Source of the DNA: Arthrobacter sp. AQ5-05
GTDB taxonomy: Bacteria; Actinomycetota; Actinomycetes; Actinomycetales; Micrococcaceae
Length of the DNA stretch: 64,000 nt
Assembly (NCBI RefSeq): GCF_003287975.1
Contig: NZ_QMKQ01000002.1
Location: 62,001-126,000, forward strand
Direction: 5' to 3'
Made by a program: the position numbers and the translations under genes. This document shows, piece by piece, positions 1-64,000 of this stretch; the stretch's first letter is position 1; each line of letters opens with the position of its first letter. The notes beneath the pieces were generated by a model. It was not told where the DNA came from. It searched no databases and saw nothing but the letters and a program-made list of their open reading frames with translations.

Positions 1-183
1 CTGGACATCGGCAAGATCTTTGTCCAGGGCTATAGCACCAAGACCTCAGCGTCCGCGGCCGGCCGCGGATTCGGCCTGGCCTTGACGCGTCTGGTGTGCC
101 TGCGGCGCGGGGGCGACGTCACCGTGGCCAATGACCAGGGAGCCGTTTTCACTGCCCACCTCGGGAAGAAGGGACAGTCATGA
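1..183 (+). CDS. Sensor histidine kinase, C-terminal end only (CitA/DcuS-type, partial)
   Basis: The last 60 codons of a histidine kinase enter the window at base 1. The reading frame contains a G-R-G-F-G-L-A-L stretch, which fits the G2 box of an HATPase_c domain, followed by the usual short beta-strand tail. Its TGA overlaps the ATG of the next gene (ATGA, 180-183), so kinase and regulator are translationally coupled. The partner is a CitB/DcuR-type regulator, so the missing part should hold a periplasmic or PAS sensor for a di- or tricarboxylate. That is inference from the partner. The N-terminal sensor, the phospho-accepting His and the N box lie outside the window. Confidence 0.8.
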   Translation: MDIGKIFVQGYSTKTSASAAGRGFGLALTRLVCLRRGGDVTVANDQGAVFTAHLGKKGQS

Positions 184-851
184 TCAAGGTCCTGATCGTC
201 GACGACGATTTCATGGTTGCCCGGATCCATTCCGGGTTCGTGGCCCAGATGCCCGGCTTCGAGGTCGCGGGGGTGGCACGCAACGGGGCCCAGGCCCTCG
301 TAGAGGCAGCCCGCATCACCCCCGACCTGGTCTTGCTGGACATCCATCTTCCCGACATCTCCGGTTTGGAGCTGCTGGGCCAGTTGCGCGCCGCGGTCCC
401 GGATTTGGACGTGCTGGTGATCAGTGCCGCCCGCGAGGCCGACACCGTGCGCAGGGCCCTGCGCGGGGGCATCGTGCACTACCTCATGAAGCCGTTCACG
501 CAGGAGGACCTGCACCAAAGGCTGGAGCACTACCGGCGCACCTACCGATCGCTGGAGTCCGTCGACACCGCCGAGCAGTCGGACGTGGATGCCGTGTTCG
601 GCATGGCGGGATCCGACAAGCCACTGCCCAAGGGGTGCGGACCCGAGACCATGAACAGGGTTCAGTCCACCCTGAGTTCTTCCGAGGCCGATTTCTCGGC
701 CCTCGAAGTCGGGGAGCTGCTGGGCCTGTCCCGGGTCAGCGCGCGGCGCTACCTGGAGTACCTCAACGAGATCGGTGCGGCGCAGGTGAACCTGCGCTAC
801 GGTTCCGGGCGCCCCGAACGGCGCTACATCTGGAAGGGCCCGCGTGGCTGA
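180..851 (+). CDS. Response regulator, CitB/DcuR/DctR family
   Basis: A 223-residue two-component response regulator. The receiver domain (about 1-120) has the acidic pair D8-D9, the phospho-acceptor D54 in L-L-D-I-H-L-P-D, and the conserved Lys in L-M-K-P-F near residue 104. The C-terminal half (about 150-215) holds a helix-turn-helix of the CitB class (L-L-G-L-S-R-V-S-A-R-R-Y-L-E-Y-L). Family members respond to citrate, malate, fumarate or other C4/C6 acids and activate the matching transporter. No such transporter lies in the visible part, so the target is probably to the left of base 1. The ATGA overlap with the kinase fixes the start. The gene converges with the MaoC gene, 6 bases away. 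Confidence 0.9.
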   Translation: MIKVLIVDDDFMVARIHSGFVAQMPGFEVAGVARNGAQALVEAARITPDLVLLDIHLPDISGLELLGQLRAAVPDLDVLVISAAREADTVRRALRGGIVHYLMKPFTQEDLHQRLEHYRRTYRSLESVDTAEQSDVDAVFGMAGSDKPLPKGCGPETMNRVQSTLSSSEADFSALEVGELLGLSRVSARRYLEYLNEIGAAQVNLRYGSGRPERRYIWKGPRG

Positions 852-857
852 CTGTGC

Positions 858-1436
858 CTAGAGCCAGTCGTCCACGCCGAAGGACCCGTTGCGAAGCTTC
901 TCGTGGGCCTCGCGGGTGAACATCAGGCACACCCGGGTCGCCTCGGCCACGGTGATGCCGTCCTGGTTCCGGCCCACGTGGGCGAAGGTCGCCACCCCGA
1001 GCCCGGGCCGGGAGTTCGAGGGACGCAAATCAACGATGTGCGTCTGGGTGTAGAGGGTGTCCCCCGGGAACAGCGGGTGCGGGAAGCGCACGTCGGTCAG
1101 CCCCAGCTGGCCCATCAGCGTGCCCTGGGTCAGCTGCGCCACCGACTGGCCCACCATGGTGGCCAAGGTGAACATCGAGTTCATGACCCGGCGGCCGAAG
1201 GGCTGGGTGGCCGCGTAGGCGGCGTCCAGGTGCAAGGCCTGGGTGTTCATGCTCATGGTGGTGAACAGGACGTTGTCCGCCTCGGTCATGGTGCGCCCGG
1301 GCGAGTGCACATAGACCGCGTCGGCCTCCAGTTCCTCGAAGTACAGGCCACGCTGGTGGATTTCGTGTACGTCGCCCTGCTCGGCCATGGCCATCACGCA
1401 TCCGATCGGTTCATTGCGGTTCGCTTCGGCCTGCAC
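858..1436 (-). CDS. MaoC-like dehydratase (hot-dog fold enoyl-CoA hydratase type)
   Basis: A protein of up to 192 residues with the MaoC/mesaconyl-CoA hydratase pattern: F-P-H-P-L-F-P-G-D-T-L near the middle, which carries the hydratase-2 region, and a C-terminal A-T-R-V-C-L-M-F strand. Such enzymes hydrate enoyl-CoA esters. It lies 56 bases downstream of an acyl-CoA dehydrogenase on the same strand, and together they would catalyse two successive steps of acyl-CoA oxidation. The start is uncertain: the GTG at 1436 is the longest option, and an ATG at 1394 gives 178 residues and a start nearer the conserved G-L-Y-F-E-E-L. Neither has a convincing ribosome binding site. Confidence 0.8.
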   Translation of the reverse strand: MQAEANRNEPIGCVMAMAEQGDVHEIHQRGLYFEELEADAVYVHSPGRTMTEADNVLFTTMSMNTQALHLDAAYAATQPFGRRVMNSMFTLATMVGQSVAQLTQGTLMGQLGLTDVRFPHPLFPGDTLYTQTHIVDLRPSNSRPGLGVATFAHVGRNQDGITVAEATRVCLMFTREAHEKLRNGSFGVDDWL

Positions 1437-1492
1437 CGCGCCGGTGTGCCGGCCGGCCGAGGCAACCCCTGGAGGTCTCTTGTTCTCGTATC

Positions 1493-2692
1493 CTACAAAC
1501 TTTTCGCCCCGTGCGTCCCGGATTCGCCTTGGAGTCCCAGGGAGCGGGCGATCAGCAGCAGCTGGACCTCGGTGGTGCCCTCGCCGATTTCCAGGATCTT
1601 CGAGTCCCGGTAGTGCCTGGCCACCAGGGATTCGTTCATGAACCCGTAGCCGCCGAAGATCTGCGTGGCGTCCCGGGCGTTGTCCATGGCCGCCTCGCCG
1701 GCCACCAGCTTGGCGATCGCGGCCTCGGTCTTGAAGTCCTGGCCCGCGAGCATCTTGGCTGCCGCCGCATAGTAGGCAAGCCGCGAGGTGTGCACGCGGG
1801 CGGCCATGCGCGCGATCTTGAAGGAGATGCCCTGGTTCGATCCGATGGACTTCCCGAAGGTCGTCCGGGTCTTGGCATAGGCGGTGGCCTCGTCCAGGCA
1901 GCCCTGGGCGGCCCCGGTGCCCAGCGCCGCAATGGCGATGCGTCCCTCATCGAGGATGGACAGGAAGTTCGCGTAGCCGCGCCCGCGCTCCCCCAGCAGG
2001 TTCTCCTCGGGGACCTGCGCGTCCTCGAACCTCAGCGGGTGGGTGTCCGAGGCACGCCAGCCGACCTTGTCGTAGGCCTTCTCCACGGTGTAGCCGGGGG
2101 TGTCGCGCGGCACCAGGATGGTGGAGATTTCCTTGGCGGTGGTTCCGTCGGGCTTCTGTCGGGTCCCGGTGACTGCGGTGACGGTGACCAGGGTGGAGAT
2201 GTCGGTGCCGGAGTTCGTGATGAATTCCTTGGAGCCGTTGATCGTCCAGGTTCCATCCGCCAGGGCCGCTGTGGTCGCGGTGCCGCCGGCATCGGAGCCG
2301 GCATCGGATTCGGTCAGGCCGAACCCGGCCAGCTCGGACCCGGAGCACAGGGCCGGAAGCCAGCGTTCCTTCTGCGTCTGGGTCCCGAAGCGGTGGATCG
2401 GCATGGCCCCCAGGGAAACCCCTGCCTCCAGGGTGATGGCCACCGACTGGTCAACCCGGGCCAGTTCCTCGATGGCCAGGGACAGGGCGAAGTAGTCCCC
2501 GCCCATGCCACCGTATTCCTCGGAAAAGGGCAGCCCGAACAGGCCCATCTGGCCCATCTGGGACATGACATCGTAGGGGAAGGAATGTGCTGCGTCGTGC
2601 TTGGCCGAGACCGGGGCGACGACCTCGGTGGCGAACTCGCGCACCGTCCTGGCCAGTTCCTTGTAGTCCTCGTTGAGTTCCAGGTTGATCAT
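1493..2692 (-). CDS. Acyl-CoA dehydrogenase
   Basis: A 399-residue FAD acyl-CoA dehydrogenase of normal family length. It shows the N-terminal helical domain (1-115), the middle beta domain with G-F-G-L-T-E-S-D-A-G-S-D, and the C-terminal helical domain ending in Q-I-F-G-G-Y-G-F and I-G-E-G-T-T-E-V-Q. The Glu of the E-G-T motif is the usual catalytic base in short/medium-chain enzymes. It removes the alpha and beta hydrogens of an acyl-CoA and passes electrons to ETF. The chain length cannot be told from sequence alone; the short/branched-chain class is likely. It is followed by the MaoC gene and faces a TetR regulator across a 281-base promoter region containing a palindrome at 2847-2862. 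Confidence 0.92.
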   Translation of the reverse strand: MINLELNEDYKELARTVREFATEVVAPVSAKHDAAHSFPYDVMSQMGQMGLFGLPFSEEYGGMGGDYFALSLAIEELARVDQSVAITLEAGVSLGAMPIHRFGTQTQKERWLPALCSGSELAGFGLTESDAGSDAGGTATTAALADGTWTINGSKEFITNSGTDISTLVTVTAVTGTRQKPDGTTAKEISTILVPRDTPGYTVEKAYDKVGWRASDTHPLRFEDAQVPEENLLGERGRGYANFLSILDEGRIAIAALGTGAAQGCLDEATAYAKTRTTFGKSIGSNQGISFKIARMAARVHTSRLAYYAAAAKMLAGQDFKTEAAIAKLVAGEAAMDNARDATQIFGGYGFMNESLVARHYRDSKILEIGEGTTEVQLLLIARSLGLQGESGTHGAKSL

Positions 2693-2846
2693 TTTCCCCG
2701 GTGCCCCTTTCGCTGGTAGGCATGGATGCGGGATTGCCGGTTGTCGGTCCGCTGGCCGCGTGTTGCCGGCGCCGGCCGGCCGGTCCTGCGCGCCCGTCCG
2801 GTCCGCGGTTACGGGCCGCTTGGGCTTTGTCCGGCGACCACGTATT

Positions 2847-2862
2847 GTTAGTGATCATTAAC
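2847..2862. promoter_or_regulatory. Candidate TetR operator palindrome
   Basis: GTTAGTGATCATTAAC is a 16-base inverted repeat in which seven of eight pairs match. It lies between the divergent acyl-CoA dehydrogenase (start 2692) and TetR (start 2974) genes. TetR regulators usually bind such a site between themselves and their target. The assignment is by position and symmetry only. Confidence 0.45.
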
Positions 2863-2973
2863 TGAGTTCGAGGCTAGTGGCGTAAGGCACACTTGTCCAG
2901 TGTCCCAGGAGCACCAAGAACCGCCCGGCTTTCGCCGGCTCGCGGGACCTTGGCAGGAAGGAGCGGTGAAGGC

Positions 2974-3588
2974 GTGAAGGCACACGGCAAGGACCCGGCT
3001 GCGACCGATCGCGACCGCGCCAAGGCACAACGACGCGAAGACCTCTTGGCCGAGGCCACCAGGCTCTTTGCCATCCACGGCTATGCCGGGGTGTCGCTTG
3101 AGGACCTCGGGGCGGCCTGCGGAATCAGCGGCCCGGCGGTCTACCGGCACTTTTCCGGAAAGCCCGCGGTCCTCATTGCCCTGTTGGTGGGCGTCAGCCA
3201 GGACATGCTCGACGGCGGGCAGAAGGTCACCGCGGCCGGAGGCGGAGCCGAGGACATCCTCCGGCGGCTGATCGCCTTCCACACCGATTTTGCTCTGGCC
3301 CGTCCCGACATCATCCAGGTCCAGGACCGCCACCTGGTGACGCTGCCGGCCGCGGAGCTGCAATTGGTGCGCAAGCTCCAGCGCGCCTACATCGCCCTGT
3401 GGACCGAACAACTGCACCAGATCCACCCCGAGGAAACCAACGCCGTCATCCGCTTCCGGGCCCACGCGGCCTTCGGTTTGCTGAACTCCACCGCGCATTC
3501 GGCGCACTCCCCGCGCACCTCCAAGGCGGGCCTGCGCAAACTGCTGAACCAGATGGCGGCATCCGCCCTGTTCACCCGGGTAGGCTAG
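2974..3588 (+). CDS. TetR/AcrR-family transcriptional regulator
   Basis: A 204-residue regulator. The TetR helix-turn-helix spans about residues 25-62 (G-V-S-L-E-D-L-G-A-A-C-G-I-S-G-P-A-V-Y-R), and the C-terminal ligand domain is helical. The GTG at 2974 is chosen because AAGGAG lies 10 bases upstream; the frame stays open to 2893 but has no better signal. It is divergent from the acyl-CoA dehydrogenase/MaoC pair and probably represses it in response to an acyl-CoA ester. Ligand and target are inferred from position. Confidence 0.88.
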   Translation: MKAHGKDPAATDRDRAKAQRREDLLAEATRLFAIHGYAGVSLEDLGAACGISGPAVYRHFSGKPAVLIALLVGVSQDMLDGGQKVTAAGGGAEDILRRLIAFHTDFALARPDIIQVQDRHLVTLPAAELQLVRKLQRAYIALWTEQLHQIHPEETNAVIRFRAHAAFGLLNSTAHSAHSPRTSKAGLRKLLNQMAASALFTRVG

Positions 3589-3625
3589 GACATAGACGAC
3601 CATCACAACTAGAGAGGCAGTGACC

Positions 3626-4090
3626 GTGCATCTACGGCCTTTGCAGCCCGAAGACCTGGATCAGTTCTTCGAACACCAGCAGGACCCCGAAGCCAACCTC
3701 ATGGCCGCCTTCACCGCCCGGAACCCGGCCGACCGCGGGGTTTTCGACCACCACTGGGGATTGATCACCAACGACCCCAAGGTCATCGTGCGCACCATCG
3801 AGCACAACGGCGAGGTTGCCGGCTCCATCCTGGTGTTCGAAAACGAAGCGGTTCCGGAAATCAGCTTCTGGACGGCAAGCCGCTTCTGGGGCCAGGGCAT
3901 CACCACCTCCGCCGTGGATGCGTTCCTCGCCGAGTACTCGACCCGGCCGTTGCGTGCCCGCGTCCCGCAGGACAATATCGGCTCCATCAAGGTCCTGGAA
4001 CGACGTGGTTTCAAGGTCATTGACGAGGCAGCCGACTTCTCCAACGCCCGCGCCGCGGTCGTGAAGGAATTCATCATGGAGCTTGCCTAG
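3626..4090 (+). CDS. GNAT-family N-acetyltransferase (RimJ/RimL-like)
   Basis: A 154-residue acetyltransferase. The acetyl-CoA binding motif is R-F-W-G-Q-G-I-T-T-S-A near residues 92-102, followed by the typical D-N-I-G-S-I-K-V-L-E-R-R-G-F motif in which a side chain of the substrate-binding region precedes the last helix. Two in-frame GTG codons, 3620 and 3626, are possible. AGAGAGG at 3611-3617 is 8 bases from 3626 but only 2 from 3620, so 3626 is preferred. The substrate cannot be predicted. The gene stands alone and ends in a strong bidirectional hairpin. Confidence 0.85.
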   Translation: MHLRPLQPEDLDQFFEHQQDPEANLMAAFTARNPADRGVFDHHWGLITNDPKVIVRTIEHNGEVAGSILVFENEAVPEISFWTASRFWGQGITTSAVDAFLAEYSTRPLRARVPQDNIGSIKVLERRGFKVIDEAADFSNARAAVVKEFIMELA

Positions 4091-4132
4091 GCTCCCGAAG
4101 TTTCACCCCAGGCCCCGCCTCGCGGGCAGCGC

Positions 4133-4171
4133 AAAGGCCGGGAAACCAAGTTGCTTGGTTTCCCGGCCTTT
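4133..4171. terminator. Bidirectional terminator hairpin
   Basis: A perfect 18-base-pair inverted repeat with a TTG loop, flanked by AAA and TTT, lies between the convergent GNAT gene (ends 4090) and the first oligopeptide ABC operon (ends 4187). It should stop transcription in both directions. Confidence 0.85.
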
Positions 4172-4186
4172 GTCGTGTGCAGAACC

Positions 4187-5890
4187 TCAGCTGTCCGGGT
4201 TTTCCAGCTCCATCAGCAGCCGGCGCGCCTCGCGGCGCACCGCCTGTTCCCGGGGCTCCGGCACCGGGGCGGCGGCCAGCAGCCGGCGGGTGTAGTCGTG
4301 CTGCGGGGCATGCAAGACGTCGGAGACCCGTCCCTGTTCGACCGACTTGCCGTCCTTCATGACCACCACGTTGTGCGCCAGCAGGTCCACCACGGCCAAA
4401 TCGTGGCTGACGAACAAGCAGGCGAACTCGTAGCGGGCCTGCAGTTCCTGGATCATCTCCAGCACCGCTGCCTGCACCGAGACATCCAGTGCACTGGTCG
4501 GCTCGTCGGCGATCAGCAGTTCCGGGTCAAGGGTCAGCGCGCGGGCGATGCAGATGCGCTGGCGCTGGCCGCCGGAAAGCTCGTGCGGGTAGCGGTTGAT
4601 CACCGAGCTGGGCAGGTGCACCGCGTCGAGCAGTTCCTCGGCACGCCTGATGCGCTCGGCACGGTTGCCGACCTTGTGCACCACCATCGGCTCGGTGATG
4701 CAGTCGCCGATCGGGAAGCGCGGGTTCAGCGACGCGGCAGGATCCTGGAAGATCACCCCGATCTTGGCACGGATGGCACGGGCGGCCCTGGGCCGCAGCG
4801 AGGCCAGGTTGGTGCCCTGGACCGCCAGCACCCCGGAGGCCACCGGCAGCAGCCCCAAAACGGCCTTGGCCACGGTGGACTTGCCGGAGCCCGACTCCCC
4901 CACGATGCCCAGGATCTGGCCGCGGGCCAGCTCGAAGGACACGTCGTCCACGGCCCGGAACTTGGAGCCGCGCATATCGTATTCGAGCACCAGGTTCTTG
5001 GCCTCGAGGACCAGCTTGCGCTCCGGGTCCACCACCTCCGCCGGTTCCGGCTCCCAGGTCCCGGTGACATCAACGGCCTCGAGCCGCGGGACCGAGGAGA
5101 GCAGCTTCTGCGTATACGGATGCACCGGGTGGTTGAGCACCTGGTCCACGGTGCCGGTTTCCACCAGCGAGCCGCGGAACATCACCGCGACGCGGTCGGC
5201 CAGGTCGGCCACCACTCCCATGTTGTGCGTGATCAGCAGGATCCCGGTGTTCAGCTTGTCCTTGAGCTCGCGGAGCAAGTCCAGGATCTCGGCCTGCACC
5301 GTCACATCCAGCGCGGTGGTCGGCTCGTCGGCGATGATCACCTTCGGGTCACAAGAGATCGCCATGGCGATCACGATGCGCTGGCGCTGGCCGCCGGAGA
5401 ACTGGTGCGGGTACTGCTTGACGCGCTTGCGCGGCTCGGGGATCCCGACCATCTGCAGCAGCTCGATGGCGCGCTTGGTCGCTTCCTTGCCGTAGGCCAG
5501 TCCGTGCAGTTCCAGGGACTCGGTGAGCTGGCGCTCGATGGTCAGCACCGGGTTCAGCGCGGTCATGGGTTCCTGGAAGACCATGGCGATGTCCGTGGCG
5601 CGCATCTTGCGCATCTTGCTCTCGGCCAGGCCCACCACGTTGACGCCGCCCACCAGGGCCTTGCCGGTGATGTAGGCGTTGGGCGGAAGCAGCCCGATGG
5701 CGGCCGTGGAGGTCACGGATTTCCCCGAACCCGATTCACCCACCAGGGCCACGACCTCCCCCGGGTACACCTCAAGGGACAGGCCCTTGACCGCATGCAC
5801 GTCGGAGAACTCGGTCTCGAAGGAAACGGAAAGGTTCTGGAAGCTCAGGGCGGTTGCGGTTTCGCCGGCATGTGCCGTGGGGATGCTCAT
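4187..5890 (-). CDS. Oligopeptide/dipeptide ABC transporter, fused double ATPase (DppD-DppF type)
   Basis: A 567-residue cytoplasmic ATPase with two complete nucleotide-binding domains. Domain 1 has Walker A G-E-S-G-S-G-K-S at 51-58, signature S-G-G-Q-R-Q-R at 165-171 and Walker B ending I-A-D-E-P at 186-190. Domain 2 has Walker A at 331-339, signature at 439-445 and Walker B near 460-464. Each domain ends with the H-P-V-H-P-Y-T or equivalent region of peptide/nickel transporters. A single polypeptide replaces the usual DppD and DppF pair. It is the last gene of the operon, overlaps the upstream permease by ATGA (5887-5890), and is followed by the hairpin at 4133-4171. The imported peptide or sugar is not predictable. 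Confidence 0.92.
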   Translation of the reverse strand: MSIPTAHAGETATALSFQNLSVSFETEFSDVHAVKGLSLEVYPGEVVALVGESGSGKSVTSTAAIGLLPPNAYITGKALVGGVNVVGLAESKMRKMRATDIAMVFQEPMTALNPVLTIERQLTESLELHGLAYGKEATKRAIELLQMVGIPEPRKRVKQYPHQFSGGQRQRIVIAMAISCDPKVIIADEPTTALDVTVQAEILDLLRELKDKLNTGILLITHNMGVVADLADRVAVMFRGSLVETGTVDQVLNHPVHPYTQKLLSSVPRLEAVDVTGTWEPEPAEVVDPERKLVLEAKNLVLEYDMRGSKFRAVDDVSFELARGQILGIVGESGSGKSTVAKAVLGLLPVASGVLAVQGTNLASLRPRAARAIRAKIGVIFQDPAASLNPRFPIGDCITEPMVVHKVGNRAERIRRAEELLDAVHLPSSVINRYPHELSGGQRQRICIARALTLDPELLIADEPTSALDVSVQAAVLEMIQELQARYEFACLFVSHDLAVVDLLAHNVVVMKDGKSVEQGRVSDVLHAPQHDYTRRLLAAAPVPEPREQAVRREARRLLMELENPDS

Positions 5891-6975
5891 TCGGATACCT
5901 CTTCCTTCTTCGTGCGGCGCCGGGTCTTCTTGGTCTGGCGCGGGTCAAAGGCATCGCGCAGCCCGTCGCCCAGGAAGTTCACGCTCAACGCGATCGCCAC
6001 GATCAGCATGCCCGGCCACCAGAACAGCCAGGGCCGGTTGGTGAATGCGTTTTGGTACTGGCTGATCAGCAGGCCCAGCGAGGACTCGGGGGCCTTGACC
6101 CCGAAGCCCAGGAAGGACAGCGAGGTTTCCAGCAGGATCGCCCCGGCGATCGCAAAGGTCGCGTTGACCACGATCACCCCGATCGTGTTGGGCAAGAGGT
6201 GCTTGAAGATCACCCGGGAGGTCTTCGAGCCCATGGCCTGGGCCGCGGCGACGTATTCGCGCTCGCGCAACGAGAGGATCTCGCCGCGCACCAGGCGTGC
6301 CAGTCCGGTCCAGGTCAGCAAGCCCAGCACCAGGGCCAGGGCGAAGATGGAGCCACCCAGCTTGGAGCCGGCCAACTGGCCCAGCACGGCGGCCAGCACC
6401 AGCAGCGGAATGACGATGAACAGGTCGGTCAACCGCATCAGGACCTCGTCGACCCAGCCGCGGAAGTATCCGGCCACGGCGCCGATGATCGCTCCGATGA
6501 AGGTTGACAGCGCTCCGACGGTCACCGCGATGATGATGGATTTCTGCGTCCCGCGCATCACCAGGGCGAAGTAGTCCTTGCCGGTGTTGTCCTGCCCGAA
6601 GGGGTGGTCCCCGATGGCGAACCCGGGCCCGCCGAGCCAAGAAGGCCACAGGCTCAACGTGGGTGCCCCGCCGTTGACCACGGAAGAGGACTTCAGGTAG
6701 CTCTGTCCCCACCAACCCGGTATGCCGGCAAATCCGATGGAGGTGAATGCCGTGAGCGTGATGACCACGAGCACCACGGTGGAGATCATGGCTGCCTTGT
6801 GGTTCAGGAAACGCCGGCGGACCAGTTGGCCCTGGCTCTTGGACTGGCTGGACTTGCGGGCCAGTTCCGCGTCCTCGACCTCAACCAATGAGACAAGTTC
6901 CTGCTCGTCGGGTTCGATATCAGATTTCATGCTCGATGGACCTCGTAGTTCCTCGTTGTCCTTGATCTCGCTCAT
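5887..6975 (-). CDS. Oligopeptide ABC transporter permease (DppC type)
   Basis: A 362-residue inner-membrane permease. A hydrophilic acidic N-terminus of about 60 residues precedes the first membrane helix (V-V-L-V-V-I-T-L-T-A-F). The BPD_transp_1 core has about five further helices, and the EAA loop is Y-V-A-A-A-Q-A-M-G-S-K-T-S-R-V-I-F. The C-terminus R-D-A-F-D-P-R-Q is typical of DppC proteins. It pairs with the permease upstream and docks on the double ATPase downstream. ATGA overlaps at both ends show tight translational coupling. Confidence 0.92.
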   Translation of the reverse strand: MSEIKDNEELRGPSSMKSDIEPDEQELVSLVEVEDAELARKSSQSKSQGQLVRRRFLNHKAAMISTVVLVVITLTAFTSIGFAGIPGWWGQSYLKSSSVVNGGAPTLSLWPSWLGGPGFAIGDHPFGQDNTGKDYFALVMRGTQKSIIIAVTVGALSTFIGAIIGAVAGYFRGWVDEVLMRLTDLFIVIPLLVLAAVLGQLAGSKLGGSIFALALVLGLLTWTGLARLVRGEILSLREREYVAAAQAMGSKTSRVIFKHLLPNTIGVIVVNATFAIAGAILLETSLSFLGFGVKAPESSLGLLISQYQNAFTNRPWLFWWPGMLIVAIALSVNFLGDGLRDAFDPRQTKKTRRRTKKEEVSE

Positions 6976-8489
6976 ACCCGGATCCTCGGGTCGAGCAACG
7001 CGTAGAAGATGTCGGCCAGCATGTTGAACAGGACGGCCGCGGTTCCGGTAACCAGGAAGAATGCCATGACCGGTGCGGGGTCCACGGCATGCAGCCCGGT
7101 GGTGAACATTTGGCCCATGCCCTTCCAGCCGAACACCGTCTCGGTGATCACCGCGCCGCCGATCAGCCCGGCGAAGTCGAATGCCGCGATGGTGGCGATG
7201 GGGATCAGCGCGTTGCGGAACGCGTGGCGGAAGATCACGGTGCGTTCGCTCAGGCCCTTGGAGCGGGCCGTGCGGATGTAGTCCTGCTGCCCGACCTCCA
7301 GCATCGAGGCACGTGTGTAGCGCGAGTACGACGCGAGCGAAATGATTGCCAGCAGCAGCGTGGGCAGCAGCAGCTGCGCGCCGCGGTCCAGGAAGGTCTC
7401 CCAGAAGTCCCCGGTGAAGTTCGGGGTTTGGGATCCGATGGTGCCGATGGGCCGGGGCTTCAGGGCCAGGAATCCGGGCCAGGCGCGGAAGATGTGGTCA
7501 ATGACCGTCAACCCGCCGAAGGCCAGCCCGGTCAGTGCACTGACGGTCATCGCGGTCTTGCGCAGGCGCCCGCCCATGAAGTGGCCGATGGCTCCGGGTA
7601 CCGCCACGGAGAGGATGCCCCCGACGATCAGCACCCAGGTGTTGGGTTCTTTCAGCAGCGAGAAGGTCGCGTAGTACATGACCAGGCCCAGGCCCACCGT
7701 GACCAGTGCGGGGTAGAGGACCAACTTGTTGCGGATCCCCACCGACATCGCGGTTCCGCTCAGCGCCACAGCCAGGGAAAGGACCACGATGGCGGCCGGG
7801 CCCAGCTGCGGGTAGCGGAAGAAGTTCAGCCACAGCAGGTAGGGGATCACGACGGCGACGAAGGCCGCGGAGACGGCGAAGGTGGCCAGCCGCCGGCGTA
7901 TGCTCCCGGCGAGGAACACCTGCATCAGGAAGCCGAAGAGCAGGGCGATCAACACGATTTGGACCGTGGAGAACGAGGGGTCCTTCATCCAGTCGTTGTA
8001 GCCGATGGCCATGTATTCCTTGAGCATCACCGCCGCCCAGAAGACCGGCAGCGAGAAGAAGAGGAAGGTCAGGAAGGTGACGCCGTAGTCGAGGCCTGAA
8101 TATTGGCGGATGGCCGACAGGACGCCGACGGCAATGCCGGCGATGGCTGCCAGCACGGTGGCCAGCACGACCAGGCGCAATGTGGAGGACGCCGCGGCAC
8201 CCAGCAGCCCGGTGACCTCGATGCCCTGGATGTTCGTTCCCAGGTCGCATTTGAGGGCGAAGCAACCGCCCACGCCCACGAGCCAGGTCCAGTAGCGCTG
8301 GAACCAGGGCATGTCCAGGTTCATGTAGTCGCTGCGTTGCTGCATCAGGTAGTCGCGGTTGTCGGCGATCGATTCGCGGAGGTCCGACAGCGGGTCCCCG
8401 GAGTTGATCACCAGCACGTACAGGAGGAAGGATGCGGCAAACAGGATGCCGATGGAGGCTCCCAGCCTCTTGAGGATAAATTTCAGCAC
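6972..8489 (-). CDS. Oligopeptide ABC transporter permease (DppB type) with extra membrane insert
   Basis: A 505-residue permease, well above the usual 305-340 of DppB/OppB. The N-terminal part (1-165) and C-terminal part (about 365-505, with R-T-A-R-S-K-G-L-S-E-R and the terminal Y-A-L-L-D-P-R-I-R) fit the family. Between them, about residues 175-345 form an insert with several further hydrophobic helices (for example I-V-L-I-A-L-L-F-G-F, V-L-I-V-G-G-I-L-S-V). The paralogue at 13576-14502 has no such insert. The role of the insert is unknown. The gene lies 117 bases downstream of the binding-protein gene, with a hairpin in the gap, and overlaps the next permease by 4 bases. Confidence 0.9.
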   Translation of the reverse strand: MLKFILKRLGASIGILFAASFLLYVLVINSGDPLSDLRESIADNRDYLMQQRSDYMNLDMPWFQRYWTWLVGVGGCFALKCDLGTNIQGIEVTGLLGAAASSTLRLVVLATVLAAIAGIAVGVLSAIRQYSGLDYGVTFLTFLFFSLPVFWAAVMLKEYMAIGYNDWMKDPSFSTVQIVLIALLFGFLMQVFLAGSIRRRLATFAVSAAFVAVVIPYLLWLNFFRYPQLGPAAIVVLSLAVALSGTAMSVGIRNKLVLYPALVTVGLGLVMYYATFSLLKEPNTWVLIVGGILSVAVPGAIGHFMGGRLRKTAMTVSALTGLAFGGLTVIDHIFRAWPGFLALKPRPIGTIGSQTPNFTGDFWETFLDRGAQLLLPTLLLAIISLASYSRYTRASMLEVGQQDYIRTARSKGLSERTVIFRHAFRNALIPIATIAAFDFAGLIGGAVITETVFGWKGMGQMFTTGLHAVDPAPVMAFFLVTGTAAVLFNMLADIFYALLDPRIRV

Positions 8490-8545
8490 TGCGCGGTTCT
8501 TGCCTTTCCGTCTTGAGTGCCCTCGAAAGGGTTGCTAACAAGGGC

Positions 8546-8579
8546 GTGTGGGGTCCGGCTGGTATGCCGGACCCCACAC
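8546..8579 (-). terminator. Intercistronic hairpin between binding protein and permease
   Basis: A perfect 14-base-pair stem with a 6-base loop lies between the binding-protein gene (ends 8607) and the permease gene (starts 8489). It has no long U-run, so it is more likely a partial terminator or mRNA-stabilising structure that raises binding-protein level above the membrane components. The second operon has an equivalent at 14614-14640. Confidence 0.6.
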
Positions 8580-8606
8580 TAAGACGCTGGTATTGCCGGT
8601 GGGCAA

Positions 8607-10415
8607 TTACTCAGCGCGTACCCACTGCTCTGCGTTCCAGACGATCTGCGACTGGGTGGCGGTGTGACGCACGTTCTTGACGTCAGCCGAGGAGGCGGAC
8701 AGTCCTGGGTGCGCGAACACCGGGATGCCGAAGAGGTTGTCCCACAGCAGCTTCTCGATGTTCTTGGTCTCGGCAAGGTGCACGGCCGGGTCCATCGAGG
8801 TTGCCAGGCGCTCCCACGCGGCGTCGACATCCTTGTTGGAGAACTCGGTGTAGTTCTGCGGCTTGCCCGTGCCATAGATGTTCTGGCCCGAGGTGATCTG
8901 GCCGGAACCGGCCCAGGCGAACAGTGCTACGTCGTAGTCGCCGCGTTCCTGGGTTCCGCCCGGTGCAAAGAACTTCGGGTCGCCGGCGTCAACGACTTCG
9001 AAGCCCGCCTCCTTGCAGGAGGACTGGATCATGGCGACTTCGTCGGTGCGGCGCGGGTTCGGAGCCGAGTAGCCGATGCGCACCTTGGTGCCCACTGCGT
9101 TCTGCTCCTCGAGGATCTTCTTGGCGCCGGCAATGTCCACCGCGTCGTAGCGTCCGTCGTAGGAAGCCGAGACGACCTCGTCATAGGTGTCCTGGAACGG
9201 GAAGACCTCGCGTGCATTGAGCACCTTGGCCTCCGGGTTCAGCGGCTTGATCAGGTTGTCAACGATTTCCTGGCGTGGAACGCACATCGCGAACGCCTGG
9301 CGCAGTTCCAGGGAATCCTTGAAGACGGCCTTGTCGCGGAAGTTGAAGTCCAGGTGCTCCCAGGTCAGGGTGTCGCCCTGCTGGATGTTCACCGCGTCGC
9401 CCAGGGCCTTGAGCTGTGCCAGCGTGTCAACGGTCGGCTGCGGAGCAATGACGTCGAGGTCCTTGTTCTGCAGTGCCTGGACCATTGCGCCGTCATCGAT
9501 GAAGCGGAAGGTCAGCGTCTTGGTTGCTGCCGGGGTGCCGTAGTAGTTCTCGTTGGCTTCAAGGGTCACCGACTGTCCGGCGCTCCAGCTCTTGAGCTTG
9601 TACGGGCCCGAGGACGGAATCAGCTCCGCGTCCGGCAGGGTTCCGGGCTTGGTGGTCCAGCCGGTGTTCCAGAACTCGGCGGCCTTGGTGATTGCCTTGG
9701 CATCGCCGGCGCGGACCGCGTCAACGAACTCCGCGGTGGACATGCCGCCCTGCTTGGCCACGACGTGTGCCGGGGCACCCATCCAGCTCTGGATCTGCCA
9801 GTCCGGATCGGGGTTCTTGAAGGTGACGGTGAATTCCTTGGAATCCGCTGCGCCCTCCGGGCCCTTCGGGACGGTGTCGCCCAGGTCGGCGGAGACCGAG
9901 TCGAAGAGCTGCTTGCCCTTGGCGTTCTTCATGTTCGCGTTCTGCGTGGCCCAGGCCAGCACGGCGTCCGCGGTGGTGATCTGGGTTCCGTCGGACCACT
10001 TCGCATCCGGGTTGATCGTGTACTTGATGGTCAACGGATCGTCGCTGGTCTTCTCATAGGAGACCAGCTCCTTGTTGGGGTAGATCGCCCCATCGGTGCC
10101 GAAGTATGAGAACCCGGCGAGCACCCGGTCCACGATGGCGGAGTTGTAGGTGGAGTAGGTCTGCGGGGTGTTGGTGTTGTAACCAATGAATTCAGGGGCG
10201 CCGACAGTGACCTTGATTTCACCGTCCTTGGTCGTGATGTCGCCAAGATCGGCGAGACCCGAGTTTGCCGGTTCGACGGTGTTGGTGCCGCTGCTGGTTG
10301 CAGACGTCGTAGCCGATTCGCTGGGGGCGTTTCCGCCACCCGGCGCACACGCAGTCAGTGCCAGTGCGAGCGCAGCACCAACTGCAACAGCCTTGGAAAT
10401 ACGCTGAACACGCAT
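8607..10415 (-). CDS. Oligopeptide ABC transporter substrate-binding lipoprotein (SBP family 5)
   Basis: A 602-residue secreted lipoprotein. The signal peptide has basic residues (R2, R5, K8), a hydrophobic stretch and a lipobox L-T-A-C with the lipidated Cys at position 23. A linker rich in Ser, Thr and Gly follows. The mature part has the SBP_bac_5 pattern (K-Y-T-I-N-P-D-A-K-W-S-D-G near residue 130, and a late W-A-G-S-G region). It captures the substrate for the two permeases downstream and is the first gene of the operon. AGGAGG precedes the ATG. The upstream region is long (to 10864) and comparatively AT-rich, which fits a regulated promoter. Confidence 0.93.
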   Translation of the reverse strand: MRVQRISKAVAVGAALALALTACAPGGGNAPSESATTSATSSGTNTVEPANSGLADLGDITTKDGEIKVTVGAPEFIGYNTNTPQTYSTYNSAIVDRVLAGFSYFGTDGAIYPNKELVSYEKTSDDPLTIKYTINPDAKWSDGTQITTADAVLAWATQNANMKNAKGKQLFDSVSADLGDTVPKGPEGAADSKEFTVTFKNPDPDWQIQSWMGAPAHVVAKQGGMSTAEFVDAVRAGDAKAITKAAEFWNTGWTTKPGTLPDAELIPSSGPYKLKSWSAGQSVTLEANENYYGTPAATKTLTFRFIDDGAMVQALQNKDLDVIAPQPTVDTLAQLKALGDAVNIQQGDTLTWEHLDFNFRDKAVFKDSLELRQAFAMCVPRQEIVDNLIKPLNPEAKVLNAREVFPFQDTYDEVVSASYDGRYDAVDIAGAKKILEEQNAVGTKVRIGYSAPNPRRTDEVAMIQSSCKEAGFEVVDAGDPKFFAPGGTQERGDYDVALFAWAGSGQITSGQNIYGTGKPQNYTEFSNKDVDAAWERLATSMDPAVHLAETKNIEKLLWDNLFGIPVFAHPGLSASSADVKNVRHTATQSQIVWNAEQWVRAE

Positions 10416-10864
10416 TTCTCCTCCTAATTAGCTTGAGCTTCATGTAACCGAGCTTTCGCTCGAATGCGGTCCATGCAGTGTGCGATGCCCCACAATCTAG
10501 AACCATAGCCGCGATTGCTCCGCTTGGATATAAAAACACCGCTTCATATTTGGTGTGTCATTCGGGCCGCAACACGGTGGCCAAAGCCACCCCGGGGGCG
10601 CCCGCAAACGTGATGGGCGCTACAGCCGCGAAAACTCAAGGATCTGCTTCACATTGAACTTCGCCAATTACTACTCGCAAGTAGCCGCATGTGGTGTGGC
10701 TGGATTTATAACAGTTTGGAAACATCGCCCAACATGACGTTCGGCCCGGCACCGACTGCCCGCCACTAAACCATTGTGATAAGCCAGTGGAGGGGCAAGC
10801 CTTTTGGCTTACCCCTCCACTTTTTGCATATCAATTCCCAATTATCATTGGGATCCAACGTTCC
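10416..10864. other. Intergenic region between the two tandem oligopeptide operons
   Basis: No gene is seen in these 449 bases. The part next to 10415 is AT-rich for this genome (for example around 10527-10555) and should hold the promoter of the first operon. ACACC and GGTGT arms at about 10535-10557 form a loose inverted repeat. The distal end holds the terminator of the second operon (10787-10822). No Crp-like GTGA-N6-TCAC site was noticed here, unlike the second operon. Confidence 0.6.
10787..10822 (-). terminator. Terminator of the second oligopeptide operon
   Basis: A 16-position stem with one mismatch around a TTTT loop lies 43 bases beyond the stop of the ATPase gene at 10865. The T-rich tail is on the plus-strand side, so it may act weakly in both directions. 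Both flanking genes are on the minus strand. Confidence 0.65.
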
Positions 10865-12565
10865 CTAAAGCATCAACGTGGCTCCGGGAATCGCCCGAAG
10901 CAGGTTCTTGGTGTACTCGCTCTGGGGATTGTTGAAGACCTCGTCGGTTGTCGAGTGCTCAACGATCCGCCCATGTTCCATGACGCAGACATCGTCTGCG
11001 ATCTGGCGCACCACCGCCAGGTCGTGGGTGATGAACAGGTACGTCAGGTTCAGTTCTTCCTGCAAGCTGCTGAGCAGGTTCAGGATCTGCGCCTGCACCA
11101 GCACATCCAGTGCCGAGACAGCCTCGTCGCAGATGATCACCTCGGGATTCAACGCCAGCGCCCGGGCAATGGCAATGCGTTGGCGTTGCCCGCCCGAGAG
11201 CTCGTTGGGGAACCTGTGCATCGTGGAGGAGGGCATCGCGACATGCTCGAGCAATTCCTTGACCCTGGTTTGCCTGGTCTTGGCATCCCCGATGCCGTGG
11301 ATACGCAGCGGCTCCTCGATGGTCCGGTAGATGCTGTACATCGGGTCCAGGGACCCGTAGGGGTCCTGGAAGATCGGCTGCACGCGGCGGCGGAACTTGA
11401 ACAGCTGGTTCTCGCTGCGATTGGTCATCACCTGTCCATCGAACGTGATGGATCCACTGGTGGGCTTGAGCAGGTTCAAGACCATCTGGGCGACAGTCGA
11501 CTTGCCGGAACCGGACTCCCCCACGATGGCCGTGGTGGTGCCGCGCTTGACCGAGAAGGACACGTTGTCCACCGCGGTGAAGTCGTCGCTGCGGCCCAGG
11601 CCCCGGCGGATCTTGAAGACCTTGGTCAGGTCCTTGACCTGCAGGATGTCGTCACCTGCAACCACATGTTCGGTCCTGACCACCGCGTTGATGTCCTCGG
11701 CGACTTCGGTGGGTTGGGACTGCAGCCGCTTGGAGGCCAGGGACGGCGCCGCGGCAACCAATCGCTGGGTATATGGATGGACCGGATTGCGCAGGATCTC
11801 CAGCGCCGGGCCGGATTCCACCACCTGGCCCTTGTACATCACCACGATCTTCTCGGCGCGCTCGGCGGCCAGGCCCAGGTCATGGGTGATCAGCACCACC
11901 GCGGTGCCCAGTTCGCTGGTCATGGTGTCCAGGTGGTCCAGGATCTGCTGCTGCACGGTGACGTCCAGGGCACTGGTGGGCTCGTCTGCGATGAGCAGGC
12001 GAGGCCGACAGGCCAGGCCGATGGCAATGAGCGCACGCTGGCGCATGCCGCCGGAGAACTCGTGGGGGTACTGCCCGGCCCGCGCGGCGGCGTTCGGGAG
12101 CCCCGCGTCGGCGAGGACCTGGGCGACGCGTTCCTTGGAGTTGTTTCCGGCCAGGCCGTTGGCCTTCAGGGTCTCCTTGACCTGGAAACCGATTTTCCAC
12201 ACCGGGTTGAGGTTGGACATGGGATCCTGCGGAACCATGCCGATGGAGCTGCCGCGCAGCGCAACGATCCGTGCCTCGGTGGGATGGGTGATGTCTTCGC
12301 CGTCAAAGATGATCTGCCCGCCGGTGACCTTGCCGTTGCCCGGCAGCAGCCCGATGGCGGCAAGCGCCGTGGTGGACTTTCCGGAACCCGACTCCCCCAC
12401 GATCGCCACGGTTTCCCCGGGCATCACGGTCAGCCGACCGTTGCGCACGGCGTGGACCGGCCCCTCGGGGGTTGAGAAGGTGATGGCCAGGTCCCTGATT
12501 TCAAGCAGTGGGCGTTCTTCGTCGGATGACCCGTTCACGGATGGTCCCTTCAATAGTTGGCTCAT
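10865..12565 (-). CDS. Oligopeptide/dipeptide ABC transporter, fused double ATPase (second copy)
   Basis: A 566-residue double ATPase, paralogous to the one at 4187-5890. Domain 1 carries Walker A G-E-S-G-S-G-K-S at about 57-64 and signature S-G-G-M-R-Q-R. Domain 2 carries a second G-E-S-G-S-G-K-S, signature S-G-G-Q-R-Q-R and Walker B V-I-I-C-D-E-A. The last position of domain 2 Walker B reads D-E-A instead of the usual D-E-P, a change common in DppF-type domains. The ATG at 12565 is chosen over an upstream start because AAGGGA lies 7 bases before it and it starts 4 bases after the upstream permease stops. Confidence 0.92.
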   Translation of the reverse strand: MSQLLKGPSVNGSSDEERPLLEIRDLAITFSTPEGPVHAVRNGRLTVMPGETVAIVGESGSGKSTTALAAIGLLPGNGKVTGGQIIFDGEDITHPTEARIVALRGSSIGMVPQDPMSNLNPVWKIGFQVKETLKANGLAGNNSKERVAQVLADAGLPNAAARAGQYPHEFSGGMRQRALIAIGLACRPRLLIADEPTSALDVTVQQQILDHLDTMTSELGTAVVLITHDLGLAAERAEKIVVMYKGQVVESGPALEILRNPVHPYTQRLVAAAPSLASKRLQSQPTEVAEDINAVVRTEHVVAGDDILQVKDLTKVFKIRRGLGRSDDFTAVDNVSFSVKRGTTTAIVGESGSGKSTVAQMVLNLLKPTSGSITFDGQVMTNRSENQLFKFRRRVQPIFQDPYGSLDPMYSIYRTIEEPLRIHGIGDAKTRQTRVKELLEHVAMPSSTMHRFPNELSGGQRQRIAIARALALNPEVIICDEAVSALDVLVQAQILNLLSSLQEELNLTYLFITHDLAVVRQIADDVCVMEHGRIVEHSTTDEVFNNPQSEYTKNLLRAIPGATLML

Positions 12566-12569
12566 GGTG

Positions 12570-13583
12570 CTATCCCTTGCGCGATTTCGGGTCGAGCGCA
12601 TCGCGGACCGCGTCGCCGAGCATGATGAAGCTCAACACCGTGATGGACAGCGCGAGTGCCGGCCACATCAGGATTGCCGGATTGTTGCGCAGCGAGATCT
12701 GTGCGTTGGCAATGTCATTGCCCCAGCTCATGATGCTGGGTGGAAGGCCCAAGCCCAGGAACGAGAGCGTCGCCTCGGCAACGATGTAGATGCCCAGCGA
12801 AATAGTGGCGATCACGATGATGGGAGCCAGCGAGTTGGGCACCACGTGCTTGACCAGGGTCTTGAACTTGGACAGGCCCAGCGAGCGCGAGGCCATGACG
12901 TAGTCGGCGCTCTTGGCCTCGATGACCGCTCCCCGGGTGATGCGGGCCATTTGCGGCCAGCCAAAGATCGCCAGGGTGATGATGACCGTCCAGATGCTCT
13001 TGTTTTCCCGGAATGCGGGCAGCTGCATGATGATGATGGCGCCAAGGATCAGCGGCAGGGCGAAGAAGATGTCGGTGATGCGGGCCAGGACGGCATCGAG
13101 CCAGCCTCCGTAGTAGCCGGCCAGCGCACCGAAGGTGCCGCCGATGATGAGCACGGCAATCGTGGTGAAAAGTCCGACCAGAACCGAGGCCTGGGCGCCG
13201 TAGATGACGCGCGAGTAGATGTCGCAGCCTTGGAAGGTGAAGCCCAGCGGGTGGCCAGCCGACGGGCCCTGGCGTGCAAAGTCCAGTTTGCAGAAGGTGG
13301 GGTCTGCCTTGGCAAAGAGACCCGGGAAGACCGCCACCAGGATCACCAGGATGATGAGCAGTGCGGAAATGATGAACAGCGGTTGGGTCCGCAGGGATCG
13401 CCAGGCCTGCGCCCACATGCTCAGTGGCTCGGCGGTCTCGTCGACCTTGTCCACGGACTGTAGCGGGGTTTCAGCCAGCGGGGCCACGTAGTGCTCGATG
13501 TGGCGGCTGGAGATTTTTCCGGCGCGTACCTTGGGTGCGGGGACGGCCGGTTCAATGATTTCGGGAGTTGGGTTCTCAGACAA
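12570..13583 (-). CDS. Oligopeptide ABC transporter permease (DppC type, second copy)
   Basis: A 337-residue inner-membrane permease with a hydrophilic N-terminus of about 75 residues, one membrane helix, an extracellular loop and the five-helix BPD_transp_1 core. The EAA loop reads Y-V-M-A-S-R-S-L-G-L-S-K. The C-terminus R-D-A-L-D-P-K-S is typical. The start is taken as TTG 13583 because AAGGA lies 6 bases upstream and it overlaps the previous permease by 8 bases; no ATG or GTG fits. Its paralogue is at 5887-6975. Confidence 0.9.
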   Translation of the reverse strand: MSENPTPEIIEPAVPAPKVRAGKISSRHIEHYVAPLAETPLQSVDKVDETAEPLSMWAQAWRSLRTQPLFIISALLIILVILVAVFPGLFAKADPTFCKLDFARQGPSAGHPLGFTFQGCDIYSRVIYGAQASVLVGLFTTIAVLIIGGTFGALAGYYGGWLDAVLARITDIFFALPLILGAIIIMQLPAFRENKSIWTVIITLAIFGWPQMARITRGAVIEAKSADYVMASRSLGLSKFKTLVKHVVPNSLAPIIVIATISLGIYIVAEATLSFLGLGLPPSIMSWGNDIANAQISLRNNPAILMWPALALSITVLSFIMLGDAVRDALDPKSRKG

Positions 13584-14502
13584 GGCGGATCCTTGGGTCG
13601 AGCCACGCGTAGAGCAAATCAACGACGAGGTTGGCGATAACAAATACAAGCACAAGCACGCTGACGACGGCCACCACGGTGGCGCTCTCGCCCTTCAGGA
13701 TGGCTTGGTACAACAGGTTGCCGATGCCGGGGACGTTGAAGATGCCCTCGGTGACGATCGCGCCGCCCATCAGCGAGCCGAGGTCGGCTCCCAGAAAGGT
13801 GACCACGGGGATCAGTGAGTTGCGCAAGATGTGGACCACGACCACGCGGCGCCGGCTCAGTCCCTTGGCGGTTGCCGTGCGCACGTAGTCTGCGCTCTTG
13901 TTCTCCATGATCGAGGTGCGGGTCAAACGGATCACGTATGCCAGGGACACCAGCCCCAGCACCACGGCCGGCAATATCAAGTCCCCCCAGGGGGCGCCGG
14001 AGCTGACGGTGGGTTTGGCCCAGGAAAGTTTCACGCCCACGACGAACTGGAGCACGAAGCCGAGGACGAAGGTGGGAACGGCGATGACCAGCAGCGAGGC
14101 GACCAGGACGGTCGAATCGAAGAGCTTGCCCTTTTTCAGGCCGGCGAAGACGCCGAAGACCACACCGAAAATGGCTTCGATCGCCAGGGCCATCACGGCA
14201 AGACGTGCGGTCACCGGCATGGCCCGAGCAATGACGTCCGAAACCTGCTGGCCGGAGAAGGTCTGTCCGAGGTCGAAGGAGACCAGGTTCTTGAGATAGA
14301 GGAAGTACTGCACCCAGAAGGGTTGGTCAAGGTTGTACTGGGCACGCAGGGCATCCGCAACGGCCGGGCTCATGGGCTTTCCGCCGGACAGTGCCGCAAT
14401 CGGATCGCCCGGTGTGGCAAAGACGAGGAAATATACGAGCAACGTGGCCCCGAAGAACACCGGGATCAGCTGGAGGATCCTTTTGAGGGTGAACGTGATC
14501 AT
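13576..14502 (-). CDS. Oligopeptide ABC transporter permease (DppB type, second copy)
   Basis: A 308-residue permease of standard length. The N-terminus I-T-F-T-L-K-R-I-L-Q-L-I-P and the six-helix core with EAA loop Y-V-R-T-A-T-A-K-G-L-S-R-R match DppB. The C-terminus Y-A-W-L-D-P-R-I-R closes the family pattern. Unlike its counterpart at 6972-8489 it lacks the extra helices. It is separated from its binding-protein gene by 169 bases containing a hairpin. Confidence 0.93.
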   Translation of the reverse strand: MITFTLKRILQLIPVFFGATLLVYFLVFATPGDPIAALSGGKPMSPAVADALRAQYNLDQPFWVQYFLYLKNLVSFDLGQTFSGQQVSDVIARAMPVTARLAVMALAIEAIFGVVFGVFAGLKKGKLFDSTVLVASLLVIAVPTFVLGFVLQFVVGVKLSWAKPTVSSGAPWGDLILPAVVLGLVSLAYVIRLTRTSIMENKSADYVRTATAKGLSRRRVVVVHILRNSLIPVVTFLGADLGSLMGGAIVTEGIFNVPGIGNLLYQAILKGESATVVAVVSVLVLVFVIANLVVDLLYAWLDPRIRLV

Positions 14503-14613
14503 GGAGCTGCCACCGGGGGTGTTGTGGTTGTGATCGAGTCGATCAAGGAACTACTCCTTGTAAGGAAGTTTTTGCGGGAGATGGGGAACGTTTGATTGCC
14601 GTTTCACGCAAGG

Positions 14614-14640
14614 AAGGGGGACCCGGGTCGGGCCCCCCTT
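14614..14640 (-). terminator. Intercistronic hairpin in the second oligopeptide operon
   Basis: AAGGGGG and CCCCCTT arms with an inner CCCG/CGGG stem form a hairpin between the binding-protein gene (ends 14672) and permease gene (starts 14502). Position and likely role match the hairpin at 8546-8579: partial termination that favours the binding protein. Confidence 0.55.
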
Positions 14641-14671
14641 TCTCACGTGTCAGTTCAAGCGGTGGTGTGGG

Positions 14672-16312
14672 CTACTTGCCGGTGATGGCGTTGTAGATCG
14701 GAACACCGTTCCAACCGAACTTCACGTCGGTGACATTGTTGCTCCAGCCGCCCTGGACCGCCTGGTACCACAGCGGCACGACCGGCAGGTCCTCGAGGAG
14801 GATCTGCTGGGCCTCGTTGAAGATCTTGTTGCCTTCCTCGACGGAGGTGGCGGCAAGACCTTCTGCCAGCTTCTGGTCGAACGCGGGGTTCGAGTAGTCG
14901 CCGTCGTTGGAGCCGGCGCCGGTTCCGTAGAGCGGGCCAAGGAAGTTGTACAGCGACGGGTAGTCGGCCTGCCAGCCGGCACGCGAGGCGCCGGTGAGCT
15001 TCTTCTCGCCGACCAGCGTGCGCATTTCCTTGAACGTCGGAATCGGGTTCAGCTCGGCCTTGATTCCCAGGGTGTTGGAAATCTGGTTGGCCATGGCCGT
15101 GATGTATTCCTTGTTGCCCGCGCCATCGATGTTCGAGGTGATGGTGAAGACCTTGCCGGCCGGCCACGGATCGATCTTGTCGGCCTGGGCCCAGAGTTCC
15201 TTGGCCTTGTCGGCGTTGAAGGTCAGGACCTCGTTGCCCGGAAGGGAATCGGAGTAACCGTCCAGGACCGGGGAGGTGAAGTCCTTGGCAACCTGCTTGG
15301 CACCGAAGAAGATGTTGTCAATGATCTGCTGGCGGTCGATCGCCATGGAGATCGCCTGGCGGCGCAGCTGGCCTGCCTCGCCCTTGAACTCCGGCAGGTA
15401 GCTCGGGATCGTCATGGTGGCGTTGCCCGCGTAGGCCTGGTTGACCCAACGGTCGCCCAGGTCGGTCTTGTAGTTCTGCAGGGCGCTTGGCGGAACCTGG
15501 TCAAGCACGTCCAGGTTGTCGGCCAACAGGTCTGTGTAGGCGGCGTCGAAGGAGTTGTAGATCTTGAACGTCACGCCACCGTTGGCCGGCTTGCGTGGGC
15601 CTGAGTAGTCGGCGTTCGGCACGAGGTCGACCTCGACGTTGTGCTTCCAGCCGCCCTCGGCCAGCTTGTACGGGCCGTTGCCTGCGGGGTTTTCGCCGAA
15701 GGCCTTGATGTCCTTGTAGGCCGACTGCGGCAGCGGGTAGAAGGCGGTGTAGCCCAGGCGCAGCGGGAAGTCGGACTCGGGGTTGGTCAACTCGACGGTG
15801 AAGGTGGTGTCGTCGACGACCTTCAGGCCTTCCATCTTGTCCAGCGTGGACTTTTCCGCGCTGACCTTGTCGTAGCCCTTGATGGATTCGAAGAAGTACG
15901 AGTTCAGCTGCGCGTTCTTGGCTGCGGCACCGAAGTTCCAGGCATCCACGAAGGACTTGGCCGTGACGGGCTCGCCGTTGGTGAACTTCTGGCCGGTCTT
16001 GATCTTGATGGTGTAGTTCTTGGCGTCGGTCGTCTCGATCGAGTCGGCCAGCTCGTTGACCGGCTTGCCGGTCGCGTCGTAGCTGACCAGACCGGTGAAG
16101 ATCAGGTCCATCACGCGTCCGCCACCAACCTCGTTGGTGTTTGCCGGCAGCAGTCCGTTCTGCGGTTCGGTCGAGTTCGCGGTGATGACCTTCGACGCGT
16201 CTCCACCGGAGCTTGCGCTGGGGTTTTCTCCGCCGCCGCCGCCACAGGCAGTCAGGGTCAGGGCAAGAGCTGCGGAAAGCACAAGTGCCTTCGAGGTGCG
16301 GTTGTAACGCAT
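14672..16312 (-). CDS. Oligopeptide ABC transporter substrate-binding lipoprotein (SBP family 5, second copy)
   Basis: A 546-residue lipoprotein. The signal peptide ends in the lipobox L-T-A-C (Cys 23), followed by a Gly-rich linker. The mature protein shows the SBP_bac_5 features: D-L-I-F-T-G-L-V-S-Y-D near the start, the K-F-T-N-G-E-P-V-T-A region, and a Y-P-S-L-Y-N-F-L region late in the chain, which resembles OppA/peptide-binding proteins. GAGGAG lies 6 bases before the ATG. A tandem Crp/GlxR-like site (16375-16390, with a weaker copy at 16395-16410) lies about 65-100 bases upstream. First gene of the second operon. Confidence 0.93.
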   Translation of the reverse strand: MRYNRTSKALVLSAALALTLTACGGGGGENPSASSGGDASKVITANSTEPQNGLLPANTNEVGGGRVMDLIFTGLVSYDATGKPVNELADSIETTDAKNYTIKIKTGQKFTNGEPVTAKSFVDAWNFGAAAKNAQLNSYFFESIKGYDKVSAEKSTLDKMEGLKVVDDTTFTVELTNPESDFPLRLGYTAFYPLPQSAYKDIKAFGENPAGNGPYKLAEGGWKHNVEVDLVPNADYSGPRKPANGGVTFKIYNSFDAAYTDLLADNLDVLDQVPPSALQNYKTDLGDRWVNQAYAGNATMTIPSYLPEFKGEAGQLRRQAISMAIDRQQIIDNIFFGAKQVAKDFTSPVLDGYSDSLPGNEVLTFNADKAKELWAQADKIDPWPAGKVFTITSNIDGAGNKEYITAMANQISNTLGIKAELNPIPTFKEMRTLVGEKKLTGASRAGWQADYPSLYNFLGPLYGTGAGSNDGDYSNPAFDQKLAEGLAATSVEEGNKIFNEAQQILLEDLPVVPLWYQAVQGGWSNNVTDVKFGWNGVPIYNAITGK

Positions 16313-16374
16313 TCTTTCTCCTCAACGAGTTTGTTGGCCGGCGGGGAACGAGTTTTCCAACCTCGCCGAACCAT

Positions 16375-16390
16375 GGTGAGTCTCATCACT
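16375..16390. promoter_or_regulatory. Crp/GlxR-like site upstream of the second oligopeptide operon
   Basis: GGTGA-GTCTCA-TCACT matches 8 of 10 positions of the Crp consensus TGTGA-N6-TCACA. A weaker copy, GGTGA-GACTAC-TCATA (7 of 10), starts exactly 20 bases on, at 16395. The spacing of two helical turns favours cooperative binding. The regulator itself is not in the window. Confidence 0.5.
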
Positions 16391-16546
16391 CATAGGTGAG
16401 ACTACTCATAAATCTCTGAAACAACTAATGAACGACTGGCCCTATGCAGAATCTTTATGAACCTGCAACTTATGACCAGACAGCGTTCAACAACTTTCAT
16501 TGTCAACAAGCACCTACGGACCGGGGAGACTCCCGGCCCGTATCGC

Positions 16547-17947
16547 TTAAGCCAAACCCATGACCAAGGCCGGATCCTCAAGGATCGCTCCGACTTCCGA
16601 GAGGAACCTGGCGCCCTGTTCGCCATCGACCAGCCGGTGGTCAAAGGACAGTGAAAGCACCATGACTTGCCGCAGCGCGATCTTCTCAAGGTGCTCCCAC
16701 GGCATCTTGCGCACCTGGCCCACGGCCAGGATTCCGGCTTGGCCGGGCGACAGGATCGGGGTTCCGCCATCGATGCCAAAGACACCCACGTTGCTGATGC
16801 TGAAGGTCCCGCCACCCAGCTGGGCCGGGGTGATCGTCCCCTCGCGGGCGGCCCGGGTCAGTTCCCCCGAGGCGGCAGCAAGCTGGGCCAGATCGAGGTC
16901 CTGGGCGTTGTGGATGACAGGGACCATCAGCCCGCGTCCGGTGGACGCGGCGATGCCGAGGTTCACGTGCCTGAACTCGACGATTTCGCCGTGCTCCTCA
17001 TCCCAATGGGAGTTCAGCGTGCGGTGCCTGGCCAGGGCGAGGGTGACCACCTTGGCCACCAGGGTGGTCACGGTGATCTTCACGTCGGCAAAACGCCTCG
17101 AGGCGCGCAATCGCTCGAGCAACGCCATGGTCTCGGTGACGTCCACGCTCAGGAACTCGGTGGCGTGCGGGGCGGTGAAGGCGCTGGCGACCATGGCCGC
17201 GGCGGTGGCCTTGCGCACGCCCCTGATCGGGGTGCGCGTCTCCCCCGCGGTGGATGCCGGCGGAACGGGCCCCTGCGGCAATGCCTCCGGGGAGGCCGCT
17301 GCCTCGAGTGCTTGCACCACGTCCTGGCGGGTGACCAGCCCATTGGTGCCGGTTCCGCGCAGCGCACGCAGGTCGATGTTGTGGTCGCGGGCGAGCTTGC
17401 GCACCGGAGGGGTGGCCCGCAGGTAGCCGATGCCTTGCGGGACCGGGTCGTGGGGCTCGACCAGGCGCAGGCCCGGGCCGGAATCCGCGGAAACCGGGGC
17501 AGCTGCCTGCGAAGCCCGGCCGGTCGGAACCGGATCGGATGCCGCCGCGGCCACGGGCGCCGGGGCACCTCCGCGTGCACGTCGGGCCGGACGCCCCGAG
17601 GGTTCCGCGGCCGCCCCGTAACCGACCAGGGTCGGCTGGCGCCGGGCGGCGTCCCCCGCAGGTTCCCCGGGCACGGCGACGGTGGCGCCGGAGTTGTCCG
17701 GCACGTCAAAGGAAATCAGCGGGCTGCCGACATCCACCACGGCACCCACCGGCTCGTAGAGCCGCTTGACCACGCCGAAAAACGGGGAAGGAAGTTCCAC
17801 GACGGCCTTGGCCGTCTCGACCTCTGCAATCACCTGGTTCAGCGCCACGGTGTCGCCCTCGGCCACGCGCCAGGACAGGATCTCGGATTCGGTCAGGCCC
17901 TCGCCAAGGTCAGGCAGGTTGAATAGTTTCTCCATGGTGTTGCTCAT
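16547..17947 (-). CDS. bkdC: Branched-chain 2-oxoacid dehydrogenase E2 (lipoyl acyltransferase)
   Basis: A 466-residue E2 component. One lipoyl domain (about 5-80) carries the lipoylated Lys 47 in V-E-T-A-K-A-V-V. A long Ala/Pro/Gly-rich linker leads to a peripheral subunit-binding domain (about 170-210, R-K-L-A-R-D-H-N-I-D). The catalytic domain ends with S-F-D-H-R-L-V-D-G, holding the active-site His and Asp. It moves the acyl group from E1-bound TPP to CoA. It is the third gene of the operon and overlaps E1 beta by ATGA (17944-17947). No E3 gene is nearby, so the E3 is presumably shared. Substrate class is inferred from the two-subunit E1 and the Lrp-type regulator. Confidence 0.88.
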   Translation of the reverse strand: MSNTMEKLFNLPDLGEGLTESEILSWRVAEGDTVALNQVIAEVETAKAVVELPSPFFGVVKRLYEPVGAVVDVGSPLISFDVPDNSGATVAVPGEPAGDAARRQPTLVGYGAAAEPSGRPARRARGGAPAPVAAAASDPVPTGRASQAAAPVSADSGPGLRLVEPHDPVPQGIGYLRATPPVRKLARDHNIDLRALRGTGTNGLVTRQDVVQALEAAASPEALPQGPVPPASTAGETRTPIRGVRKATAAAMVASAFTAPHATEFLSVDVTETMALLERLRASRRFADVKITVTTLVAKVVTLALARHRTLNSHWDEEHGEIVEFRHVNLGIAASTGRGLMVPVIHNAQDLDLAQLAAASGELTRAAREGTITPAQLGGGTFSISNVGVFGIDGGTPILSPGQAGILAVGQVRKMPWEHLEKIALRQVMVLSLSFDHRLVDGEQGARFLSEVGAILEDPALVMGLA

Positions 17948-18951
17948 CCGTCCTCTCCCAGCAGGGGTGCATTGCGCCGCATGGCCCGGTCGACCCCGTC
18001 AAGGATCCGGTCAAGATCGGGCAGGTGGTGGTTCTCCAGCTTCGCCGGCGGGTAGGGGATGTCGAATCCCGTGACCCGCACCGGGGCGTGGTCAAGGTGG
18101 TCGAAGCAGCGCTCGGTGAGGCTGGCGGCAAGCTCGGCCCCGACTCCGGCGAACTTCCCGGCCTCGTGGGTGATGACCACCCGCCCGGTCTTGCGCACCG
18201 AGGCGCTCAGCGTGGCGAAGTCCACCGGTTCGATGCTGCGCAGGTCGATCACCTCGATGTCGATGCCCTCCTCCGCCGCGGCATCGGCCGCGTCCAGGGC
18301 CGTCTTCACCAGCGGGCCGTAGGCGATCAGGGTCAGGTCGGCACCCTCGCGTGCCACCTTGGCCCGGTAGAGGGACCCGGGCTCCGGAACCAGGTCCGTG
18401 TCCACCTCCCCGCGCACGTGGTAGCGGCGCTTGGGCTCCAGGAAGATCACCGGGTCGTCGTCCGCGATGGCCTGGGCCAGCATGGTGTAGGCGTCCTGCG
18501 GGTTTGACGGTGAGACCACGCGCAAACCGGCGGTGTGGGCGAAGTATGCCTCGGGCGATTCGGAGTGGTGTTCCGGGGAACCGATGCCCCCGCCGAAGGG
18601 GATGCGGATGGTCACCGGGAGCTTGACGTTGCCGCGGGAGCGGAAGTGCATCTTGGCCAGCTGCGAGACGATCTGGTCGAAGGCCGGGTAGACGAATCCG
18701 TCGAACTGGATCTCCACCACCGGGCGGTAGCCGCGGAACGCCAGCCCGATCGCGGCACCCACGATGCCGGACTCGGCCAGCGGGGTGTCGATGACCCGGT
18801 GCTCGCCGAAGTCTTTTTGCAGCCCGTCGGTGATGCGGAAGACGCCGCCGAGCTTGCCGATGTCCTCGCCCATGAGCACGACCTTCGCATCGTGCTCCAT
18901 GGAGTCGCGCAGCGAGGTGTTCAGGGCCTGGGAGAAGGTGAGGGTCTTCAT
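17944..18951 (-). CDS. bkdB: Branched-chain 2-oxoacid dehydrogenase E1, beta subunit
   Basis: A 335-residue E1 beta subunit. It has the transketolase pyrimidine-binding fold (V-L-M-G-E-D-I-G-K-L-G-G-V-F-R near residue 30, and D-T-P-L-A-E-S-G-I-V-G-A), then P-F-G-G-G-I-G-S-P-E-H-H-S-E-S-P-E with the conserved His pair, and the transketolase C domain. With E1 alpha it forms the TPP-dependent decarboxylase for 2-oxoacids from leucine, isoleucine and valine. It overlaps both neighbours by ATGA. A pyruvate-type specificity cannot be fully excluded from sequence. Confidence 0.88.
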   Translation of the reverse strand: MKTLTFSQALNTSLRDSMEHDAKVVLMGEDIGKLGGVFRITDGLQKDFGEHRVIDTPLAESGIVGAAIGLAFRGYRPVVEIQFDGFVYPAFDQIVSQLAKMHFRSRGNVKLPVTIRIPFGGGIGSPEHHSESPEAYFAHTAGLRVVSPSNPQDAYTMLAQAIADDDPVIFLEPKRRYHVRGEVDTDLVPEPGSLYRAKVAREGADLTLIAYGPLVKTALDAADAAAEEGIDIEVIDLRSIEPVDFATLSASVRKTGRVVITHEAGKFAGVGAELAASLTERCFDHLDHAPVRVTGFDIPYPPAKLENHHLPDLDRILDGVDRAMRRNAPLLGEDG

Positions 18952-20111
18952 TTGGAGGCCTCGGCATTCTCGGCAAAGCCGGCAAGGTAGTTGGCGTAGT
19001 TCTCGCGTTGTTCTTCAAGCCAGGGATGCGGATGGCTGTAGACGTGGGCGAAGAGGTCATCGACCTCGGGGTCGGGCATCGTGGTGATGGCCTCGCGCAG
19101 CCCGGCGGCCATGTCGTCGGTGGCCTGCTGTGCCCGTTCCTTCAGCGCCTCCAGGTCGGCACCCAGGCTGTCCAGGTGCGCGGCAACCCGGTCCAGCGGG
19201 TCCTTCGCGGCCCATTCCTCGAGTTCCAGGGCGTCGCGGTAGCGCGTGGGGTCATCGGCCGTGGTGTGTGCGCCCATCCGGTAGGTGACTGCCTCGATGA
19301 ATGCCGGGCCGGTGCCGGTGCGCACGTGGGCCAGGGCCGCACGGGTGGCGGCCAGCACGGCGATGACGTCGTTGCCGTCCACGCGCCAGGTGGCCAGGCC
19401 GAAGCCCTTGGCCCGGTCGGCGATGTAGCCGGCGGTTTGCCTTGTCACAGGTTCGGAGATGGCCCAGTGGTTGTTCTGGCAGAAGAACACCACCGGTGCC
19501 TGGTAGCTGGCTGCGAAGACCATGGCCTCGCTGACATCCCCCTGGCTGGTGGCCCCGTCGCCGAAGTAGGTGATCGCCGCGGCATTGGAACCGTCGAATT
19601 TCAGTCCCATGGCGTAGCCGGCCGCATGCAGGGTCTGCGCCCCGATGACGATCTGCTGGTTGGCCATGTTGACCTCATAGGGGTTCCAGCCGCTGGGCGC
19701 CGCGCCGCGCCACATGCGCAGCAAATCGTGCGGGTCGATGCCGCGGCAATAGGCCACGCCGTGTTCGCGGTAGGAGGGGAAGATGAAGTCGTCGTGTTCC
19801 AGGGCCCGGCCGGAGCCGATCTGTGCGGCTTCCTGCCCGAGCAGCGGTGCCCAGAGTCCCAGTTCGCCCTGGCGTTGCAGGGCGGTTCCCTCCGTGTCGA
19901 GGCGGCGGATGCAGGCCATGTCGATGTAAAGGTTTTCCAGGTCTTGGATGCCAAGGTCCTCCACCCAATGGTCAAGCTCGGGGCACGGGTGGCGGGTGCC
20001 GTCGGGGGCCAGGACCTGGAGGTAGTCCTCGGTTCCCTCGGGGGTCGAAGAGTCAAACGTGATGGACACGGTCAGCATCCTTTGCGTCGATTGCGGATTC
20101 AGGTCCGGCAT
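18948..20111 (-). CDS. bkdA: Branched-chain 2-oxoacid dehydrogenase E1, alpha subunit
   Basis: A 387-residue E1 alpha subunit. The TPP-binding motif begins F-G-D-G-A-T-S-Q-G-D and closes with C-Q-N-N-H-W-A-I-S. The loop Y-R-M-G-A-H-T-T-A-D-D-P-T-R-Y-R is the conserved phosphorylation-loop region of two-subunit E1 enzymes. First gene of the bkd operon. The start at 20111 has no strong ribosome binding site; an ATG at 20078 is possible but sits directly against AAAGG. A Crp/GlxR-like site at 20165-20180 and TGCGCA elements lie between it and the divergent Lrp gene. Confidence 0.88.
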   Translation of the reverse strand: MPDLNPQSTQRMLTVSITFDSSTPEGTEDYLQVLAPDGTRHPCPELDHWVEDLGIQDLENLYIDMACIRRLDTEGTALQRQGELGLWAPLLGQEAAQIGSGRALEHDDFIFPSYREHGVAYCRGIDPHDLLRMWRGAAPSGWNPYEVNMANQQIVIGAQTLHAAGYAMGLKFDGSNAAAITYFGDGATSQGDVSEAMVFAASYQAPVVFFCQNNHWAISEPVTRQTAGYIADRAKGFGLATWRVDGNDVIAVLAATRAALAHVRTGTGPAFIEAVTYRMGAHTTADDPTRYRDALELEEWAAKDPLDRVAAHLDSLGADLEALKERAQQATDDMAAGLREAITTMPDPEVDDLFAHVYSHPHPWLEEQRENYANYLAGFAENAEASK

Positions 20112-20164
20112 TCCGGTGGGACGTGCCGTGCCTGAGGATGCGGCCTCATCGCCGGCACCTTACT

Positions 20165-20180
20165 TGTGATGCTACTCACT
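20165..20180. promoter_or_regulatory. Crp/GlxR-like site between bkd operon and Lrp gene
   Basis: TGTGA-TGCTAC-TCACT matches 9 of 10 consensus positions of TGTGA-N6-TCACA. It lies 54 bases upstream of bkdA and 85 bases upstream of the Lrp start, so it could serve either promoter. Confidence 0.55.
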
Positions 20181-20187
20181 CAATGCA

Positions 20188-20270
20188 GTGCGCACAATCC
20201 TTGCCTTCGAAACTGCGCAACTTGCACTATCGGGCGCGGTGAGACGGTGCTAATCTTGCGCATTATGCAA
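20188..20270. promoter_or_regulatory. Candidate Lrp-type operator elements (three TGCGCA cores)
   Basis: TGCGCA occurs at 20189-20194 (inside the palindrome GTGCGCAC), at 20214-20219 and at 20257-20262. The last is part of TTGC-N7-GCAA (20256-20270), which covers the regulator's own start codon. Lrp/AsnC proteins bind several weakly conserved dyads in divergent promoters, often autoregulating. This is a pattern seen by eye, not a tested site. Confidence 0.4.
20251..20256 (+). promoter_or_regulatory. Possible -10 element of the Lrp gene, near-leaderless
   Basis: TAATCT fits the actinobacterial -10 pattern TANNNT and ends 8 bases before the ATG at 20265. No Shine-Dalgarno sequence is present, so the transcript may be leaderless or almost so. 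No -35 was assigned. Confidence 0.35.
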
Positions 20271-20786
20271 CAACTAGACGCCACAGACCTGCGGATCCTC
20301 TCCGCGTTGTGCCAACGACCCAAGGCCAGTGCCGTGGCGCTGGCCACCGACCTGGGGCTGAGCCGCAACACCGTGCAGGCCCGCCTGGTCCGCCTGGAAT
20401 CCAGCGGTGCGCTGCTGCCCTTCGAACAACGGGTGAACCCGGCGGCCCTGGGCTTCGGGCTGGTCAGCTTCGTGCACATCCACCTGCAGCAGCGGCTGCT
20501 GGGCAGGATCGTCGAGCAGCTCAAGGCGATCCCGGAGATCATCGAGGCGCACGGGGTGACCGGGTCCGCGGACATCCTCGCCCGCGTGGTCGCCGGAGGG
20601 GCCGAGGAACTGTTCCGCGTCAACGGCCAGATCCTGGCCATCGAGGGGGTGGAGCGTGCGGACACCTCGCTGTCGATGGCCGAGCTCATCCCGCACCGCA
20701 CCACCTCGCTGATGGACCTGCGCCTGGCCAACGGCCAAGGCAACGGCTCCAGGGCCTCCGGCCCCGGCTCCCCCGCGGCCGGCTGA
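20265..20786 (+). CDS. Lrp/AsnC-family transcriptional regulator
   Basis: A 173-residue regulator. The N-terminal winged helix-turn-helix (about 4-52) begins L-D-A-T-D-L-R-I-L and includes D-L-G-L-S-R-N-T-V-Q-A-R-L. The C-terminal part is a RAM-type ligand domain with V-T-G-S-A-D-I-L-A-R-V-V-A. The ATG at 20265 is chosen because the Lrp domain starts there; the frame is open further upstream but no homologous sequence is seen. In Pseudomonas, BkdR is an Lrp-type activator of the branched-chain dehydrogenase operon, so regulation of the divergent bkd genes by branched-chain amino acids is likely by analogy. Confidence 0.88.
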   Translation: MQQLDATDLRILSALCQRPKASAVALATDLGLSRNTVQARLVRLESSGALLPFEQRVNPAALGFGLVSFVHIHLQQRLLGRIVEQLKAIPEIIEAHGVTGSADILARVVAGGAEELFRVNGQILAIEGVERADTSLSMAELIPHRTTSLMDLRLANGQGNGSRASGPGSPAAG

Positions 20787-20841
20787 ACCTTCCTTCAAAG
20801 GAACCCCGGGCAGCTTTTCCCCGACGTGGTCCCCGGGCATG

Positions 20842-20888
20842 GCACAGGCGGTGCCGCTTCCCCATCGGGAAAACGACACCGCCTGTGC
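20842..20888. terminator. Bidirectional terminator hairpin
   Basis: A perfect 12-base-pair outer stem (GCACAGGCGGTG with its complement), with further pairing inside, lies between the convergent Lrp gene (ends 20786) and the symporter gene (ends 20943). Confidence 0.75.
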
Positions 20889-20942
20889 GGCCCGGTGGGG
20901 GGCGGGACGCTGCCCGCCCCCACCCGGGGGTATGCCTGCCTG

Positions 20943-22571
20943 CTAGTGGTCGACGGCCTTTTCGGCGCCGACGCCGGTAAGCGAGCGTACTTCCATTTCC
21001 GCGGCCTTGACCGGGTCCTCGGTGTTCTTGTCCAGCACCGAACCCAACCAGCCCAGTGCGAAGGCCAGCGGGATCGAGACGATGCCGGGGTTGGCCAGCG
21101 GGAAGACCGCGAAGTCGGCGCCCGGGATCATGGAGGTCGGAAGGCCCGACATGACCGGGGAGAAGACAATCAGCAGGATTGCGGATCCGAGGCCGCCGAC
21201 CATGGACCAGACGGCGCCCTGGGTGGTGAACTTCTTCCAGAACAGCGAGTACAGGATGGTCGGCAGGTTGGCCGAGGCGGCGACCGCGAAGGCGAGGGCC
21301 ACCAGGAAGGCAACGTTCTGGCCCTGGGCGCCGATGCCGCCGACGATCGCGAAGATGCCGATGACGACCACCGTGCGGCGTGCCACCTTCATTTCCTTCT
21401 CCGGGGTGCTCTTGCCCTTGGCGATGACCGAGGCGTATACGTCGTGGGCGAAGGATGCCGCCGCGGTGATGGTCAGCCCGGCAACCACCGCAAGGATCGT
21501 GGCGAAGGCGACAGCGGAGATCAAGCCCAGCAGCAGCGGACCGCCGAGTTCGAAGGCCAGCAGCGGGGCCGCGGAGTTCACGCCGCCCGGGGCGGCCTTG
21601 ATCTTCTCTGCACCGATCATGGCACCGGCTCCGTAGCCCAGCACCAGGGTGAAGAGGTAGAAGCCACCGATGAGCCAGATCGCCCAGACCACCGAACGGC
21701 GGGCCTCCTTGGCAGTCGGAACCGTGTAGAAGCGCATCAAGACGTGCGGCAGGCCGGCGGTGCCAAGCACCAGGGCCAGGGCCAGCGAGATGAAGTCGAG
21801 CTTCGAGGTTCCGGACTTTCCGTACTGCAGGCCCGGGTTCAGGATCTCGGGGGTGCCCGCGGATTCAACTGCCGCACCGAGCAGGGCGGAGAAGTTGAAG
21901 CCGTAGGCGGCCAGCACCATGATGGTCATGATGAATGCGCCGGCGATCAGCAGGCAGGCCTTGATGATCTGCACCCAGGTGGTGCCCTTCATGCCGCCGA
22001 TCAACACGTAAACGATCATCAGCGCGCCAACCACGACGATGACCAGGGACTGGCCCAGCTTCCCGTCGATGCCCAAAAGCAGGGAAACCAATGCACCGGC
22101 ACCGGCCATCTGCGCCAGCAGGTAGAACACGCAGACCGCGAGGGTCGAGATCGCCGCGGCGATGCGCACCGGTCGCTGCTTCAGGCGGAAGGAAAGCACA
22201 TCGGCCATGGTGAACTTGCCGGTGTTGCGCAGCAGCTCGGCGACCAGCAGCAGGGCCACCAGCCAGGCGACCAGGAAGCCGATGGAGTAGAGGAAGCCGT
22301 CGTAGCCGTTGATGGCGATGGCCCCGACGATGCCCAGGAACGATGCGGCCGAGAGGTAATCGCCGGCGATTGCGGTGCCGTTCTGGGTTCCGGTGAAGGA
22401 ACGCCCGCCGGCGTAGTAGTCCGCGGCGGTCTTGTTGTTGCTCGAGGCCTTGAGCACCACGATGAGCGTGATGCCCACGAAGAGGCCGAAGATGCCGATA
22501 TTGACCCACGGGTTGCCGACCTTGGTCGCTTCGGGGGCCGCGGCGAGGATGGCTGATGAAAGAACGTTCAT
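20943..22571 (-). CDS. Sodium/solute symporter, ActP-like (acetate/monocarboxylate uptake)
   Basis: A 542-residue SSS-family transporter with about 13 membrane helices. Family marks include Y-Y-A-G-G-R-S-F-T-G-T-Q-N-G near residue 55, G-D-Y-L-S-A-A-S-F-L-G (about 70), and G-T-A-G-L-P-H-V-L-M-R-F-Y-T-V. ActP proteins import acetate, propionate or glycolate with sodium or protons. Its gene follows a DUF485 gene by 3 bases, the standard yjcH-actP arrangement. It is divergent from a LytS/LytTR system that carries its own DUF485-symporter pair. The substrate within short carboxylates is not resolved. Confidence 0.9.
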   Translation of the reverse strand: MNVLSSAILAAAPEATKVGNPWVNIGIFGLFVGITLIVVLKASSNNKTAADYYAGGRSFTGTQNGTAIAGDYLSAASFLGIVGAIAINGYDGFLYSIGFLVAWLVALLLVAELLRNTGKFTMADVLSFRLKQRPVRIAAAISTLAVCVFYLLAQMAGAGALVSLLLGIDGKLGQSLVIVVVGALMIVYVLIGGMKGTTWVQIIKACLLIAGAFIMTIMVLAAYGFNFSALLGAAVESAGTPEILNPGLQYGKSGTSKLDFISLALALVLGTAGLPHVLMRFYTVPTAKEARRSVVWAIWLIGGFYLFTLVLGYGAGAMIGAEKIKAAPGGVNSAAPLLAFELGGPLLLGLISAVAFATILAVVAGLTITAAASFAHDVYASVIAKGKSTPEKEMKVARRTVVVIGIFAIVGGIGAQGQNVAFLVALAFAVAASANLPTILYSLFWKKFTTQGAVWSMVGGLGSAILLIVFSPVMSGLPTSMIPGADFAVFPLANPGIVSIPLAFALGWLGSVLDKNTEDPVKAAEMEVRSLTGVGAEKAVDH

Positions 22572-22574
22572 GGC

Positions 22575-22919
22575 TTACTCTCCTGCCTGGGCTTCGAGGC
22601 GCTTGCGGATGGCCGCGGCCTTCGGGTCAAGCTTCCTGTTGCTGTAGGACACGTATGCGGCGGTGATGCCGAAGGTGGAAACAAATTGCAGCAGGCCCAG
22701 CAGCAGGCCGACGTTGACATTGCCCCACACCTTGATGGACATGAATTCGTGCGCGTAGTCGGCCAACAAGACGTAGGCGAAGTACCACAACAGGAAAATG
22801 ACGGCCATCGGGAACACGAAGCTGCGGTGCGTCTTGCGCAGCTCGGTAAACTCCTCCGAGTCCTGTTCCGCCGTGAAATCAATGCCGGTTCCAAGATCCG
22901 ACTCTTCGGTGGTGCTCAT
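22575..22919 (-). CDS. DUF485 membrane protein (YjcH-like), partner of the ActP-like symporter
   Basis: A 114-residue protein with two membrane helices (about 40-60 and 75-95) and the DUF485 pattern F-x-E-L-R-K-T-H-R-S-F-V-F-P-M-A at residues 25-40. DUF485 proteins are nearly always encoded next to ActP-type symporters; their biochemical role is not established. It is the first gene of this pair; AGGAGG-like sequence precedes the ATG. Its upstream region, shared with the divergent histidine kinase, holds a Crp/GlxR-like site. Confidence 0.88.
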   Translation of the reverse strand: MSTTEESDLGTGIDFTAEQDSEEFTELRKTHRSFVFPMAVIFLLWYFAYVLLADYAHEFMSIKVWGNVNVGLLLGLLQFVSTFGITAAYVSYSNRKLDPKAAAIRKRLEAQAGE

Positions 22920-23014
22920 GATTCCTCCTTCTCAAGGGATTCAAGGCGCCAGGCGCGGAGCCTACTGCTTAATGAACCGGCTCATCCCGGCCTGCGAGGC
23001 GCGTCACCTGGCAT

Positions 23015-23030
23015 GGTGACTGAGATCACT
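23015..23030. promoter_or_regulatory. Crp/GlxR-like site in the symporter/LytS divergent promoter
   Basis: GGTGA-CTGAGA-TCACT matches 8 of 10 consensus positions. It overlaps a second dyad, GTCACC-N6-GGTGAC (23003-23020), and is framed by TGGCA (23009) and TGCCA (23034). It lies about 95 bases from the DUF485 start and about 130 from the kinase start. Confidence 0.5.
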
Positions 23031-23161
23031 GTGTGCCACGCGGGTGCCCGGCGGGAAGGGGGCTGGTCGGAACTACCGCCAAGCGGTCATCCGGATGCGC
23101 CAAGCGGCACCGCGCAGCGACGAACGGCATGCCGGTTTCCGGCCCGCGTAAGCTATTGCCC

Positions 23162-24361
23162 ATGCTCTCCACCGCACTGCAAATGACCCTGATTGTCGCC
23201 ACCGTCGTGGTCGGTGCCGCCCTGGTGGGCTACCTGGGATTCAAGATCGCCCGTTCCACCCGCGACCTGGGCACGGATGCGGAAAAGGCCACGTTCGAGA
23301 CGCTGCACCGGGTCTCGGTCGCGGCCCCGCACCTGGCCCAGGGGCTGACCCCGGAGGGCGCGGCCACCGCCTCCAAGCACCTGCGTGCGCTGCTGGCCGC
23401 CCAGGCCCTGATCATCACCGACACCTCCGCGGTGCTCGCGCTGGACGGCACGCTCCCGGTCACCGAGGAGCGCGGCAGCGCCGCAGCGCTGGAACTGGCC
23501 GCCGCGGCGCTGGCCGCCACCCGGACCCAGGTCAAGCGCTCCGAGGGCTTCGACATGGTCTGCGCCCCGATCATGGTCGGGGACACCCCTGTGGGCACCG
23601 TGTGCGCGTACATCCCGCGGGCCGGGGCCGGGTTCGTGCGCGCGGTCGCCGAGGTCGCCGCCTGGGTCGCGGCCCAGGTGGGCCTGGCGGAGCTGGATGC
23701 CTCCCGCGCGCTGCTCATGGAGGCCGAGGTCCGCGCGCTGCGCGCCCAGATCTCCCCGCACTTCATCTACAACTCCCTGAACGCGATTGCCTCGTTCATC
23801 ATCACCGATCCCGCCAGGGCCCGGGAGCTGGTGGTGGAGTTCGCCGACTTCACCCGCTACTCCTTCCGCCGGCACGGGGATTTCACCACGTTGTCCGAGG
23901 AATTGACCGCCATCGACAGGTACCTGCTGCTGGAGAAGGCGCGCTTCGGCGAACGCATCAGGGTCTCCCTGGCCATCGCCCCGGAGGTGCTGTCCACCGC
24001 CATCCCGTTCCTGTCCCTGCAGCCGCTGGTGGAGAACGCCGTGCGCCACGGGCTCGAATCCAAGCCCGGCGGCGGGCGCATCACCATCAGTGCTTCCGAT
24101 TCCGGGGAGTACGCGCTGATCACCGTGGAGGACGACGGGGTCGGCATCGACCCCGAGGCGCTCCGATCGGTGCTGGCCGGAACCACCGAGTCGATCCACG
24201 TGGGGCTGCGCAACGTGGATGTGCGGCTGCGCCAGGTCTACGGGGACGCCCACGGGCTGGTCATCGACACCGCCCCGGGGGCCGGCACGCTGATCACCAT
24301 GCGCATCCCCAAGTTCCGTCCCGGTGTGGAGCCCAGCGCGCCGGCCCTCAGCCCGCATTAG
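23162..24361 (+). CDS. LytS/YpdA-class sensor histidine kinase
   Basis: A 399-residue kinase. One membrane helix (about 8-28) leads into a cytoplasmic GAF-like region (about 45-170) and then a His_kinase domain with Q-I-S-P-H-F-I-Y-N-S-L-N (phospho-acceptor His 200) and an HATPase with E-N-A-V-R-H-G-L-E and D-D-G-V-G-I-D-P. Classic LytS and BtsS have a multi-helix 5TM sensor; this one does not. E. coli BtsS and YpdA sense pyruvate and control carboxylate transporters. The gene is followed by a LytTR regulator and a symporter, so a carboxylate signal is plausible. The start at 23162 is where the membrane helix begins; the frame is open further upstream. Confidence 0.88.
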   Translation: MLSTALQMTLIVATVVVGAALVGYLGFKIARSTRDLGTDAEKATFETLHRVSVAAPHLAQGLTPEGAATASKHLRALLAAQALIITDTSAVLALDGTLPVTEERGSAAALELAAAALAATRTQVKRSEGFDMVCAPIMVGDTPVGTVCAYIPRAGAGFVRAVAEVAAWVAAQVGLAELDASRALLMEAEVRALRAQISPHFIYNSLNAIASFIITDPARARELVVEFADFTRYSFRRHGDFTTLSEELTAIDRYLLLEKARFGERIRVSLAIAPEVLSTAIPFLSLQPLVENAVRHGLESKPGGGRITISASDSGEYALITVEDDGVGIDPEALRSVLAGTTESIHVGLRNVDVRLRQVYGDAHGLVIDTAPGAGTLITMRIPKFRPGVEPSAPALSPH

Positions 24362-24395
24362 CGCGCCACCAGAGAACTTTGCGCACGTGGCCGGG

Positions 24396-24401
24396 TAAAA
24401 T
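24396..24401 (+). promoter_or_regulatory. Possible -10 element giving a leaderless transcript of the LytTR regulator
   Basis: TAAAAT fits TANNNT and ends 7 bases before the ATG at 24409, the usual distance for an actinobacterial leaderless start. No Shine-Dalgarno sequence precedes that ATG. No clear -35 was found, so this is tentative. Confidence 0.3.
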
Positions 24402-24408
24402 GTCATCC

Positions 24409-25125
24409 ATGATTAATGTGGTCGTGGCCGACGACGAATTGCCTGCCGTTGCGGAGCTGGCGTATCTGCTGTCGCTCGACTCGAGGGTGGGCACCATCCA
24501 CCGCGCCAACTCAGGGGCCGAGGCCCTGAAGGCGCTGGAGGAATTCGAGGTCGACGCACTCTTCCTGGACATCCACATGCCCGCCCTGTCCGGACTGGAC
24601 ATCGCCCGGGTCATCTCCCGCTTCACCCGTCCCCCGGCGGTCGTCTTCGTCACCGCCGACGAGGACCAGGCCCTGGAGGCGTTCGAGCTGGCCGCCCTGG
24701 ACTACGTGCTCAAGCCCGTGCGCCCCGAACGCCTGGCCGAATCGATCCGCCGGATCTGCGAGCTGGCCGAGGAAGGAACCGCCACGCCCGAGGTCGTCAC
24801 GGTGGACCAGGGCGGGATCACCAAGATGATCCGCCGCGACGAGATCCGCTACGTGCAGGCCCAGGGCGACTACGCCCGGCTGCACACCAAGGACGCCAGC
24901 TACCTGATCCGGGTCCCGCTCAACGACCTCGAACAGCAGTGGGCCTCGGCCGGGTACATCCGCATCCACCGCTCCTACCTGGTGGCCATGGACAAGATCG
25001 ACACCGTGAAGCTGGCCACCGGCAAGGCCGCGGTGCTCATCGGCGGGATCGAGCTGCCGGTCTCCCGCCGCGCACTGCCCTACCTGCGCGAGCGCCTGGC
25101 CGCGAACCGCGTCCGGCCGCTGTGA
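24409..25125 (+). CDS. LytTR-family response regulator
   Basis: A 238-residue regulator. The receiver domain (1-120) has D8-D9, the phospho-acceptor D54 in F-L-D-I-H-M-P and K104 in L-K-P-V. The C-terminal LytTR DNA-binding domain (about 135-235) shows Y-V-Q-A-Q-G-D-Y and the I-R-I-H-R-S-Y-L-V motif. LytTR regulators bind direct repeats upstream of their targets, in related systems transporter genes. ATG 24400 is an alternative start three codons earlier. The TGA overlaps the next gene by GTGA. Confidence 0.92.
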   Translation: MINVVVADDELPAVAELAYLLSLDSRVGTIHRANSGAEALKALEEFEVDALFLDIHMPALSGLDIARVISRFTRPPAVVFVTADEDQALEAFELAALDYVLKPVRPERLAESIRRICELAEEGTATPEVVTVDQGGITKMIRRDEIRYVQAQGDYARLHTKDASYLIRVPLNDLEQQWASAGYIRIHRSYLVAMDKIDTVKLATGKAAVLIGGIELPVSRRALPYLRERLAANRVRPL

Positions 25126-25547
25126 CCGCACCGGGCCCCGGCACCCCTCCTCCGCCAACCGGCGAGCCGGTCCCGGCGCCGATGGACCGGAGGCTGCCCC
25201 CGCCCACCGGCACCCGCGTGCGGGTCAGCGCCCCGGCCGGCACCATGCTGAACATCGCCCGCCGCTCGACACCCGATGCCGCCGACACCTTCTACGTCCA
25301 TTCGCTGATCCGCTCGCAATTGCGCCTGGCGGTCTCCGTGGCCCTGGGCTTCCTGCTGCTGCTGGTCGGCCTGGCCGTGATGGTGTTCACCTGGCCCGAA
25401 ATCAACAACATCCGCCTGGCCACCGTCCCGCTGCCCTGGTGGATCCTGGGCGTGGGCGTCTACCCGCTGATCCTGATCTCGGCGTTCCTCTACAACAAGA
25501 CAGCTGCCCGCAACGAGGCCAAGTACCGGAGCATCGCCAAGCCATGA
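25122..25547 (+). CDS. DUF485 membrane protein with proline-rich N-terminus
   Basis: A 141-residue protein starting at GTG 25122, which overlaps the regulator stop by GTGA. The first 50 residues are rich in Pro, Gly and Thr; the rest has the DUF485 layout: F-Y-V-H-S-L-I-R-S-Q-L-R-L, two membrane helices (about 70-92 and 108-128) and a basic tail. It overlaps the downstream symporter by ATGA. It is the second DUF485-symporter pair within 5 kb. The proline-rich extension is not in the copy at 22575-22919. Confidence 0.82.
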   Translation: MTAPGPGTPPPPTGEPVPAPMDRRLPPPTGTRVRVSAPAGTMLNIARRSTPDAADTFYVHSLIRSQLRLAVSVALGFLLLLVGLAVMVFTWPEINNIRLATVPLPWWILGVGVYPLILISAFLYNKTAARNEAKYRSIAKP

Positions 25548-27028
25548 TCAATCCCGCCGTCGCCCTGCTTTCGGTGCTGCTCGTGTCGGTGGCCACGGTG
25601 CTCATCGCCGTCAACGGGCTGCGCCTGTCCCGGACCACCGGGGACTTCTACGTGGCCTCGCGCACCGTCAAGCCCTGGTGGAACGCCAGCGCCATCGGCG
25701 GGGAATACCTCTCGGCCGCATCGTTCCTGGGCATTGCCGGGCTGATCGTGGTCTCCGGGCAGGACGGGCTCTGGTTCCCCATCGGGTACACCGCCGGGTA
25801 CCTGATGCTGCTGCTTTTCGTGGCCGCCCCGCTGCGCCGGTCGCGCGCCTACACCATCCCCGACTTTGCGCAGATCCGCTTCGGCTCGATGAAGCTGCGT
25901 CGGCTCACCAGCTTCCTGGTGGTGGTCATCTGCTGGCTCTACATCGTCCCGCAGCTGCACGGCGCCTCGCTGACCCTGGGCATCAGCACCGGGCTGCCGG
26001 GCTGGCTGGGCTCGGTGCTGGTCATGGGGATCGTGTGCCTCACGGTGCTGGCCGGCGGGATGCGCTCGATCACCTTCGTCCAGGCGTTCCAGTACTGGCT
26101 CAAGCTCGCCGCACTGGCGATCCCGGCGGTCTTCCTGCTGCTGCACCTGGGGCTGAACGGGGAATCGGCAACCCTTGACGGGGCGGTCTTCGATACGTCC
26201 ACCGACCCGTCCGCCAACCGGGGGCTGTACTACAACATCTCGCTGCTGGTGGCCCTGCTCTTTGGCACCCTGGGTCTGCCGCACGTGTTGGTGCGCTTCT
26301 ACACCAACCCCGACGGGCCCTCGGCCCGCAAGACCACCGCGATCGTGCTGGGCCTGCTGGCCCTGTTCTATCTCTTCCCCACGGTGCTGGGAATCCTGGG
26401 CCGGGCCTACACCCCGGAGCTGGCCACCAACGGAAACGCCGATGCCACGGTGCTGCTGCTGCCCGGGCGGATCCTGGGCGGGATGGCCGGGGACGCGCTG
26501 ACCGCGATCATCATCGGAGGGGCGTTCGCCGCGTTCCTCTCCACCTCCTCGGGCCTGGTGGTCTCGCTGGCCGGGACCATCTCCCAGGACCTGTTCCGCG
26601 GCACGGTGCGGGGCTTTCGGATCTCCACGCTGATCGCCACCGCGGTCCCGCTGCTGCTGGCCCTGGGCACCTCCAGCTTCGCGCTGGCCGGGGCCATCGG
26701 GTCGGTCTTCGCGTTCACCGCCTCGACCATCTGCCCGTTGCTGCTGCTGGGCATCTGGTGGCGGGGTCTGACCGTGGCCGGTGCGGTCTCGGGGATGCTG
26801 GCCGGGGCCCTGGCCTGCGGGTCGGCGCTGATGTTGGCGGCCGCACTGCCCAACGAGCCCGATTCCTTCCACGCCCTGGTCTCCCAGCCGGCCGCCTGGT
26901 GCGTGCCGCTGGCGTTCCTGGTGATGATCACGGTGTCCCTGTGCACCCGGCACCGGGCACCCGGGCGCATCGATGCGGTCATGGCCCGGCTGCATGTTCC
27001 CGAGGCGCTGGACGAACCGCTTCCCTGA
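25544..27028 (+). CDS. Sodium/solute symporter, SSS family (carboxylate uptake)
   Basis: A 494-residue transporter with about 13 membrane helices. It shares family marks with the symporter at 20943-22571: F-Y-V-A-S-R-T-V near residue 30, G-E-Y-L-S-A-A-S-F-L-G, and G-T-L-G-L-P-H-V-L-V-R-F-Y-T-N. It is the last gene of the histidine kinase, regulator, DUF485, symporter operon, with 4-base overlaps from the regulator onward. By analogy with BtsSR-BtsT and YpdAB-YhjX of E. coli, the two-component system probably controls this transporter. Acetate, pyruvate or propionate are likely substrates; the choice is not visible in sequence. Confidence 0.88.
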   Translation: MINPAVALLSVLLVSVATVLIAVNGLRLSRTTGDFYVASRTVKPWWNASAIGGEYLSAASFLGIAGLIVVSGQDGLWFPIGYTAGYLMLLLFVAAPLRRSRAYTIPDFAQIRFGSMKLRRLTSFLVVVICWLYIVPQLHGASLTLGISTGLPGWLGSVLVMGIVCLTVLAGGMRSITFVQAFQYWLKLAALAIPAVFLLLHLGLNGESATLDGAVFDTSTDPSANRGLYYNISLLVALLFGTLGLPHVLVRFYTNPDGPSARKTTAIVLGLLALFYLFPTVLGILGRAYTPELATNGNADATVLLLPGRILGGMAGDALTAIIIGGAFAAFLSTSSGLVVSLAGTISQDLFRGTVRGFRISTLIATAVPLLLALGTSSFALAGAIGSVFAFTASTICPLLLLGIWWRGLTVAGAVSGMLAGALACGSALMLAAALPNEPDSFHALVSQPAAWCVPLAFLVMITVSLCTRHRAPGRIDAVMARLHVPEALDEPLP

Positions 27029-27074
27029 ACCGTCGTCGGGCAACGATTCCACGGTCCAAGCCCAGCCACAAAAA

Positions 27075-27115
27075 ATGCGGCCGATTACCGGGGAATCCCC
27101 GGCAACCGGCCGCAT
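27075..27115. terminator. Bidirectional terminator hairpin
   Basis: ATGCGGCCG and CGGCCGCAT arms enclose an inner CCGGGG/CCCCGG hairpin, with an A-run before and T-rich sequence after (TTGTCTCTTTTTC). It separates the symporter operon from the convergent DivIVA-motif gene. Confidence 0.8.
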
Positions 27116-27153
27116 CCTTGTCTCTTTTTCCTGTGTCGGCGATCCCCAAGGGA

Positions 27154-27738
27154 TCAGTCGATGGAAGCCATCAGCTCCACGACGCGGTCAAGGAACGCGT
27201 CGACCTGCGATTCCTCGTAGCCGTGCTCGCCCTCGGCGCGGCGGAATTCCGCGCGGCGCACCGCATCCACGCTCATCGGGACGTCCTTCTCGAAGTAGTC
27301 GATAAGCTGGCCGCAGAGCTTGTCGACGTCCTGGACGTTGTAGCTCGAGGCGTTGGCGCGCGAGGGGCGGCGGAAGCGCTCGCCCGGGGAGCGGTGCAGC
27401 CGTCCGCGCAGGATCGCCGAGAGCCGACCAACCTGCTGCAGCCAGGCTTCCTCGCCGTTGGTCTGGATCAGTGCGTCGCGCTCGCGCTGTGCGAAGACGT
27501 CCTCGAGCCGGTCCAGGGCGCCGTCGACCTCGCGGGCGCTGTAGCCGCCGCGCTGGGCCGGGAAGACGGTGCGGCGCACCATGTGGCTGGTGACAATCGA
27601 ATCGTCGTCCCCGTCGCCGTTGAACGTGGCGCGGGCGCGGGCGAGGAACACATCCACCTGTTTGGTGTTGTAACCGAATTCCTTCTCCCCCACGCGCTCA
27701 AAAGGGGCGGGGACCGGCTGTGCCTTTTCCTGACTCAC
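27154..27738 (-). CDS. DivIVA-domain protein with four repeated motifs
   Basis: A 194-residue protein. Four copies of a Y-x4-V-D-x-F/L-L-x-R-like unit are visible: F-G-Y-N-T-K-Q-V-D-V-F-L near 25, G-G-Y-S-A-R-E-V-D-G-A-L near 70, S-Y-N-V-Q-D-V-D-K-L near 135 and H-G-Y-E-E-S-Q-V-D-A-F-L near 175. This is the DivIVA-type N-terminal motif, but the long coiled coil of Wag31 is missing. GTG 27738 is the start because AAGGAAAG lies just upstream. It sits next to cdsA, frr and pyrH, as in related actinobacteria. A role in polar growth or division is possible but not shown. Confidence 0.8.
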   Translation of the reverse strand: MSQEKAQPVPAPFERVGEKEFGYNTKQVDVFLARARATFNGDGDDDSIVTSHMVRRTVFPAQRGGYSAREVDGALDRLEDVFAQRERDALIQTNGEEAWLQQVGRLSAILRGRLHRSPGERFRRPSRANASSYNVQDVDKLCGQLIDYFEKDVPMSVDAVRRAEFRRAEGEHGYEESQVDAFLDRVVELMASID

Positions 27739-27867
27739 AATTCTTTCCTTGATCTCGGTAATGCGTACCGGCGAACCGGCGCTGTGGTGCTGCGGGTGGC
27801 GCGGGGCCCCGGACGGGGCGGCACCTTCCTGCACCTCCATCTTAGGGAGGCGCGGGCGGCCACGGGC

Positions 27868-28800
27868 CTAAAGCGCGCCGGGGATCAGCAAAATGGTGAG
27901 GATATACGTCACGGGGATCGCGAAGACCACCGAATCGAGCCGGTCCATGACCCCGCCGTGCCCTGGCAGGATGTTGCTCATGTCCTTGATGCCCAGTTCG
28001 CGCTTGACCATGGATTCCGCCAGGTCCCCCGCCGTCGCCGCGGCAACCGTGGCCACGGCCAGCGGGATCCCGACCCACCAGGGATGATCCAGCAGGAACA
28101 CCGCAGCTGCAATGCCCACGATCGTGGCACCGGCGACCGAGCCGGCAAAGCCCTCCCAGGACTTCTTCGGGCTGATCCGCGGTGCCATCGGGTGCTTGCC
28201 GAAGAGCACGCCCACCAGGTAGCCGAAGGTGTCGTTGGAGACCACCAGCAGCAGCATCGTGGTCACCAGCAGGTGCCCGCGCGGTTCGTTCAGCAGCAGC
28301 ACCGCGAAGGACAGCATCAGCGGAACCCAGGCGAGCACGAACAGGCTGCCGGTGATCGAGGCCACGGACTTGGCCGGGCCCTCGATGATCCGCCAGAGGA
28401 ACACCAGCAGCGCACTGGCGGTGAAGGCCATGCCCAGGGCCTCGAGCCCCCCGTAGTAGGCGGAGAACGGCATGGCGATCCCGCCCACGGCCAGCGGCAC
28501 CAGCGGGGTGTCGATGCCGGTGCCGTTCAGCGCACGGGAAACCTCCCAGCATCCCACGACGCCGAAGACGGCCACCGTGGCGACGAATGCCAGGGGCAGC
28601 CAGAACAGCCCGGTGAGCACCACGGCCAACAGCAGCACGCCCACGACGATGGCCGCCGGGAGGTCCCGGCCGGCCCGCGAGGCCGTCTTGGTGGTGGCCT
28701 TGCTGCTTCGCCGCGTCTGTGGTTCAAGCCCGCCGGAATCCGGCGACGGCTCCGGAAGGGGCCCCGCGGCTCCCTCGCTCGGCTCGGTGGGGTTGGACAT
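27868..28800 (-). CDS. cdsA: Phosphatidate cytidylyltransferase
   Basis: A 310-residue integral membrane enzyme that makes CDP-diacylglycerol from phosphatidic acid and CTP, the precursor of all phospholipids. After a hydrophilic N-terminus of about 45 residues come eight or so membrane helices. The CdsA signature is near the C-terminus: V-K-R-E-L-G-I-K-D followed by L-P-G-H-G-G-V-M-D-R-L-D. The start codon overlaps the frr stop by one base (TAATG), which couples the two genes. Its position after pyrH and frr is the standard bacterial order. Confidence 0.95.
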   Translation of the reverse strand: MSNPTEPSEGAAGPLPEPSPDSGGLEPQTRRSSKATTKTASRAGRDLPAAIVVGVLLLAVVLTGLFWLPLAFVATVAVFGVVGCWEVSRALNGTGIDTPLVPLAVGGIAMPFSAYYGGLEALGMAFTASALLVFLWRIIEGPAKSVASITGSLFVLAWVPLMLSFAVLLLNEPRGHLLVTTMLLLVVSNDTFGYLVGVLFGKHPMAPRISPKKSWEGFAGSVAGATIVGIAAAVFLLDHPWWVGIPLAVATVAAATAGDLAESMVKRELGIKDMSNILPGHGGVMDRLDSVVFAIPVTYILTILLIPGAL

Positions 28801-29357
28801 TAGACTTCCAGCAGCTCGGTTTCCTTGCGCTTGAGCAAGTCGTCGATGCCGTCGGTGTGGGACTTGGTCAGTGCATCGAGTTCCTTTTCGGCGCGTGCGC
28901 CTTCGTCCTCGCCGATCTCGCCGTCCTTGACCAGCTTGTCGATGCCGTCCTTGGCACGGCGGCGCACGTTGCGCAGCGCGACCTTGGCGTCCTCGCCCTT
29001 GACGCGCACGACCTTGACGTATTCCTTGCGGCGCTCCTGGGTCAGCACCGGCATGATCACGCGGATGGTCTTGCCGTCGTTGGACGGGTTGGCGCCGACC
29101 TCGGAGTCGCCCAGGGCCTTTTCGATGGCACGCAGCGCGGTGACGTCGTAGGGGTTGATCAAGATGGTGCGGGCGTCCGGGACCGCGAAGGATGCCAGCT
29201 GCTGCAGCGGGGTCGGGGTGCCGTAGTACTCAACCATGACCTTGGCGTACATTCCGGGGTGGGCGCGGCCCGTGCGGATCGCGGAGAAGTCTTCCTTCGC
29301 GTTCTCGACGGTGCTGTCCATCTTGTCGGCTGCCTCGACGAGGATTTCCTCAATCAC
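28800..29357 (-). CDS. frr: Ribosome recycling factor
   Basis: A 185-residue RRF of standard length. It has the E-D-F-S-A-I-R-T-G-R-A-H-P region near residue 22, L-I-N-P-Y-D in the middle domain and the C-terminal triple-helix bundle ending E-L-L-E-V. It releases post-termination ribosomes with EF-G. GTG 29357 is the start, with AAGGAG 7 bases upstream. It lies 99 bases after pyrH and is coupled to cdsA. Confidence 0.97.
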   Translation of the reverse strand: MIEEILVEAADKMDSTVENAKEDFSAIRTGRAHPGMYAKVMVEYYGTPTPLQQLASFAVPDARTILINPYDVTALRAIEKALGDSEVGANPSNDGKTIRVIMPVLTQERRKEYVKVVRVKGEDAKVALRNVRRRAKDGIDKLVKDGEIGEDEGARAEKELDALTKSHTDGIDDLLKRKETELLEV

Positions 29358-29456
29358 GTTCTACTCCTTTGAGTTCGGCCAGGTAAGCGTACGGTGGCCG
29401 GTAGTTTCTGGGCTTGTGAACAATCCTATGCCACGCGGGGACGTGGCACGGGGCAC

Positions 29457-30200
29457 CTAGACGGTGACGCGGGTGCCGATCTTTTCACCAAGGATGGCGC
29501 GGGTGACGTTTCCGTCGCCCTCCATGCCGAAGACCATCATCTCCAGCTTGTTGTCCTTGCACATGGTCATCGCGGTCTGGTCCATCACGCGGATGTCCTT
29601 GATGAGGGCCTCGTCGTAGGTGAGGTGCTCAAGCTTGGTGGCCGTGGGGTCCTTCTTCGGGTCCGCGGTGTAGACGCCGTCGACGCCGCTCTTGGCCATC
29701 AGCACCACGTCCGCGTCGACCTCGAGGGCGCGCTGGGCGGCCACGGTGTCGGTGGAGAAGTACGGCAGGCCGGCGCCGGCGCCGAAGATGACCACGCGGT
29801 CCTTCTCCATGTGGCGGATGGCGCGGCGCGGGATGTAGGTCTCTGCGACCTGGGCCATGGAAATGGCCGACTGCACGCGGGTGTCAACGCCGGCCTGTTC
29901 CAGGAAGTCCTGCAGGGCCAGGCAGTTCATCACGGTGCCGAGCATGCCCATGTAGTCGGCACGCGAACGGTCCATGCCCGAGGCCGAGAGCTCGGCGCCG
30001 CGGAAGAAGTTGCCGCCGCCAACGACGATGGCGACCTCGACCTTGCCCACGGTGGCAGCGATCTGCTCGGCCACTCCGCGCACCGTGATGGGGTCGACGC
30101 CCAGCTTGCCGCCGCCGAAGACCTCTCCGGAAAGCTTCAGCAGGACCCGGCGGCGGCGCGGGGCGTGGGTGTGTTCAATCGGTTCGAGAGTTGCGTCCAT
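29457..30200 (-). CDS. pyrH: UMP kinase
   Basis: A 247-residue amino-acid-kinase-fold enzyme that phosphorylates UMP to UDP. Motifs: [11 protein letters not shown] near residue 22, [10 protein letters not shown], and G-L-P-Y-F-S-T-D-T near 155. The ATG at 30200 begins M-D-A-T-L-E-P; AGGAGG lies 12 bases upstream, rather far. The frame is open to 30242 but the extra residues do not look conserved. It sits between tsf and frr in the usual order, behind the tsf terminator. Confidence 0.95.
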
Positions 30201-30302
30201 GGGGGTGTGATTCCTCCTGCGTGCGGGTCGGTGCCGGCCCACGTCGATGCTGTTGGGGGGGCGGCCGTCGCGCGCGTGCGCGCGGCCTGGTGCTGGCAGG
30301 AA

Positions 30303-30337
30303 AAAGGGGCGGCCACCTTGAAGTGGCCACCCCCTTT
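30303..30337 (-). terminator. Terminator after rpsB-tsf
   Basis: GGTGGCCAC-like arms (GGCCAC/GTGGCC with flanking GGGG/CCCC) form a hairpin 71 bases beyond the tsf stop. On the minus strand it is followed by a run of five T, a good intrinsic terminator. Next to it, 30266-30286 is an alternating GC tract with local symmetry. Confidence 0.8.
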
Positions 30338-30407
30338 ACCTTGGTGTGAAGCAATCGGTCATCGGGGCTTATGGCCCGGGAACCAATTTACCTGCTGTTG
30401 GAGCTAC

Positions 30408-31247
30408 TTATGCACCAACGCGGAAGCGTGCGAAAGCGATGGCGTTGACGCCTGCTTCTTCCAGCACCTTGCCCACGGTCTTCTTGGCATCCTTGGCGAA
30501 TGCCTGGTCAACCAGCACCTGCTCCTTGAAGAAGCCGGTCAGGCGTCCTTCAACGATCTTGGTCAGTGCGGCTTCGGGCTTGCCCTCGGCAACGGCGGTC
30601 TCCATGGCGATGCGACGCTCGGACTCGACGATCTCCGGGTCGATCTCGTCGCGGGACAGCACGGTCGGTGCCATGGCGGCGGTGTGCACTGCCACGTCGT
30701 GTGCAACGGTGAAGGCAGCGTCTCCGGCGCCGTCGACGGCCACGAGGACGCCGACCTGGGCCGGGAGGTCCTTGGAGGTCTTGTGCAGGTATGCATCAAC
30801 AGTTGCACCCTCGACACGGGACAGGCGGCGGACGATGACCTTCTCGCCCAGCACTGCGCCCTCTTCGGTGACGACGTCGGCAAGGGTCTTGCCGTTGACG
30901 TCGACGGCCAACAGGGTTTCCAGGTCGGCTGCGCCGGAGGAGACCGCAACGTCCAGGACCTGGGCGGCCAGGCCGATGAACTTGTCGTTCTTGGCTACGA
31001 AGTCGGTCTCGCAGGAAAGCTCGATCATGATGCCGACGGTGCCGTCGATGACCTTGGCGGCAACGAGGCCTTCCGAGGTCGAGCGGCCTTCGCGCTTGGT
31101 GGCGCCCTTGAGGCCCTTGATGCGGATGAGCTCCATGGCCTTCTCGGCGTCGCCGTTGGCCTCGTCGAGAGCGTTCTTGACGTCCATCATGCCAGCGCCG
31201 GTGCGCTCGCGCAGTGCCTTAATGTCAGCAGCGGTGTAGTTTGCCAC
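30408..31247 (-). CDS. tsf: Elongation factor Ts
   Basis: A 279-residue nucleotide exchange factor for EF-Tu. The N-terminal domain reads A-N-Y-T-A-A-D-I-K-A-L-R-E-R-T-G-A-G-M-M-D, and the core has the T-D-F-V-A-K-N motif that contacts EF-Tu. GTG 31247 is preferred because orthologues begin M-A-N-Y-T; an ATG four codons upstream (31259) is possible. It follows rpsB with 137 bases between, containing a hairpin at 31290-31313, and is followed by a clear terminator. Confidence 0.96.
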   Translation of the reverse strand: MANYTAADIKALRERTGAGMMDVKNALDEANGDAEKAMELIRIKGLKGATKREGRSTSEGLVAAKVIDGTVGIMIELSCETDFVAKNDKFIGLAAQVLDVAVSSGAADLETLLAVDVNGKTLADVVTEEGAVLGEKVIVRRLSRVEGATVDAYLHKTSKDLPAQVGVLVAVDGAGDAAFTVAHDVAVHTAAMAPTVLSRDEIDPEIVESERRIAMETAVAEGKPEAALTKIVEGRLTGFFKEQVLVDQAFAKDAKKTVGKVLEEAGVNAIAFARFRVGA

Positions 31248-31289
31248 GTGCAACCCCATTCATAAGTGGTTTTGAGCTTTTTCGCCGAA

Positions 31290-31313
31290 GGACGGGCCGA
31301 ATGTGGCCCGTCC
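31290..31313 (-). terminator. Hairpin between rpsB and tsf
   Basis: A perfect 9-base-pair stem (GGACGGGCC with its complement) and 6-base loop lies in the rpsB-tsf gap. It has no long U-run. It may attenuate or process the transcript so that S2 and EF-Ts are made at different levels. Confidence 0.55.
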
Positions 31314-31384
31314 CGCGGTTTGTTCCCGGGGCCGGCGCTCCCCCGTGAGGGGAAACACCGGCATCCGGAATCCTGGTTTTGTGA

Positions 31385-32338
31385 CTACTCGGCCGAAGCG
31401 GCCGGTGCCTCGTCTGCAGCCGGGGCTGCTTCAGCGGCAGGTGCCTCTTCGGCTGCCGGGGCAGCTTCAGCGACGGGTGCCTCTTCGGCTGCCGGGGCAG
31501 CTTCAGCGACGGGTGCTTCTTCGGCTGCCGGAGCAGCTTCAACAGCAGCCTCGGCGGCAGGCGCCTCGGTCTTGGAGGCCTCGAGCAGTTCGCGCTCCCA
31601 CTCGGCCAACGGCTCGGCCGGGGCTTCGGTGTTGCCGGCAGCCTTGTTGTTGCGGGCGATGAGGCCAGCGGCAACGGCGTCTGCAACAACGCGGGTGAGC
31701 AGGTTGACGGAGCGGATGGCGTCGTCGTTGCCCGGGATCGGGTACTGGACTTCGTCCGGGTCGCAGTTGGTGTCGAGGATGGCAACAACCGGGATGCCCA
31801 GCTTGTGTGCCTCGTCGATGGCCAAGTGCTCCTTCTTGGTGTCAACAACCCAGATGACCGAAGGGGCCTTCGTCAGGTTGCGGATGCCGCCAAGGTTGGT
31901 CTGAAGCTTGGTCAGCTCGCGCTTGAGCAGCAACAGCTCCTTCTTGGTGTGGCCCGAACCGGCAACATCCTCGAAGTTGATTTCTTCCAGTTCCTTCATG
32001 CGCGAGATGCGCTTGGAAACGGTCTGGAAGTTGGTGAGCATGCCACCGAGCCAGCGCTGGTTGACGTACGGCTGGCCAACGCGGGTTGCCTGGTCGGCAA
32101 TTGCTTCCTGGGCCTGCTTCTTGGTACCGACGAACAGAACGGTGCCGCCGTGGGCAACAGTCTGCTTGACGAAATCGTAGGCGCGGTCGATGTACGACAG
32201 CGACTGCTGCAAGTCAATGATGTAGATGCCGTTGCGCTCCGTGAAGATGAAACGCTTCATCTTCGGGTTCCAACGACGGGTCTGGTGTCCAAAGTGAACG
32301 CCGCTGTCGAGCAGCTGGCGCATGGTTACGACTGGCAT
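31385..32338 (-). CDS. rpsB: 30S ribosomal protein S2, with long Ala/Glu/Pro-rich tail
   Basis: A 317-residue S2 protein. Residues 1-250 are typical ([15 protein letters not shown] at the start, W-L-G-G-M-L-T-N-F near 100, and the [13 protein letters not shown] region). The last 60 residues are almost only Ala, Glu, Pro and Val, built from 12-residue repeats (see 31405-31548). S2 from other phyla is 230-260 residues; actinobacterial S2 often carries such tails. The ATG at 32338 begins M-P-V-V-T-M-R-Q. First gene before tsf. Confidence 0.96.
31405..31548 (-). repeat. Four tandem 36-base units in the rpsB tail
   Basis: A 36-base unit recurs with starts at 31405, 31441, 31477 and 31513. Each encodes a 12-residue unit like [12 protein letters not shown]. 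Identity is highest between the second and third units. The exact period of 36 suggests copy-number change by slippage or unequal recombination. Confidence 0.8.
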
Positions 32339-32773
32339 GTCGCAACTCCTTCCGGCAGTAGCTGGCCGGCCCATCGCTGGACCGCGGTAACTGCCATTGT
32401 TATCGGTTGATGGTGCGCATCCGGAATTGGAGGCAACCCCTGGCATGAAAGCAACGGAAGAACCGTCAGGCCAAACCTCAACCGAAGTGAATCGGACCGT
32501 GGGCCTGGCCATCGCACGCGGCCATCCGCCACAAACGTGTCGGTGATTGGCTGCATGGATCATTCATGCGCGAAGTCGGTTTCGTGTGTTCCGCTTTTCG
32601 CGCAGGCGAGAAGAAGGCACAGAGAACCGCGTGTTCCAGTGTACTACAGGCCAAGGACCGGGAAATTGACCCTTCCGCACAGAACCAGGGGACGTGCATC
32701 ACATCCGGCCGGCGCTCCACAGGACGACGGCAACCCGCCGTGGAGTGCCGGGTTGCCGCCCATGCTCGGGGAC
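32339..32773. other. Divergent intergenic region between rpsB and the M23 gene
   Basis: These 435 bases hold no supported gene; the frames that cross it lack signals. It must contain the strong rpsB promoter and leader on the minus strand and the M23 promoter on the plus strand. No clear -35/-10 pair, riboswitch or terminator could be assigned by eye. Confidence 0.5.
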
Positions 32774-33295
32774 ATGAAAACCGTTTCCGCCATCTCAAGC
32801 CTCATCGTGGGCGCGGCCGTGCTGCTGGCCCCGGTCGGAGCCTCCCCGCTGTCCCCGGTTCCCGCAAACCCGGCCCGGGCAGCGCCCGGTTCCTGGAGCT
32901 GGCCGCTGCCGCCGGTGCCCGAGGTGGTTCGATCCTTCGACGCGCCGGCCGAGCGCTGGCTCAGCGGACACCGCGGGGTCGATCTCGCCGGGTCCCCCGG
33001 GGACACCGTCAGCGCCCCGGCTGCGGGCATCGTTTCGTTCGTGGGGCACATCGTAGATCGACCTGTCATCGTCATCGACCACGGATCGGGCCTGCTCACC
33101 AGCTTCGAGCCGGTGCGCAGCACCCTGGGGGTCGGCGCGATCGTCGGGGTCGGCGACGAGATCGGGATGATCGCCACCGGCGCCCACTGCGATGCCCGCT
33201 GCCTGCACTGGGGTCTGCGGCTGGACGGGGAGTACATCGACCCGCTGCTTACGATCCGTGACACCCGGCCCTCGATCCTGCTGCCGCTGGGTTAG
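32774..33295 (+). CDS. Secreted M23-family (LytM-like) protein, catalytic residues degenerate
   Basis: A 173-residue exported protein. The signal peptide spans about 1-24 (hydrophobic S-L-I-V-G-A-A-V-L-L-A). The LytM fold begins F-D-A-P near residue 55. Zinc ligands His 66 and Asp 70 (H-R-G-V-D) and His 145 are present. The catalytic His of the H-x-H motif is Cys 143 (C-L-H-W-G), and the usual Y-x-H-L is F-E-P-V (111-114). It may therefore bind peptidoglycan or activate another hydrolase rather than cut. ATG 32762 is an alternative start four codons upstream. It is divergent from rpsB. Confidence 0.85.
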   Translation: MKTVSAISSLIVGAAVLLAPVGASPLSPVPANPARAAPGSWSWPLPPVPEVVRSFDAPAERWLSGHRGVDLAGSPGDTVSAPAAGIVSFVGHIVDRPVIVIDHGSGLLTSFEPVRSTLGVGAIVGVGDEIGMIATGAHCDARCLHWGLRLDGEYIDPLLTIRDTRPSILLPLG

Positions 33296-33308
33296 GTGCT
33301 TGGGCGGT

Positions 33309-34511
33309 CTAGGCGCCCGGGCGGGACCCGGCGGCAAAGTCCGTGATGGCCCCCTCGTAGACCGTGGCCATGAGCCGGGTTTGCCGGCTTTGCAGGAATG
33401 ACCCCGGGTCGAAGGATTCCGTCCGCGGTCCGCCGCCGTTCCGCACCTGGGCAACGCATCGCCCGAGGGCCTTGGCCAGCGCCTCGATCGAGTCGTCTTC
33501 CGTGAGCCAGTAGACGCCCTGCGGCAGGTCCTCGGCGATGGCCCGGTCACTGAGCAGCGACGGGGTGCCCAGCGCGGCAGCCTCGTAGACCGTCATGCCC
33601 TGGGTCTCGAATCCCTGGGAGGTCTGGACCAGGGCGTCGGCTTGGCGCAGCTCGGCGAGCATTTGCTTGTAGGGGACCTTTCCGCGGATCAGCACGGTTG
33701 GCTTGTCCATGGCAGCGGCCTTGGATTCGGCCTTGGCCCGGTCCGCGCCGTCCCCGAAGACATGGATCTCGGCGTCGATGTTGGCCAGGGCCACCGCGTC
33801 CAGGAAGGGAAGCAGGCGTTTTTCGGCGCTGAACCGTCCCACCCACACCAGACGCGGGCGCGGGTTGCGGGCAGCCGGCGGCTGGGCCAGGAGGTCGGCG
33901 GCGATCTCGTCGTCCATCCCGTTGGGCACCACGTCCACGGTGCCAAAGACCCCCTCGTGTTCCAGCATCCGGGCGAAGTGGCTCGAGGGCGCCGTCACGC
34001 GCAGGGCATGGTCGGTGAAGCGTGCCAGATACGTCCAGGCCGTGGCCGCCACCGCCCGGCCGGTGTGCAGGAAGGCCTTCTGGGCCAGCCCGAATCCGCG
34101 TTGGACCAGCCCCGGGAACGGCATGGTGGCCGCAATCCCGACATCGAGGCGGTTGTGCATGGTGTGGACCACCGGCAGGTTCTTTTCCTTGGCGAAGCGG
34201 TAGCCGATGATTGCCTGCCAGAAATCGGCCTGGATGTGCACCACGTCCGCCGGGCCGCGGCCGGCGATCGCCCGTGCCAGCGCCTTGTCGCCGTGCTTCC
34301 CGGGGATGCACAGCGAGTACTCCCCCGGCCCCAACGGAATCGAGGGCAGTTCGATGACCGCCGGGTCGGATGCGTGCTTGCCGCGGTGCCGCGGGCAGAC
34401 AATGGTGACCCGGTGTCCTGCCAGTTCAAGAAAGCGCCGCTGCAGCCGCACGGAAGTCTGCATGCCCCCGAGGGTGTCGGGGTGTTGGTCGACGAAGATG
34501 ACGCAATGCAT
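33309..34511 (-). CDS. Glycosyltransferase, GT4 family
   Basis: A 400-residue GT-B glycosyltransferase. The N-terminal acceptor domain begins with a beta strand (H-C-V-I-F-V-D-Q-H-P) and G-G-M-Q-T-S-V-R; the C-terminal donor domain has V-W-V-G-R-F-S-A-E-K and the E-x7-E motif F-E-T-Q-G-M-T-V-Y-E that binds the nucleotide sugar. It converges with the M23 gene. A second GT4 gene follows across a tRNA. A role in glycolipid, lipomannan or capsule synthesis is likely; the sugar is not predictable. Confidence 0.85.
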   Translation of the reverse strand: MHCVIFVDQHPDTLGGMQTSVRLQRRFLELAGHRVTIVCPRHRGKHASDPAVIELPSIPLGPGEYSLCIPGKHGDKALARAIAGRGPADVVHIQADFWQAIIGYRFAKEKNLPVVHTMHNRLDVGIAATMPFPGLVQRGFGLAQKAFLHTGRAVAATAWTYLARFTDHALRVTAPSSHFARMLEHEGVFGTVDVVPNGMDDEIAADLLAQPPAARNPRPRLVWVGRFSAEKRLLPFLDAVALANIDAEIHVFGDGADRAKAESKAAAMDKPTVLIRGKVPYKQMLAELRQADALVQTSQGFETQGMTVYEAAALGTPSLLSDRAIAEDLPQGVYWLTEDDSIEALAKALGRCVAQVRNGGGPRTESFDPGSFLQSRQTRLMATVYEGAITDFAAGSRPGA

Positions 34512-34705
34512 GGACCGGTCTCGTCCTTTCGGCGGTGATGCGTGGACTTAAACTTGTTGCGGGCGCCGCTTGGGCGAAGTCGCTGCCTCGGGATCGATTC
34601 CCCCGGGCCTTTCGAGCCTAACGGAGTCCGCAGGCGCCGCCGCGGAGGGCTGCGGGGTGCGCCTGGTCCCGTTTGGTTGCCCGTGGTGGCCGGCATCCGC
34701 GTAAG

Positions 34706-34729
34706 CTACCCCCAAAACTACCCCCAAAC
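34706..34729. repeat. Tandem 12-base direct repeat
   Basis: CTACCCCCAAAA is followed at once by CTACCCCCAAAC. It lies 57 bases beyond the 3' end of tRNA-Met. No integrase gene or second copy near another tRNA was seen, so no function is assigned. Confidence 0.6.
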
Positions 34730-34736
34730 GCCAAAC

Positions 34737-34776
34737 GGCCTAGCCAGAATCCCTGGTTGCAGGGTCTGACTAGGCC
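34737..34776 (-). terminator. Hairpin downstream of tRNA-Met
   Basis: GGCCTAG and CTAGGCC arms with an inner CCCT/AGGG stem lie 9 bases past the tRNA 3' end. It is not followed by a T-run. Probable terminator or processing signal. Confidence 0.55.
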
Positions 34777-34785
34777 ATCCATGTG

Positions 34786-34859
34786 TAGGGCGGGTGGGGC
34801 TTGAACCCACGACAAAAGGATTATGAGTCCTCTGCTCTGACCAACTGAGCTACCGCCCC
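34786..34859 (-). tRNA. tRNA-Met (anticodon CAT)
   Basis: A 74-nucleotide cloverleaf on the minus strand. Acceptor GGGGCGG pairs with CCGCCCT (one G-U), the T arm is GTGGG-TTCAAGC-CCCAC, and the anticodon loop is CTCATAA. No CCA is encoded. Elongator Met is preferred over initiator, because the acceptor 1-72 pair is made, and over lysidine-type tRNA-Ile2, which shares the CAT anticodon. The Ile2 option cannot be fully excluded by eye. Confidence 0.88.
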
Positions 34860-34985
34860 AATACCGGGTGAACCAGCAATCTTTCCGCCATGGACGGCGA
34901 TCGCTGAAACATCTCCAGCCATCCTAATGGATTCCGGCGCAGGTTTTCATCTTCACCAACCGAAAACCCTTGGCCATCGCCAAGT

Positions 34986-36173
34986 TCAGGGCAGGAAGTC
35001 CTCGGCGCTCGCGCCCCGATAGATCGCTTCGAAGGTGTCCATGGTCTTGCTGTGGCTGTGCAGGGCGACCTTGGCATGGCCTGCCTTGCCCATCACGGCC
35101 AGGTCCTCGGGTGCCATCGCCAGGATCGAGTCCAGCTTGCCGGCCAGGTCGACGCGGTCCCCCGGTTCGAACAGGTAGCCGTTGACGCCGTCATCGACCA
35201 GATGGGGCAAAGCCATGGCGTTGGCCAGGACCACGGGCTTGGAAGCGGAGAGTGCCTCCAACGTCACCAGCGACTGCAGTTCCGCGGTCCCCGGCTGGCA
35301 GAATACGTCGCAGCGCAGGTAGGCGCTGCGCAGTTCCTCGTCATCGACGTGCCCCAGGAAGCGCACGCGGTTGGCAACGCCTTTTTCGCGCGCAAGCTTT
35401 TCCAGCGGCCCCCGCTGTTCGCCGCCGCCGATGACCTCCAGGTGTGCGTCCGGGACGGTCTTCATCAGGGTCAGGGCGTCTATGAGTTCGTTGACGTTCT
35501 TCTCCACCGCCAGCCTGCCCACGAACAGGATCGTGGGGTACGGGTTGCGGTCGATCGATTCGGCTTCCCCGAGCTCGTAGTTGCTGGAGTCGATGCCGTT
35601 GGACAGCGGGAGGACCTTGCCCAGGCGCGCGTATTGGGTCATGGCCCGGGCGGCCAGCGGGGTCGGGGTGGTGACGACATGTGCCTTGCCCATGATCTTG
35701 CCCATGTCGCGCCAGGAGTTGCGAGCAACGATCCGCTTGAACCACTTGGGGAACGGCAGGAACGGATCCAGGTTTTCGGGCATGAAGTGGTTGGTGGCCA
35801 CGGTCCGGATGCCCTGCTTGCCCGCGTAGGCCAAGGCTCCCTGGCCGATCATGTAGTGGCACTGGGCGTGGACGACGTCCGGCTTGATCTCGTTGATCAG
35901 CGCCTTGATCTCCGGGTTGACCTCCCAGGGGAAGCAAATGCGGAAATACTCGTGCGTTGGCACACCATGCGAGCGCAGCCGGTGGACGGTCGCTTCGGGC
36001 AGGACCTCGGTGACCGTGGGCCCCTTGTCCGGACGGGTGGCCATGACGTGCACCTGGTGCCCGCGCTCGGTCATGGCCGTGGCCAGGCGATAGCAAAAGA
36101 CTGCGGCGCCGTTCACGTCCGGATGATAGGTATCGGCCGCAATCAGGATCTTCAATGGTTTCTCGCCCGTCAC
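34986..36173 (-). CDS. Glycosyltransferase, GT4 family
   Basis: A 395-residue GT-B enzyme. The N-terminus I-L-I-A-A-D-T-Y-H-P-D-V-N-G-A-A is the acceptor-domain start of GT4 diacylglycerol and phosphatidylinositol glycosyltransferases. The donor domain has I-L-F-V-G-R-L-A-V-E-K-N and the E-x7-E motif E-L-Q-S-L-V-T-L-E. It starts at GTG 36173, with AAGGAG about 13 bases upstream. It lies near a CDP-alcohol phosphatidyltransferase and a DMT-type membrane protein, which favours glycolipid synthesis at the membrane. Donor and acceptor are not known. Confidence 0.87.
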   Translation of the reverse strand: MTGEKPLKILIAADTYHPDVNGAAVFCYRLATAMTERGHQVHVMATRPDKGPTVTEVLPEATVHRLRSHGVPTHEYFRICFPWEVNPEIKALINEIKPDVVHAQCHYMIGQGALAYAGKQGIRTVATNHFMPENLDPFLPFPKWFKRIVARNSWRDMGKIMGKAHVVTTPTPLAARAMTQYARLGKVLPLSNGIDSSNYELGEAESIDRNPYPTILFVGRLAVEKNVNELIDALTLMKTVPDAHLEVIGGGEQRGPLEKLAREKGVANRVRFLGHVDDEELRSAYLRCDVFCQPGTAELQSLVTLEALSASKPVVLANAMALPHLVDDGVNGYLFEPGDRVDLAGKLDSILAMAPEDLAVMGKAGHAKVALHSHSKTMDTFEAIYRGASAEDFLP

Positions 36174-36265
36174 GGGGTGTGTTCACTCCTTGACATGACC
36201 GCATTTCGAGGCCACGGTTGTCGTTTCATTGTCTTGGTTGGGCTGTCGCAGGAAATCGTTGCCAC

Positions 36266-37177
36266 CTATTTGCCGTCGGTGATCCTGGTTCGTCGCTTGG
36301 CTTCTGCCTTGCGTTCGAGCACGTCCGGATGATGTCGGGACAAGGCGATCACCCCCACGATAGCAATGCATCCGGCACCAACCATGCTCAACGCCACGGC
36401 GGGTTGGACATTGGGATCGAGTTCACCAAATATCGCGATCCCGATGGAGATGCCGACGATCGGATCGATCACGGTCAAACCGGCAATCACCAGGTCGGGT
36501 GGTCCCTTGGAATACGCGTTCTGCACGAAATAGGAGCCCAGCAGGCCCGCGACGATCACGGCCAGGATCGAGTACCAGGAAACATTGGCGATGAATCGGC
36601 CGTTGGGGTCGAGCAGCGCCACCGAAATGGTCCTGACCAAGACCGCCACGAATCCGAAGAGGACCCCGGCCCCAAGGATGTAGAAGAACGCGCTGAGCCG
36701 GTGCGGGAACAGCACCACGGCGCCGCCGAAGACCGCCACGGCGATGGCCAGGATCATGATCGTGAGCAGCTCCTGGCCGCTGGTGATCAGGTGTTCCTTG
36801 GCGCTGACCTCGATGGCCAGGAACACAAATCCCGCGCTGCCCACCATGCAGGCGGTGATCGCCAGGATCGTGGGTCGGTTCATCTTGATGTGGTGCTCCC
36901 TGGCGTTGACCACCGTGGTGATGACCAAGGCAATGGCGCCAATGGGCTGGACCACGGTCAAGGGTGCGCTTGCCAGGGCGTACACGTTCAGGCTCATGCC
37001 CATCCCCAGCAAGACCAGCCCGAACACCCAGCGGGGCGTACGGAAGAGTCGCAGCAGCCCCAAACCCGTGACGTTCAACCCGCCGGCGCTCGCACGCACC
37101 GCGCTGGATTGCCGTTGGGTGCCGAAGGCCAGAAAGAACGCCCCGGCGATCGCGGCGGTGACCGCTAGCCAGACCAT
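36266..37177 (-). CDS. DMT-superfamily membrane protein (EamA/NIPA-like)
   Basis: A 303-residue integral membrane protein with about nine or ten helices and a charged C-terminal tail. The first half has A-P-L-T-V-V-Q-P-I-G-A-I-A-L and the second half P-D-L-V-I-A-G-L-T-V-I-D-P-I-V-G, the paired inverted repeats of drug/metabolite transporters; both resemble the NIPA-type branch. Its start overlaps the end of the phosphatidyltransferase by 13 bases, so the two are co-translated. It could move a lipid-linked or small-molecule substrate for the neighbouring glycosyltransferases, but this is inference. Confidence 0.8.
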   Translation of the reverse strand: MVWLAVTAAIAGAFFLAFGTQRQSSAVRASAGGLNVTGLGLLRLFRTPRWVFGLVLLGMGMSLNVYALASAPLTVVQPIGAIALVITTVVNAREHHIKMNRPTILAITACMVGSAGFVFLAIEVSAKEHLITSGQELLTIMILAIAVAVFGGAVVLFPHRLSAFFYILGAGVLFGFVAVLVRTISVALLDPNGRFIANVSWYSILAVIVAGLLGSYFVQNAYSKGPPDLVIAGLTVIDPIVGISIGIAIFGELDPNVQPAVALSMVGAGCIAIVGVIALSRHHPDVLERKAEAKRRTRITDGK

Positions 37178-37785
37178 TCAGTTCCCGACTTCAGCGCCTT
37201 GGCCTTGCGGTGGCCCAGTATGAAATAGTGGACCGCCGCAATGACGTGCAGGACGCAGGCCAGGGCCAGGCTCCAGGTCGCGATGTCCCCCAGGATGGTT
37301 CCCTTGCCCCAATCGGTGTTTCCCATGAGCAGCAACGGGGTTCCCACCAGCAGCAAGGCGGTGCGGATCTTTCCAAGGTTGCTGACCGGGAGATTGGGGT
37401 TGCCGCGGAAGAGCACCCACGTGTTGATGATCAGGGCGATATCGGGAATGACGATCGAGAACACCAGCCACGCCGGGGCGATGCCGGTGGCGACGAAGGT
37501 CGTGGCGATGACGACCAGGGCCAACCTGTCGGCGACCGGATCCAGCCATTTGCCAACGGTGGATATCTGGTCCAGGCGGCGGGCCGCATAGCCGTCGATC
37601 CAGTCCGAGGAACCCAGGACCACCAGGGTGAGCGTCGCCCAGCCGTAGTGCATGTCCAGGGCCTGCCAGACAAACAGCGGAACCAGCAGGAACCTGACAA
37701 CGGTGATCAGGTTCGGGACCGTCCAGAAGGTGGTGAGCAAGCGGTATTCGAAATTGTCGCGTGTCCCCGCTCCAATGATGCGCAT
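37165..37785 (-). CDS. CDP-alcohol phosphatidyltransferase
   Basis: A 206-residue membrane enzyme with about five helices. The full family motif D-x2-D-G-x2-A-R-x8-G-x3-D-x3-D is present from S-D-W-I-D-G-Y-A-A-R to L-D-P-V-A-D. It joins a CDP-activated lipid to an alcohol such as glycerol phosphate, inositol phosphate or another lipid. The acceptor is not determined by the motif. First gene of a small operon with the DMT protein (13-base overlap). Confidence 0.9.
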   Translation of the reverse strand: MRIIGAGTRDNFEYRLLTTFWTVPNLITVVRFLLVPLFVWQALDMHYGWATLTLVVLGSSDWIDGYAARRLDQISTVGKWLDPVADRLALVVIATTFVATGIAPAWLVFSIVIPDIALIINTWVLFRGNPNLPVSNLGKIRTALLLVGTPLLLMGNTDWGKGTILGDIATWSLALACVLHVIAAVHYFILGHRKAKALKSGTEWSG

Positions 37786-37905
37786 GCTCGCCTCCTTCGT
37801 GGGTCTGCGTGGTCCTTGAACAGATTTTTCGGTTGTGGGGGGCCCGTCCTGCCCGCCGGTTCCCGTCCACCGGGGGGGAAACGGAATCAGTGGGTGGGCC
37901 GTTGG

Positions 37906-38781
37906 CTACTTGCGCAGCAGCTTGCGCAGGAAGACGACGAACATTGCCATCGAGCCGGCCATGATGGCCAACGGACGCCAGCGTTCACGCAGGGCTTCCT
38001 TGGCGTTCTCGCCTTCGACGCCACTGAGCGAAGCAAGCTTTTCCGTGGCCCGCTCCATGCCTTCGGTGACCTTTTCCGATGCGGTGTCCGCGAGGTGGCG
38101 GGCCTGGCCAGCGGCCTTGCTCACGGCTTCCCCGGCAGCCTGTCCGGCGTCGGAGATCTTCTCGCCCAGGTGCAGGGGCACTTCCAGCTTCTGTCCCAGC
38201 CCGTCGCGGTGCAAGGCAATTTCCTCGCGGCGCTCGCGGGTGCGGATGATCAATTCGTTGTGGCTCGGCTTCGGGGCCTTGGGCTCCTTGTCCCCGGCCA
38301 GCTCGGCGTCCTGCTCGTCCTTCTTCTTCGAAGTCCGTGGCTCGTCAAGCGTCGACACGTCGAAGGCGCTGCCTTCCTTGACCACGCCGAGATCGTGCCG
38401 GAATCCGCGGATTGCTTCCTCGGGCAGCAAGGGCATGGCCTTCTTGACCTTCAGGAACGCGAACAAGCCAAGGACGACGGCCAGGACCAGGAATCCGGCG
38501 GCCACCAGCAGCGCGGCAAGCCACGGTGCGATGACGGTGCCGATGCCCATGACCAGCGCGACGACCAGTGCGATCAGCGTGAGGCCGAGCAAGGCGAGCG
38601 CCAGGATTCCGGCGCCGGCGGCAACACCGACGTTGATGCCCTTTGACTTCAGGACGTTGGCTGCAATGCGGGCTTCGTCGGCCAGTTGGTTCGGGATCAG
38701 GCGGCTGAGTCCGCTCACTTGTCCCTTTAAAGTTGTTGGCGCTGACTGGTACTGGCTTCCAGTCGATTCCGATCCAGACAT
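37906..38781 (-). CDS. Actinobacterial Holin-X-like membrane protein with DUF3618-like region
   Basis: A 291-residue protein in three parts. Residues 15-60 are an amphipathic helix and about 50-110 two membrane helices with small residues (Holin-X layout). Residues 115-180 are charged, with a K-K-K-D-E-Q linker. Residues 175-200 (I-I-R-T-R-E-R-R-E-E-I-A-L-H-R-D-G-L) resemble DUF3618, then an Ala-rich amphipathic helix and a last membrane helix (M-A-G-S-M-A-M-F-V-V-F-L). The N- and C-terminal modules are usually separate genes in actinobacteria, so a fusion is likely. GGAGAC precedes the ATG. Function unknown; not a phage gene by context. Confidence 0.7.
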   Translation of the reverse strand: MSGSESTGSQYQSAPTTLKGQVSGLSRLIPNQLADEARIAANVLKSKGINVGVAAGAGILALALLGLTLIALVVALVMGIGTVIAPWLAALLVAAGFLVLAVVLGLFAFLKVKKAMPLLPEEAIRGFRHDLGVVKEGSAFDVSTLDEPRTSKKKDEQDAELAGDKEPKAPKPSHNELIIRTRERREEIALHRDGLGQKLEVPLHLGEKISDAGQAAGEAVSKAAGQARHLADTASEKVTEGMERATEKLASLSGVEGENAKEALRERWRPLAIMAGSMAMFVVFLRKLLRK

Positions 38782-38905
38782 GCTGTCTCCATTTCATGCG
38801 GCCCCGGCCCGGTCCGCTCAACCCAAAACTACCACCCGGACGTGCTTAAACGGCTCAACCCGAAGGGGTACACCTACGGTATGAGATTGCCCGGACACAA
38901 GAAAT

Positions 38906-38930
38906 CCCCGCACTCCTAAGGAGGGCGGGG
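38906..38930 (-). terminator. Hairpin downstream of tRNA-Asn
   Basis: CCCCGC and GCGGGG arms enclose an inner CTCCT/AGGAG dyad, 14 bases past the tRNA-Asn 3' end. On the minus strand it runs into ATTTCTTG, a weak T-rich tail. Confidence 0.65.
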
Positions 38931-38943
38931 AATCTGTATTGCG

Positions 38944-39016
38944 CTCCCCCGAATGGACTTGAACCAGTAACCTTCCGATTAACAGTCGGACGCTCTGCCA
39001 ATTGAGCTACGGGGGA
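38944..39016 (-). tRNA. tRNA-Asn (anticodon GTT), copy 1
   Basis: A 73-nucleotide cloverleaf. Acceptor TCCCCCG pairs with CGGGGGA, the anticodon loop is CTGTTAA, and discriminator G follows. No CCA is encoded. A copy at 42419-42491 differs at two positions only. Confidence 0.95.
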
Positions 39017-39115
39017 ATGAAGCGAGTTATACGTTACCAGAGCACCAAATGGAACCCAAATCAGGGTCCGGATTTTCCGGCCGTGTCCTTGCACACAGCC
39101 GGAAAACCGCCCCCC

Positions 39116-40798
39116 TTACCGGTCCCGCTGCACGCGGGTCTCGTCCCAAACGGGCTCCGTGGATTCGTAGACCTTCCCGTTGGAGCCGAACACCAGGAAG
39201 CGGTCGAACGACCTGGCGAACCAGCGGTCGTGGGTCACCGCCAACACGGTTCCCTCGAAGGATTCGATGGCCCGTTCCAGTGCCTCCCCGGAGTGCAGGT
39301 CGAGGTTGTCGGTCGGCTCGTCGAGCAGCAGCAGCGTCGCACCGGAGAGTTGCAGCAACAAGATCTGGAAACGCGCCTGCTGGCCGCCGGAGAGCGAATC
39401 GTACTTCTGCTCGGCCTGGCCGGCCAGGCCGTACCCGTCCAGCGCTCCCGAGGCCGCTTCCCGGGCAAGGCCCGAGCGGTGATCGTCGCCGCGGTGCAGG
39501 ATGTCCAGCAGGGGCCGGCCCATGAGGTCGGGGCGGCTGTGGGTCTGGGCAAAGAACCCGGGGCGGATGCGCGCGCCGAGCTTCACGGTGCCGTTGTGCG
39601 GGACCTCGGCTATCTCGAAGTCGGCCACCGGCTGGTGCTCACGCTCGGGATCCGTGCCGCCGGAGGCCAGCAGGCGCAGGAAATGGGACTTTCCCGAACC
39701 GTTCGAGCCCAGGATCGCCACGCGGTCCCCGAACCAGATCTCGTTGCTGAAGGGCTTCATCAACCCGGTGAGCTCAAGCTTCTGCGCGACGATGGCCCGT
39801 TTGGCGGTGCGTCCGCCCTTGAGCCGCATGTTGACGTTCTGCTCCAGCGGGATGGCCTGGGGCGGGCCGGCCTCGAGGAACTTGGCCAGGCGCGTCTGGG
39901 CCGCGTGGTAGCGGTTGGCCATGTCGGAGCGGAACGCCGCCTTGTTCTTGTACATGTTCACCAGCTCCTTGAGCTTGGCGTGCTCCTCGTCCCAGCGCTT
40001 GCGCAGCTCCTCGAAACGTTCGTTGCGTTCCCGGCGCGCCTCGACGTAGGAGCCGAACGCGCCGCCGTGGATCCACGCGGTGGCGCCCGAGAGTCCAGGC
40101 TCCAGGGTGACGATGCGGTTGGCCGCGTTGTTGAGCAATTCGCGGTCGTGGCTGATGAACAGGACGGTCTTGGGCGACTCGTTCAGCGTTGCCTCGAGCC
40201 ACCGCTTGCCCGGGACATCAAGGTAGTTGTCGGGCTCATCGAGCAGCAACAGTTCGTCCGGGCCCTCGAAGAGCGCTTCGAGCACGAGGCGCTTTTGCTC
40301 GCCGCCCGAGAGCGTGGAGGCCAGGCGGTGGGATGCGCGGTCGAAGGGAACCCCGAGGGCGGCCATGCAGACCTTGTCCCAGGCGGTTTCCAGCTCGTAG
40401 CCGCCGGCATCCCCCCAATCGATGATGGCCTGCGCGTAGCGCATCTGGACCTTCTCGTCGTCGGATTCCATCATCAGCAGCTCGGTCTCGTCGATGGCCT
40501 TGGCCGCCGCCGCCAGGTCGGCCGAGGCGGTGGAGACCAGCAGGTCGCGCACCGTGGACTGGTCCCGGACCTGTCCCACGAACTGGCGCATGATGCCCAT
40601 GCCGCCGGAACGGGACACCACACCCTCATCGGATTTCAGGTCGCCGGCGATGATCTTGAACAGCGTCGTTTTCCCGGCGCCGTTGGGGCCGATCAATGCG
40701 GTCTTGCTGCCGCTGGTCACCTTGAAGGTGACACCGCCGAGCAATTGGGTGCCGTCGGAAAGGAAGTAATGGATGTCGGATACGTCGATATGAGCCAC
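39116..40798 (-). CDS. ABC-F family ATPase (ribosome-associated type)
   Basis: A 560-residue soluble protein with two ABC domains and no membrane helices. Domain 1 has Walker A G-P-N-G-A-G-K-T near residue 37, signature L-S-G-G-E-Q-K-R and L-L-L-L-D-E-P-D. Domain 2 has G-S-N-G-S-G-K-S, signature L-S-G-G-Q-Q-A-R and L-L-L-L-D-E-P-T. Between them is a charged linker (A-R-R-E-R-N-E-R-F-E-E-L-R-K-R-W), the P-site tRNA interaction motif region. ABC-F proteins act on the ribosome as translation factors or, in some cases, antibiotic resistance proteins. It lies just upstream of tRNA-Asn copy 1 on the same strand. Confidence 0.9.
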   Translation of the reverse strand: MAHIDVSDIHYFLSDGTQLLGGVTFKVTSGSKTALIGPNGAGKTTLFKIIAGDLKSDEGVVSRSGGMGIMRQFVGQVRDQSTVRDLLVSTASADLAAAAKAIDETELLMMESDDEKVQMRYAQAIIDWGDAGGYELETAWDKVCMAALGVPFDRASHRLASTLSGGEQKRLVLEALFEGPDELLLLDEPDNYLDVPGKRWLEATLNESPKTVLFISHDRELLNNAANRIVTLEPGLSGATAWIHGGAFGSYVEARRERNERFEELRKRWDEEHAKLKELVNMYKNKAAFRSDMANRYHAAQTRLAKFLEAGPPQAIPLEQNVNMRLKGGRTAKRAIVAQKLELTGLMKPFSNEIWFGDRVAILGSNGSGKSHFLRLLASGGTDPEREHQPVADFEIAEVPHNGTVKLGARIRPGFFAQTHSRPDLMGRPLLDILHRGDDHRSGLAREAASGALDGYGLAGQAEQKYDSLSGGQQARFQILLLQLSGATLLLLDEPTDNLDLHSGEALERAIESFEGTVLAVTHDRWFARSFDRFLVFGSNGKVYESTEPVWDETRVQRDR

Positions 40799-40886
40799 CG
40801 TCCCATCCTACTGACACCCGACCCGGTGGACCCGCAGTCATCCCCCGGCCATCCGCTGCCGGTGCGCGCCCCTCGGAGGTGGCCGT

Positions 40887-42311
40887 TCATTGCCGTTCGA
40901 TCGGACCGATCGCCAACCGGCGCTGGTCGCGCACCCACAGGGCCCCGGTGCTCCGGTGCTGGGCCGGGCCGGCAAAACGGTAGCGGTAGGTCAGCACGCG
41001 GATGAAGCGTGGTTTCCTGCCGGAGAACGGGTCGTGCCGCAAGAGCGCCAGGGTCCGGGCATCGGCCTCCAGCAGCCGGGCCAACAGCGTGTAGAACCAG
41101 CGCTGGTGGATCGAGCCCAGCGGCAGGAACCACATCATCCAATCCAGGCGGAGGTGGTAGGGCGCGAACTGGCGTGGCCGCCTGGCCACGTCCCCGGGTT
41201 TGCCCTTGAACCCGTATTCCTGCCAGGTGGCCCCGGTGGCCGATTCGTCCTCGGTGCCTTCGATCACGACCTCGATCCGTTCCCGGGTGACGGTGCCGAA
41301 GGCACCGTAGGCGTTGCCCAGCTGCCATTTGTTGAACGCGGCATTCATGAGCTGGGCCGGGGTCAACAGGTTCCGCAGCGCCGGGATCGAGAGCACCACC
41401 AGCAGCAGCGTGGCCGCCAGCACCAGCACGGTCCACCAGATCGGGGCCTCGGTACGCACCCCGGCTTCGGGCGGCAGCCACGGCAGGATCTTGCGCAGCA
41501 CCGGGTCGCTGATCCGGCAGGTGGCCAACACGATGGTGAGCCAGTTCAGCCAGGCGAAGTTCCCCGTGGCCACCAGCCACAGCTGCGTGGCGATGACGAT
41601 CCCGGCGGCGACGGAAGCGATCGGCTGGGGCGCAAAGAGCAGGAACGGGACCAGCAGCTGGGCACCGTGGTTGCCCGCCGCCTCGATGCGGTGCCACCAT
41701 TTCGGCGCCAGGTGGGCCCGGCGGCTGAACGGTCCGGGCATCGGCTGGGTCTGGTGGTGGTAGTACATGGCGGTGAGGTTTCGCCAGGCCGGGTCCCTGC
41801 GCCACTTGATCATTCCGGCACCGAATTCCAGCCGGAACACCAGCCATGCCACCAGCAACAGGATGGTCTGCGGTGGCGGGACCTGCCGGGAACCGAGCAG
41901 GCCCACGGTGAACCCGGCCTCCAACAGCAGCATTTCCCAGCCGAATCCGTAGAAGACCTGCCCCACGTTCACAATCGACATGTACAGGCCCCACAGGGCC
42001 AGGAAGGCGGCCAGCGGCAGCCACGGGGGCCCGGCCTGGGGAACCCCGGCGACCAGCACCGCGGAGATTCCGATCCCGGCGGCGCACACGGCCACCAGTT
42101 TCCGGTCCGAATACCCGATCCTGCTGAACAGCGTAGGCCGGCGGGCGCCGGGCCCGCCAAGCAGCCTGGGCACCGGAAGCAACCCGTGCTCGCCGGCCAG
42201 GGCCGGGAACTGGTTCAGCGTGGAAATGAAGGCAACGAGGTAGAGCAGTGCGACCCCGCGCTGCAGGATTTCGCGGGCCATTCCGTAGTCGTATGCCGCC
42301 AGCCACTCCAT
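40887..42311 (-). CDS. Lipase maturation factor family membrane protein
   Basis: A 474-residue integral membrane protein resembling the lipase maturation factor (LMF1) family. About eight helices fill residues 1-300. Family-like blocks are Y-G-F-G-W-E-M-L-L-L-E-A-G near residue 125, R-L-E-F-G-A-G-M-I-K-W-R, the A-M-Y-Y-H-H-Q-T-Q-P-M-P loop, and a C-terminal F-A-P-Y-H-L-R-L-D-W-M-M-W. In animals LMF1 helps lipases fold in the ER; the bacterial role is not established. No lipase gene lies in the window. It stands between two tRNA-Asn copies. Confidence 0.8.
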   Translation of the reverse strand: MEWLAAYDYGMAREILQRGVALLYLVAFISTLNQFPALAGEHGLLPVPRLLGGPGARRPTLFSRIGYSDRKLVAVCAAGIGISAVLVAGVPQAGPPWLPLAAFLALWGLYMSIVNVGQVFYGFGWEMLLLEAGFTVGLLGSRQVPPPQTILLLVAWLVFRLEFGAGMIKWRRDPAWRNLTAMYYHHQTQPMPGPFSRRAHLAPKWWHRIEAAGNHGAQLLVPFLLFAPQPIASVAAGIVIATQLWLVATGNFAWLNWLTIVLATCRISDPVLRKILPWLPPEAGVRTEAPIWWTVLVLAATLLLVVLSIPALRNLLTPAQLMNAAFNKWQLGNAYGAFGTVTRERIEVVIEGTEDESATGATWQEYGFKGKPGDVARRPRQFAPYHLRLDWMMWFLPLGSIHQRWFYTLLARLLEADARTLALLRHDPFSGRKPRFIRVLTYRYRFAGPAQHRSTGALWVRDQRRLAIGPIERQ

Positions 42312-42378
42312 GGCACCAGCGTAGATTCACGCGGCGGTTCCGGCCATGCCTTGAACTGCGAAAACCCGTGTTAAACCA

Positions 42379-42410
42379 GGGAATCCCGGACCAATTGGTC
42401 CGGGATTCCC
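42379..42410. terminator. Perfect 32-base palindrome between the LMF gene and tRNA-Asn copy 2
   Basis: GGGAATCCCGGACC with AATT centre and its exact complement form a 14-base-pair stem, 9 bases beyond the tRNA 3' end on the minus strand. It is the probable tRNA terminator; no long T-run follows. Confidence 0.7.
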
Positions 42411-42418
42411 TTCTCTGG

Positions 42419-42491
42419 CTCCCCCGAATGGACTTGAACCAGTAACCTTCCGATTAACAGTCGGATGCTCTGCCAATTGAGCTACGGAGGA
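42419..42491 (-). tRNA. tRNA-Asn (anticodon GTT), copy 2
   Basis: A 73-nucleotide cloverleaf with anticodon loop CTGTTAA. It differs from copy 1 at acceptor position 4 (C to T, giving a G-U pair) and at position 26 (G to A). No CCA is encoded. Confidence 0.95.
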
Positions 42492-42557
42492 ATGCAACGA
42501 GAGATACTCTACACAAGGTTTCGGGAAAACAAAAATCGATCCCGGCCCCGTTGGCGG

Positions 42558-44435
42558 CTACTCCTGGCGAAGTGCCCGGCGACGCAATTCCAGCTCCAAA
42601 AGCTCGCGGTTGATGCGCTGGAACCCCTCGGGATCGCCTTCCGGATCCATGCGCTGGAGCTCGCCCATCTTCTCGGCCTTCAGGTGCGTGATCTGCAGCT
42701 CGAAGAGGCGGTTGATGATGTCGTTGCAATAGCGCAGCAGGGCGTCGGTGGTGCTCGCCGGCAACGGGGTGACGGCAAGCTCGGAGACGAATGAGCGCAG
42801 CGGCTCGGGAACCTCCTGCCGGATCGCCTCGACCCACTGCGCGGGGGTGGCACCGGCCAGCCCGGCGGCTCGCACGGCGTCGTGGACCGCGGCATGGGCC
42901 GGGGCCATGAACCGGGCGTCGTAGAACGCCTGCCACTGCTCGGGGGTCAGCTGCGCCGGCTGCTGCAGCACCACTTCCAGGGCCTCACGTTCCATCCGCG
43001 ATACGGGGTCGCGCGGGTCCGGGCGGGAGTAGACGGGGGCGGCGGGTTGCTCCTGCGCCGCATGGCCCGTGTTCCCGTGGATCGGCTCGGCGCTCTTGGG
43101 CATCCGGTTGCGACGCACCGAGGCGCCCACGGCACGGTTCACGTCCTCCATGTCCATACCCAGCCAGCCGGCCAGTTCGCGGGCGTAGGCCGGGCGGATG
43201 GCCGAATCTCGGATCTCCGCCACGATGGGGGCGCTGACACGCAGCGCCTGCACCCGCCCCTCGACGGTGTTGAGGTTGAAGTTCTTCAGCCCGGCCTTGA
43301 TGGCGAACTCGAACAGCGGGCGCTTGGAATCGATGAGCTCACGCACGGCCTCCGGGCCGCGTCTCTGGCGCAGGTCGCACGGGTCCGCGCCGGTGGGCTC
43401 GACCGCGACGTAGGTCTGCGCAATGAACTTCTGGTCTTCCTCAAAGGCGCGCAGCGCGGCCTTCTGGCCGGCGGCGTCCCCGTCGAAGGTGAACACCACC
43501 TCGCCGCCCGATCCGTCGTCGCGCAGCAGTCGGCGGGCGATCTTGATGTGGTCGGTGCCGAAGGCGGTGCCGCAGGTGGCCACGGCGGTGCCGATGCCCG
43601 AGAGGTGGCAGGCCATCACGTCGGTGTAGCCCTCGACCACGACCAGTTGGCGGGTCTTGGTGATTTCGCGCTTGGCCAGGTCCACCCCGTAGAGGACCTG
43701 GGACTTCTTGTAGAGCTGGGTCTCGGGGGTGTTCAGGTACTTCGGGCCCTGGTCGTCCTCGTAGAGCTTGCGCGCCCCGAAGCCGATGGTGGCCCCGGTG
43801 AGGTCGCGGATGGGCCAGATGAGCCGGCCGCGGAACCTGTCGTAGATCCCGCGGTTGCCCTCGGAGAAGATGCCGGTGAGCTTGAGCTCCTCGTCCTGGA
43901 ACCCGCGGCCGCGCAGGTGCTTGAGCAACGAGTCCCAGCCCTGCGGGGCGTAGCCCACGCCGAAGTGCGCCGCGGCCTCGGCATCGAAGTCGCGCTCGGA
44001 GAGGAATTTCTGGCCGGCGGCCGCACCGGGAGTGGTCAGTTGTTCGCGGAAGAACTCCTCGGAGATCTTGTGGGCGTCGAGCAGGCGCTGGCGGCGGCCG
44101 GTCTCCTCGCGGCGCGGGCCGGTGCCCCCGTCCTCGTAGTGCAACTCGATGCCGACGCGGGCGGCCAGCTGCTCCACGGTCTCGGAGAAGGTGCCGTGGT
44201 TGATTTTCTGCAGGAAGGCGATCACATCGCCCGATTCCCCGCAGCCGAAGCAGTGGAAGGAGCCGACCTGCGGGCGCACGTGGAAGGACGGGGAACGCTC
44301 GTCGTGGAAGGGGCACAGGCCCTTCCAGGAGCCGACACCGGCGGATTTCAGCGTCACGTATCCGTCGATGACTTCCTTGATGTCCGTGCGGTTGCGGACT
44401 TCGTCGATATCTTCACGCTTAATCAGGCCTGCCAT
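42558..44435 (-). CDS. dnaG: DNA primase
   Basis: A 625-residue primase that makes RNA primers for lagging-strand synthesis. The N-terminal zinc domain has C41, H44, C62 and C65 (C-P-F-H and C-F-G-C). The catalytic core has the RNAP-like basic motif and the TOPRIM motif V-V-E-G-Y-T-D-V-M near residue 270. The C-terminal domain (about 480-625) would bind the DnaB helicase. The ATG at 44435 begins M-A-G-L-I-K-R-E-D-I. It follows dgt by 73 bases, a frequent actinobacterial neighbour. Confidence 0.96.
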   Translation of the reverse strand: MAGLIKREDIDEVRNRTDIKEVIDGYVTLKSAGVGSWKGLCPFHDERSPSFHVRPQVGSFHCFGCGESGDVIAFLQKINHGTFSETVEQLAARVGIELHYEDGGTGPRREETGRRQRLLDAHKISEEFFREQLTTPGAAAGQKFLSERDFDAEAAAHFGVGYAPQGWDSLLKHLRGRGFQDEELKLTGIFSEGNRGIYDRFRGRLIWPIRDLTGATIGFGARKLYEDDQGPKYLNTPETQLYKKSQVLYGVDLAKREITKTRQLVVVEGYTDVMACHLSGIGTAVATCGTAFGTDHIKIARRLLRDDGSGGEVVFTFDGDAAGQKAALRAFEEDQKFIAQTYVAVEPTGADPCDLRQRRGPEAVRELIDSKRPLFEFAIKAGLKNFNLNTVEGRVQALRVSAPIVAEIRDSAIRPAYARELAGWLGMDMEDVNRAVGASVRRNRMPKSAEPIHGNTGHAAQEQPAAPVYSRPDPRDPVSRMEREALEVVLQQPAQLTPEQWQAFYDARFMAPAHAAVHDAVRAAGLAGATPAQWVEAIRQEVPEPLRSFVSELAVTPLPASTTDALLRYCNDIINRLFELQITHLKAEKMGELQRMDPEGDPEGFQRINRELLELELRRRALRQE

Positions 44436-44508
44436 GCATCCAGTCTAGTGACCATTCACCGCTGGCAGGTGCCGCCGGGCCCCGGGCTGTGGATGCCGCG
44501 GGGCTGGT

Positions 44509-45792
44509 CTAGAAGAGCCGCTCGGAAAAGCTCTTGCCCAGCACCAGGGTGGCATGCCATTCAATGGCCGAGGCGTCGGTGAGCGAGGCCACCTGGTCGA
44601 TCACGGTGCGCAACCGGTCGGTGTCGTCGGCAGCGTCGCGCCAGTCGGCGGCGAAGAGCGGTTCCAGGTACCTGTCCCCGGTCTCATTGAGCAGCGTCAC
44701 CAGTTCCATGAGGGTCTCGCGCTGCCGCGCGTAGATGGGCTTGCGTTCATCGCTGGTCATCACGTACGCGGTGGCCAGGCCCTTCATGGCGGCGATCTCG
44801 TGCTCGGTGGATTCGGGGACGATCAGCGCGGCATTGAAGCGGGTCAGCTCCCCGTGGCCGAACTGCCCGCGGGTCGCATCGATCGCGGACTGGCAGAAGC
44901 GGCCGATGAACTGGCTGGTCATGTCCTTCAGTGCTGCCATGGAGCGGCGCGAGCCGTCGGTGTGCGGCACCCATTCCGCGGTGGCCTCCAGGCGCTTGAA
45001 CGCCGCGTCGATCACCGCGTCATCGACGTGCGGCAGGTACCACTGGCGGGTGAAGGTGATGACGCGGGCGCGCTGGTCCGGGTCCTTGATCCAGCGCAGC
45101 TGGAATCGCCCGGCGTTGATGGCGTCCTCGACGTCGTGCACCGAGTAGGAGATGTCATCGGCCAGGTCCATCACCTGGGCCTCGATGCAGGTCTGCCGGG
45201 CCTTGGCGCCGGATCCGGAGCGCAGCCAGTCAAAGACCGGGGCGTCGTCGGTGTAGACCCCGAACTTGGAAGTCTTCTTCCCGTTTTTTTCCGGGGCGTC
45301 GGCGCGCAGCCAGGGGTATTTGCATGCGGCATCCAGCGAGGCGCGGGTGAGGTTCAGCCCGGCCGAGGCGCCGTTGTGCCGGAAGGTCTTGGTCTCGATG
45401 CGGGTCAGCAGGCGCAGGGTCTGGGCGTTGCCCTCGAACCCGCCGATGTCGCGGGCCAGCTCGTTCAGGGCTGTCTCGCCGTTGTGCCCGAAGGGCGGGT
45501 GGCCCAGGTCGTGGGACAGGCAGGCGGTGTCCACCACGTCCGGGTCGCAGCCCAGGGTGGCCCCCAGCTCGCGGCCCACCTGGGCGACCTCCAGGGAGTG
45601 GGTCAGCCGGGTGCGCACGAAGTCGTCGGAGGACGGGGCGACGACCTGGGTCTTGGCGCCCAGGCGGCGCAACGCCGAGGAGTGCAGCACCCGGGCGCGG
45701 TCGCGTTCGAACGCGGTGCGGTAGGCCTTCTTGGGCGGTTCGGGGGCCCAGCGTTCGGCATCCGCTTCGGTGTATCCGGGAATCTGCAACAT
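44509..45792 (-). CDS. dgt: Deoxyguanosinetriphosphate triphosphohydrolase (dNTPase)
   Basis: A 427-residue HD-domain enzyme that removes triphosphate from dGTP or other dNTPs. Metal ligands are visible: His 65 in T-H-S-L-E-V, and His 94-Asp 95 in S-H-D-L-G-H-P-P-F-G-H-N-G-E. The C-terminal dGTP-binding region has D-D-I-S-Y-S-V-H-D-V-E-D-A. It may be broad specificity, as in actinobacterial homologues. It lies upstream of dnaG and 8 bases after dusB, likely one operon. Confidence 0.92.
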   Translation of the reverse strand: MLQIPGYTEADAERWAPEPPKKAYRTAFERDRARVLHSSALRRLGAKTQVVAPSSDDFVRTRLTHSLEVAQVGRELGATLGCDPDVVDTACLSHDLGHPPFGHNGETALNELARDIGGFEGNAQTLRLLTRIETKTFRHNGASAGLNLTRASLDAACKYPWLRADAPEKNGKKTSKFGVYTDDAPVFDWLRSGSGAKARQTCIEAQVMDLADDISYSVHDVEDAINAGRFQLRWIKDPDQRARVITFTRQWYLPHVDDAVIDAAFKRLEATAEWVPHTDGSRRSMAALKDMTSQFIGRFCQSAIDATRGQFGHGELTRFNAALIVPESTEHEIAAMKGLATAYVMTSDERKPIYARQRETLMELVTLLNETGDRYLEPLFAADWRDAADDTDRLRTVIDQVASLTDASAIEWHATLVLGKSFSERLF

Positions 45793-45800
45793 GGGGCTCC

Positions 45801-47000
45801 TTAGCCGCCGGAAATGTCTAGTTCGGCCGCGGCAATCATGGCCTTGTGGCTCTCGTTCATTTCACGGGTCGAAAGCCAGCCGTCGGGCAGGTGCGTCTTT
45901 TTCGGGGAGCCGGCGCGCCCGCGTTGGCCCTCGGCATCCTTGCCCGGGTAGGGCATGTCCAGGTCCAGCTGAGCGAGCAGTTCGCGCAAGACCTCCAGGG
46001 TGGGGACCTGGGCAAGCGCGGAGCGGATGTCCCCGCCGACCGGGTAGCCCTTGAAGTACCAGGCCATGTGCTTGCGGATATCGCGCAGGCCCTTGAATTC
46101 GTCCTCGAAGTACTCGGTGAGCAGTTCCGCGTGGCGGTAGACGGTCTCGGCGACCTTGCCCAGACCGGGGGTGTAGCGCTTGTCGGTCCCTTCGAAGGCT
46201 GCCTGCAGGTCCCCGAAAAGCCAGGGGCGTCCCATGCAGCCGCGGCCCACGACGATGCCGTCGACGCCGGTCTGCTGGACCATGGCCACGGCGTCCTCGG
46301 CGCTCCAGATGTCCCCGTTGCCCAGCACCGGCATGTCCGGCAGGGCTTCGCGCAGGCGTGCGATCGAGTCCCAGTCGGCCTTGCCGGAGTAGTACTGGCT
46401 GGCGGTGCGCCCGTGCAGGGCGACGGCCGCGACGCCGTGGTCGCGGGCGATCTTGCCCGATTCGATGTAGGTGAGGTGGTCCTCGTTGATGCCCTTGCGC
46501 ATCTTGATGGTCAGGGGCACCTCGCCGCGGGCGGCCTCGGTGGTGGCGGCCTTGATGATGGCGGTGAACAGGTCGGTCTTCCAGGGAAGCGCCGCTCCCC
46601 CGCCCTTGCGCGTGACCTTGGGCACCGGGCAGCCGAAGTTCAAGTCGATGTGGTCGGCGCGGTCTTCCTCGACGATCAGGCGCACCGCGGCGCCGACGGT
46701 CTTGGGGTCCACGCCGTAGAGCTGGACCGAGCGCAGGGATTCGTCGGCATCGTGGGAGATGATGCGCATCGACTCGGTGTTGCGTTCCACCAGTGCCCGG
46801 GAGGTGACCATCTCGGTGACGTACACCCCGCCGCCGTATTCGCGGCAGAGCCGGCGGAAGGCCTTGTTGGTGATGCCGGCCATGGGGGCAAGGATCACCG
46901 GGGTGTCAATGGTGTGCTTGCCCAGTTTCAGCGGGGGCAGCTCAAGCTTCGCCGGGGTGGGCGCGGCGTTTTCGGTTACATCGGCAATTGCAGTCACCAA
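45801..47000 (-). CDS. dusB: tRNA-dihydrouridine synthase
   Basis: A 399-residue FMN enzyme that reduces uridine in tRNA D loops. The TIM barrel starts P-V-I-L-A-P-M-A-G-I-T-N-K-A-F-R near residue 35. The catalytic Cys sits in L-N-F-G-C-P-V-P-K-V-T-R-K-G-G-G. The motif V-A-L-H-G-R-T-A and V-G-R-G-C-M-G-R-P-W-L-F follow. The last 60 residues are charged. First gene of a likely dusB-dgt-dnaG operon. Confidence 0.92.
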   Translation of the reverse strand: MVTAIADVTENAAPTPAKLELPPLKLGKHTIDTPVILAPMAGITNKAFRRLCREYGGGVYVTEMVTSRALVERNTESMRIISHDADESLRSVQLYGVDPKTVGAAVRLIVEEDRADHIDLNFGCPVPKVTRKGGGAALPWKTDLFTAIIKAATTEAARGEVPLTIKMRKGINEDHLTYIESGKIARDHGVAAVALHGRTASQYYSGKADWDSIARLREALPDMPVLGNGDIWSAEDAVAMVQQTGVDGIVVGRGCMGRPWLFGDLQAAFEGTDKRYTPGLGKVAETVYRHAELLTEYFEDEFKGLRDIRKHMAWYFKGYPVGGDIRSALAQVPTLEVLRELLAQLDLDMPYPGKDAEGQRGRAGSPKKTHLPDGWLSTREMNESHKAMIAAAELDISGG

Positions 47001-47075
47001 CCCATTCTCTCAAACCCGGCCAAATCGTCCACCATGGGGATGCTCCCCGCCGGTTCCGGGGTGCCGCGCCACGGC

Positions 47076-48461
47076 CTACATTGCCGGCACCCCCTGCCCC
47101 AGCGCATCGAGGACCTTGCCGGGGTTCAGGATCCCGTCCGGGTCGAAGACCGCCTTGATTTGGCGCTGGAGCAGCAACTGCGTGTCACCGAGCTCGTCGC
47201 CCAGCCAGCGCTTCTTCAGCACGCCGATGCCGTGTTCCCCGGTGAGCGTCCCGCCCAGTTCCAGCGCATGGCCAAACAGCTCCCCGGCTGCCTCCCAGAC
47301 AGCGTCCGGGACCTCGGCCCCCTGGAACACAAAACACGGGTGGAGGTTTCCGTCTCCCGCGTGCGCGCTGGTGGGGATGACCAGCCCGTGCTTCTCCTCC
47401 AGCTCGGTGATCTTGGCAAACATCGCCACCATGGCATCCCGGGGCACCGAGACGTCTTCGACCAGTAGCGTCCCGGCTGCCTCCAGGGAGGGGAACACCT
47501 GCCGGCGGACCTCGACCCATGCCCGTGCGGTTGCCTCGTCGGTGGTGGACTCGGCTCGCGCCCCGGCGGCATGGATGATGTCCATGATCGCGGCGGCCTC
47601 GTCCCGCGCTGCAGGTCCGTCGCACTGGATCAACAGGTAGGCGTTGCCGCGACGGGTCAGGTCTTGCCCGATGTGATCGCCGAGGCAGAGCAGCGAGCGG
47701 CGGTCCAGCAGTTCCATCAGGGCCGGCTGCAGCCCGGCCGCGCCGATCCCGGCGGCCAGTCCCGCGCCCACTTCCACGCTATCGAGGTAGGCGGCGATGG
47801 TGGACACCTCCCCCTTCACCAGGTGGCGCAGCTTCAGCGTTGCCTCCACTATGATGCCCAAGGTCCCCTCCGAGCCGATCATCAGGGCACACAGGTCATA
47901 ACCGGTCACGCCCTTGACCGTGCGGTGGCCCACCGAGATCAGCCGGCCGTCGGCCAGGACGATTTTCAGGGCCAGCACGGCCTCGCGTGTCACACCGTAC
48001 TTGGCGCAGAGCAGTCCCCCGGCGTTCATGGCGATGTTGCCGCCGACGGTGGAGATGTCCTTGCTGGCCGGATCCGGCGCCCACCACATCCCGTGCTTGG
48101 CGAGCGCCCGGTTCAGCTCTCCGTTGAAGATCCCGGGCTGGACGACCGCCAGTTGGTTCGCTACCGAAACCTCCAGGATCTTGCCCATGGCCAGGGTGGA
48201 CAGGACGATTTCCCCGGCTCCGGCGATGGCGCCCCCGGCCAGGCCGGTTCCCGCGCCGCGCGAAACCACCGGGGTGCCGGTGCCGGTGGCGATCCTGCAG
48301 ACGGCCTGCACGTCTTCGATGGAGGTGGCCTCCACCAACACCAGGGGGCTGCCCGGTGCCACGTGCCCGGAGCGGTCGGTGCGGCAGGCCCGCAGCACCT
48401 CCGGGTCCGTGATGACGGTGCCCGCGGGCAGCGCGGTCCTTAGTTGTTCAATGACATCCAT
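47076..48461 (-). CDS. FAD-linked oxidase, GlcD type (2-hydroxy acid dehydrogenase)
   Basis: A 461-residue flavoprotein of the PCMH/VAO class. The N-terminal FAD-binding domain has V-S-R-G-A-G-T-G-L-A-G-G and G-G-N-I-A-M-N-A-G-G near residues 70 and 125. The C-terminal FAD-oxidase domain has S-A-H-A-G-D-G-N-L-H-P (metal-binding His) and G-T-L-T-G-E-H-G-I-G. Related enzymes oxidise glycolate, D-lactate or other 2-hydroxy acids. It overlaps the upstream FMN oxidase by 22 bases and is the last gene of the leftward operon. Glycolate oxidase partners GlcE and GlcF are absent, so it is not a full glycolate oxidase. Confidence 0.88.
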   Translation of the reverse strand: MDVIEQLRTALPAGTVITDPEVLRACRTDRSGHVAPGSPLVLVEATSIEDVQAVCRIATGTGTPVVSRGAGTGLAGGAIAGAGEIVLSTLAMGKILEVSVANQLAVVQPGIFNGELNRALAKHGMWWAPDPASKDISTVGGNIAMNAGGLLCAKYGVTREAVLALKIVLADGRLISVGHRTVKGVTGYDLCALMIGSEGTLGIIVEATLKLRHLVKGEVSTIAAYLDSVEVGAGLAAGIGAAGLQPALMELLDRRSLLCLGDHIGQDLTRRGNAYLLIQCDGPAARDEAAAIMDIIHAAGARAESTTDEATARAWVEVRRQVFPSLEAAGTLLVEDVSVPRDAMVAMFAKITELEEKHGLVIPTSAHAGDGNLHPCFVFQGAEVPDAVWEAAGELFGHALELGGTLTGEHGIGVLKKRWLGDELGDTQLLLQRQIKAVFDPDGILNPGKVLDALGQGVPAM

Positions 48462-49744
48462 TGGGGATCCTTCCCTTCCGGGGCGGGGTGCTGGCTCCGC
48501 ACGGCGGAAATGGCCGTGCGGGAGGGGTCCGGGCAGTGGAGGAGCTCGGGACCGCGGGCACGCAGTTCCTGCACCGAGCCAACTCCAAGAAGTTGCATGG
48601 TCCGGGTGAACTCCTCGGTGAGCATGCGCACCAGGTGGCCCACGCCTTCTTCTCCCCCGGCCACCAGTGCCCAGAGGTACGGCCTGCCCACGAAGCAGGC
48701 ATCGGCACCCAGGGCAATTGCCGTGGCGATGTCCGATCCGTGGCGGACCCCGGAGTCGACGAAGATCCCGAAGGAATCGCCGACCGCCGAGCGCACCGGT
48801 GACACCAGGTCCACCGGTGCCACCGTGCGGTCCAGCTGGCGTCCTCCGTGGTTGGACAGGTGCACCCCGTCAACCCCCAGTGCCCGGGCGCGCATCGCGT
48901 CCTCGGGACCCAGGGGGCCCTTCAGGACCAGTGGCCCGTCCCAGTCGTCGCGGATCCGGGCCAGGTCCTCCCAGCTGACCGTCGGGTCAAACTGGTCCGA
49001 GATTCCCTCGATGGTGTGCCCGCCTCCGGGTGCGTCCGAACGCACATTGGCGAAATCCAGTTTTTCCCCGCGCAGCATGCCCATCCAGTAGTTGGGCCGC
49101 GAGGCAATGTCCAGGAGGCTGCCCAGGGTCAGTGCCGGGGGTATCGTCAGTCCGTTGCGCACGTCCCGCAAGCGCTTGCCTGACACCGCGGTGTCGACCG
49201 CCACCTCCAGCACCCGGTAGCCGTTGGATCGGGCGCGGGAGACCAGCCCGCGGGTCAGCTCGCGGTCCTTCCAGACATAGAGCTGGAACCACCTGTCCGC
49301 GGCGTCTGCGCCGGGGACCGCGGCGAGGTCTTCCAGCGAGGTGCTGGCCATCGTGGAGAGCACGTAGGGAATGCGGTGCTCCGCCGCTGCGCGCGCCACC
49401 GCCGGTTCACCCTGCGGATGCATCATTCGGGTGTAGCCGGTGGGGGCAAATCCCAGCGGCATGGCGGCCGAACGGCCAAGAAAGCTGCCGGTGGTGTCCG
49501 GGCTTCCGACGTCCCGCAGGACCTGGGGCAGGTAGCCGTAGCGTTCGAAGGCACTGGAGTTCGCCTCGAGTGACAGCTCCTGGTCCGCACCGCCGTCAAC
49601 GTAGTCGAAAACCGCGGCGGGCAGCAGGCGGCGGGCGGCGGCCCGCAGATCCTGGACGGTGTGGCAGGCCCCGAGCCGTCGCTGCCGGAGCGTTCCCGTG
49701 GGCAGCCGGGGTGAGATGAGTTCGAGCGCATCGCCGATCTTCAT
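48440..49744 (-). CDS. FMN-dependent 2-hydroxy-acid oxidase/dehydrogenase (LldD/mandelate type)
   Basis: A 434-residue TIM-barrel flavoenzyme. It has F-D-Y-V-D-G-G-A-D near residue 46, Q-L-Y-V-W near 155, the FMN Lys 275 in V-L-K-G, and the catalytic H299 and R302 in L-S-N-H-G-G-R-Q-L-D. It oxidises (S)-2-hydroxy acids to 2-oxo acids; substrates of relatives include lactate, mandelate and aromatic 2-hydroxy acids. It is followed by a GlcD-type oxidase with a 22-base overlap. An ATGA overlap with a 20-codon leader ORF may couple its translation. An aromatic or imidazole hydroxy acid is suggested by the locus. Confidence 0.9.
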   Translation of the reverse strand: MKIGDALELISPRLPTGTLRQRRLGACHTVQDLRAAARRLLPAAVFDYVDGGADQELSLEANSSAFERYGYLPQVLRDVGSPDTTGSFLGRSAAMPLGFAPTGYTRMMHPQGEPAVARAAAEHRIPYVLSTMASTSLEDLAAVPGADAADRWFQLYVWKDRELTRGLVSRARSNGYRVLEVAVDTAVSGKRLRDVRNGLTIPPALTLGSLLDIASRPNYWMGMLRGEKLDFANVRSDAPGGGHTIEGISDQFDPTVSWEDLARIRDDWDGPLVLKGPLGPEDAMRARALGVDGVHLSNHGGRQLDRTVAPVDLVSPVRSAVGDSFGIFVDSGVRHGSDIATAIALGADACFVGRPYLWALVAGGEEGVGHLVRMLTEEFTRTMQLLGVGSVQELRARGPELLHCPDPSRTAISAVRSQHPAPEGKDPQWMSLNN

Positions 49745-49803
49745 GCCGGTCGATTTCCCGGCCGGCCGGTGCTGCCCGGGGCGCCGGTCACTGGTTCATT
49801 CAT
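49741..49803 (-). CDS. Short leader ORF before the FMN oxidase (20 residues)
   Basis: An ATG at 49803, preceded by AGGGA, opens a 20-codon frame whose TGA overlaps the oxidase ATG (ATGA, 49741-49744). The oxidase start itself has no good ribosome binding site, so coupling from this ORF could set its expression. The peptide is Pro/Gly-rich with no known match. Could be chance. Confidence 0.3.
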   Translation of the reverse strand: MNEPVTGAPGSTGRPGNRPA

Positions 49804-49863
49804 GCTGTTCCCTGCCTGGTTCCGCTGGGTTGGATGGATGGATGAAATGCATGGTGCCGGCTT

Positions 49864-50598
49864 CTAGTCCCGGTATCCCAGGACCTCGCTGGCCCGACGG
49901 GCGGCACGCACCACGCCGTCGATCACTTGTTGGTCCTGCAAGCTTGAACCGCGCAGGTAGCTGACCCCAATGGAGCCGGGGGGCCCGGAGGGATACCGCA
50001 CGGGCGCCGCAACGCAGCGTACGCCCTGGGCGGTCTCGCCGTCGTCGCTGCTGAATCCCAGGGCCCGGATGCCGCCCAGTTCCCCTATCAGCCGGTCCAC
50101 CGTTTGGCGTTGCGAAACAGCAGCGCGGATGGCATCCAGGTGCCGTTCGAGATCGGCCTCCGGTAACCAGGCCAGGGCGGCCTTGCCCACCGCCGTGGTG
50201 TAGGCCGGCAGCCTGGCCCCCACGGAACTGGCCAATTTCAGGCCCAGCCCCGGAGGGTCCTCCTTGCACAGGTACACGGCGTCGGACCCGTCGAGGATGG
50301 CGTAGTGGGAGGTTATTCCCAGGTCGCGTGTGAGTCCGACAAGCTGCGGGATCACCACCTCCACCGCATTGGTTGAGCGCAGGTGCGAGGCACCGACCTC
50401 GAAGGCCTTGAGCCCCACCGCATAGTTCTGGTATTCGTCGAGGCCCAGGAACCCGCGGCCGACGAGGGCCTTGAGGATGGAGTGGGTGGTGCTTTTCGGG
50501 ATCGAGAGCTCTTCGGCAATGGAGGTCAGTGTCATGGGCTTGGCCGCCCCGGAGAGCAACTCCAGGATCCTCATTGCCCGGACAACCGAGGTACTCAT
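49864..50598 (-). CDS. IclR-family transcriptional regulator
   Basis: A 244-residue regulator. The N-terminal winged helix (about 1-65) has M-T-L-T-S-I-A-E-E-L-S-I-P-K-S-T-T-H-S-I-L-K-A-L. The IclR effector domain has V-Y-L-C-K-E-D-P and G-F-S-S-D-D-G-E-T-A-Q-G near residues 150-180, then the conserved C-V-A-A-P-V. IclR proteins usually sense a catabolic substrate and control adjacent operons, often divergently. It sits between the ABC importer genes and the oxidases in the leftward operon, with AAAGG 6 bases before the ATG. Its targets are probably the paired palindromes at 53325-53338 and 53488-53501. Confidence 0.9.
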   Translation of the reverse strand: MSTSVVRAMRILELLSGAAKPMTLTSIAEELSIPKSTTHSILKALVGRGFLGLDEYQNYAVGLKAFEVGASHLRSTNAVEVVIPQLVGLTRDLGITSHYAILDGSDAVYLCKEDPPGLGLKLASSVGARLPAYTTAVGKAALAWLPEADLERHLDAIRAAVSQRQTVDRLIGELGGIRALGFSSDDGETAQGVRCVAAPVRYPSGPPGSIGVSYLRGSSLQDQQVIDGVVRAARRASEVLGYRD

Positions 50599-50619
50599 GG
50601 ATTGCCTTTCATTTTCCGA

Positions 50620-51387
50620 CTACAGGACCGCGCCAAGGAACGCCTTGGTGCGTTCTTCACGGGGGCTGCCGAGCAATTGCGTTGGCGAGCCCGATTCAAG
50701 AACGCGGCCCTCGTCCATGAAGACTATGCCGTCTGCAACCTCCCGGGCAAAGCCCATCTCATGGGTCACCACGACCATGGTCATTCCCGACCTGGCCAGA
50801 TCCCTCATGACATCGAGCACCTCGCCGACGAGTTCCGGGTCCAGCGCGGATGTCGGTTCGTCAAAGAGCATCAGCTTTGGCTCCATGGCCAGGGCACGGG
50901 CAATGGCCACGCGTTGTTGCTGGCCACCGGACATCGCCCGGGGATACGCATGGGCGCGATGGGCCAGCCCGACCCGCTCGAGCAGGGACAGGCCTTGTGC
51001 GATGGCCTTCTTCTTGTTCGTGCCCTTGACCTGGATCGGTCCTTCGATGACGTTTTCCAGGGCGGTCTTGTGGGCGAACAGGTTGAAATGCTGGAAGACC
51101 ATGCCGATATTGGCCCGTTCCGAACACACGGCCCGGTCGGGCAGCTCGTAGAGTTTCTCGCCCACCTCGCGATACCCCACCAGTGATCCGTTGACGATCA
51201 GGCGACCGCCATCGATCTTTTCCAGGTGGTTGATGCAACGCAGGAAGGTGGACTTGCCCGACCCGGAGGGGCCGATGATGCACAGCACCTGGCCGCGGGA
51301 GACCTCCAGGTCGATGCCCTTGAGGACCTGCAGGTCCCCGAAGGACTTGGTGACCTGCTCGGCGCGGACAATGACATCGGTGTTCAT
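50620..51387 (-). CDS. Polar amino acid ABC transporter ATPase (GlnQ type)
   Basis: A 255-residue ATPase with Walker A G-P-S-G-S-G-K-S near residue 36, signature S-G-G-Q-Q-Q-R near 148 and Walker B L-M-L-F-D-E-P. It matches the amino acid branch (M-V-F-Q-H-F-N-L-F, and V-V-T-H-E-M-G-F-A). It overlaps the permease by ATGA. With the binding protein it forms a His/Glu-type importer. Confidence 0.93.
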
Positions 51388-52349
51388 GAGGCCCTCCTAA
51401 GGGATAGGTTGCGGCGCAGCCGGTCCAGGAACCCGGTCCTGGCCCCCGGCACGCCCCGGCTCAGCCGATCTTCGAGCAATTGCTGGAAGAGACTGAACAC
51501 CGTGGTCAGCGCTATGTACCAGAGCGCTGCGGTGAACAGCAGCTCTATCACCTTGAAGTTCGCGGTGTAGATCTTGTTCGCCGAGTGCAGCAGTTCGCTG
51601 TAGGAAATGGTGTAGGCCAGCGACGTGAATTTCAGGCAGGCAATGAACTCATTGCCCAGCGGGGGGACGATGACCCGCATCGCCTGCGGGAGCACGATCC
51701 GGCGCATGGTCTTGGCCCGTGACATCCCGATGGCCGAGGCCGCTTCCCGTTGCCCGTGGTCCACCGAGAGGATGCCGCCGCGCACGATCTCGGAAATGTA
51801 GGCCCCCTCGTTGATTCCCAGTCCCAGCAGGGCTGCGACGAACGGGGTCATCAAGGTGTTCATCGGGATGGAGAACAGGCCCGGGATGGAGAAGTTCTCG
51901 AAGATGATGGACAGGTTGAACCAAATCAACAGCTGGACCAGCAGCGGGGTTCCGCGGAACAACCAGACATAACCGCCGCCGACCCAGCGCAGCACCGGGT
52001 TCGGGGACTGGCACATGACGGCAGTCAGGACACCCAGCACCAGCCCCACCCCCATGGAGGCCAGCAGCAGCACCAAGGTGTTGCGGACCCCCGCCAGGAT
52101 CCCGGCGCTGGTCAGGTACTTGAGGACCACCGCGTAGTCGATGTCGGCGGCCAGGAAGGCCTTCCCGACGAAGCCCAGCACCGCCAGCACCAACGCCGCC
52201 GTGATCCATCGCCAAGGATGGCGCAGCGGGATGACCGTGTATGTCTTGGCCGGGGCGGGTGCGGCCACCGGGGGCGGATCAGTTTGGGTTTGGTTCTCAA
52301 GCACGCTGTGCTCCGTTTCCTTCACGTGGGCCGGCAGGCGGGGTGTCAT
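51384..52349 (-). CDS. Polar amino acid ABC transporter permease
   Basis: A permease of up to 321 residues with an N-terminal region rich in Gln and Pro, then five membrane helices and the HisM/GlnP-type EAA loop ([10 protein letters not shown]). A GTG at 52304 has GGAG 6 bases upstream and gives 306 residues; it is a serious alternative to ATG 52349, which has no good site. A single permease gene is present, so the transporter is probably a homodimer. Confidence 0.9.
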
Positions 52350-52355
52350 CGGTGG

Positions 52356-53285
52356 CTACGGTTCAATGCCTGCGCCCACCGGGTTGACCACCGATTCCTT
52401 GATGCCGATCGCGCCCAGCTCCCATTTCTCCAGGATGGCATCGTAGGATCCGTCATCGATGATCGCCTGCCAGGCCTTTTGCAGGGCGTCGCGCAGCTGT
52501 GTCTGGTCCTTGCTGACGACCATCGAGAAGAAGCGCTTCTCCACCTGCAGCCCGTCAATGACTTCGAGGGACCCCTCGGAGTTCGTGGCGAAGAACGCAG
52601 CGGTTGGATAGTTTTCCAGCATGGCCGCCGCGCGCCCCTGCTTTACGGCCAGCTGTTCCTGCGCATTGCCGTCGAAGGTCAGCACATCGATGGCCGCCAT
52701 GCCCTCCTTCACGCAGACCTTGGAGCGCTCCTCCAGGTATTGCGGCTGTACGCCGCCGCGCACCGCGGCGATGGCCTTGCCACAGAGGTCCTCGACCTTG
52801 GTGATGCCCGTGTCCGTTCCCGCCTTGGCGACAAAGCCCTGGGACGACTGCAGGTAGGAGACCATGTCGAAGCTCTCCTCGCGCTCCTTGGTGTCATTCA
52901 CGGCCCCGAAGATCACGTCGTAGCGCTTGGTGGTCAGGGCCGGCAGCAGGGTGTCAAAGCCGGCGTTGTTCCACGTGAACGGAACCCCGAGATGCTTTTC
53001 CAGTTCCTTGGACAGCTCCACCTCGAATCCGGCCAGATCGCCGTTTTCCTCGTAGAACTCAAATGGCGGGTAGTCGATGGCCGATCCGATCTGGATGGTC
53101 CCGGCCTTCTGGATCGAATCGGGAAGTTGCGAGAACAGCGGTGCGGAGCTGCTTGTGCCCTCCGCCGCGGCCGGGGCGGCCGGGGTCTCGGTCTGGGCGC
53201 ATCCCGCGAGCAGGAGCCCGGCAACGAGGGGCAGCGCGCAAAGTGCAGACATCCTGTACTTGGGTGACTTCGGGGTGGTGTGCAT
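52356..53285 (-). CDS. Amino acid ABC transporter substrate-binding lipoprotein (SBP family 3)
   Basis: A 309-residue lipoprotein. The signal peptide ends in L-L-A-G-C (Cys 29). The mature protein has the family 3 pattern D-Y-P-P-F-E-F-Y near residue 75, then D-L-A-G-F-E-V-E-L and the hinge. It delivers an amino acid or analogue to the permease; the ligand is unknown. GGAGG lies 7 bases before the ATG. First gene of the leftward operon, divergent from the aminotransferase gene. Confidence 0.92.
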   Translation of the reverse strand: MHTTPKSPKYRMSALCALPLVAGLLLAGCAQTETPAAPAAAEGTSSSAPLFSQLPDSIQKAGTIQIGSAIDYPPFEFYEENGDLAGFEVELSKELEKHLGVPFTWNNAGFDTLLPALTTKRYDVIFGAVNDTKEREESFDMVSYLQSSQGFVAKAGTDTGITKVEDLCGKAIAAVRGGVQPQYLEERSKVCVKEGMAAIDVLTFDGNAQEQLAVKQGRAAAMLENYPTAAFFATNSEGSLEVIDGLQVEKRFFSMVVSKDQTQLRDALQKAWQAIIDDGSYDAILEKWELGAIGIKESVVNPVGAGIEP

Positions 53286-53324
53286 GGGTGGTCCTCCGGG
53301 GTGCGAGCGAAAAAAACCAACTTG

Positions 53325-53338
53325 TTCAGATATGTGAA
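53325..53338. promoter_or_regulatory. Candidate operator palindrome 1 (IclR-type)
   Basis: TTCAGATATGTGAA, within the dyad GTTCA-N6-TGAAC (53324-53339), lies 40 bases upstream of the binding-protein start. It matches 11 of 14 positions of operator 2. Confidence 0.45.
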
Positions 53339-53367
53339 CCGTGTGCTACATGTCGAACAACACTAAG

Positions 53368-53383
53368 TGTGATTCAACTCACT
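53368..53383. promoter_or_regulatory. Crp/GlxR-like site in the divergent catabolic promoter
   Basis: TGTGA-TTCAAC-TCACT matches 9 of 10 consensus positions. It lies between the two palindromes, about 83 bases from the importer start and about 200 bases from the aminotransferase start. Confidence 0.55.
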
Positions 53384-53487
53384 GTCAACACCCTTTCCCA
53401 TGCTGAATTCCCCCATCTCAAAGCCTCGAGGCGGGCCATTGACACCCTCCCCCGCAGCGCCTAGTTTGTTCACATCTAGGTATCCGA

Positions 53488-53501
53488 TTCGTATATGCGA
53501 A
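53488..53501. promoter_or_regulatory. Candidate operator palindrome 2 (IclR-type)
   Basis: TTCGTATATGCGAA, within the dyad GATTCG-N6-CGAATC (53486-53503), lies 84 bases upstream of the aminotransferase start. It shares 11 of 14 positions with operator 1. Confidence 0.5.
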
Positions 53502-53585
53502 TCCATGGGGAGCGAGGTCACCGCACATCCCCGTACCCCGCACCCCGTCACACGATGCATTCCCCCCGGCCAAAGGAGCCCGAGC

Positions 53586-54662
53586 ATGACCATTGCCGCC
53601 CGTCCATGGTTGGACGAGATCCAGGCCTATCGGCCCGGAACCAGATCCGCTTCCGCGGACGGTTCCATGGCCTCCAACGAGTCACCGCTTGGCGCCAGCC
53701 CAAAGCTGGGTGATTCCATTGCCAAGGCACTGGCCGGGGTGCACCGCTACCCCGATCCGCTGGCCGATGAGCTGCGCAGCCAACTGGCCGGACTGCACGG
53801 CGTGCACCCCGAACAGATCCTCATCGGCAATGGTTCCGACGAGCTGATATTCCTGCTCTCCACCACGTTCCTCGCCCAAGGCGGCCACGCCGTTTGCGCC
53901 GACCCCGCCTACCAGATCGACAGGATCGGCGCGCTATCGGTCAACGCCACCATCACCCAGGTCCCCCTACGCGATTGGAAGCACGATCTGGCCGCAATGG
54001 CCGCTCTCCGGGCGGACATTGCCTATATCGTGAACCCGCACAATCCGACCGGCACCACCAGGTCCCGGGCAGAGATCGATACCTTCACCGCCGAAAGCCC
54101 GGCCCACCTGGTCGTGGTCGACGAGGCCTACATCGACTTCACGACGGATCCCGAGGCGCTCACGGCCATCCCCCTGGTGGCCGGCGGCCGTGTCGCGGTC
54201 CTGCGCACCTTCTCCAAGATCCACGGACTGGCCGGCCTGCGGGTCGGCTACCTCGTGGCCGATTCGGCGATCATCGCCGCGATACGCAAGGTCCGGGCCC
54301 CCTTCTCCGTTGGCTCCTTGGCCCAGGCCGCCGCATTGGCAGCCCTGGCCGACACCGGGCACCGGGAAGCCGTGCGCGAGCACACGCTGCGCCTGCGCGG
54401 GCAGCTGGTCGACCTGTTGGCCTGCCATGGGCTGCACGCGGTGGAATCGGAGGCGAACTTCGTTCTCCTGCCGGTCCCAGACGAAAACGCCTTCGTCGCG
54501 GGCCTGCGCACCCACGGTGTCTCGGTTCGCCCCGGGTCCGCTCTCGGGGCACCGGGTACCGTGCGCATCTCCGTGCCCACCGAGGCCGGGCTCGAGCTCT
54601 TGCGCTCGGCCCTGCACCACACCCATCCCGCAAACCACCGCGAAACCGCCAACCACCGATAA
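53586..54662 (+). CDS. Histidinol-phosphate/aromatic aminotransferase-like enzyme
   Basis: A 358-residue fold-type I PLP aminotransferase. It has the N-terminal N-E-S-P-L-G, the PLP Lys 211 in R-T-F-S-K, N153 in N-P-H-N-P-T-G, D179 in V-V-D-E-A-Y-I-D-F, and R219 in L-R-V-G-Y. HisC-like enzymes also act on histidine and aromatic amino acids. AAGGAG lies 7 bases before the ATG. It is not in a his operon: it leads a catabolic operon, so it probably converts an imported amino acid to its 2-oxo acid. Confidence 0.88.
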   Translation: MTIAARPWLDEIQAYRPGTRSASADGSMASNESPLGASPKLGDSIAKALAGVHRYPDPLADELRSQLAGLHGVHPEQILIGNGSDELIFLLSTTFLAQGGHAVCADPAYQIDRIGALSVNATITQVPLRDWKHDLAAMAALRADIAYIVNPHNPTGTTRSRAEIDTFTAESPAHLVVVDEAYIDFTTDPEALTAIPLVAGGRVAVLRTFSKIHGLAGLRVGYLVADSAIIAAIRKVRAPFSVGSLAQAAALAALADTGHREAVREHTLRLRGQLVDLLACHGLHAVESEANFVLLPVPDENAFVAGLRTHGVSVRPGSALGAPGTVRISVPTEAGLELLRSALHHTHPANHRETANHR

Positions 54663-54675
54663 AGGAGATCCACCC

Positions 54676-55713
54676 ATGTTCGTACGCAACGCCTGGTATG
54701 TCATCGCCCAGTCAGAGGAAATCGACAGGGTTCCGCTCAAGCGCACCGTGCTCGGCGAGGACGTGGTCCTGTTCCGCAAGACCGACGGGACGGTCGCTGC
54801 CTTGGACGACCGCTGCGCCCACCGCGCCTATCCGCTGTCCGAGGGCCGGATCGTCGGGGACAACATCCAATGCGGTTACCACGGCTTCGAGTACAACTGC
54901 GCCGGGGTCTGCGTCAGGGTCCCCGCCCAGGCCCGCATCCCCGAACGCGCCGTGGTGAGGTCATACCCCGTCGTCGAGTCCCACCGGTGGGTGTGGATCT
55001 GGATGGGAGATGCGGCCCTCGCGAAAACCGCTGAGGTGCCCGACACGCACTGGATGACCGATCCCGCCTGGGACCGCGTGACCCACCAGCGGCTCTTTGA
55101 ATGCAGTGCCGACCTGATCCACGACAACCTCTTGGACCTGACCCACGAGGGCTTCCTGCATGAATCGACCATCGGCGACGAGGCCGTGTACGAAAACGGG
55201 ATCACCGTGGAGGTCGACGGGAACACCGTCTCGGTGGACCGCTGGATGCCTGCATGCCACCCTTCGGCGCTGTTCGAGAAGGCCACCGGACTCAGCCTCG
55301 CGGATCGCTGGCACACCACGGTCTTCCAGCTTCCCTCCCTGCATGTCATCCACGCCGGGGTGGTGGAGGTCGGTGGAAGACGCGAGGATGGCCACCTGCT
55401 GCGGGTGCTCAATGCGATCACCCCGGCCACCGAGAACACCGCATGGTACTTCTACGCCTTCTGCCGCGACTTCTCCGTGGGTGACACGGCCCTGAACGAG
55501 CTGCTGGCCGAGAGCCTGGGCGGGGTACTGACCGAGGACTCCGACGCCCTGGCGCTCCAGCAGGTCAAGATGGAGTCTCGCCCCGCGAACATGCCCGATG
55601 TGCTGATTGCCCAGGACGCCGGCGTGGCCAAGGCCCGAAGGATGATGAAGCAGCTGCTGGCCGCCGAGTTCCGGGCCCAGTCCCCGGCGCCCGAGAAAGT
55701 CGCTGCCCCGTGA
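54676..55713 (+). CDS. Rieske non-haem iron oxygenase, VanA-like alpha subunit
   Basis: A 345-residue oxygenase component. Rieske ligands are C47, H49, C66 and H69 (C-A-H-R and C-G-Y-H). The mononuclear iron site is in D-L-T-H-E-G-F-L-H (H157 and H162, with an acidic residue before them). VanA-type enzymes demethylate or hydroxylate aromatic acids. A stand-alone VanB-type reductase is missing from the locus, so electrons must come from elsewhere. AAAGGAG lies 9 bases upstream. It follows the aminotransferase by 13 bases and overlaps the HutD-like gene by GTGA. Confidence 0.9.
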   Translation: MFVRNAWYVIAQSEEIDRVPLKRTVLGEDVVLFRKTDGTVAALDDRCAHRAYPLSEGRIVGDNIQCGYHGFEYNCAGVCVRVPAQARIPERAVVRSYPVVESHRWVWIWMGDAALAKTAEVPDTHWMTDPAWDRVTHQRLFECSADLIHDNLLDLTHEGFLHESTIGDEAVYENGITVEVDGNTVSVDRWMPACHPSALFEKATGLSLADRWHTTVFQLPSLHVIHAGVVEVGGRREDGHLLRVLNAITPATENTAWYFYAFCRDFSVGDTALNELLAESLGGVLTEDSDALALQQVKMESRPANMPDVLIAQDAGVAKARRMMKQLLAAEFRAQSPAPEKVAAP

Positions 55714-56201
55714 GGTTGCTGTTGCGCGCCAATGCGCACCGCCGCGAGCCCGGCGGGGGCATGGAAATCGCGGCTTCCCCGGACACCCGCGAGCGTGAAC
55801 GCTGGCAATGGGACGTGCACCTGGCCGCGGACCCGGTCGGGGAGGCGCCGCTGCCGGCCTCGGTGGAGTCCCTGGTGGCCACCGGGGCCATGGCGCTGGC
55901 CGACGGATCGCTTGTGCACGTGGTGGCCCGCTCGGCGCCGGCCGAGGCCGTGCCCTCGGTGGAAATCCACCACCTGGCCGACGCCATGGAGCTGTGCCGC
56001 GGCCTGCACGAGGTCATGCTCGTGGTGGCAGGCGGGCCGGGGCTACTGGTCGAGGGGCGCCACCGGCTGGAGCGGCTTGATGCCCTGGTCCTGGAGGGGG
56101 ACGACCCGTTGACGCTCCCGCTCGAAGCCGATGGTGCCGGACCAATACCGATCGCCGTCATACGGCTCAAGGGCACGGGGCAACTCGGCTGGGTGCCCTA
56201 G
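55710..56201 (+). CDS. HutD-like small protein
   Basis: A 163-residue protein. The N-terminus R-L-L-L-R-A-N-A-H-R-R-E-P-G-G-G-M-E-I-A resembles the HutD start (R-x-P-W-K-N-G-G-G-V-T-R-E-I-A), though its W-K-N is lost. The W-Q-W-D-V-H-L-A at 32-39 and the late L-D-A-L-V-L-E-G-D-D-P-L-T-L match the HutD cupin fold. HutD limits histidine catabolism in Pseudomonas by an unclear mechanism. It is shorter than HutD (about 190). Its presence in a Rieske operon is unusual. Starts at GTG 55710 with GTGA overlap. Identity inferred by pattern; moderate. Confidence 0.6.
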   Translation: MRLLLRANAHRREPGGGMEIAASPDTRERERWQWDVHLAADPVGEAPLPASVESLVATGAMALADGSLVHVVARSAPAEAVPSVEIHHLADAMELCRGLHEVMLVVAGGPGLLVEGRHRLERLDALVLEGDDPLTLPLEADGAGPIPIAVIRLKGTGQLGWVP

Positions 56202-56299
56202 CGACAGGAGGACGGGAACCGCGCGAAGGAATAACACCGGTCATTTCACCGCTGCCCCTGAGGGATGCGCCGCCGCAGCGGCGGCGCGGGGAAGGACAG

Positions 56300-57316
56300 A
56301 TGAAAAAAATCGGTTTCTTGACCTTTGGCCATTCGGGCGGCTCCAGCAATTCGCCGGTGCCCACCGGCGCCGACGCCGTGCGCCAGATGGTGGACCTGGC
56401 CGTCGCGGCCGAGGAGTCCGGGTTCGACGGAGCCTGGATGCGGGTGCACCACTTTGGCAACTCGCTCTCCACGCCGTTCCCCCTGTTGGCGGCCATGGCG
56501 GCGAAAACCACGACGCTCGAGGTCGGCACCGGGGTGATCGACATGAGATATGAAAATCCCCTCTACATGGCCGAGCAGGCGGGCGCCGTGGATGCGATCA
56601 GCAGCGGCCGGCTGCAGCTGGGCGTCAGCCGCGGGTCGCCCGAGCCGGCCCGCGACGGGCAGCACCAGTTCGGCTACCACCTGGAGCCGGGCAACAGCTG
56701 GGCCAACGAGACCCGCGAACGCACCGCCCTGTTCCGCAAGGCGATCTCAGGGGCGGGCATCGCCCATCCGGAACCCGGCGGGCACCACCACGACCATGAC
56801 GAGCTGCTGCCGATCAACCCGATCTCCCCGGGCCTGGAAAACAGGATCTGGTGGGGAGCGGCGACCATCGGCTCGGGGCTGTGGACCGGCGAAGTCGGCA
56901 TGAACCTGCTCTCCTCCACGCTGCTGCTGGAGGACGACGGGCGGCCCTTCCACGTGCTGCAGGCCGACCAGCTTCGCCGGTACAAGGCTGCATATGCCGC
57001 CAGCGGGCACACCACCGGGGGGATGACCGCGGTGACCCGCAGCGCGTTCCCGGTCACCACCGACAAGGACGAGATCTACTTCGGGCGCCGCGAACGCGGG
57101 GACTCGGTGGGGATCCTGGACGGCTCGGTGGCCCGCTCGGGACCCACCTATTCGGGTTCCCCCGAGGAAGTCGCACAGCAGTTCATGGCGGACGAGGCGA
57201 TCGGCGAGGCCGACTACGTCCTCTTCGCGCTGCCGAACCAGCTCGGTGTGGACTACAACGCGCACGTGATGACGGAGATCGCGAACATCGCCCGTGAAAT
57301 CGGCTGGAAGAACTAG
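56300..57316 (+). CDS. LLM class flavin-dependent monooxygenase/oxidoreductase
   Basis: A 338-residue luciferase-like TIM-barrel protein. It starts K-K-I-G-F-L-T-F-G-H and has E-V-G-T-G-V-I-D-M-R near residue 75 and an A-I-S-S-G-R-L-Q-L-G-V-S-R-G strand. The bacterial luciferase-like fold uses FMNH2 or F420; which is not visible. AAGGA precedes the ATG. It is 98 bases after the HutD-like gene, probably the last gene of the rightward operon. It may oxidise a downstream intermediate. Confidence 0.82.
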   Translation: MKKIGFLTFGHSGGSSNSPVPTGADAVRQMVDLAVAAEESGFDGAWMRVHHFGNSLSTPFPLLAAMAAKTTTLEVGTGVIDMRYENPLYMAEQAGAVDAISSGRLQLGVSRGSPEPARDGQHQFGYHLEPGNSWANETRERTALFRKAISGAGIAHPEPGGHHHDHDELLPINPISPGLENRIWWGAATIGSGLWTGEVGMNLLSSTLLLEDDGRPFHVLQADQLRRYKAAYAASGHTTGGMTAVTRSAFPVTTDKDEIYFGRRERGDSVGILDGSVARSGPTYSGSPEEVAQQFMADEAIGEADYVLFALPNQLGVDYNAHVMTEIANIAREIGWKN

Positions 57317-57339
57317 CTTTCCCCCATGCCGTTGGGCTT

Positions 57340-57588
57340 CTACCGGAAATCCGGGCCCGCGCCCTGCCGCTCCTCGTCCAGGGCGACCGCCACGGCAAGC
57401 CTTCGCGCCGCGTCCAGCTCAATGGCCGCGGCAAGTGCCAGCACCAGCACCAGCACCAGCACCAGGATGGCCAAGGCAGTGAACAGCAGCCCGGCGACGT
57501 AGCTGTGGACGCCACTGGGCATCGTGTCGCGGTGGAAGAATTCGGCGTTCTCCCCGGCCACGCGCACGTCGCCGGCGACGGTGAGCAT
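57340..57588 (-). CDS. Small membrane protein with (Val-Leu) repeat
   Basis: An 82-residue ORF with one long hydrophobic segment (about 30-55) that includes L-V-L-V-L-V-L-V-L-A, encoded by a hexanucleotide repeat. G/C third-position bias is strong, which argues it is coding. It is in a different frame from the GntR-type sequence just upstream and may be the displaced C-terminus of that gene or an independent small protein. No family recognised. Confidence 0.4.
   Translation of the reverse strand: MLTVAGDVRVAGENAEFFHRDTMPSGVHSYVAGLLFTALAILVLVLVLVLALAAAIELDAARRLAVAVALDEERQGAGPDFR
57438..57466 (-). repeat. Hexanucleotide repeat (CCAGCA)n
   Basis: Four tandem CCAGCA units plus a partial fifth lie inside the small membrane ORF. 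Such tracts slip in replication. Because the unit is six bases, slippage changes the helix by two residues and does not shift the frame. Confidence 0.75.
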
Positions 57589-57589
57589 C

Positions 57590-57839
57590 GCGCCGCCGGT
57601 TCGGCCAGGCCCCGGCCCGGATTGACCCGGGTTCCGGCGGGCCGGCCGGTGCGGACCAGCCCCGCGGCTCGCAGTTCCCGGTAGGCCTTGGCCACCGTGC
57701 CGGAGGCCAGGCGCAGGTCCCCGGCGAGCTGGCGCACGGTGGGCAGCCTGGCATTGGCCGGCAGCACACCTCCGTGGATCAGTGCGGCGAGCTGGCAACG
57801 GACCTGTTCGGCGGGACCCGACGGGTGCACCGGGTCCAC
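57590..57839 (-). pseudogene. GntR-family (YtrA-like) regulator, apparently frameshifted
   Basis: From GTG 57839 the frame encodes about 80 residues of a good winged helix: R-L-P-T-V-R-Q-L-A-G-D-L-R-L-A-S-G-T-V-A-K-A-Y-R-E-L. It then passes T-R-V-N-P-G-R-G into Cys/Trp/Arg-rich sequence that looks non-coding and runs on to 57183 antisense to the LLM gene. Coding-like bias resumes in another frame at 57588. A possible true start (GTG 57914, with AAGGTGG upstream) is in yet another frame. One or two frameshifts, real or from sequencing, are the simplest reading. Confidence 0.5.
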
Positions 57840-58332
57840 GATGATCGATCCGGCGACCAGGGCTTCCGGTGTCGGTTGCGCGGGGAGAACCGCCGGACGC
57901 CGTTGACGCGTTCACGAATCCACCTTCCCCAACTTGTATCGGTGCAACACTCCAAGCACCACCGACATCTTGTGTCAATACGTTGACACCAGAATGCGAG
58001 GGGCCCATTGGCGCCCCTTGGCCAAGAAAGGGCATGGCACCGGGAGCGAGGCCCGGGCCGAGCAAGGCAGGCGGATCCGGTCACCTACTCCCAATCCACG
58101 CCTCCGCCAGGAGGCCAGGCAGTCCCCGCGCCAGCACCCGGCACCAAAACCGAACGGGCGCTTCCCCCTGCCGGGAGCACCCACCCTCCGCCGTTCCTGC
58201 CGCTGGGCGCGAACGCGGCCCGACCCCAACCACTCGCACCCCGGGACCAATTCGATGATATGGATCACAAATCGACGTCGAATCATGAAGCCGTTGAGAA
58301 ACGTTGATTTTCAGAAATGCTTTACCATCGCA

Positions 58333-58348
58333 TGTGAACCGTGACACA
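58333..58348. promoter_or_regulatory. Crp/GlxR-like site upstream of the GH101 gene
   Basis: TGTGA-ACCGTG-ACACA matches 9 of 10 consensus positions of TGTGA-N6-TCACA. It is about 97-112 bases upstream of the start at 58445. Confidence 0.5.
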
Positions 58349-58356
58349 CTATGGTT

Positions 58357-58368
58357 GTTATCCATAAC
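58357..58368. promoter_or_regulatory. 12-base palindrome upstream of the GH101 gene
   Basis: GTTATCCATAAC is a perfect inverted repeat 8 bases after the Crp-like site. It could be the operator of a local sugar-responsive repressor (perhaps LacI or GntR type). This rests on position alone. Confidence 0.4.
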
Positions 58369-58444
58369 ATGCTGTGCGGTTTGGCAACACGTTGGGTGGG
58401 GACGTCGTGTGGGCTGGGGCCGTTCGCAACTGATGAGGAGCAAG

Positions 58445-61400
58445 ATGCGAAGTTCACCAGGCAAGATTCGTAGAGCCGTCGGTCTAAGTGCCGTCGGCGC
58501 CATCGCGGCCGCCGCGCTGGTCCCGCTGGGGATCACCGGGGCCGCGGCAGTACCCGAGGCCACCGACGCGTCGGCAAGCACCATTTCCTCGCAAGCACTC
58601 CAGGTCACGGTCTCCCGCGACTTCCCGCAGGTGCTCAAGTACACCGAGGCCTCCACCTCCGCGACCCTCGACGGAGCCACCAAGCCCATCGATGCGATCA
58701 CGATCAACGGCGAGACCCGCAAGGTCGAGGTGACTTCGAAGCCAGCCGGCGAATCGGCCATGGACTACCGGATCACCGTTCCGGAAATCCCGGGCGCCGT
58801 GATCAAGGCCCGAATCAGCGTCGAGGACTCCGTGATGACGTTCCGCGTCACGGAGATCACCGACGGCGACTCCACCAAGATCCGCACGCTGGGCATCCCC
58901 GGAAACAACCTGGTCAGCGTGTCCTCGACCAACCCCGGCGCCCAGGTCTCCACGGCCAACCTCTCGGTGGACCGCGCCAAGAGCGGTGACACCTTCACCC
59001 GGGTCTCCGACTCCACGCCCCTGGACACCAAGCCCCAGGAATCGGCCTTCGCCCTGGCAAACACCGATAAACTCGCCGCGGCGCTGGAATCCAATTCCCT
59101 GTACGACACCTCCTCCGGTTCCGGATACCGGTCCCAGGGCCGCTTCCAGCGCCAGGCCGTGAAGGACGGCGAGCACGTGCGCGTGGGCATCTCCAGCGGC
59201 GACTGGCTCTACCGCGCCAAGGAATCCAACGAGATCGAGGAGCTGCCCTGGTCCAAGGTGAAGATCACCGCCGACGCCAACGCCGATGGGACGGTCGACT
59301 GGCAGGACGCCGCCATCGCGCTGCGCGACATCGCGGTGCTCCCGCACAAGGGCGAAGACGTCAAGGACAAGGTCGTCCAGCGCATCCCGTTCAACTTCGC
59401 CTCCCAGGCAACGCACCCGTTCCTGCGCACACTGGATGACACCAAGCGCATCGCGCTGGCCACCGACGGTCTCGGCCAGTCGGCCATCCTCAAGGGGTTC
59501 GGCAACGAGGGGCACGACTCGGCAAACACCGACTTCGCCGACAACTACAACACCCGCGCCGGCGGACTTGGGGACCTGAACCAGCTCCTGGAGGCCAGCA
59601 AGAAATGGAACGCCTCCTACGGCGTCCACATCAACCAGACCGAGGCCTACCCGGAATCCAAGTTCTTCTCCGACGACCTGGTCGACCCGAAGGCCAAGGG
59701 CTGGAGCTGGCTGGACCAGTCGTACTACATCAACCAGCGCAAGGACATCCTCACCGGCAACCTGGCCGAGCGCGTGAAGAAATTCCGCGAACAGACCAGC
59801 GAGAACCTGGACATGGTCTACGTCGATGTCTACTACCAATATGGCTGGCTGGCCGAGCGCCTGCAGAAGGAACTGGTCAAGAACGGCTTCCGGGTCAGCT
59901 CCGAGTGGGCCCACTCGCTGGACCGGAACAACACGTGGTCCCACTGGGCCACTGACGAGAAGTACGGCGGATCCAACAACAAGGGCGTCAACTCGGACAT
60001 CATCCGATTTGCGCTCAACTCGCAGAAGGACACCTGGAACCCGCACCCGTTGCTGGGCAACGCCAACATCGTCGAGTGGGAAGGCTGGACAGGGCAGAAC
60101 GACTACAACGCCTTCTACCAGAACATCTGGAAGAAGAACCTGCCGGCGAAGTTCCTGCAGCAGCAGGAAATCGTCAATTGGGAGAAGGAACGGATCGACC
60201 TCACCGGCGGCGTCTCCGTCACCGGGACCTCGGCCGGGGACCGGGTCATCACCGATTCGGGCGCCGAGGTGCTGCGCGGGGACAGCTACCTGTTGCCCTG
60301 GGCAGCGGACGGCACCTTCGACGCCAGCGGCGACGAACCCACCAAGCTGTACCACTACAGCGCCAAGGGAGGCACCAGCACCTGGACGCTGCCGGAGCGC
60401 TTTCGCCAAAACGGCGGGTACAAGCTCTACAAGCTCACCGACACCGGCCGCGAACTGGTCGACCAGCCCAAGGCCAGCAAGGGCAAGATCACGCTGAGGG
60501 CCGAGGCCGGGCAGCCCTACGTGCTCGCGCACGACGCCCGTCCCGCGCTGCCGCAGCAGGCGGACTTCGGCCAGGGAACCGGCGTCACCGACCCCGGCTT
60601 CAATTCCGGCACCCTGGAATCCTGGAACCCGGCCGGCTCGGCCACCGTCGAACGCAACGACAAGGGCCACAGCTACGCGGTCCTGGGCGAAGGAACCTCC
60701 GCGATCTCGCAGAAGCTGGGCAAACTGGAACCGGGAACCTACTCGGTCGGCGCCTGGGTCGAGGTGGAAAAGGGCAAGTCCCGGGAAACGACGCTGTCCG
60801 TGCAGGGCCAGGGCACCGCATCCGTGTCCAACACCATCCACAGCTCACGGGCCACCAACTACGTCGCCGCCGACGAGAAGCACGGCACCAACTTCCAGCG
60901 CTTGCGCGTACTGGTCGAGGTGAAGGAATCGGGCTCCCCGGAGCTGCGGATCTCCGTCAGCGACGGAACGGCCAAGGTCCGCATCGACGACGTGCGCGTC
61001 GTGGCCACCGCAAAGGTCCCCACCTCCGGCGTCATCTCGGAGGACTTCGAGGACATCGACCAGGGGTGGGGCCCCTTCGTGAAGGGCAATGCCGGCGGGT
61101 CCACGGATCCCCGCACCCACCTCGCCGAACTCAACGCGCCGTATACGCAGTCCGGCTGGAACTCCAAGGCAACCGACGACGTCATCGACGGCAAGTGGTC
61201 GCTGAAATCCCATGCGGAGAACAAGGGCCCGGGCGGCGGCCCGGGGCTGGTCTACCGGACCAGCAACTACACCGTCCCGATGACACCGGGCCACGAGTAC
61301 CGGGTCGGCTTCGACTACCAGAACGCCTTGGCGGGCGAATACAACTGGGTTGGCGGCTACGCCTCGGCCAATGGCACCGTCAAGACCCAAACCAAGGCGC

Positions 61401-62347
61401 TGCCGCGCCAGCTGGAAACCGCCCGCTTCACCGACACCGTCGTGGCCGGCGGATGCGGCGACACCTGGGTGGGACTCGAACGCGTTGGCAGTTCGGAACT
61501 GGCCGACTTCTCGCTGGACAACCTGCTGGTCGAGGACCTCGGTGCAGCGGCAAGCATTCCCGCCTGCGGGCAGGTTGACGTCGCGCTGGAGGGCGACGTG
61601 ATCAAGCAGGACCAGGAGAACACCTTCACCACCACGTTCACCAGCGACGAGCCCGCCGACATCAAGGACCTCGAGGTAGCCCTCGAGCTACCCGAAGGCT
61701 GGAGGGCCACGGCCAAGACCGCGAACACAGCCGCCACGCTGGCCCCGGGTGCGAAGCTGGAAACCACGTGGGCCGTGGTGCCCCCGGCATCCGCGGACGG
61801 AGATTACACGGTGGGCACCACCGCGTCCTACTTCACCACCGCGGACCCGGTGGGTACGCGCACGGTCTCCGACGACGTGGCCGTCTACACGCTGCCGGCA
61901 CCTCCCGCGGGCACCGTCTACGCCAGCGACCACCAGTGGGTCAGCGCCGACAACGGCTGGGGCCCGGTGGAGAAGGACAAGGCCAACGGCGAAAACGGCG
62001 AGGGCGACGGGCCTGCCATCACCCTGAACGGCGTCGTCTACCCCAAGGGCCTGGGTGCGCACGCACCCAGCACCGTGCGCTACTTCACGGGCGGCAAGTG
62101 CTCCTCCTTCACGGCGCAGGTCGGCATCGACGACGTCCAGAAGACCCTGGGCTCGGTCGGCTTCACCGTGCTGGCCGACGGCAAGTCCGTCGCTGCTTCC
62201 CCGGTGATGCGGGCAACCAGTGCTACCCACGCGCTGAGTGCCGACATCACCGGCGCCGAGTACGTCGACCTGGTGGCAGACGTTGCCGGGGACGGCAACG
62301 GCAACGACCACGCGGACTGGGCCGACGCCAAGTTCACCTGCAAGTAG
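58445..62347 (+). CDS. Secreted GH101 endo-alpha-N-acetylgalactosaminidase-like hydrolase
   Basis: A 1300-residue exported enzyme. The signal peptide (1-35) ends near A-A-A-V-P. An N-terminal beta domain precedes the GH101 barrel (about 270-600), which contains a Ca-binding-like D-A-N-A-D-G-T-V-D-W-Q-D loop, catalytic Asp 461 in M-V-Y-V-D-V-Y and Glu 487 in S-S-E-W-A-H. Further beta domains follow, then a NEW3-like domain (about 1050-1150) and a C-terminal NPCBM carbohydrate-binding domain (about 1158-1300). The family removes Gal-GalNAc from mucin-type O-glycans. GAGGAG precedes the ATG at 58445. No anchor motif is seen, so the enzyme is probably released. Confidence 0.88.
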   Translation: MRSSPGKIRRAVGLSAVGAIAAAALVPLGITGAAAVPEATDASASTISSQALQVTVSRDFPQVLKYTEASTSATLDGATKPIDAITINGETRKVEVTSKPAGESAMDYRITVPEIPGAVIKARISVEDSVMTFRVTEITDGDSTKIRTLGIPGNNLVSVSSTNPGAQVSTANLSVDRAKSGDTFTRVSDSTPLDTKPQESAFALANTDKLAAALESNSLYDTSSGSGYRSQGRFQRQAVKDGEHVRVGISSGDWLYRAKESNEIEELPWSKVKITADANADGTVDWQDAAIALRDIAVLPHKGEDVKDKVVQRIPFNFASQATHPFLRTLDDTKRIALATDGLGQSAILKGFGNEGHDSANTDFADNYNTRAGGLGDLNQLLEASKKWNASYGVHINQTEAYPESKFFSDDLVDPKAKGWSWLDQSYYINQRKDILTGNLAERVKKFREQTSENLDMVYVDVYYQYGWLAERLQKELVKNGFRVSSEWAHSLDRNNTWSHWATDEKYGGSNNKGVNSDIIRFALNSQKDTWNPHPLLGNANIVEWEGWTGQNDYNAFYQNIWKKNLPAKFLQQQEIVNWEKERIDLTGGVSVTGTSAGDRVITDSGAEVLRGDSYLLPWAADGTFDASGDEPTKLYHYSAKGGTSTWTLPERFRQNGGYKLYKLTDTGRELVDQPKASKGKITLRAEAGQPYVLAHDARPALPQQADFGQGTGVTDPGFNSGTLESWNPAGSATVERNDKGHSYAVLGEGTSAISQKLGKLEPGTYSVGAWVEVEKGKSRETTLSVQGQGTASVSNTIHSSRATNYVAADEKHGTNFQRLRVLVEVKESGSPELRISVSDGTAKVRIDDVRVVATAKVPTSGVISEDFEDIDQGWGPFVKGNAGGSTDPRTHLAELNAPYTQSGWNSKATDDVIDGKWSLKSHAENKGPGGGPGLVYRTSNYTVPMTPGHEYRVGFDYQNALAGEYNWVGGYASANGTVKTQTKALPRQLETARFTDTVVAGGCGDTWVGLERVGSSELADFSLDNLLVEDLGAAASIPACGQVDVALEGDVIKQDQENTFTTTFTSDEPADIKDLEVALELPEGWRATAKTANTAATLAPGAKLETTWAVVPPASADGDYTVGTTASYFTTADPVGTRTVSDDVAVYTLPAPPAGTVYASDHQWVSADNGWGPVEKDKANGENGEGDGPAITLNGVVYPKGLGAHAPSTVRYFTGGKCSSFTAQVGIDDVQKTLGSVGFTVLADGKSVAASPVMRATSATHALSADITGAEYVDLVADVAGDGNGNDHADWADAKFTCK

Positions 62348-62367
62348 GCGTTCGCCACCGGTCGGTT

Positions 62368-62410
62368 GGGGCCCTTGCCCCCGGGATTCGTTCCCGGGGG
62401 CAAGGGCCCC
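62368..62410. terminator. Strong terminator hairpin after the GH101 gene
   Basis: A perfect 19-base-pair stem with a 5-base loop starts 21 bases past the GH101 stop. It is among the longest perfect stems in the window. Confidence 0.85.
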
Positions 62411-62458
62411 TTCCCGTATCGCGGTCCGTCCCCGCACAACAACAACGCCCGCAAACAA

Positions 62459-62506
62459 CGATGGCGTCGGGCCTGCCTTCCACGGAAGGTCGACCCGACG
62501 CCATCG
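62459..62506. terminator. Terminator hairpin after the GNAT gene
   Basis: CGATGGCGTCGGG and its exact complement form a 13-base-pair outer stem with an inner CCTTCC/GGAAGG stem, 17 bases from the GNAT stop at 62523. It probably ends the glyS-GNAT transcript on the minus strand. Confidence 0.8.
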
Positions 62507-62522
62507 GCGTTGCAGCCAAGAA

Positions 62523-63440
62523 CTACGCGGTCGCCACGATGTACGTGGTGGCGGTGACCGTGGCGTGCTTGGCCGCGACCAGCACGTCGATGAGCGAGGA
62601 GAGCACGACCATCGAGCCGTCCACCTCCAGCTTCACCGGGTACTGGTGCGCCAGCATGGCCAGCATCCCGCGGATCGGCTCGGCCGATTCGTCCTGGCCC
62701 AGTTCCGGGTTCCAGCCCAGCAGCACGTCGGCGGGCGCATCGGCGCGCGCCGGGGTGTAGCTGATGGCAAAGGACAGGATCTTCCCGCCGCGGGCCTTGG
62801 GCTTGTCGCGGAACACGATCACTCCCTGGGCACCGGTGGCGTCATCGAGCAACATCTTCTGCGCGCTGCCCAGGGTCATGTTCGCCGGATCCCACTTGTG
62901 GATCGAGTTGTAGAACTCGATGACCAGCTTTGTCAGCTCGACGCTGCCGGTTCCGATGTCCTCCAGGGTCAGCCCGTCGTCGTCGAAGAGCGGCAGCGCC
63001 AGGCCACCGGGCTCGACAACCACGTCGCGGGCCACCTGGATCTGTTTCATGCCCAGCGACGCGCAGAACCCCGCCGCCGTAGCAGCATCGGTTCCTGCTG
63101 TCACGGTGTAGCGGGCCTTCAGCTCGGTGCTTTGCCCGGCAGGGACCAACGCGCGAAGGCGCGCCACCAGCTCCGTGCCCACGCCGGTGCGGCGGTGCTC
63201 CCGTGCCACTTCCACATACAGCCACAGCCGCTGCGGATGCAGGGTCGAGGCGAACACCACCCCGGCGGCGACCGCGATGCCCTGGTCGGTGGCCACCAGC
63301 GCGCGGCTGAACGGCGCATTCGAGTCCTTGCGGAACATCGTGCGGTCCTGGTGGGCGTGCGGGGAGGCCGGGTCGCCGAAGATCTCCAGCAACGCCAGGT
63401 CGTCCCCGTCCGTCCAGGGCCGGTACTCGAGTGTCGACAT
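62523..63440 (-). CDS. GNAT-family acetyltransferase, two-domain
   Basis: A 305-residue protein. Residues 1-150 form a GNAT domain with the acetyl-CoA motif R-R-T-G-V-G-T-E-L near residue 85. Residues 150-305 look like a second, degenerate GNAT half (Y-N-S-I-H-K-W-D-P-A-N-M-T). The two-half layout recalls mycothiol synthase-type enzymes, but motifs are too weak to assert that. It starts 4 bases after glyS ends, so the two are likely co-transcribed. Confidence 0.8.
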   Translation of the reverse strand: MSTLEYRPWTDGDDLALLEIFGDPASPHAHQDRTMFRKDSNAPFSRALVATDQGIAVAAGVVFASTLHPQRLWLYVEVAREHRRTGVGTELVARLRALVPAGQSTELKARYTVTAGTDAATAAGFCASLGMKQIQVARDVVVEPGGLALPLFDDDGLTLEDIGTGSVELTKLVIEFYNSIHKWDPANMTLGSAQKMLLDDATGAQGVIVFRDKPKARGGKILSFAISYTPARADAPADVLLGWNPELGQDESAEPIRGMLAMLAHQYPVKLEVDGSMVVLSSLIDVLVAAKHATVTATTYIVATA

Positions 63441-63444
63441 GTTC

Positions 63445-64000
63445 CTAGGCTCCGTTGAGGCGCTCGGACAGGTAGGTGCGCACCTTGTCCAGTGCCACGC
63501 GTTCCTGGGCCATGGTGTCGCGGTCGCGGATGGTCACGGCCTGGTCCTCGAGGGTGTCGAAGTCCACGGTGATGCAGAAAGGCGTGCCGATCTCATCCTG
63601 GCGGCGGTAGCGGCGGCCAATGGCGCCTGCGTCGTCGAAGTCGATGTTCCAGGACTTGCGCAGCTCGGCGGCAAGCGCCTTGGCCTTCGGGGACAGGTCC
63701 TCGTTGCGCGAAAGCGGAAGCACCGCGGCCTTGACCGGGGCCAGGCGCGGATCGAGCTTGAGCACGGTGCGCTTGTCCACCCCGCCCTTGGCGTTCGGGG
63801 CCTCGTCCTCGACGTAGGCGTCGACCAGGAACGCCATCATCGAACGGGTCAGGCCAAAGGACGGCTCGATCACGTACGGGGTGAAACGCTCTCCGGTGGC
63901 CTGGTTGAAGTAGGACAGCTCGGTGCCCGAGGCCTTGGAGTGGGAAGACAGGTCGTAGTCGGTGCGGTTGGCGACACCCATGAGCTCGCCCCACTCCGAA
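63445..64000 (-). CDS. glyS: Glycyl-tRNA synthetase, C-terminal part (partial)
   Basis: The final 184 or so codons of a class II dimeric glycyl-tRNA synthetase, cut by the window end. It contains [14 protein letters not shown] (motif 3 region) and the anticodon-binding domain with [10 protein letters not shown] and [16 protein letters not shown]. The frame is open to base 64000. The catalytic N-terminal part and the start lie to the right. Confidence 0.93.

Follow-up and report, generated by a model that had tools for sequence, protein, structure and literature searches.

A rare actinobacterial gene cluster combining an importer, 2-hydroxy-acid oxidases, a HisC-like aminotransferase and a Rieske oxygenase

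Gene content and layout

The locus lies in a 64-kb stretch of the Arthrobacter sp. AQ5-05 genome, called the window in what follows; the genome itself is called the home genome. Ten genes form two operons that head outward from one 300-bp intergenic region (53286-53585). An ORF check across the window found all ten at the positions given in a first-pass annotation, whose picture of a divergent ten-gene locus around a shared region is borne out in ORFs and coordinates. Pfam domains agree with the gene names for nine of the ten, the exception being a gene that had been called HutD-like. Neighbouring genes share 22 nt (GlcD-type and FMN enzyme genes) or 4 nt (ATPase and permease; Rieske and partner), while 119 nt separate the IclR gene from the FMN enzyme gene and a 98-nt gap precedes the LLM gene. 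The Rieske gene starts with the ATG at 54676. The features are as follows.

47076..48461, minus strand: FAD-linked oxidase of the GlcD/D-lactate dehydrogenase type, proposed D-2-hydroxy-acid dehydrogenase (Pfam FAD-oxidase_C, 7.2e-54; FAD_binding_4)
48440..49744, minus strand: putative FMN-dependent L-2-hydroxy-acid oxidase/dehydrogenase (Pfam FMN_dh, 1.6e-125)
49864..50598, minus strand: IclR-family regulator (Pfam IclR_C, HTH_IclR)
50620..51387, minus strand: ABC importer ATPase, polar amino acid type (Pfam ABC_tran)
51384..52349, minus strand: ABC importer permease (Pfam BPD_transp_1; HEQRo_perm_3TM, 66 bits, cutoff 42.2)
52356..53285, minus strand: solute-binding protein, family 3 (Pfam SBP_bac_3; Asn130, Asn225, Arg135)
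53324..53339, no strand: candidate operator, first copy, GTTCAGATATGTGAAC, through which IclR may control the leftward operon
53487..53502, no strand: candidate operator, second copy, ATTCGTATATGCGAAT, through which IclR may control the rightward operon
53586..54662, plus strand: HisC-like class I/II aminotransferase (Pfam Aminotran_1_2, 3.8e-51)
54676..55713, plus strand: Rieske non-haem iron oxygenase of the VanA/DdmC branch, proposed demethylase (Pfam Rieske, VanA_C)
55710..56201, plus strand: small Rieske-partner protein, at best a remote HutD/Ves-like cupin (invariant C-terminal Trp-Val-Pro)
56300..57316, plus strand: LLM-class (luciferase-like) oxidoreductase, probably outside the conserved unit (Pfam Bac_luciferase)

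Conservation and a shared palindrome

Nine of these genes (importer, IclR regulator, two oxidases, aminotransferase, Rieske and partner) make up what we call locus A, a rare and tightly conserved cluster. All nine co-occur, in two operon layouts, in eight of the nine locus-A genomes found, which span four actinobacterial families; the ninth has six genes in order before its contig ends. Such joint recurrence is not a matter of chance. The IclR gene is present in all nine loci and the GlcD-type gene in all eight that could be checked. Because the scan used peptide patterns of one protein and yielded close relatives, the best 80 of 158, rarer or more distant copies may be missed. At E<=1e-80 the aminotransferase was matched in the home genome only, both in the order sample (1/396) and in the class sample (1/394). 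A Rieske search of PLSDB gave 156 records, all below 60% identity (the best among those listed was 41%); at that sensitivity neither locus A nor its sister locus B is found on plasmids, and a plasmid origin was rejected.

The LLM gene does not belong to the unit. It had no match in the seven other locus-A loci with sequence past the partner gene, so the conserved unit is nine genes rather than the ten first proposed; the linkage predicted earlier holds for the nine and fails for the LLM oxidoreductase.

A 16-bp palindrome lies upstream in all nine locus-A loci, exact in eight and with one mismatch in L006. None of 200 shuffles of each upstream region gave an equally good one (0/200 in each). 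The home genome has two exact copies, both within locus A, and allowing one mismatch adds a single place, within a called coding frame. From this recurrence and restriction, both divergent operons are probably one IclR regulon, with the regulator predicted to bind the palindrome. The earlier view of a single co-regulated catabolic unit gains support from this site, common to all nine upstream regions.

Enzymes, partner protein and importer

The Rieske protein scores above the gathering cutoffs for both of its domains (Rieske, 83.3 versus 20.3 bits; VanA_C, 139.8 versus 23.5 bits). Its closest solved relative is DdmC, the dicamba O-demethylase (E 8.6e-49, 169.5 bits over query residues 2-325), and the two align in the CxH...CxxH and D...H...H stretches, which we take to be the cluster and iron ligands of Rieske oxygenases. 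On this likeness it is placed nearer the VanA/DdmC (demethylase) branch than the ring-dihydroxylating enzymes, and it is a putative demethylase. Domains and motifs are common to the DdmC/VanA group and locus A, but the similarity is moderate, and locus A differs in lacking a local reductase and in having a dedicated small partner gene. Such a set of importer, oxidases and aminotransferase is not known to us from any VanA or DdmC locus that has been characterised. The methylxanthine N-demethylases NdmA and NdmB, of which NdmA acts on caffeine (excerpt of PMC12445004), are Rieske enzymes that take N-methyl groups off a ring and so offer a precedent for the reaction proposed below. They are remote from the locus-A enzyme, however (E 3e-18 for NdmA and 2e-15 for NdmB), and their substrates are purines.

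Rieske enzymes require a reductase, a cognate flavin/2Fe-2S one for the VanA/DdmC type, a point overlooked in the first-pass annotation. None is encoded in the locus A of the window. A VanB-type reductase lies inside the operon in two of the nine A loci, L006 and L007 (Flexivirga, Planosporangium), and the nearest relatives of the L007 reductase in six A carriers are in the related loci B and C, with a solitary copy in G200 (50-56% identity). In the home genome locus B contains one.

In both locus A and locus B the small partner gene comes after that for the Rieske enzyme, and its product ends in an invariant Trp-Val-Pro. Its former name, HutD-like, is weakly founded: the match to Pfam HutD PF05962 has E 0.11 and 13 bits, against a gathering cutoff of 25 bits. 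Only 6 of 16 homologues have any HutD match, the best of them also sub-threshold (E 0.00017, 22.2 bits), and an hhalign profile comparison with two HutD sequences gave no match. Membership in HutD was therefore rejected. The home genome has a hut operon of its own (L122), in which two genes are true HutD (147.3 and 110 bits), and no hut enzyme lies inside locus A.

Enzymes of the FMN_dh and GlcD types act on 2-hydroxy acids, and both oxidases fall under the cutoffs of named families: the GlcD-type protein for NCBIfam GlcD TIGR00387 (356.2 versus 567.9 bits) and the FMN enzyme for LldD NF033901 (255.2 versus 550 bits). The closest solved proteins to the FMN enzyme are L-lactate oxidase, 4-hydroxymandelate oxidase and mandelate dehydrogenase. 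It shares the FMN_dh family with known mandelate and lactate oxidation but differs from it in its coupling with importer, aminotransferase and Rieske genes; neither a VanB-type reductase nor a mandelate-pathway decarboxylase, as expected of a vanillate or mandelate locus, is found among the ten genes described here. The aminotransferase is under the hisC cutoff (TIGR01141, 264.1 versus 276.55 bits), with HisC 3ffh as its closest solved relative and 4r2n, a putative phenylalanine aminotransferase, next. The families support the earlier suggestion that oxidases and aminotransferase would meet at a 2-oxo acid. In the literature searched, which included few subscription papers, we found no pathway with such a gene set, in keeping with the first-pass annotation, and no bacterial breakdown of methylated imidazole or aryl hydroxy acids by such a route.

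The permease exceeds the cutoff for HEQRo_perm_3TM, while the best three NCBIfam matches of the ATPase (GlnQ, TcyN and EhuA) are each under their own cutoffs. In LAO/HisJ the amine of the ligand is locked by Ser72 and Asp161 and the carboxylate is held by Arg77 (passages of PMC4192606 and PMC5740067). As aligned to the residues in those passages, the home binding protein has Asn130 and Asn225 at the amine-locking positions and retains the carboxylate residue as Arg135. Asn occupies both positions in all eight locus-A proteins examined (that of L004 was left out), so the LAO/HisJ amino-acid pattern is incomplete although the Arg is kept. The nine binding proteins examined from loci B (seven) and C (two) all have Ser or Thr and Asp there. 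With both amine-holding residues lost, a hydroxy acid is a likelier cargo than an amino acid, and the locus-A importer probably carries a 2-hydroxy acid. The argument is suggestive only, since OccJ, which binds opines, likewise carries an Asn in place of Asp161, one that is not critical there (same passages). The first-pass annotation had allowed an amino acid, its hydroxy acid or both; the missing residues favour the hydroxy acid and tell against the amino acid.

A proposed route and its rivals

Locus B holds a sister Rieske, the same partner and the reductase lacking from the home locus A. The Rieske tree was built with 20 of the 70 loci L011-L080 (relatives at 34-45% identity) and a third Rieske paralogue from the home genome (L083). 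The locus-B core has an importer with a canonical amine site, judged by the residues cited above, and neither aminotransferase nor oxidase. An amino acid is thus a plausible substrate for this type of Rieske, and the oxidases and aminotransferase of locus A would make it. Among the three core gene sets (A, B and C) the hydroxy-acid oxidases are confined to A; the split is not perfectly clean, as a GlcD-type gene (L124:10488-11870, 44% identity to that of locus A) lies convergent to the GntR gene of B in genome G056. In a sample of 395 genomes, locus B accompanies A in all six A carriers and occurs in 25 genomes overall (Fisher 3.5e-8, a value that ignores kinship, with two genera supplying all cases).

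We tentatively propose that locus A, under the control of IclR, serves to scavenge a 2-hydroxy acid whose side chain is aromatic, probably of imidazole type and ring-methylated. From the enzyme families we infer these steps, in this order. The importer would take up the hydroxy acid; its L form would be oxidised by the FMN enzyme and its D form by the GlcD-type enzyme, both giving one shared 2-oxo acid; and the HisC-like aminotransferase would convert this to the L-amino acid. The Rieske enzyme, with its small partner and a reductase, would then remove the methyl group as formaldehyde, electrons coming from the operon's own reductase in Flexivirga and Planosporangium and probably from that of locus B (or C) in Micrococcaceae. 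The demethylated product, possibly histidine, would enter ordinary catabolism (hut). In keeping with formaldehyde release, at L006 an S-(hydroxymethyl)mycothiol dehydrogenase lies about 315 bp downstream of A (629.5 versus 512.9 cutoff); this formaldehyde enzyme was seen at one of nine A loci, L006 being the one that the profile search covered.

A rival keeps this logic but changes the ring. Here the importer would bring in an aryl-lactate such as phenyl-, methoxyphenyl-, hydroxyphenyl- or indole-lactate, which after oxidation and transamination would undergo O-demethylation or hydroxylation, with hut neighbours a coincidence. The nearest solved enzymes lean that way (DdmC for the Rieske, 4-hydroxymandelate oxidase close to the FMN enzyme, the putative phenylalanine aminotransferase second in its list), and in Flexivirga tryptophan dioxygenase and kynureninase genes of the kynurenine pathway are upstream neighbours of A, which points to a ring other than imidazole. 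Against it, hut genes adjoin A in L007 and B in L170, two genomes only, and a look by eye through the listed ORF starts near locus A showed no ring-cleavage gene. We regard this rival as possible, if doubtful. Those same two neighbourhoods are what survives of the link to histidine breakdown first drawn from gene names, the HutD-like name having fallen below cutoff. The presence of hutH was dropped as support: all 25 B carriers have it, but 303 of 380 genomes of the family also have it over cutoff, so it says little. B and hutH are 9 kb apart in G007 and 24-36 kb apart in five genomes that share a genus, but the distance rises to about 154 kb in G376, to 0.7-1 Mb in G062, G163 and G283, and to about 2 Mb in G200 and G168; the remaining B carriers have the two on separate contigs.

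Two further rivals concern the cargo. An ordinary or methylated amino acid could be imported, with the aminotransferase acting first, the oxidases on side products and the Rieske on the ring of the 2-oxo acid, an order near that of the first-pass annotation. The importer's polar amino acid class fits this, as does the reversibility of aminotransferase reactions; the loss of both amine-locking residues in every locus-A protein examined, and a sister Rieske whose locus-B core has no such aminotransferase or oxidases, make it unlikely. An N-substituted, opine-like amino acid (histopine-like, for example), split or oxidised by the flavoenzymes before the Rieske step, is very unlikely. Its appeal is that the family-3 binding proteins OccJ (Asn202) and NocT (Ser207), in the passages available, share with locus A the absence of the amine-locking Asp. 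At the Ser72 position, however, OccJ has Ser and NocT Gly where locus A has Asn, the catabolic genes differ, inspection by eye showed no opine oxidase, and the flavoenzymes belong by Pfam to 2-hydroxy-acid types.

The scavenging of methylated imidazole compounds may extend to both loci, although we consider this wider scheme somewhat unlikely as a whole. Loci A and B would form a salvage system for ring-methylated histidine compounds. Locus B would take up N-methylhistidine or an acylated or beta-alanyl form of it (anserine/balenine type), release it through its own DoeB-like deacylase and demethylate it to histidine; locus A would do likewise for the D- and L-lactate counterparts of that compound once these had been oxidised and re-aminated. 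In this scheme the two Rieskes would be histidine-ring N-demethylases with a previously unrecognised partner.

The amine-site residues, as drawn from the cited passages, offer a concrete test of whether an importer of the polar amino acid class carries a hydroxy acid or an amino acid, and the palindrome, being highly specific, would suit a biosensor if the model is right. The model would then also add a Rieske demethylase with an accessory protein for a histidine-like ring, and would explain how hydroxy acids with a methylated imidazole (or another aryl) group are recycled by some actinobacteria of the soil.

The nine-gene unit and its distribution

The ten open reading frames that the first-pass annotation claimed for this locus are all present where it described them, and nine of them have clear Pfam domains:

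53285-52356, minus strand: binding protein, first gene of the leftward operon
next on the minus strand, in order: permease, ATPase, IclR regulator and FMN_dh enzyme
ending at 47076, minus strand: GlcD-type FAD enzyme, last gene of the leftward operon
from 53586, plus strand: HisC-like aminotransferase, rightward operon
from 54676, plus strand: Rieske/VanA_C oxygenase, rightward operon
55710-56201, plus strand: 163-aa protein, rightward operon (the partner protein in what follows)
from 56300, plus strand: LLM-class oxidoreductase

The first nine genes (47076-56201) are called locus A here. Among the matches listed, no equivalog model reached its cutoff for the enzymes, so that exact activities cannot be read from their names. 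Further along the window, 58304-62347 encodes a large GH101 endo-alpha-N-acetylgalactosaminidase with NPCBM domains.

The Rieske protein was used in a pattern scan of one genome per species (84,980 species), which gave 158 relatives; among the best 80, which were kept, seven loci have 73-87% identity, three have 54-56% and the remainder 45% or less. Counting the home genome (G000) and G200 beside the scan matches, locus A occurs in nine genomes: six Micrococcaceae (the window; L098 in G200; L001, by length and gene positions identical with contig G219:C41; and L002, L003 and L004, probably genomes G056, G098 and G115 of our family sample), Segeticoccus (L005), Flexivirga (L006) and Planosporangium (L007). 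All nine genes are found together in eight of the nine, and the Segeticoccus locus has six genes in order up to its contig end. The layout is divergent in Micrococcaceae; Flexivirga and Planosporangium have a single operon of importer, IclR, aminotransferase, Rieske, partner, VanB-type reductase (Fer2 and NAD-binding domains), GlcD-type and FMN enzyme genes. The single catabolic unit first proposed thus stands for nine genes but loses the LLM gene, for which the other seven locus-A loci with enough sequence gave no match.

The nine-gene unit is real and conserved. It is also rare and patchily held: its aminotransferase marks six carriers among the 395 genomes of the family sample, and the home genome alone in the order (1/396) and class (1/394) samples. 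G200 has in addition an aminotransferase-like frame (C1:1910569-1911564, 42% identical) with one internal TGA. No description of the unit was found among 5.39 million open-access papers, searched mostly at the level of titles and the starts of abstracts.

Proposed operators in the divergent region

Two palindromes (53324-53339 and 53487-53502) lie within the 300-bp divergent region. Their consensus, RTTCRNATATRYGAAY, was derived from the locus-A upstream regions themselves and is present in all nine, with no mismatch in eight and one in Flexivirga; for each region, an equally good match occurred in 0 of 200 dinucleotide shuffles. In Planosporangium the called binding-protein start lies upstream of the palindrome, so a later start was assumed. 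The exact motif occurs in the 4.65-Mb home genome only at the two window palindromes; a search tolerating one mismatch picks up a single further copy, which falls within a called coding frame. By eye, a TTGACA box precedes the palindrome of the right operon (53439-53444) and another that of the left (53388-53383, minus strand). A spacing of 17 nt separates each box from a TAGTTT/TAGTGT hexamer, and the palindromes come just downstream; a stricter promoter scan did not list these boxes. The local IclR protein would repress both operons from the two palindromes, and the nine-gene unit is very probably under one regulator.

Related loci, electron donor and partner protein

Another Rieske protein of the home genome, 55% identical to that of locus A, is encoded in a related locus B:

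L088 (G000:C2:186500-206400), 3939-11080: GntR-like regulator (called by eye), Rieske, partner, deacylase, importer (binding protein, permease, ATPase) and VanB-type reductase

The deacylase is DoeB-like with an AstE_AspA domain, at 216 bits against a DoeB cutoff of 403. Locus B is found in 25 of the 395 family genomes, all six locus-A carriers among them (Fisher 3.5e-8, genomes being taken as independent of kinship). The Rieske-partner stretch was read in 20 of the 25 (L088, L123-L126, L158-L172): the partner follows the Rieske gene in 20/20, the reductase is present in 20/20 and the deacylase in 16/20, and HyuA/CapA-like genes are nearby in four (L088, L158-L160). A tree built from 40 Rieske proteins resolves A (nine rows) and B (seven rows) as one clade each; with L008-L010, three loci from other Actinomycetota, the two make up a long-branched clade supported at 100/100. 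The reductase of locus B would be the natural electron donor for locus A in Micrococcaceae.

A third set, locus C (L119:6462-15281 and L120:3168-11964, genomes G000 and G200), comprises an IclR-like regulator, an aromatic ammonia-lyase, an importer, a HisC-like aminotransferase (36% identical to that of A) and a VanB-type reductase. The lyase is 40% identical to HutH and, in the alignment, has Asn opposite a His of the P. putida lyase. A CYP199-like P450 is divergent from the locus (matched in G000, by eye in G200), and no Rieske gene was called within the 20 kb read around it. G200 encodes a pair of VanB-type reductases that agree in all of their first 60 residues, one within locus C (L120:10999-11964) and one solitary elsewhere (L127:6643-7608).

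The name 'HutD-like', given earlier to the partner protein, falls below threshold: HutD matches are weak and found in 6/16 homologues (best E 0.00017, 22.2 bits). The home genome has genuine HutD genes, scoring 147.3 and 110 bits, within its hut operon (L122). Pro24-Asp25, Arg29, Trp32, Trp34, Arg97, Asp124 and Glu129-Gly130 are invariant among the homologues, and a C-terminal Trp-Val-Pro aligns in all 16, from loci A, B and L009/L010. Its constant place behind the Rieske gene suggests that the partner is accessory to this Rieske enzyme type.

Cargo, reaction and ring

In LAO/HisJ, the ligand alpha-amine is held by Ser72 and Asp161 and the carboxylate by Arg77 (PMC4192606, PMC5740067, each consulted in part). 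Across the nine loci, the eight locus-A binding proteins examined all have Asn at both amine positions and keep the Arg; those of loci B and C have Ser/Thr and Asp (9/9 examined). Among the three loci, 2-hydroxy-acid oxidases belong to the core gene set of A only, and the two features together fit a 2-hydroxy acid as the putative cargo of locus A. The opine-binding protein OccJ, in the part of its description consulted, likewise has Asn at the Asp161 position, where it is not critical, but unlike A retains Ser at position 72. Since locus B combines the same Rieske type and an amino-acid-type importer with a core that has neither oxidases nor aminotransferase, the simplest reading is that these enzymes of A would turn a hydroxy acid into the amino-acid substrate of the Rieske enzyme.

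For the Rieske step, demethylation appears likelier than ring attack: the closest solved structure is dicamba O-demethylase (E 8.6e-49), the protein carries a VanA_C domain, and NdmA provides a precedent for Rieske N-demethylation of a ring, that of caffeine (PMC12445004, consulted in part). Ring-dihydroxylating oxygenases are weak matches in the list of solved structures, and hydroxylation is possible. In Flexivirga, S-(hydroxymethyl)mycothiol dehydrogenase is encoded about 315 bp past the last locus-A gene (L006:15479-16594); this enzyme removes formaldehyde, and its presence is as expected if the Rieske enzyme releases it.

As to the ring, genes of histidine breakdown adjoin A in one genome and, separately, B in another. 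Downstream of locus A in Planosporangium, beyond an opposite-strand IclR gene, lie genes for histidine ammonia-lyase, urocanase and an allantoate-amidohydrolase-type enzyme, and then the start of HutF. In G007, a gap of 39 bp separates the locus-B regulator gene from that for imidazolonepropionase, after which come HutF, a relative of the Planosporangium amidohydrolase, urocanase and histidine ammonia-lyase:

L170:10638-19901: HutI, HutF, amidohydrolase, HutU and start of HutH, directly beside locus B

Reckoned by hand, the distance between hutH and locus A is 26 kb for G200 and 47 kb for G000. Against a histidine ring, such contacts are few, the distance between B and hutH ranges from about 154 kb to 2 Mb in G376, G062, G163, G283, G200 and G168, 303 of 380 family genomes have histidine ammonia-lyase anyway, and the genes upstream of locus A in Flexivirga are those for tryptophan dioxygenase and kynureninase (L006:2797-4900). 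Near B, class III aminotransferase genes occur in 4/20 loci, three of them also with a methylmalonate-semialdehyde-dehydrogenase-type gene; because pairs of this kind act in beta-alanine metabolism, one may speculate that B acts on anserine-type dipeptides. A substrate of the ring-methylated histidine family is the boldest reading left, and an unlikely one.

A GlcD-type gene, 44% identical to that of locus A, is convergent to the locus-B regulator in G056 (L124:10488-11870), and slightly lowers the weight we give both to this ring and to the hydroxy-acid logic. That logic, in which locus A would oxidise a hydroxy acid to an oxo acid and aminate this to an amino acid for the Rieske step, we hold as tentative, a little short of probable.
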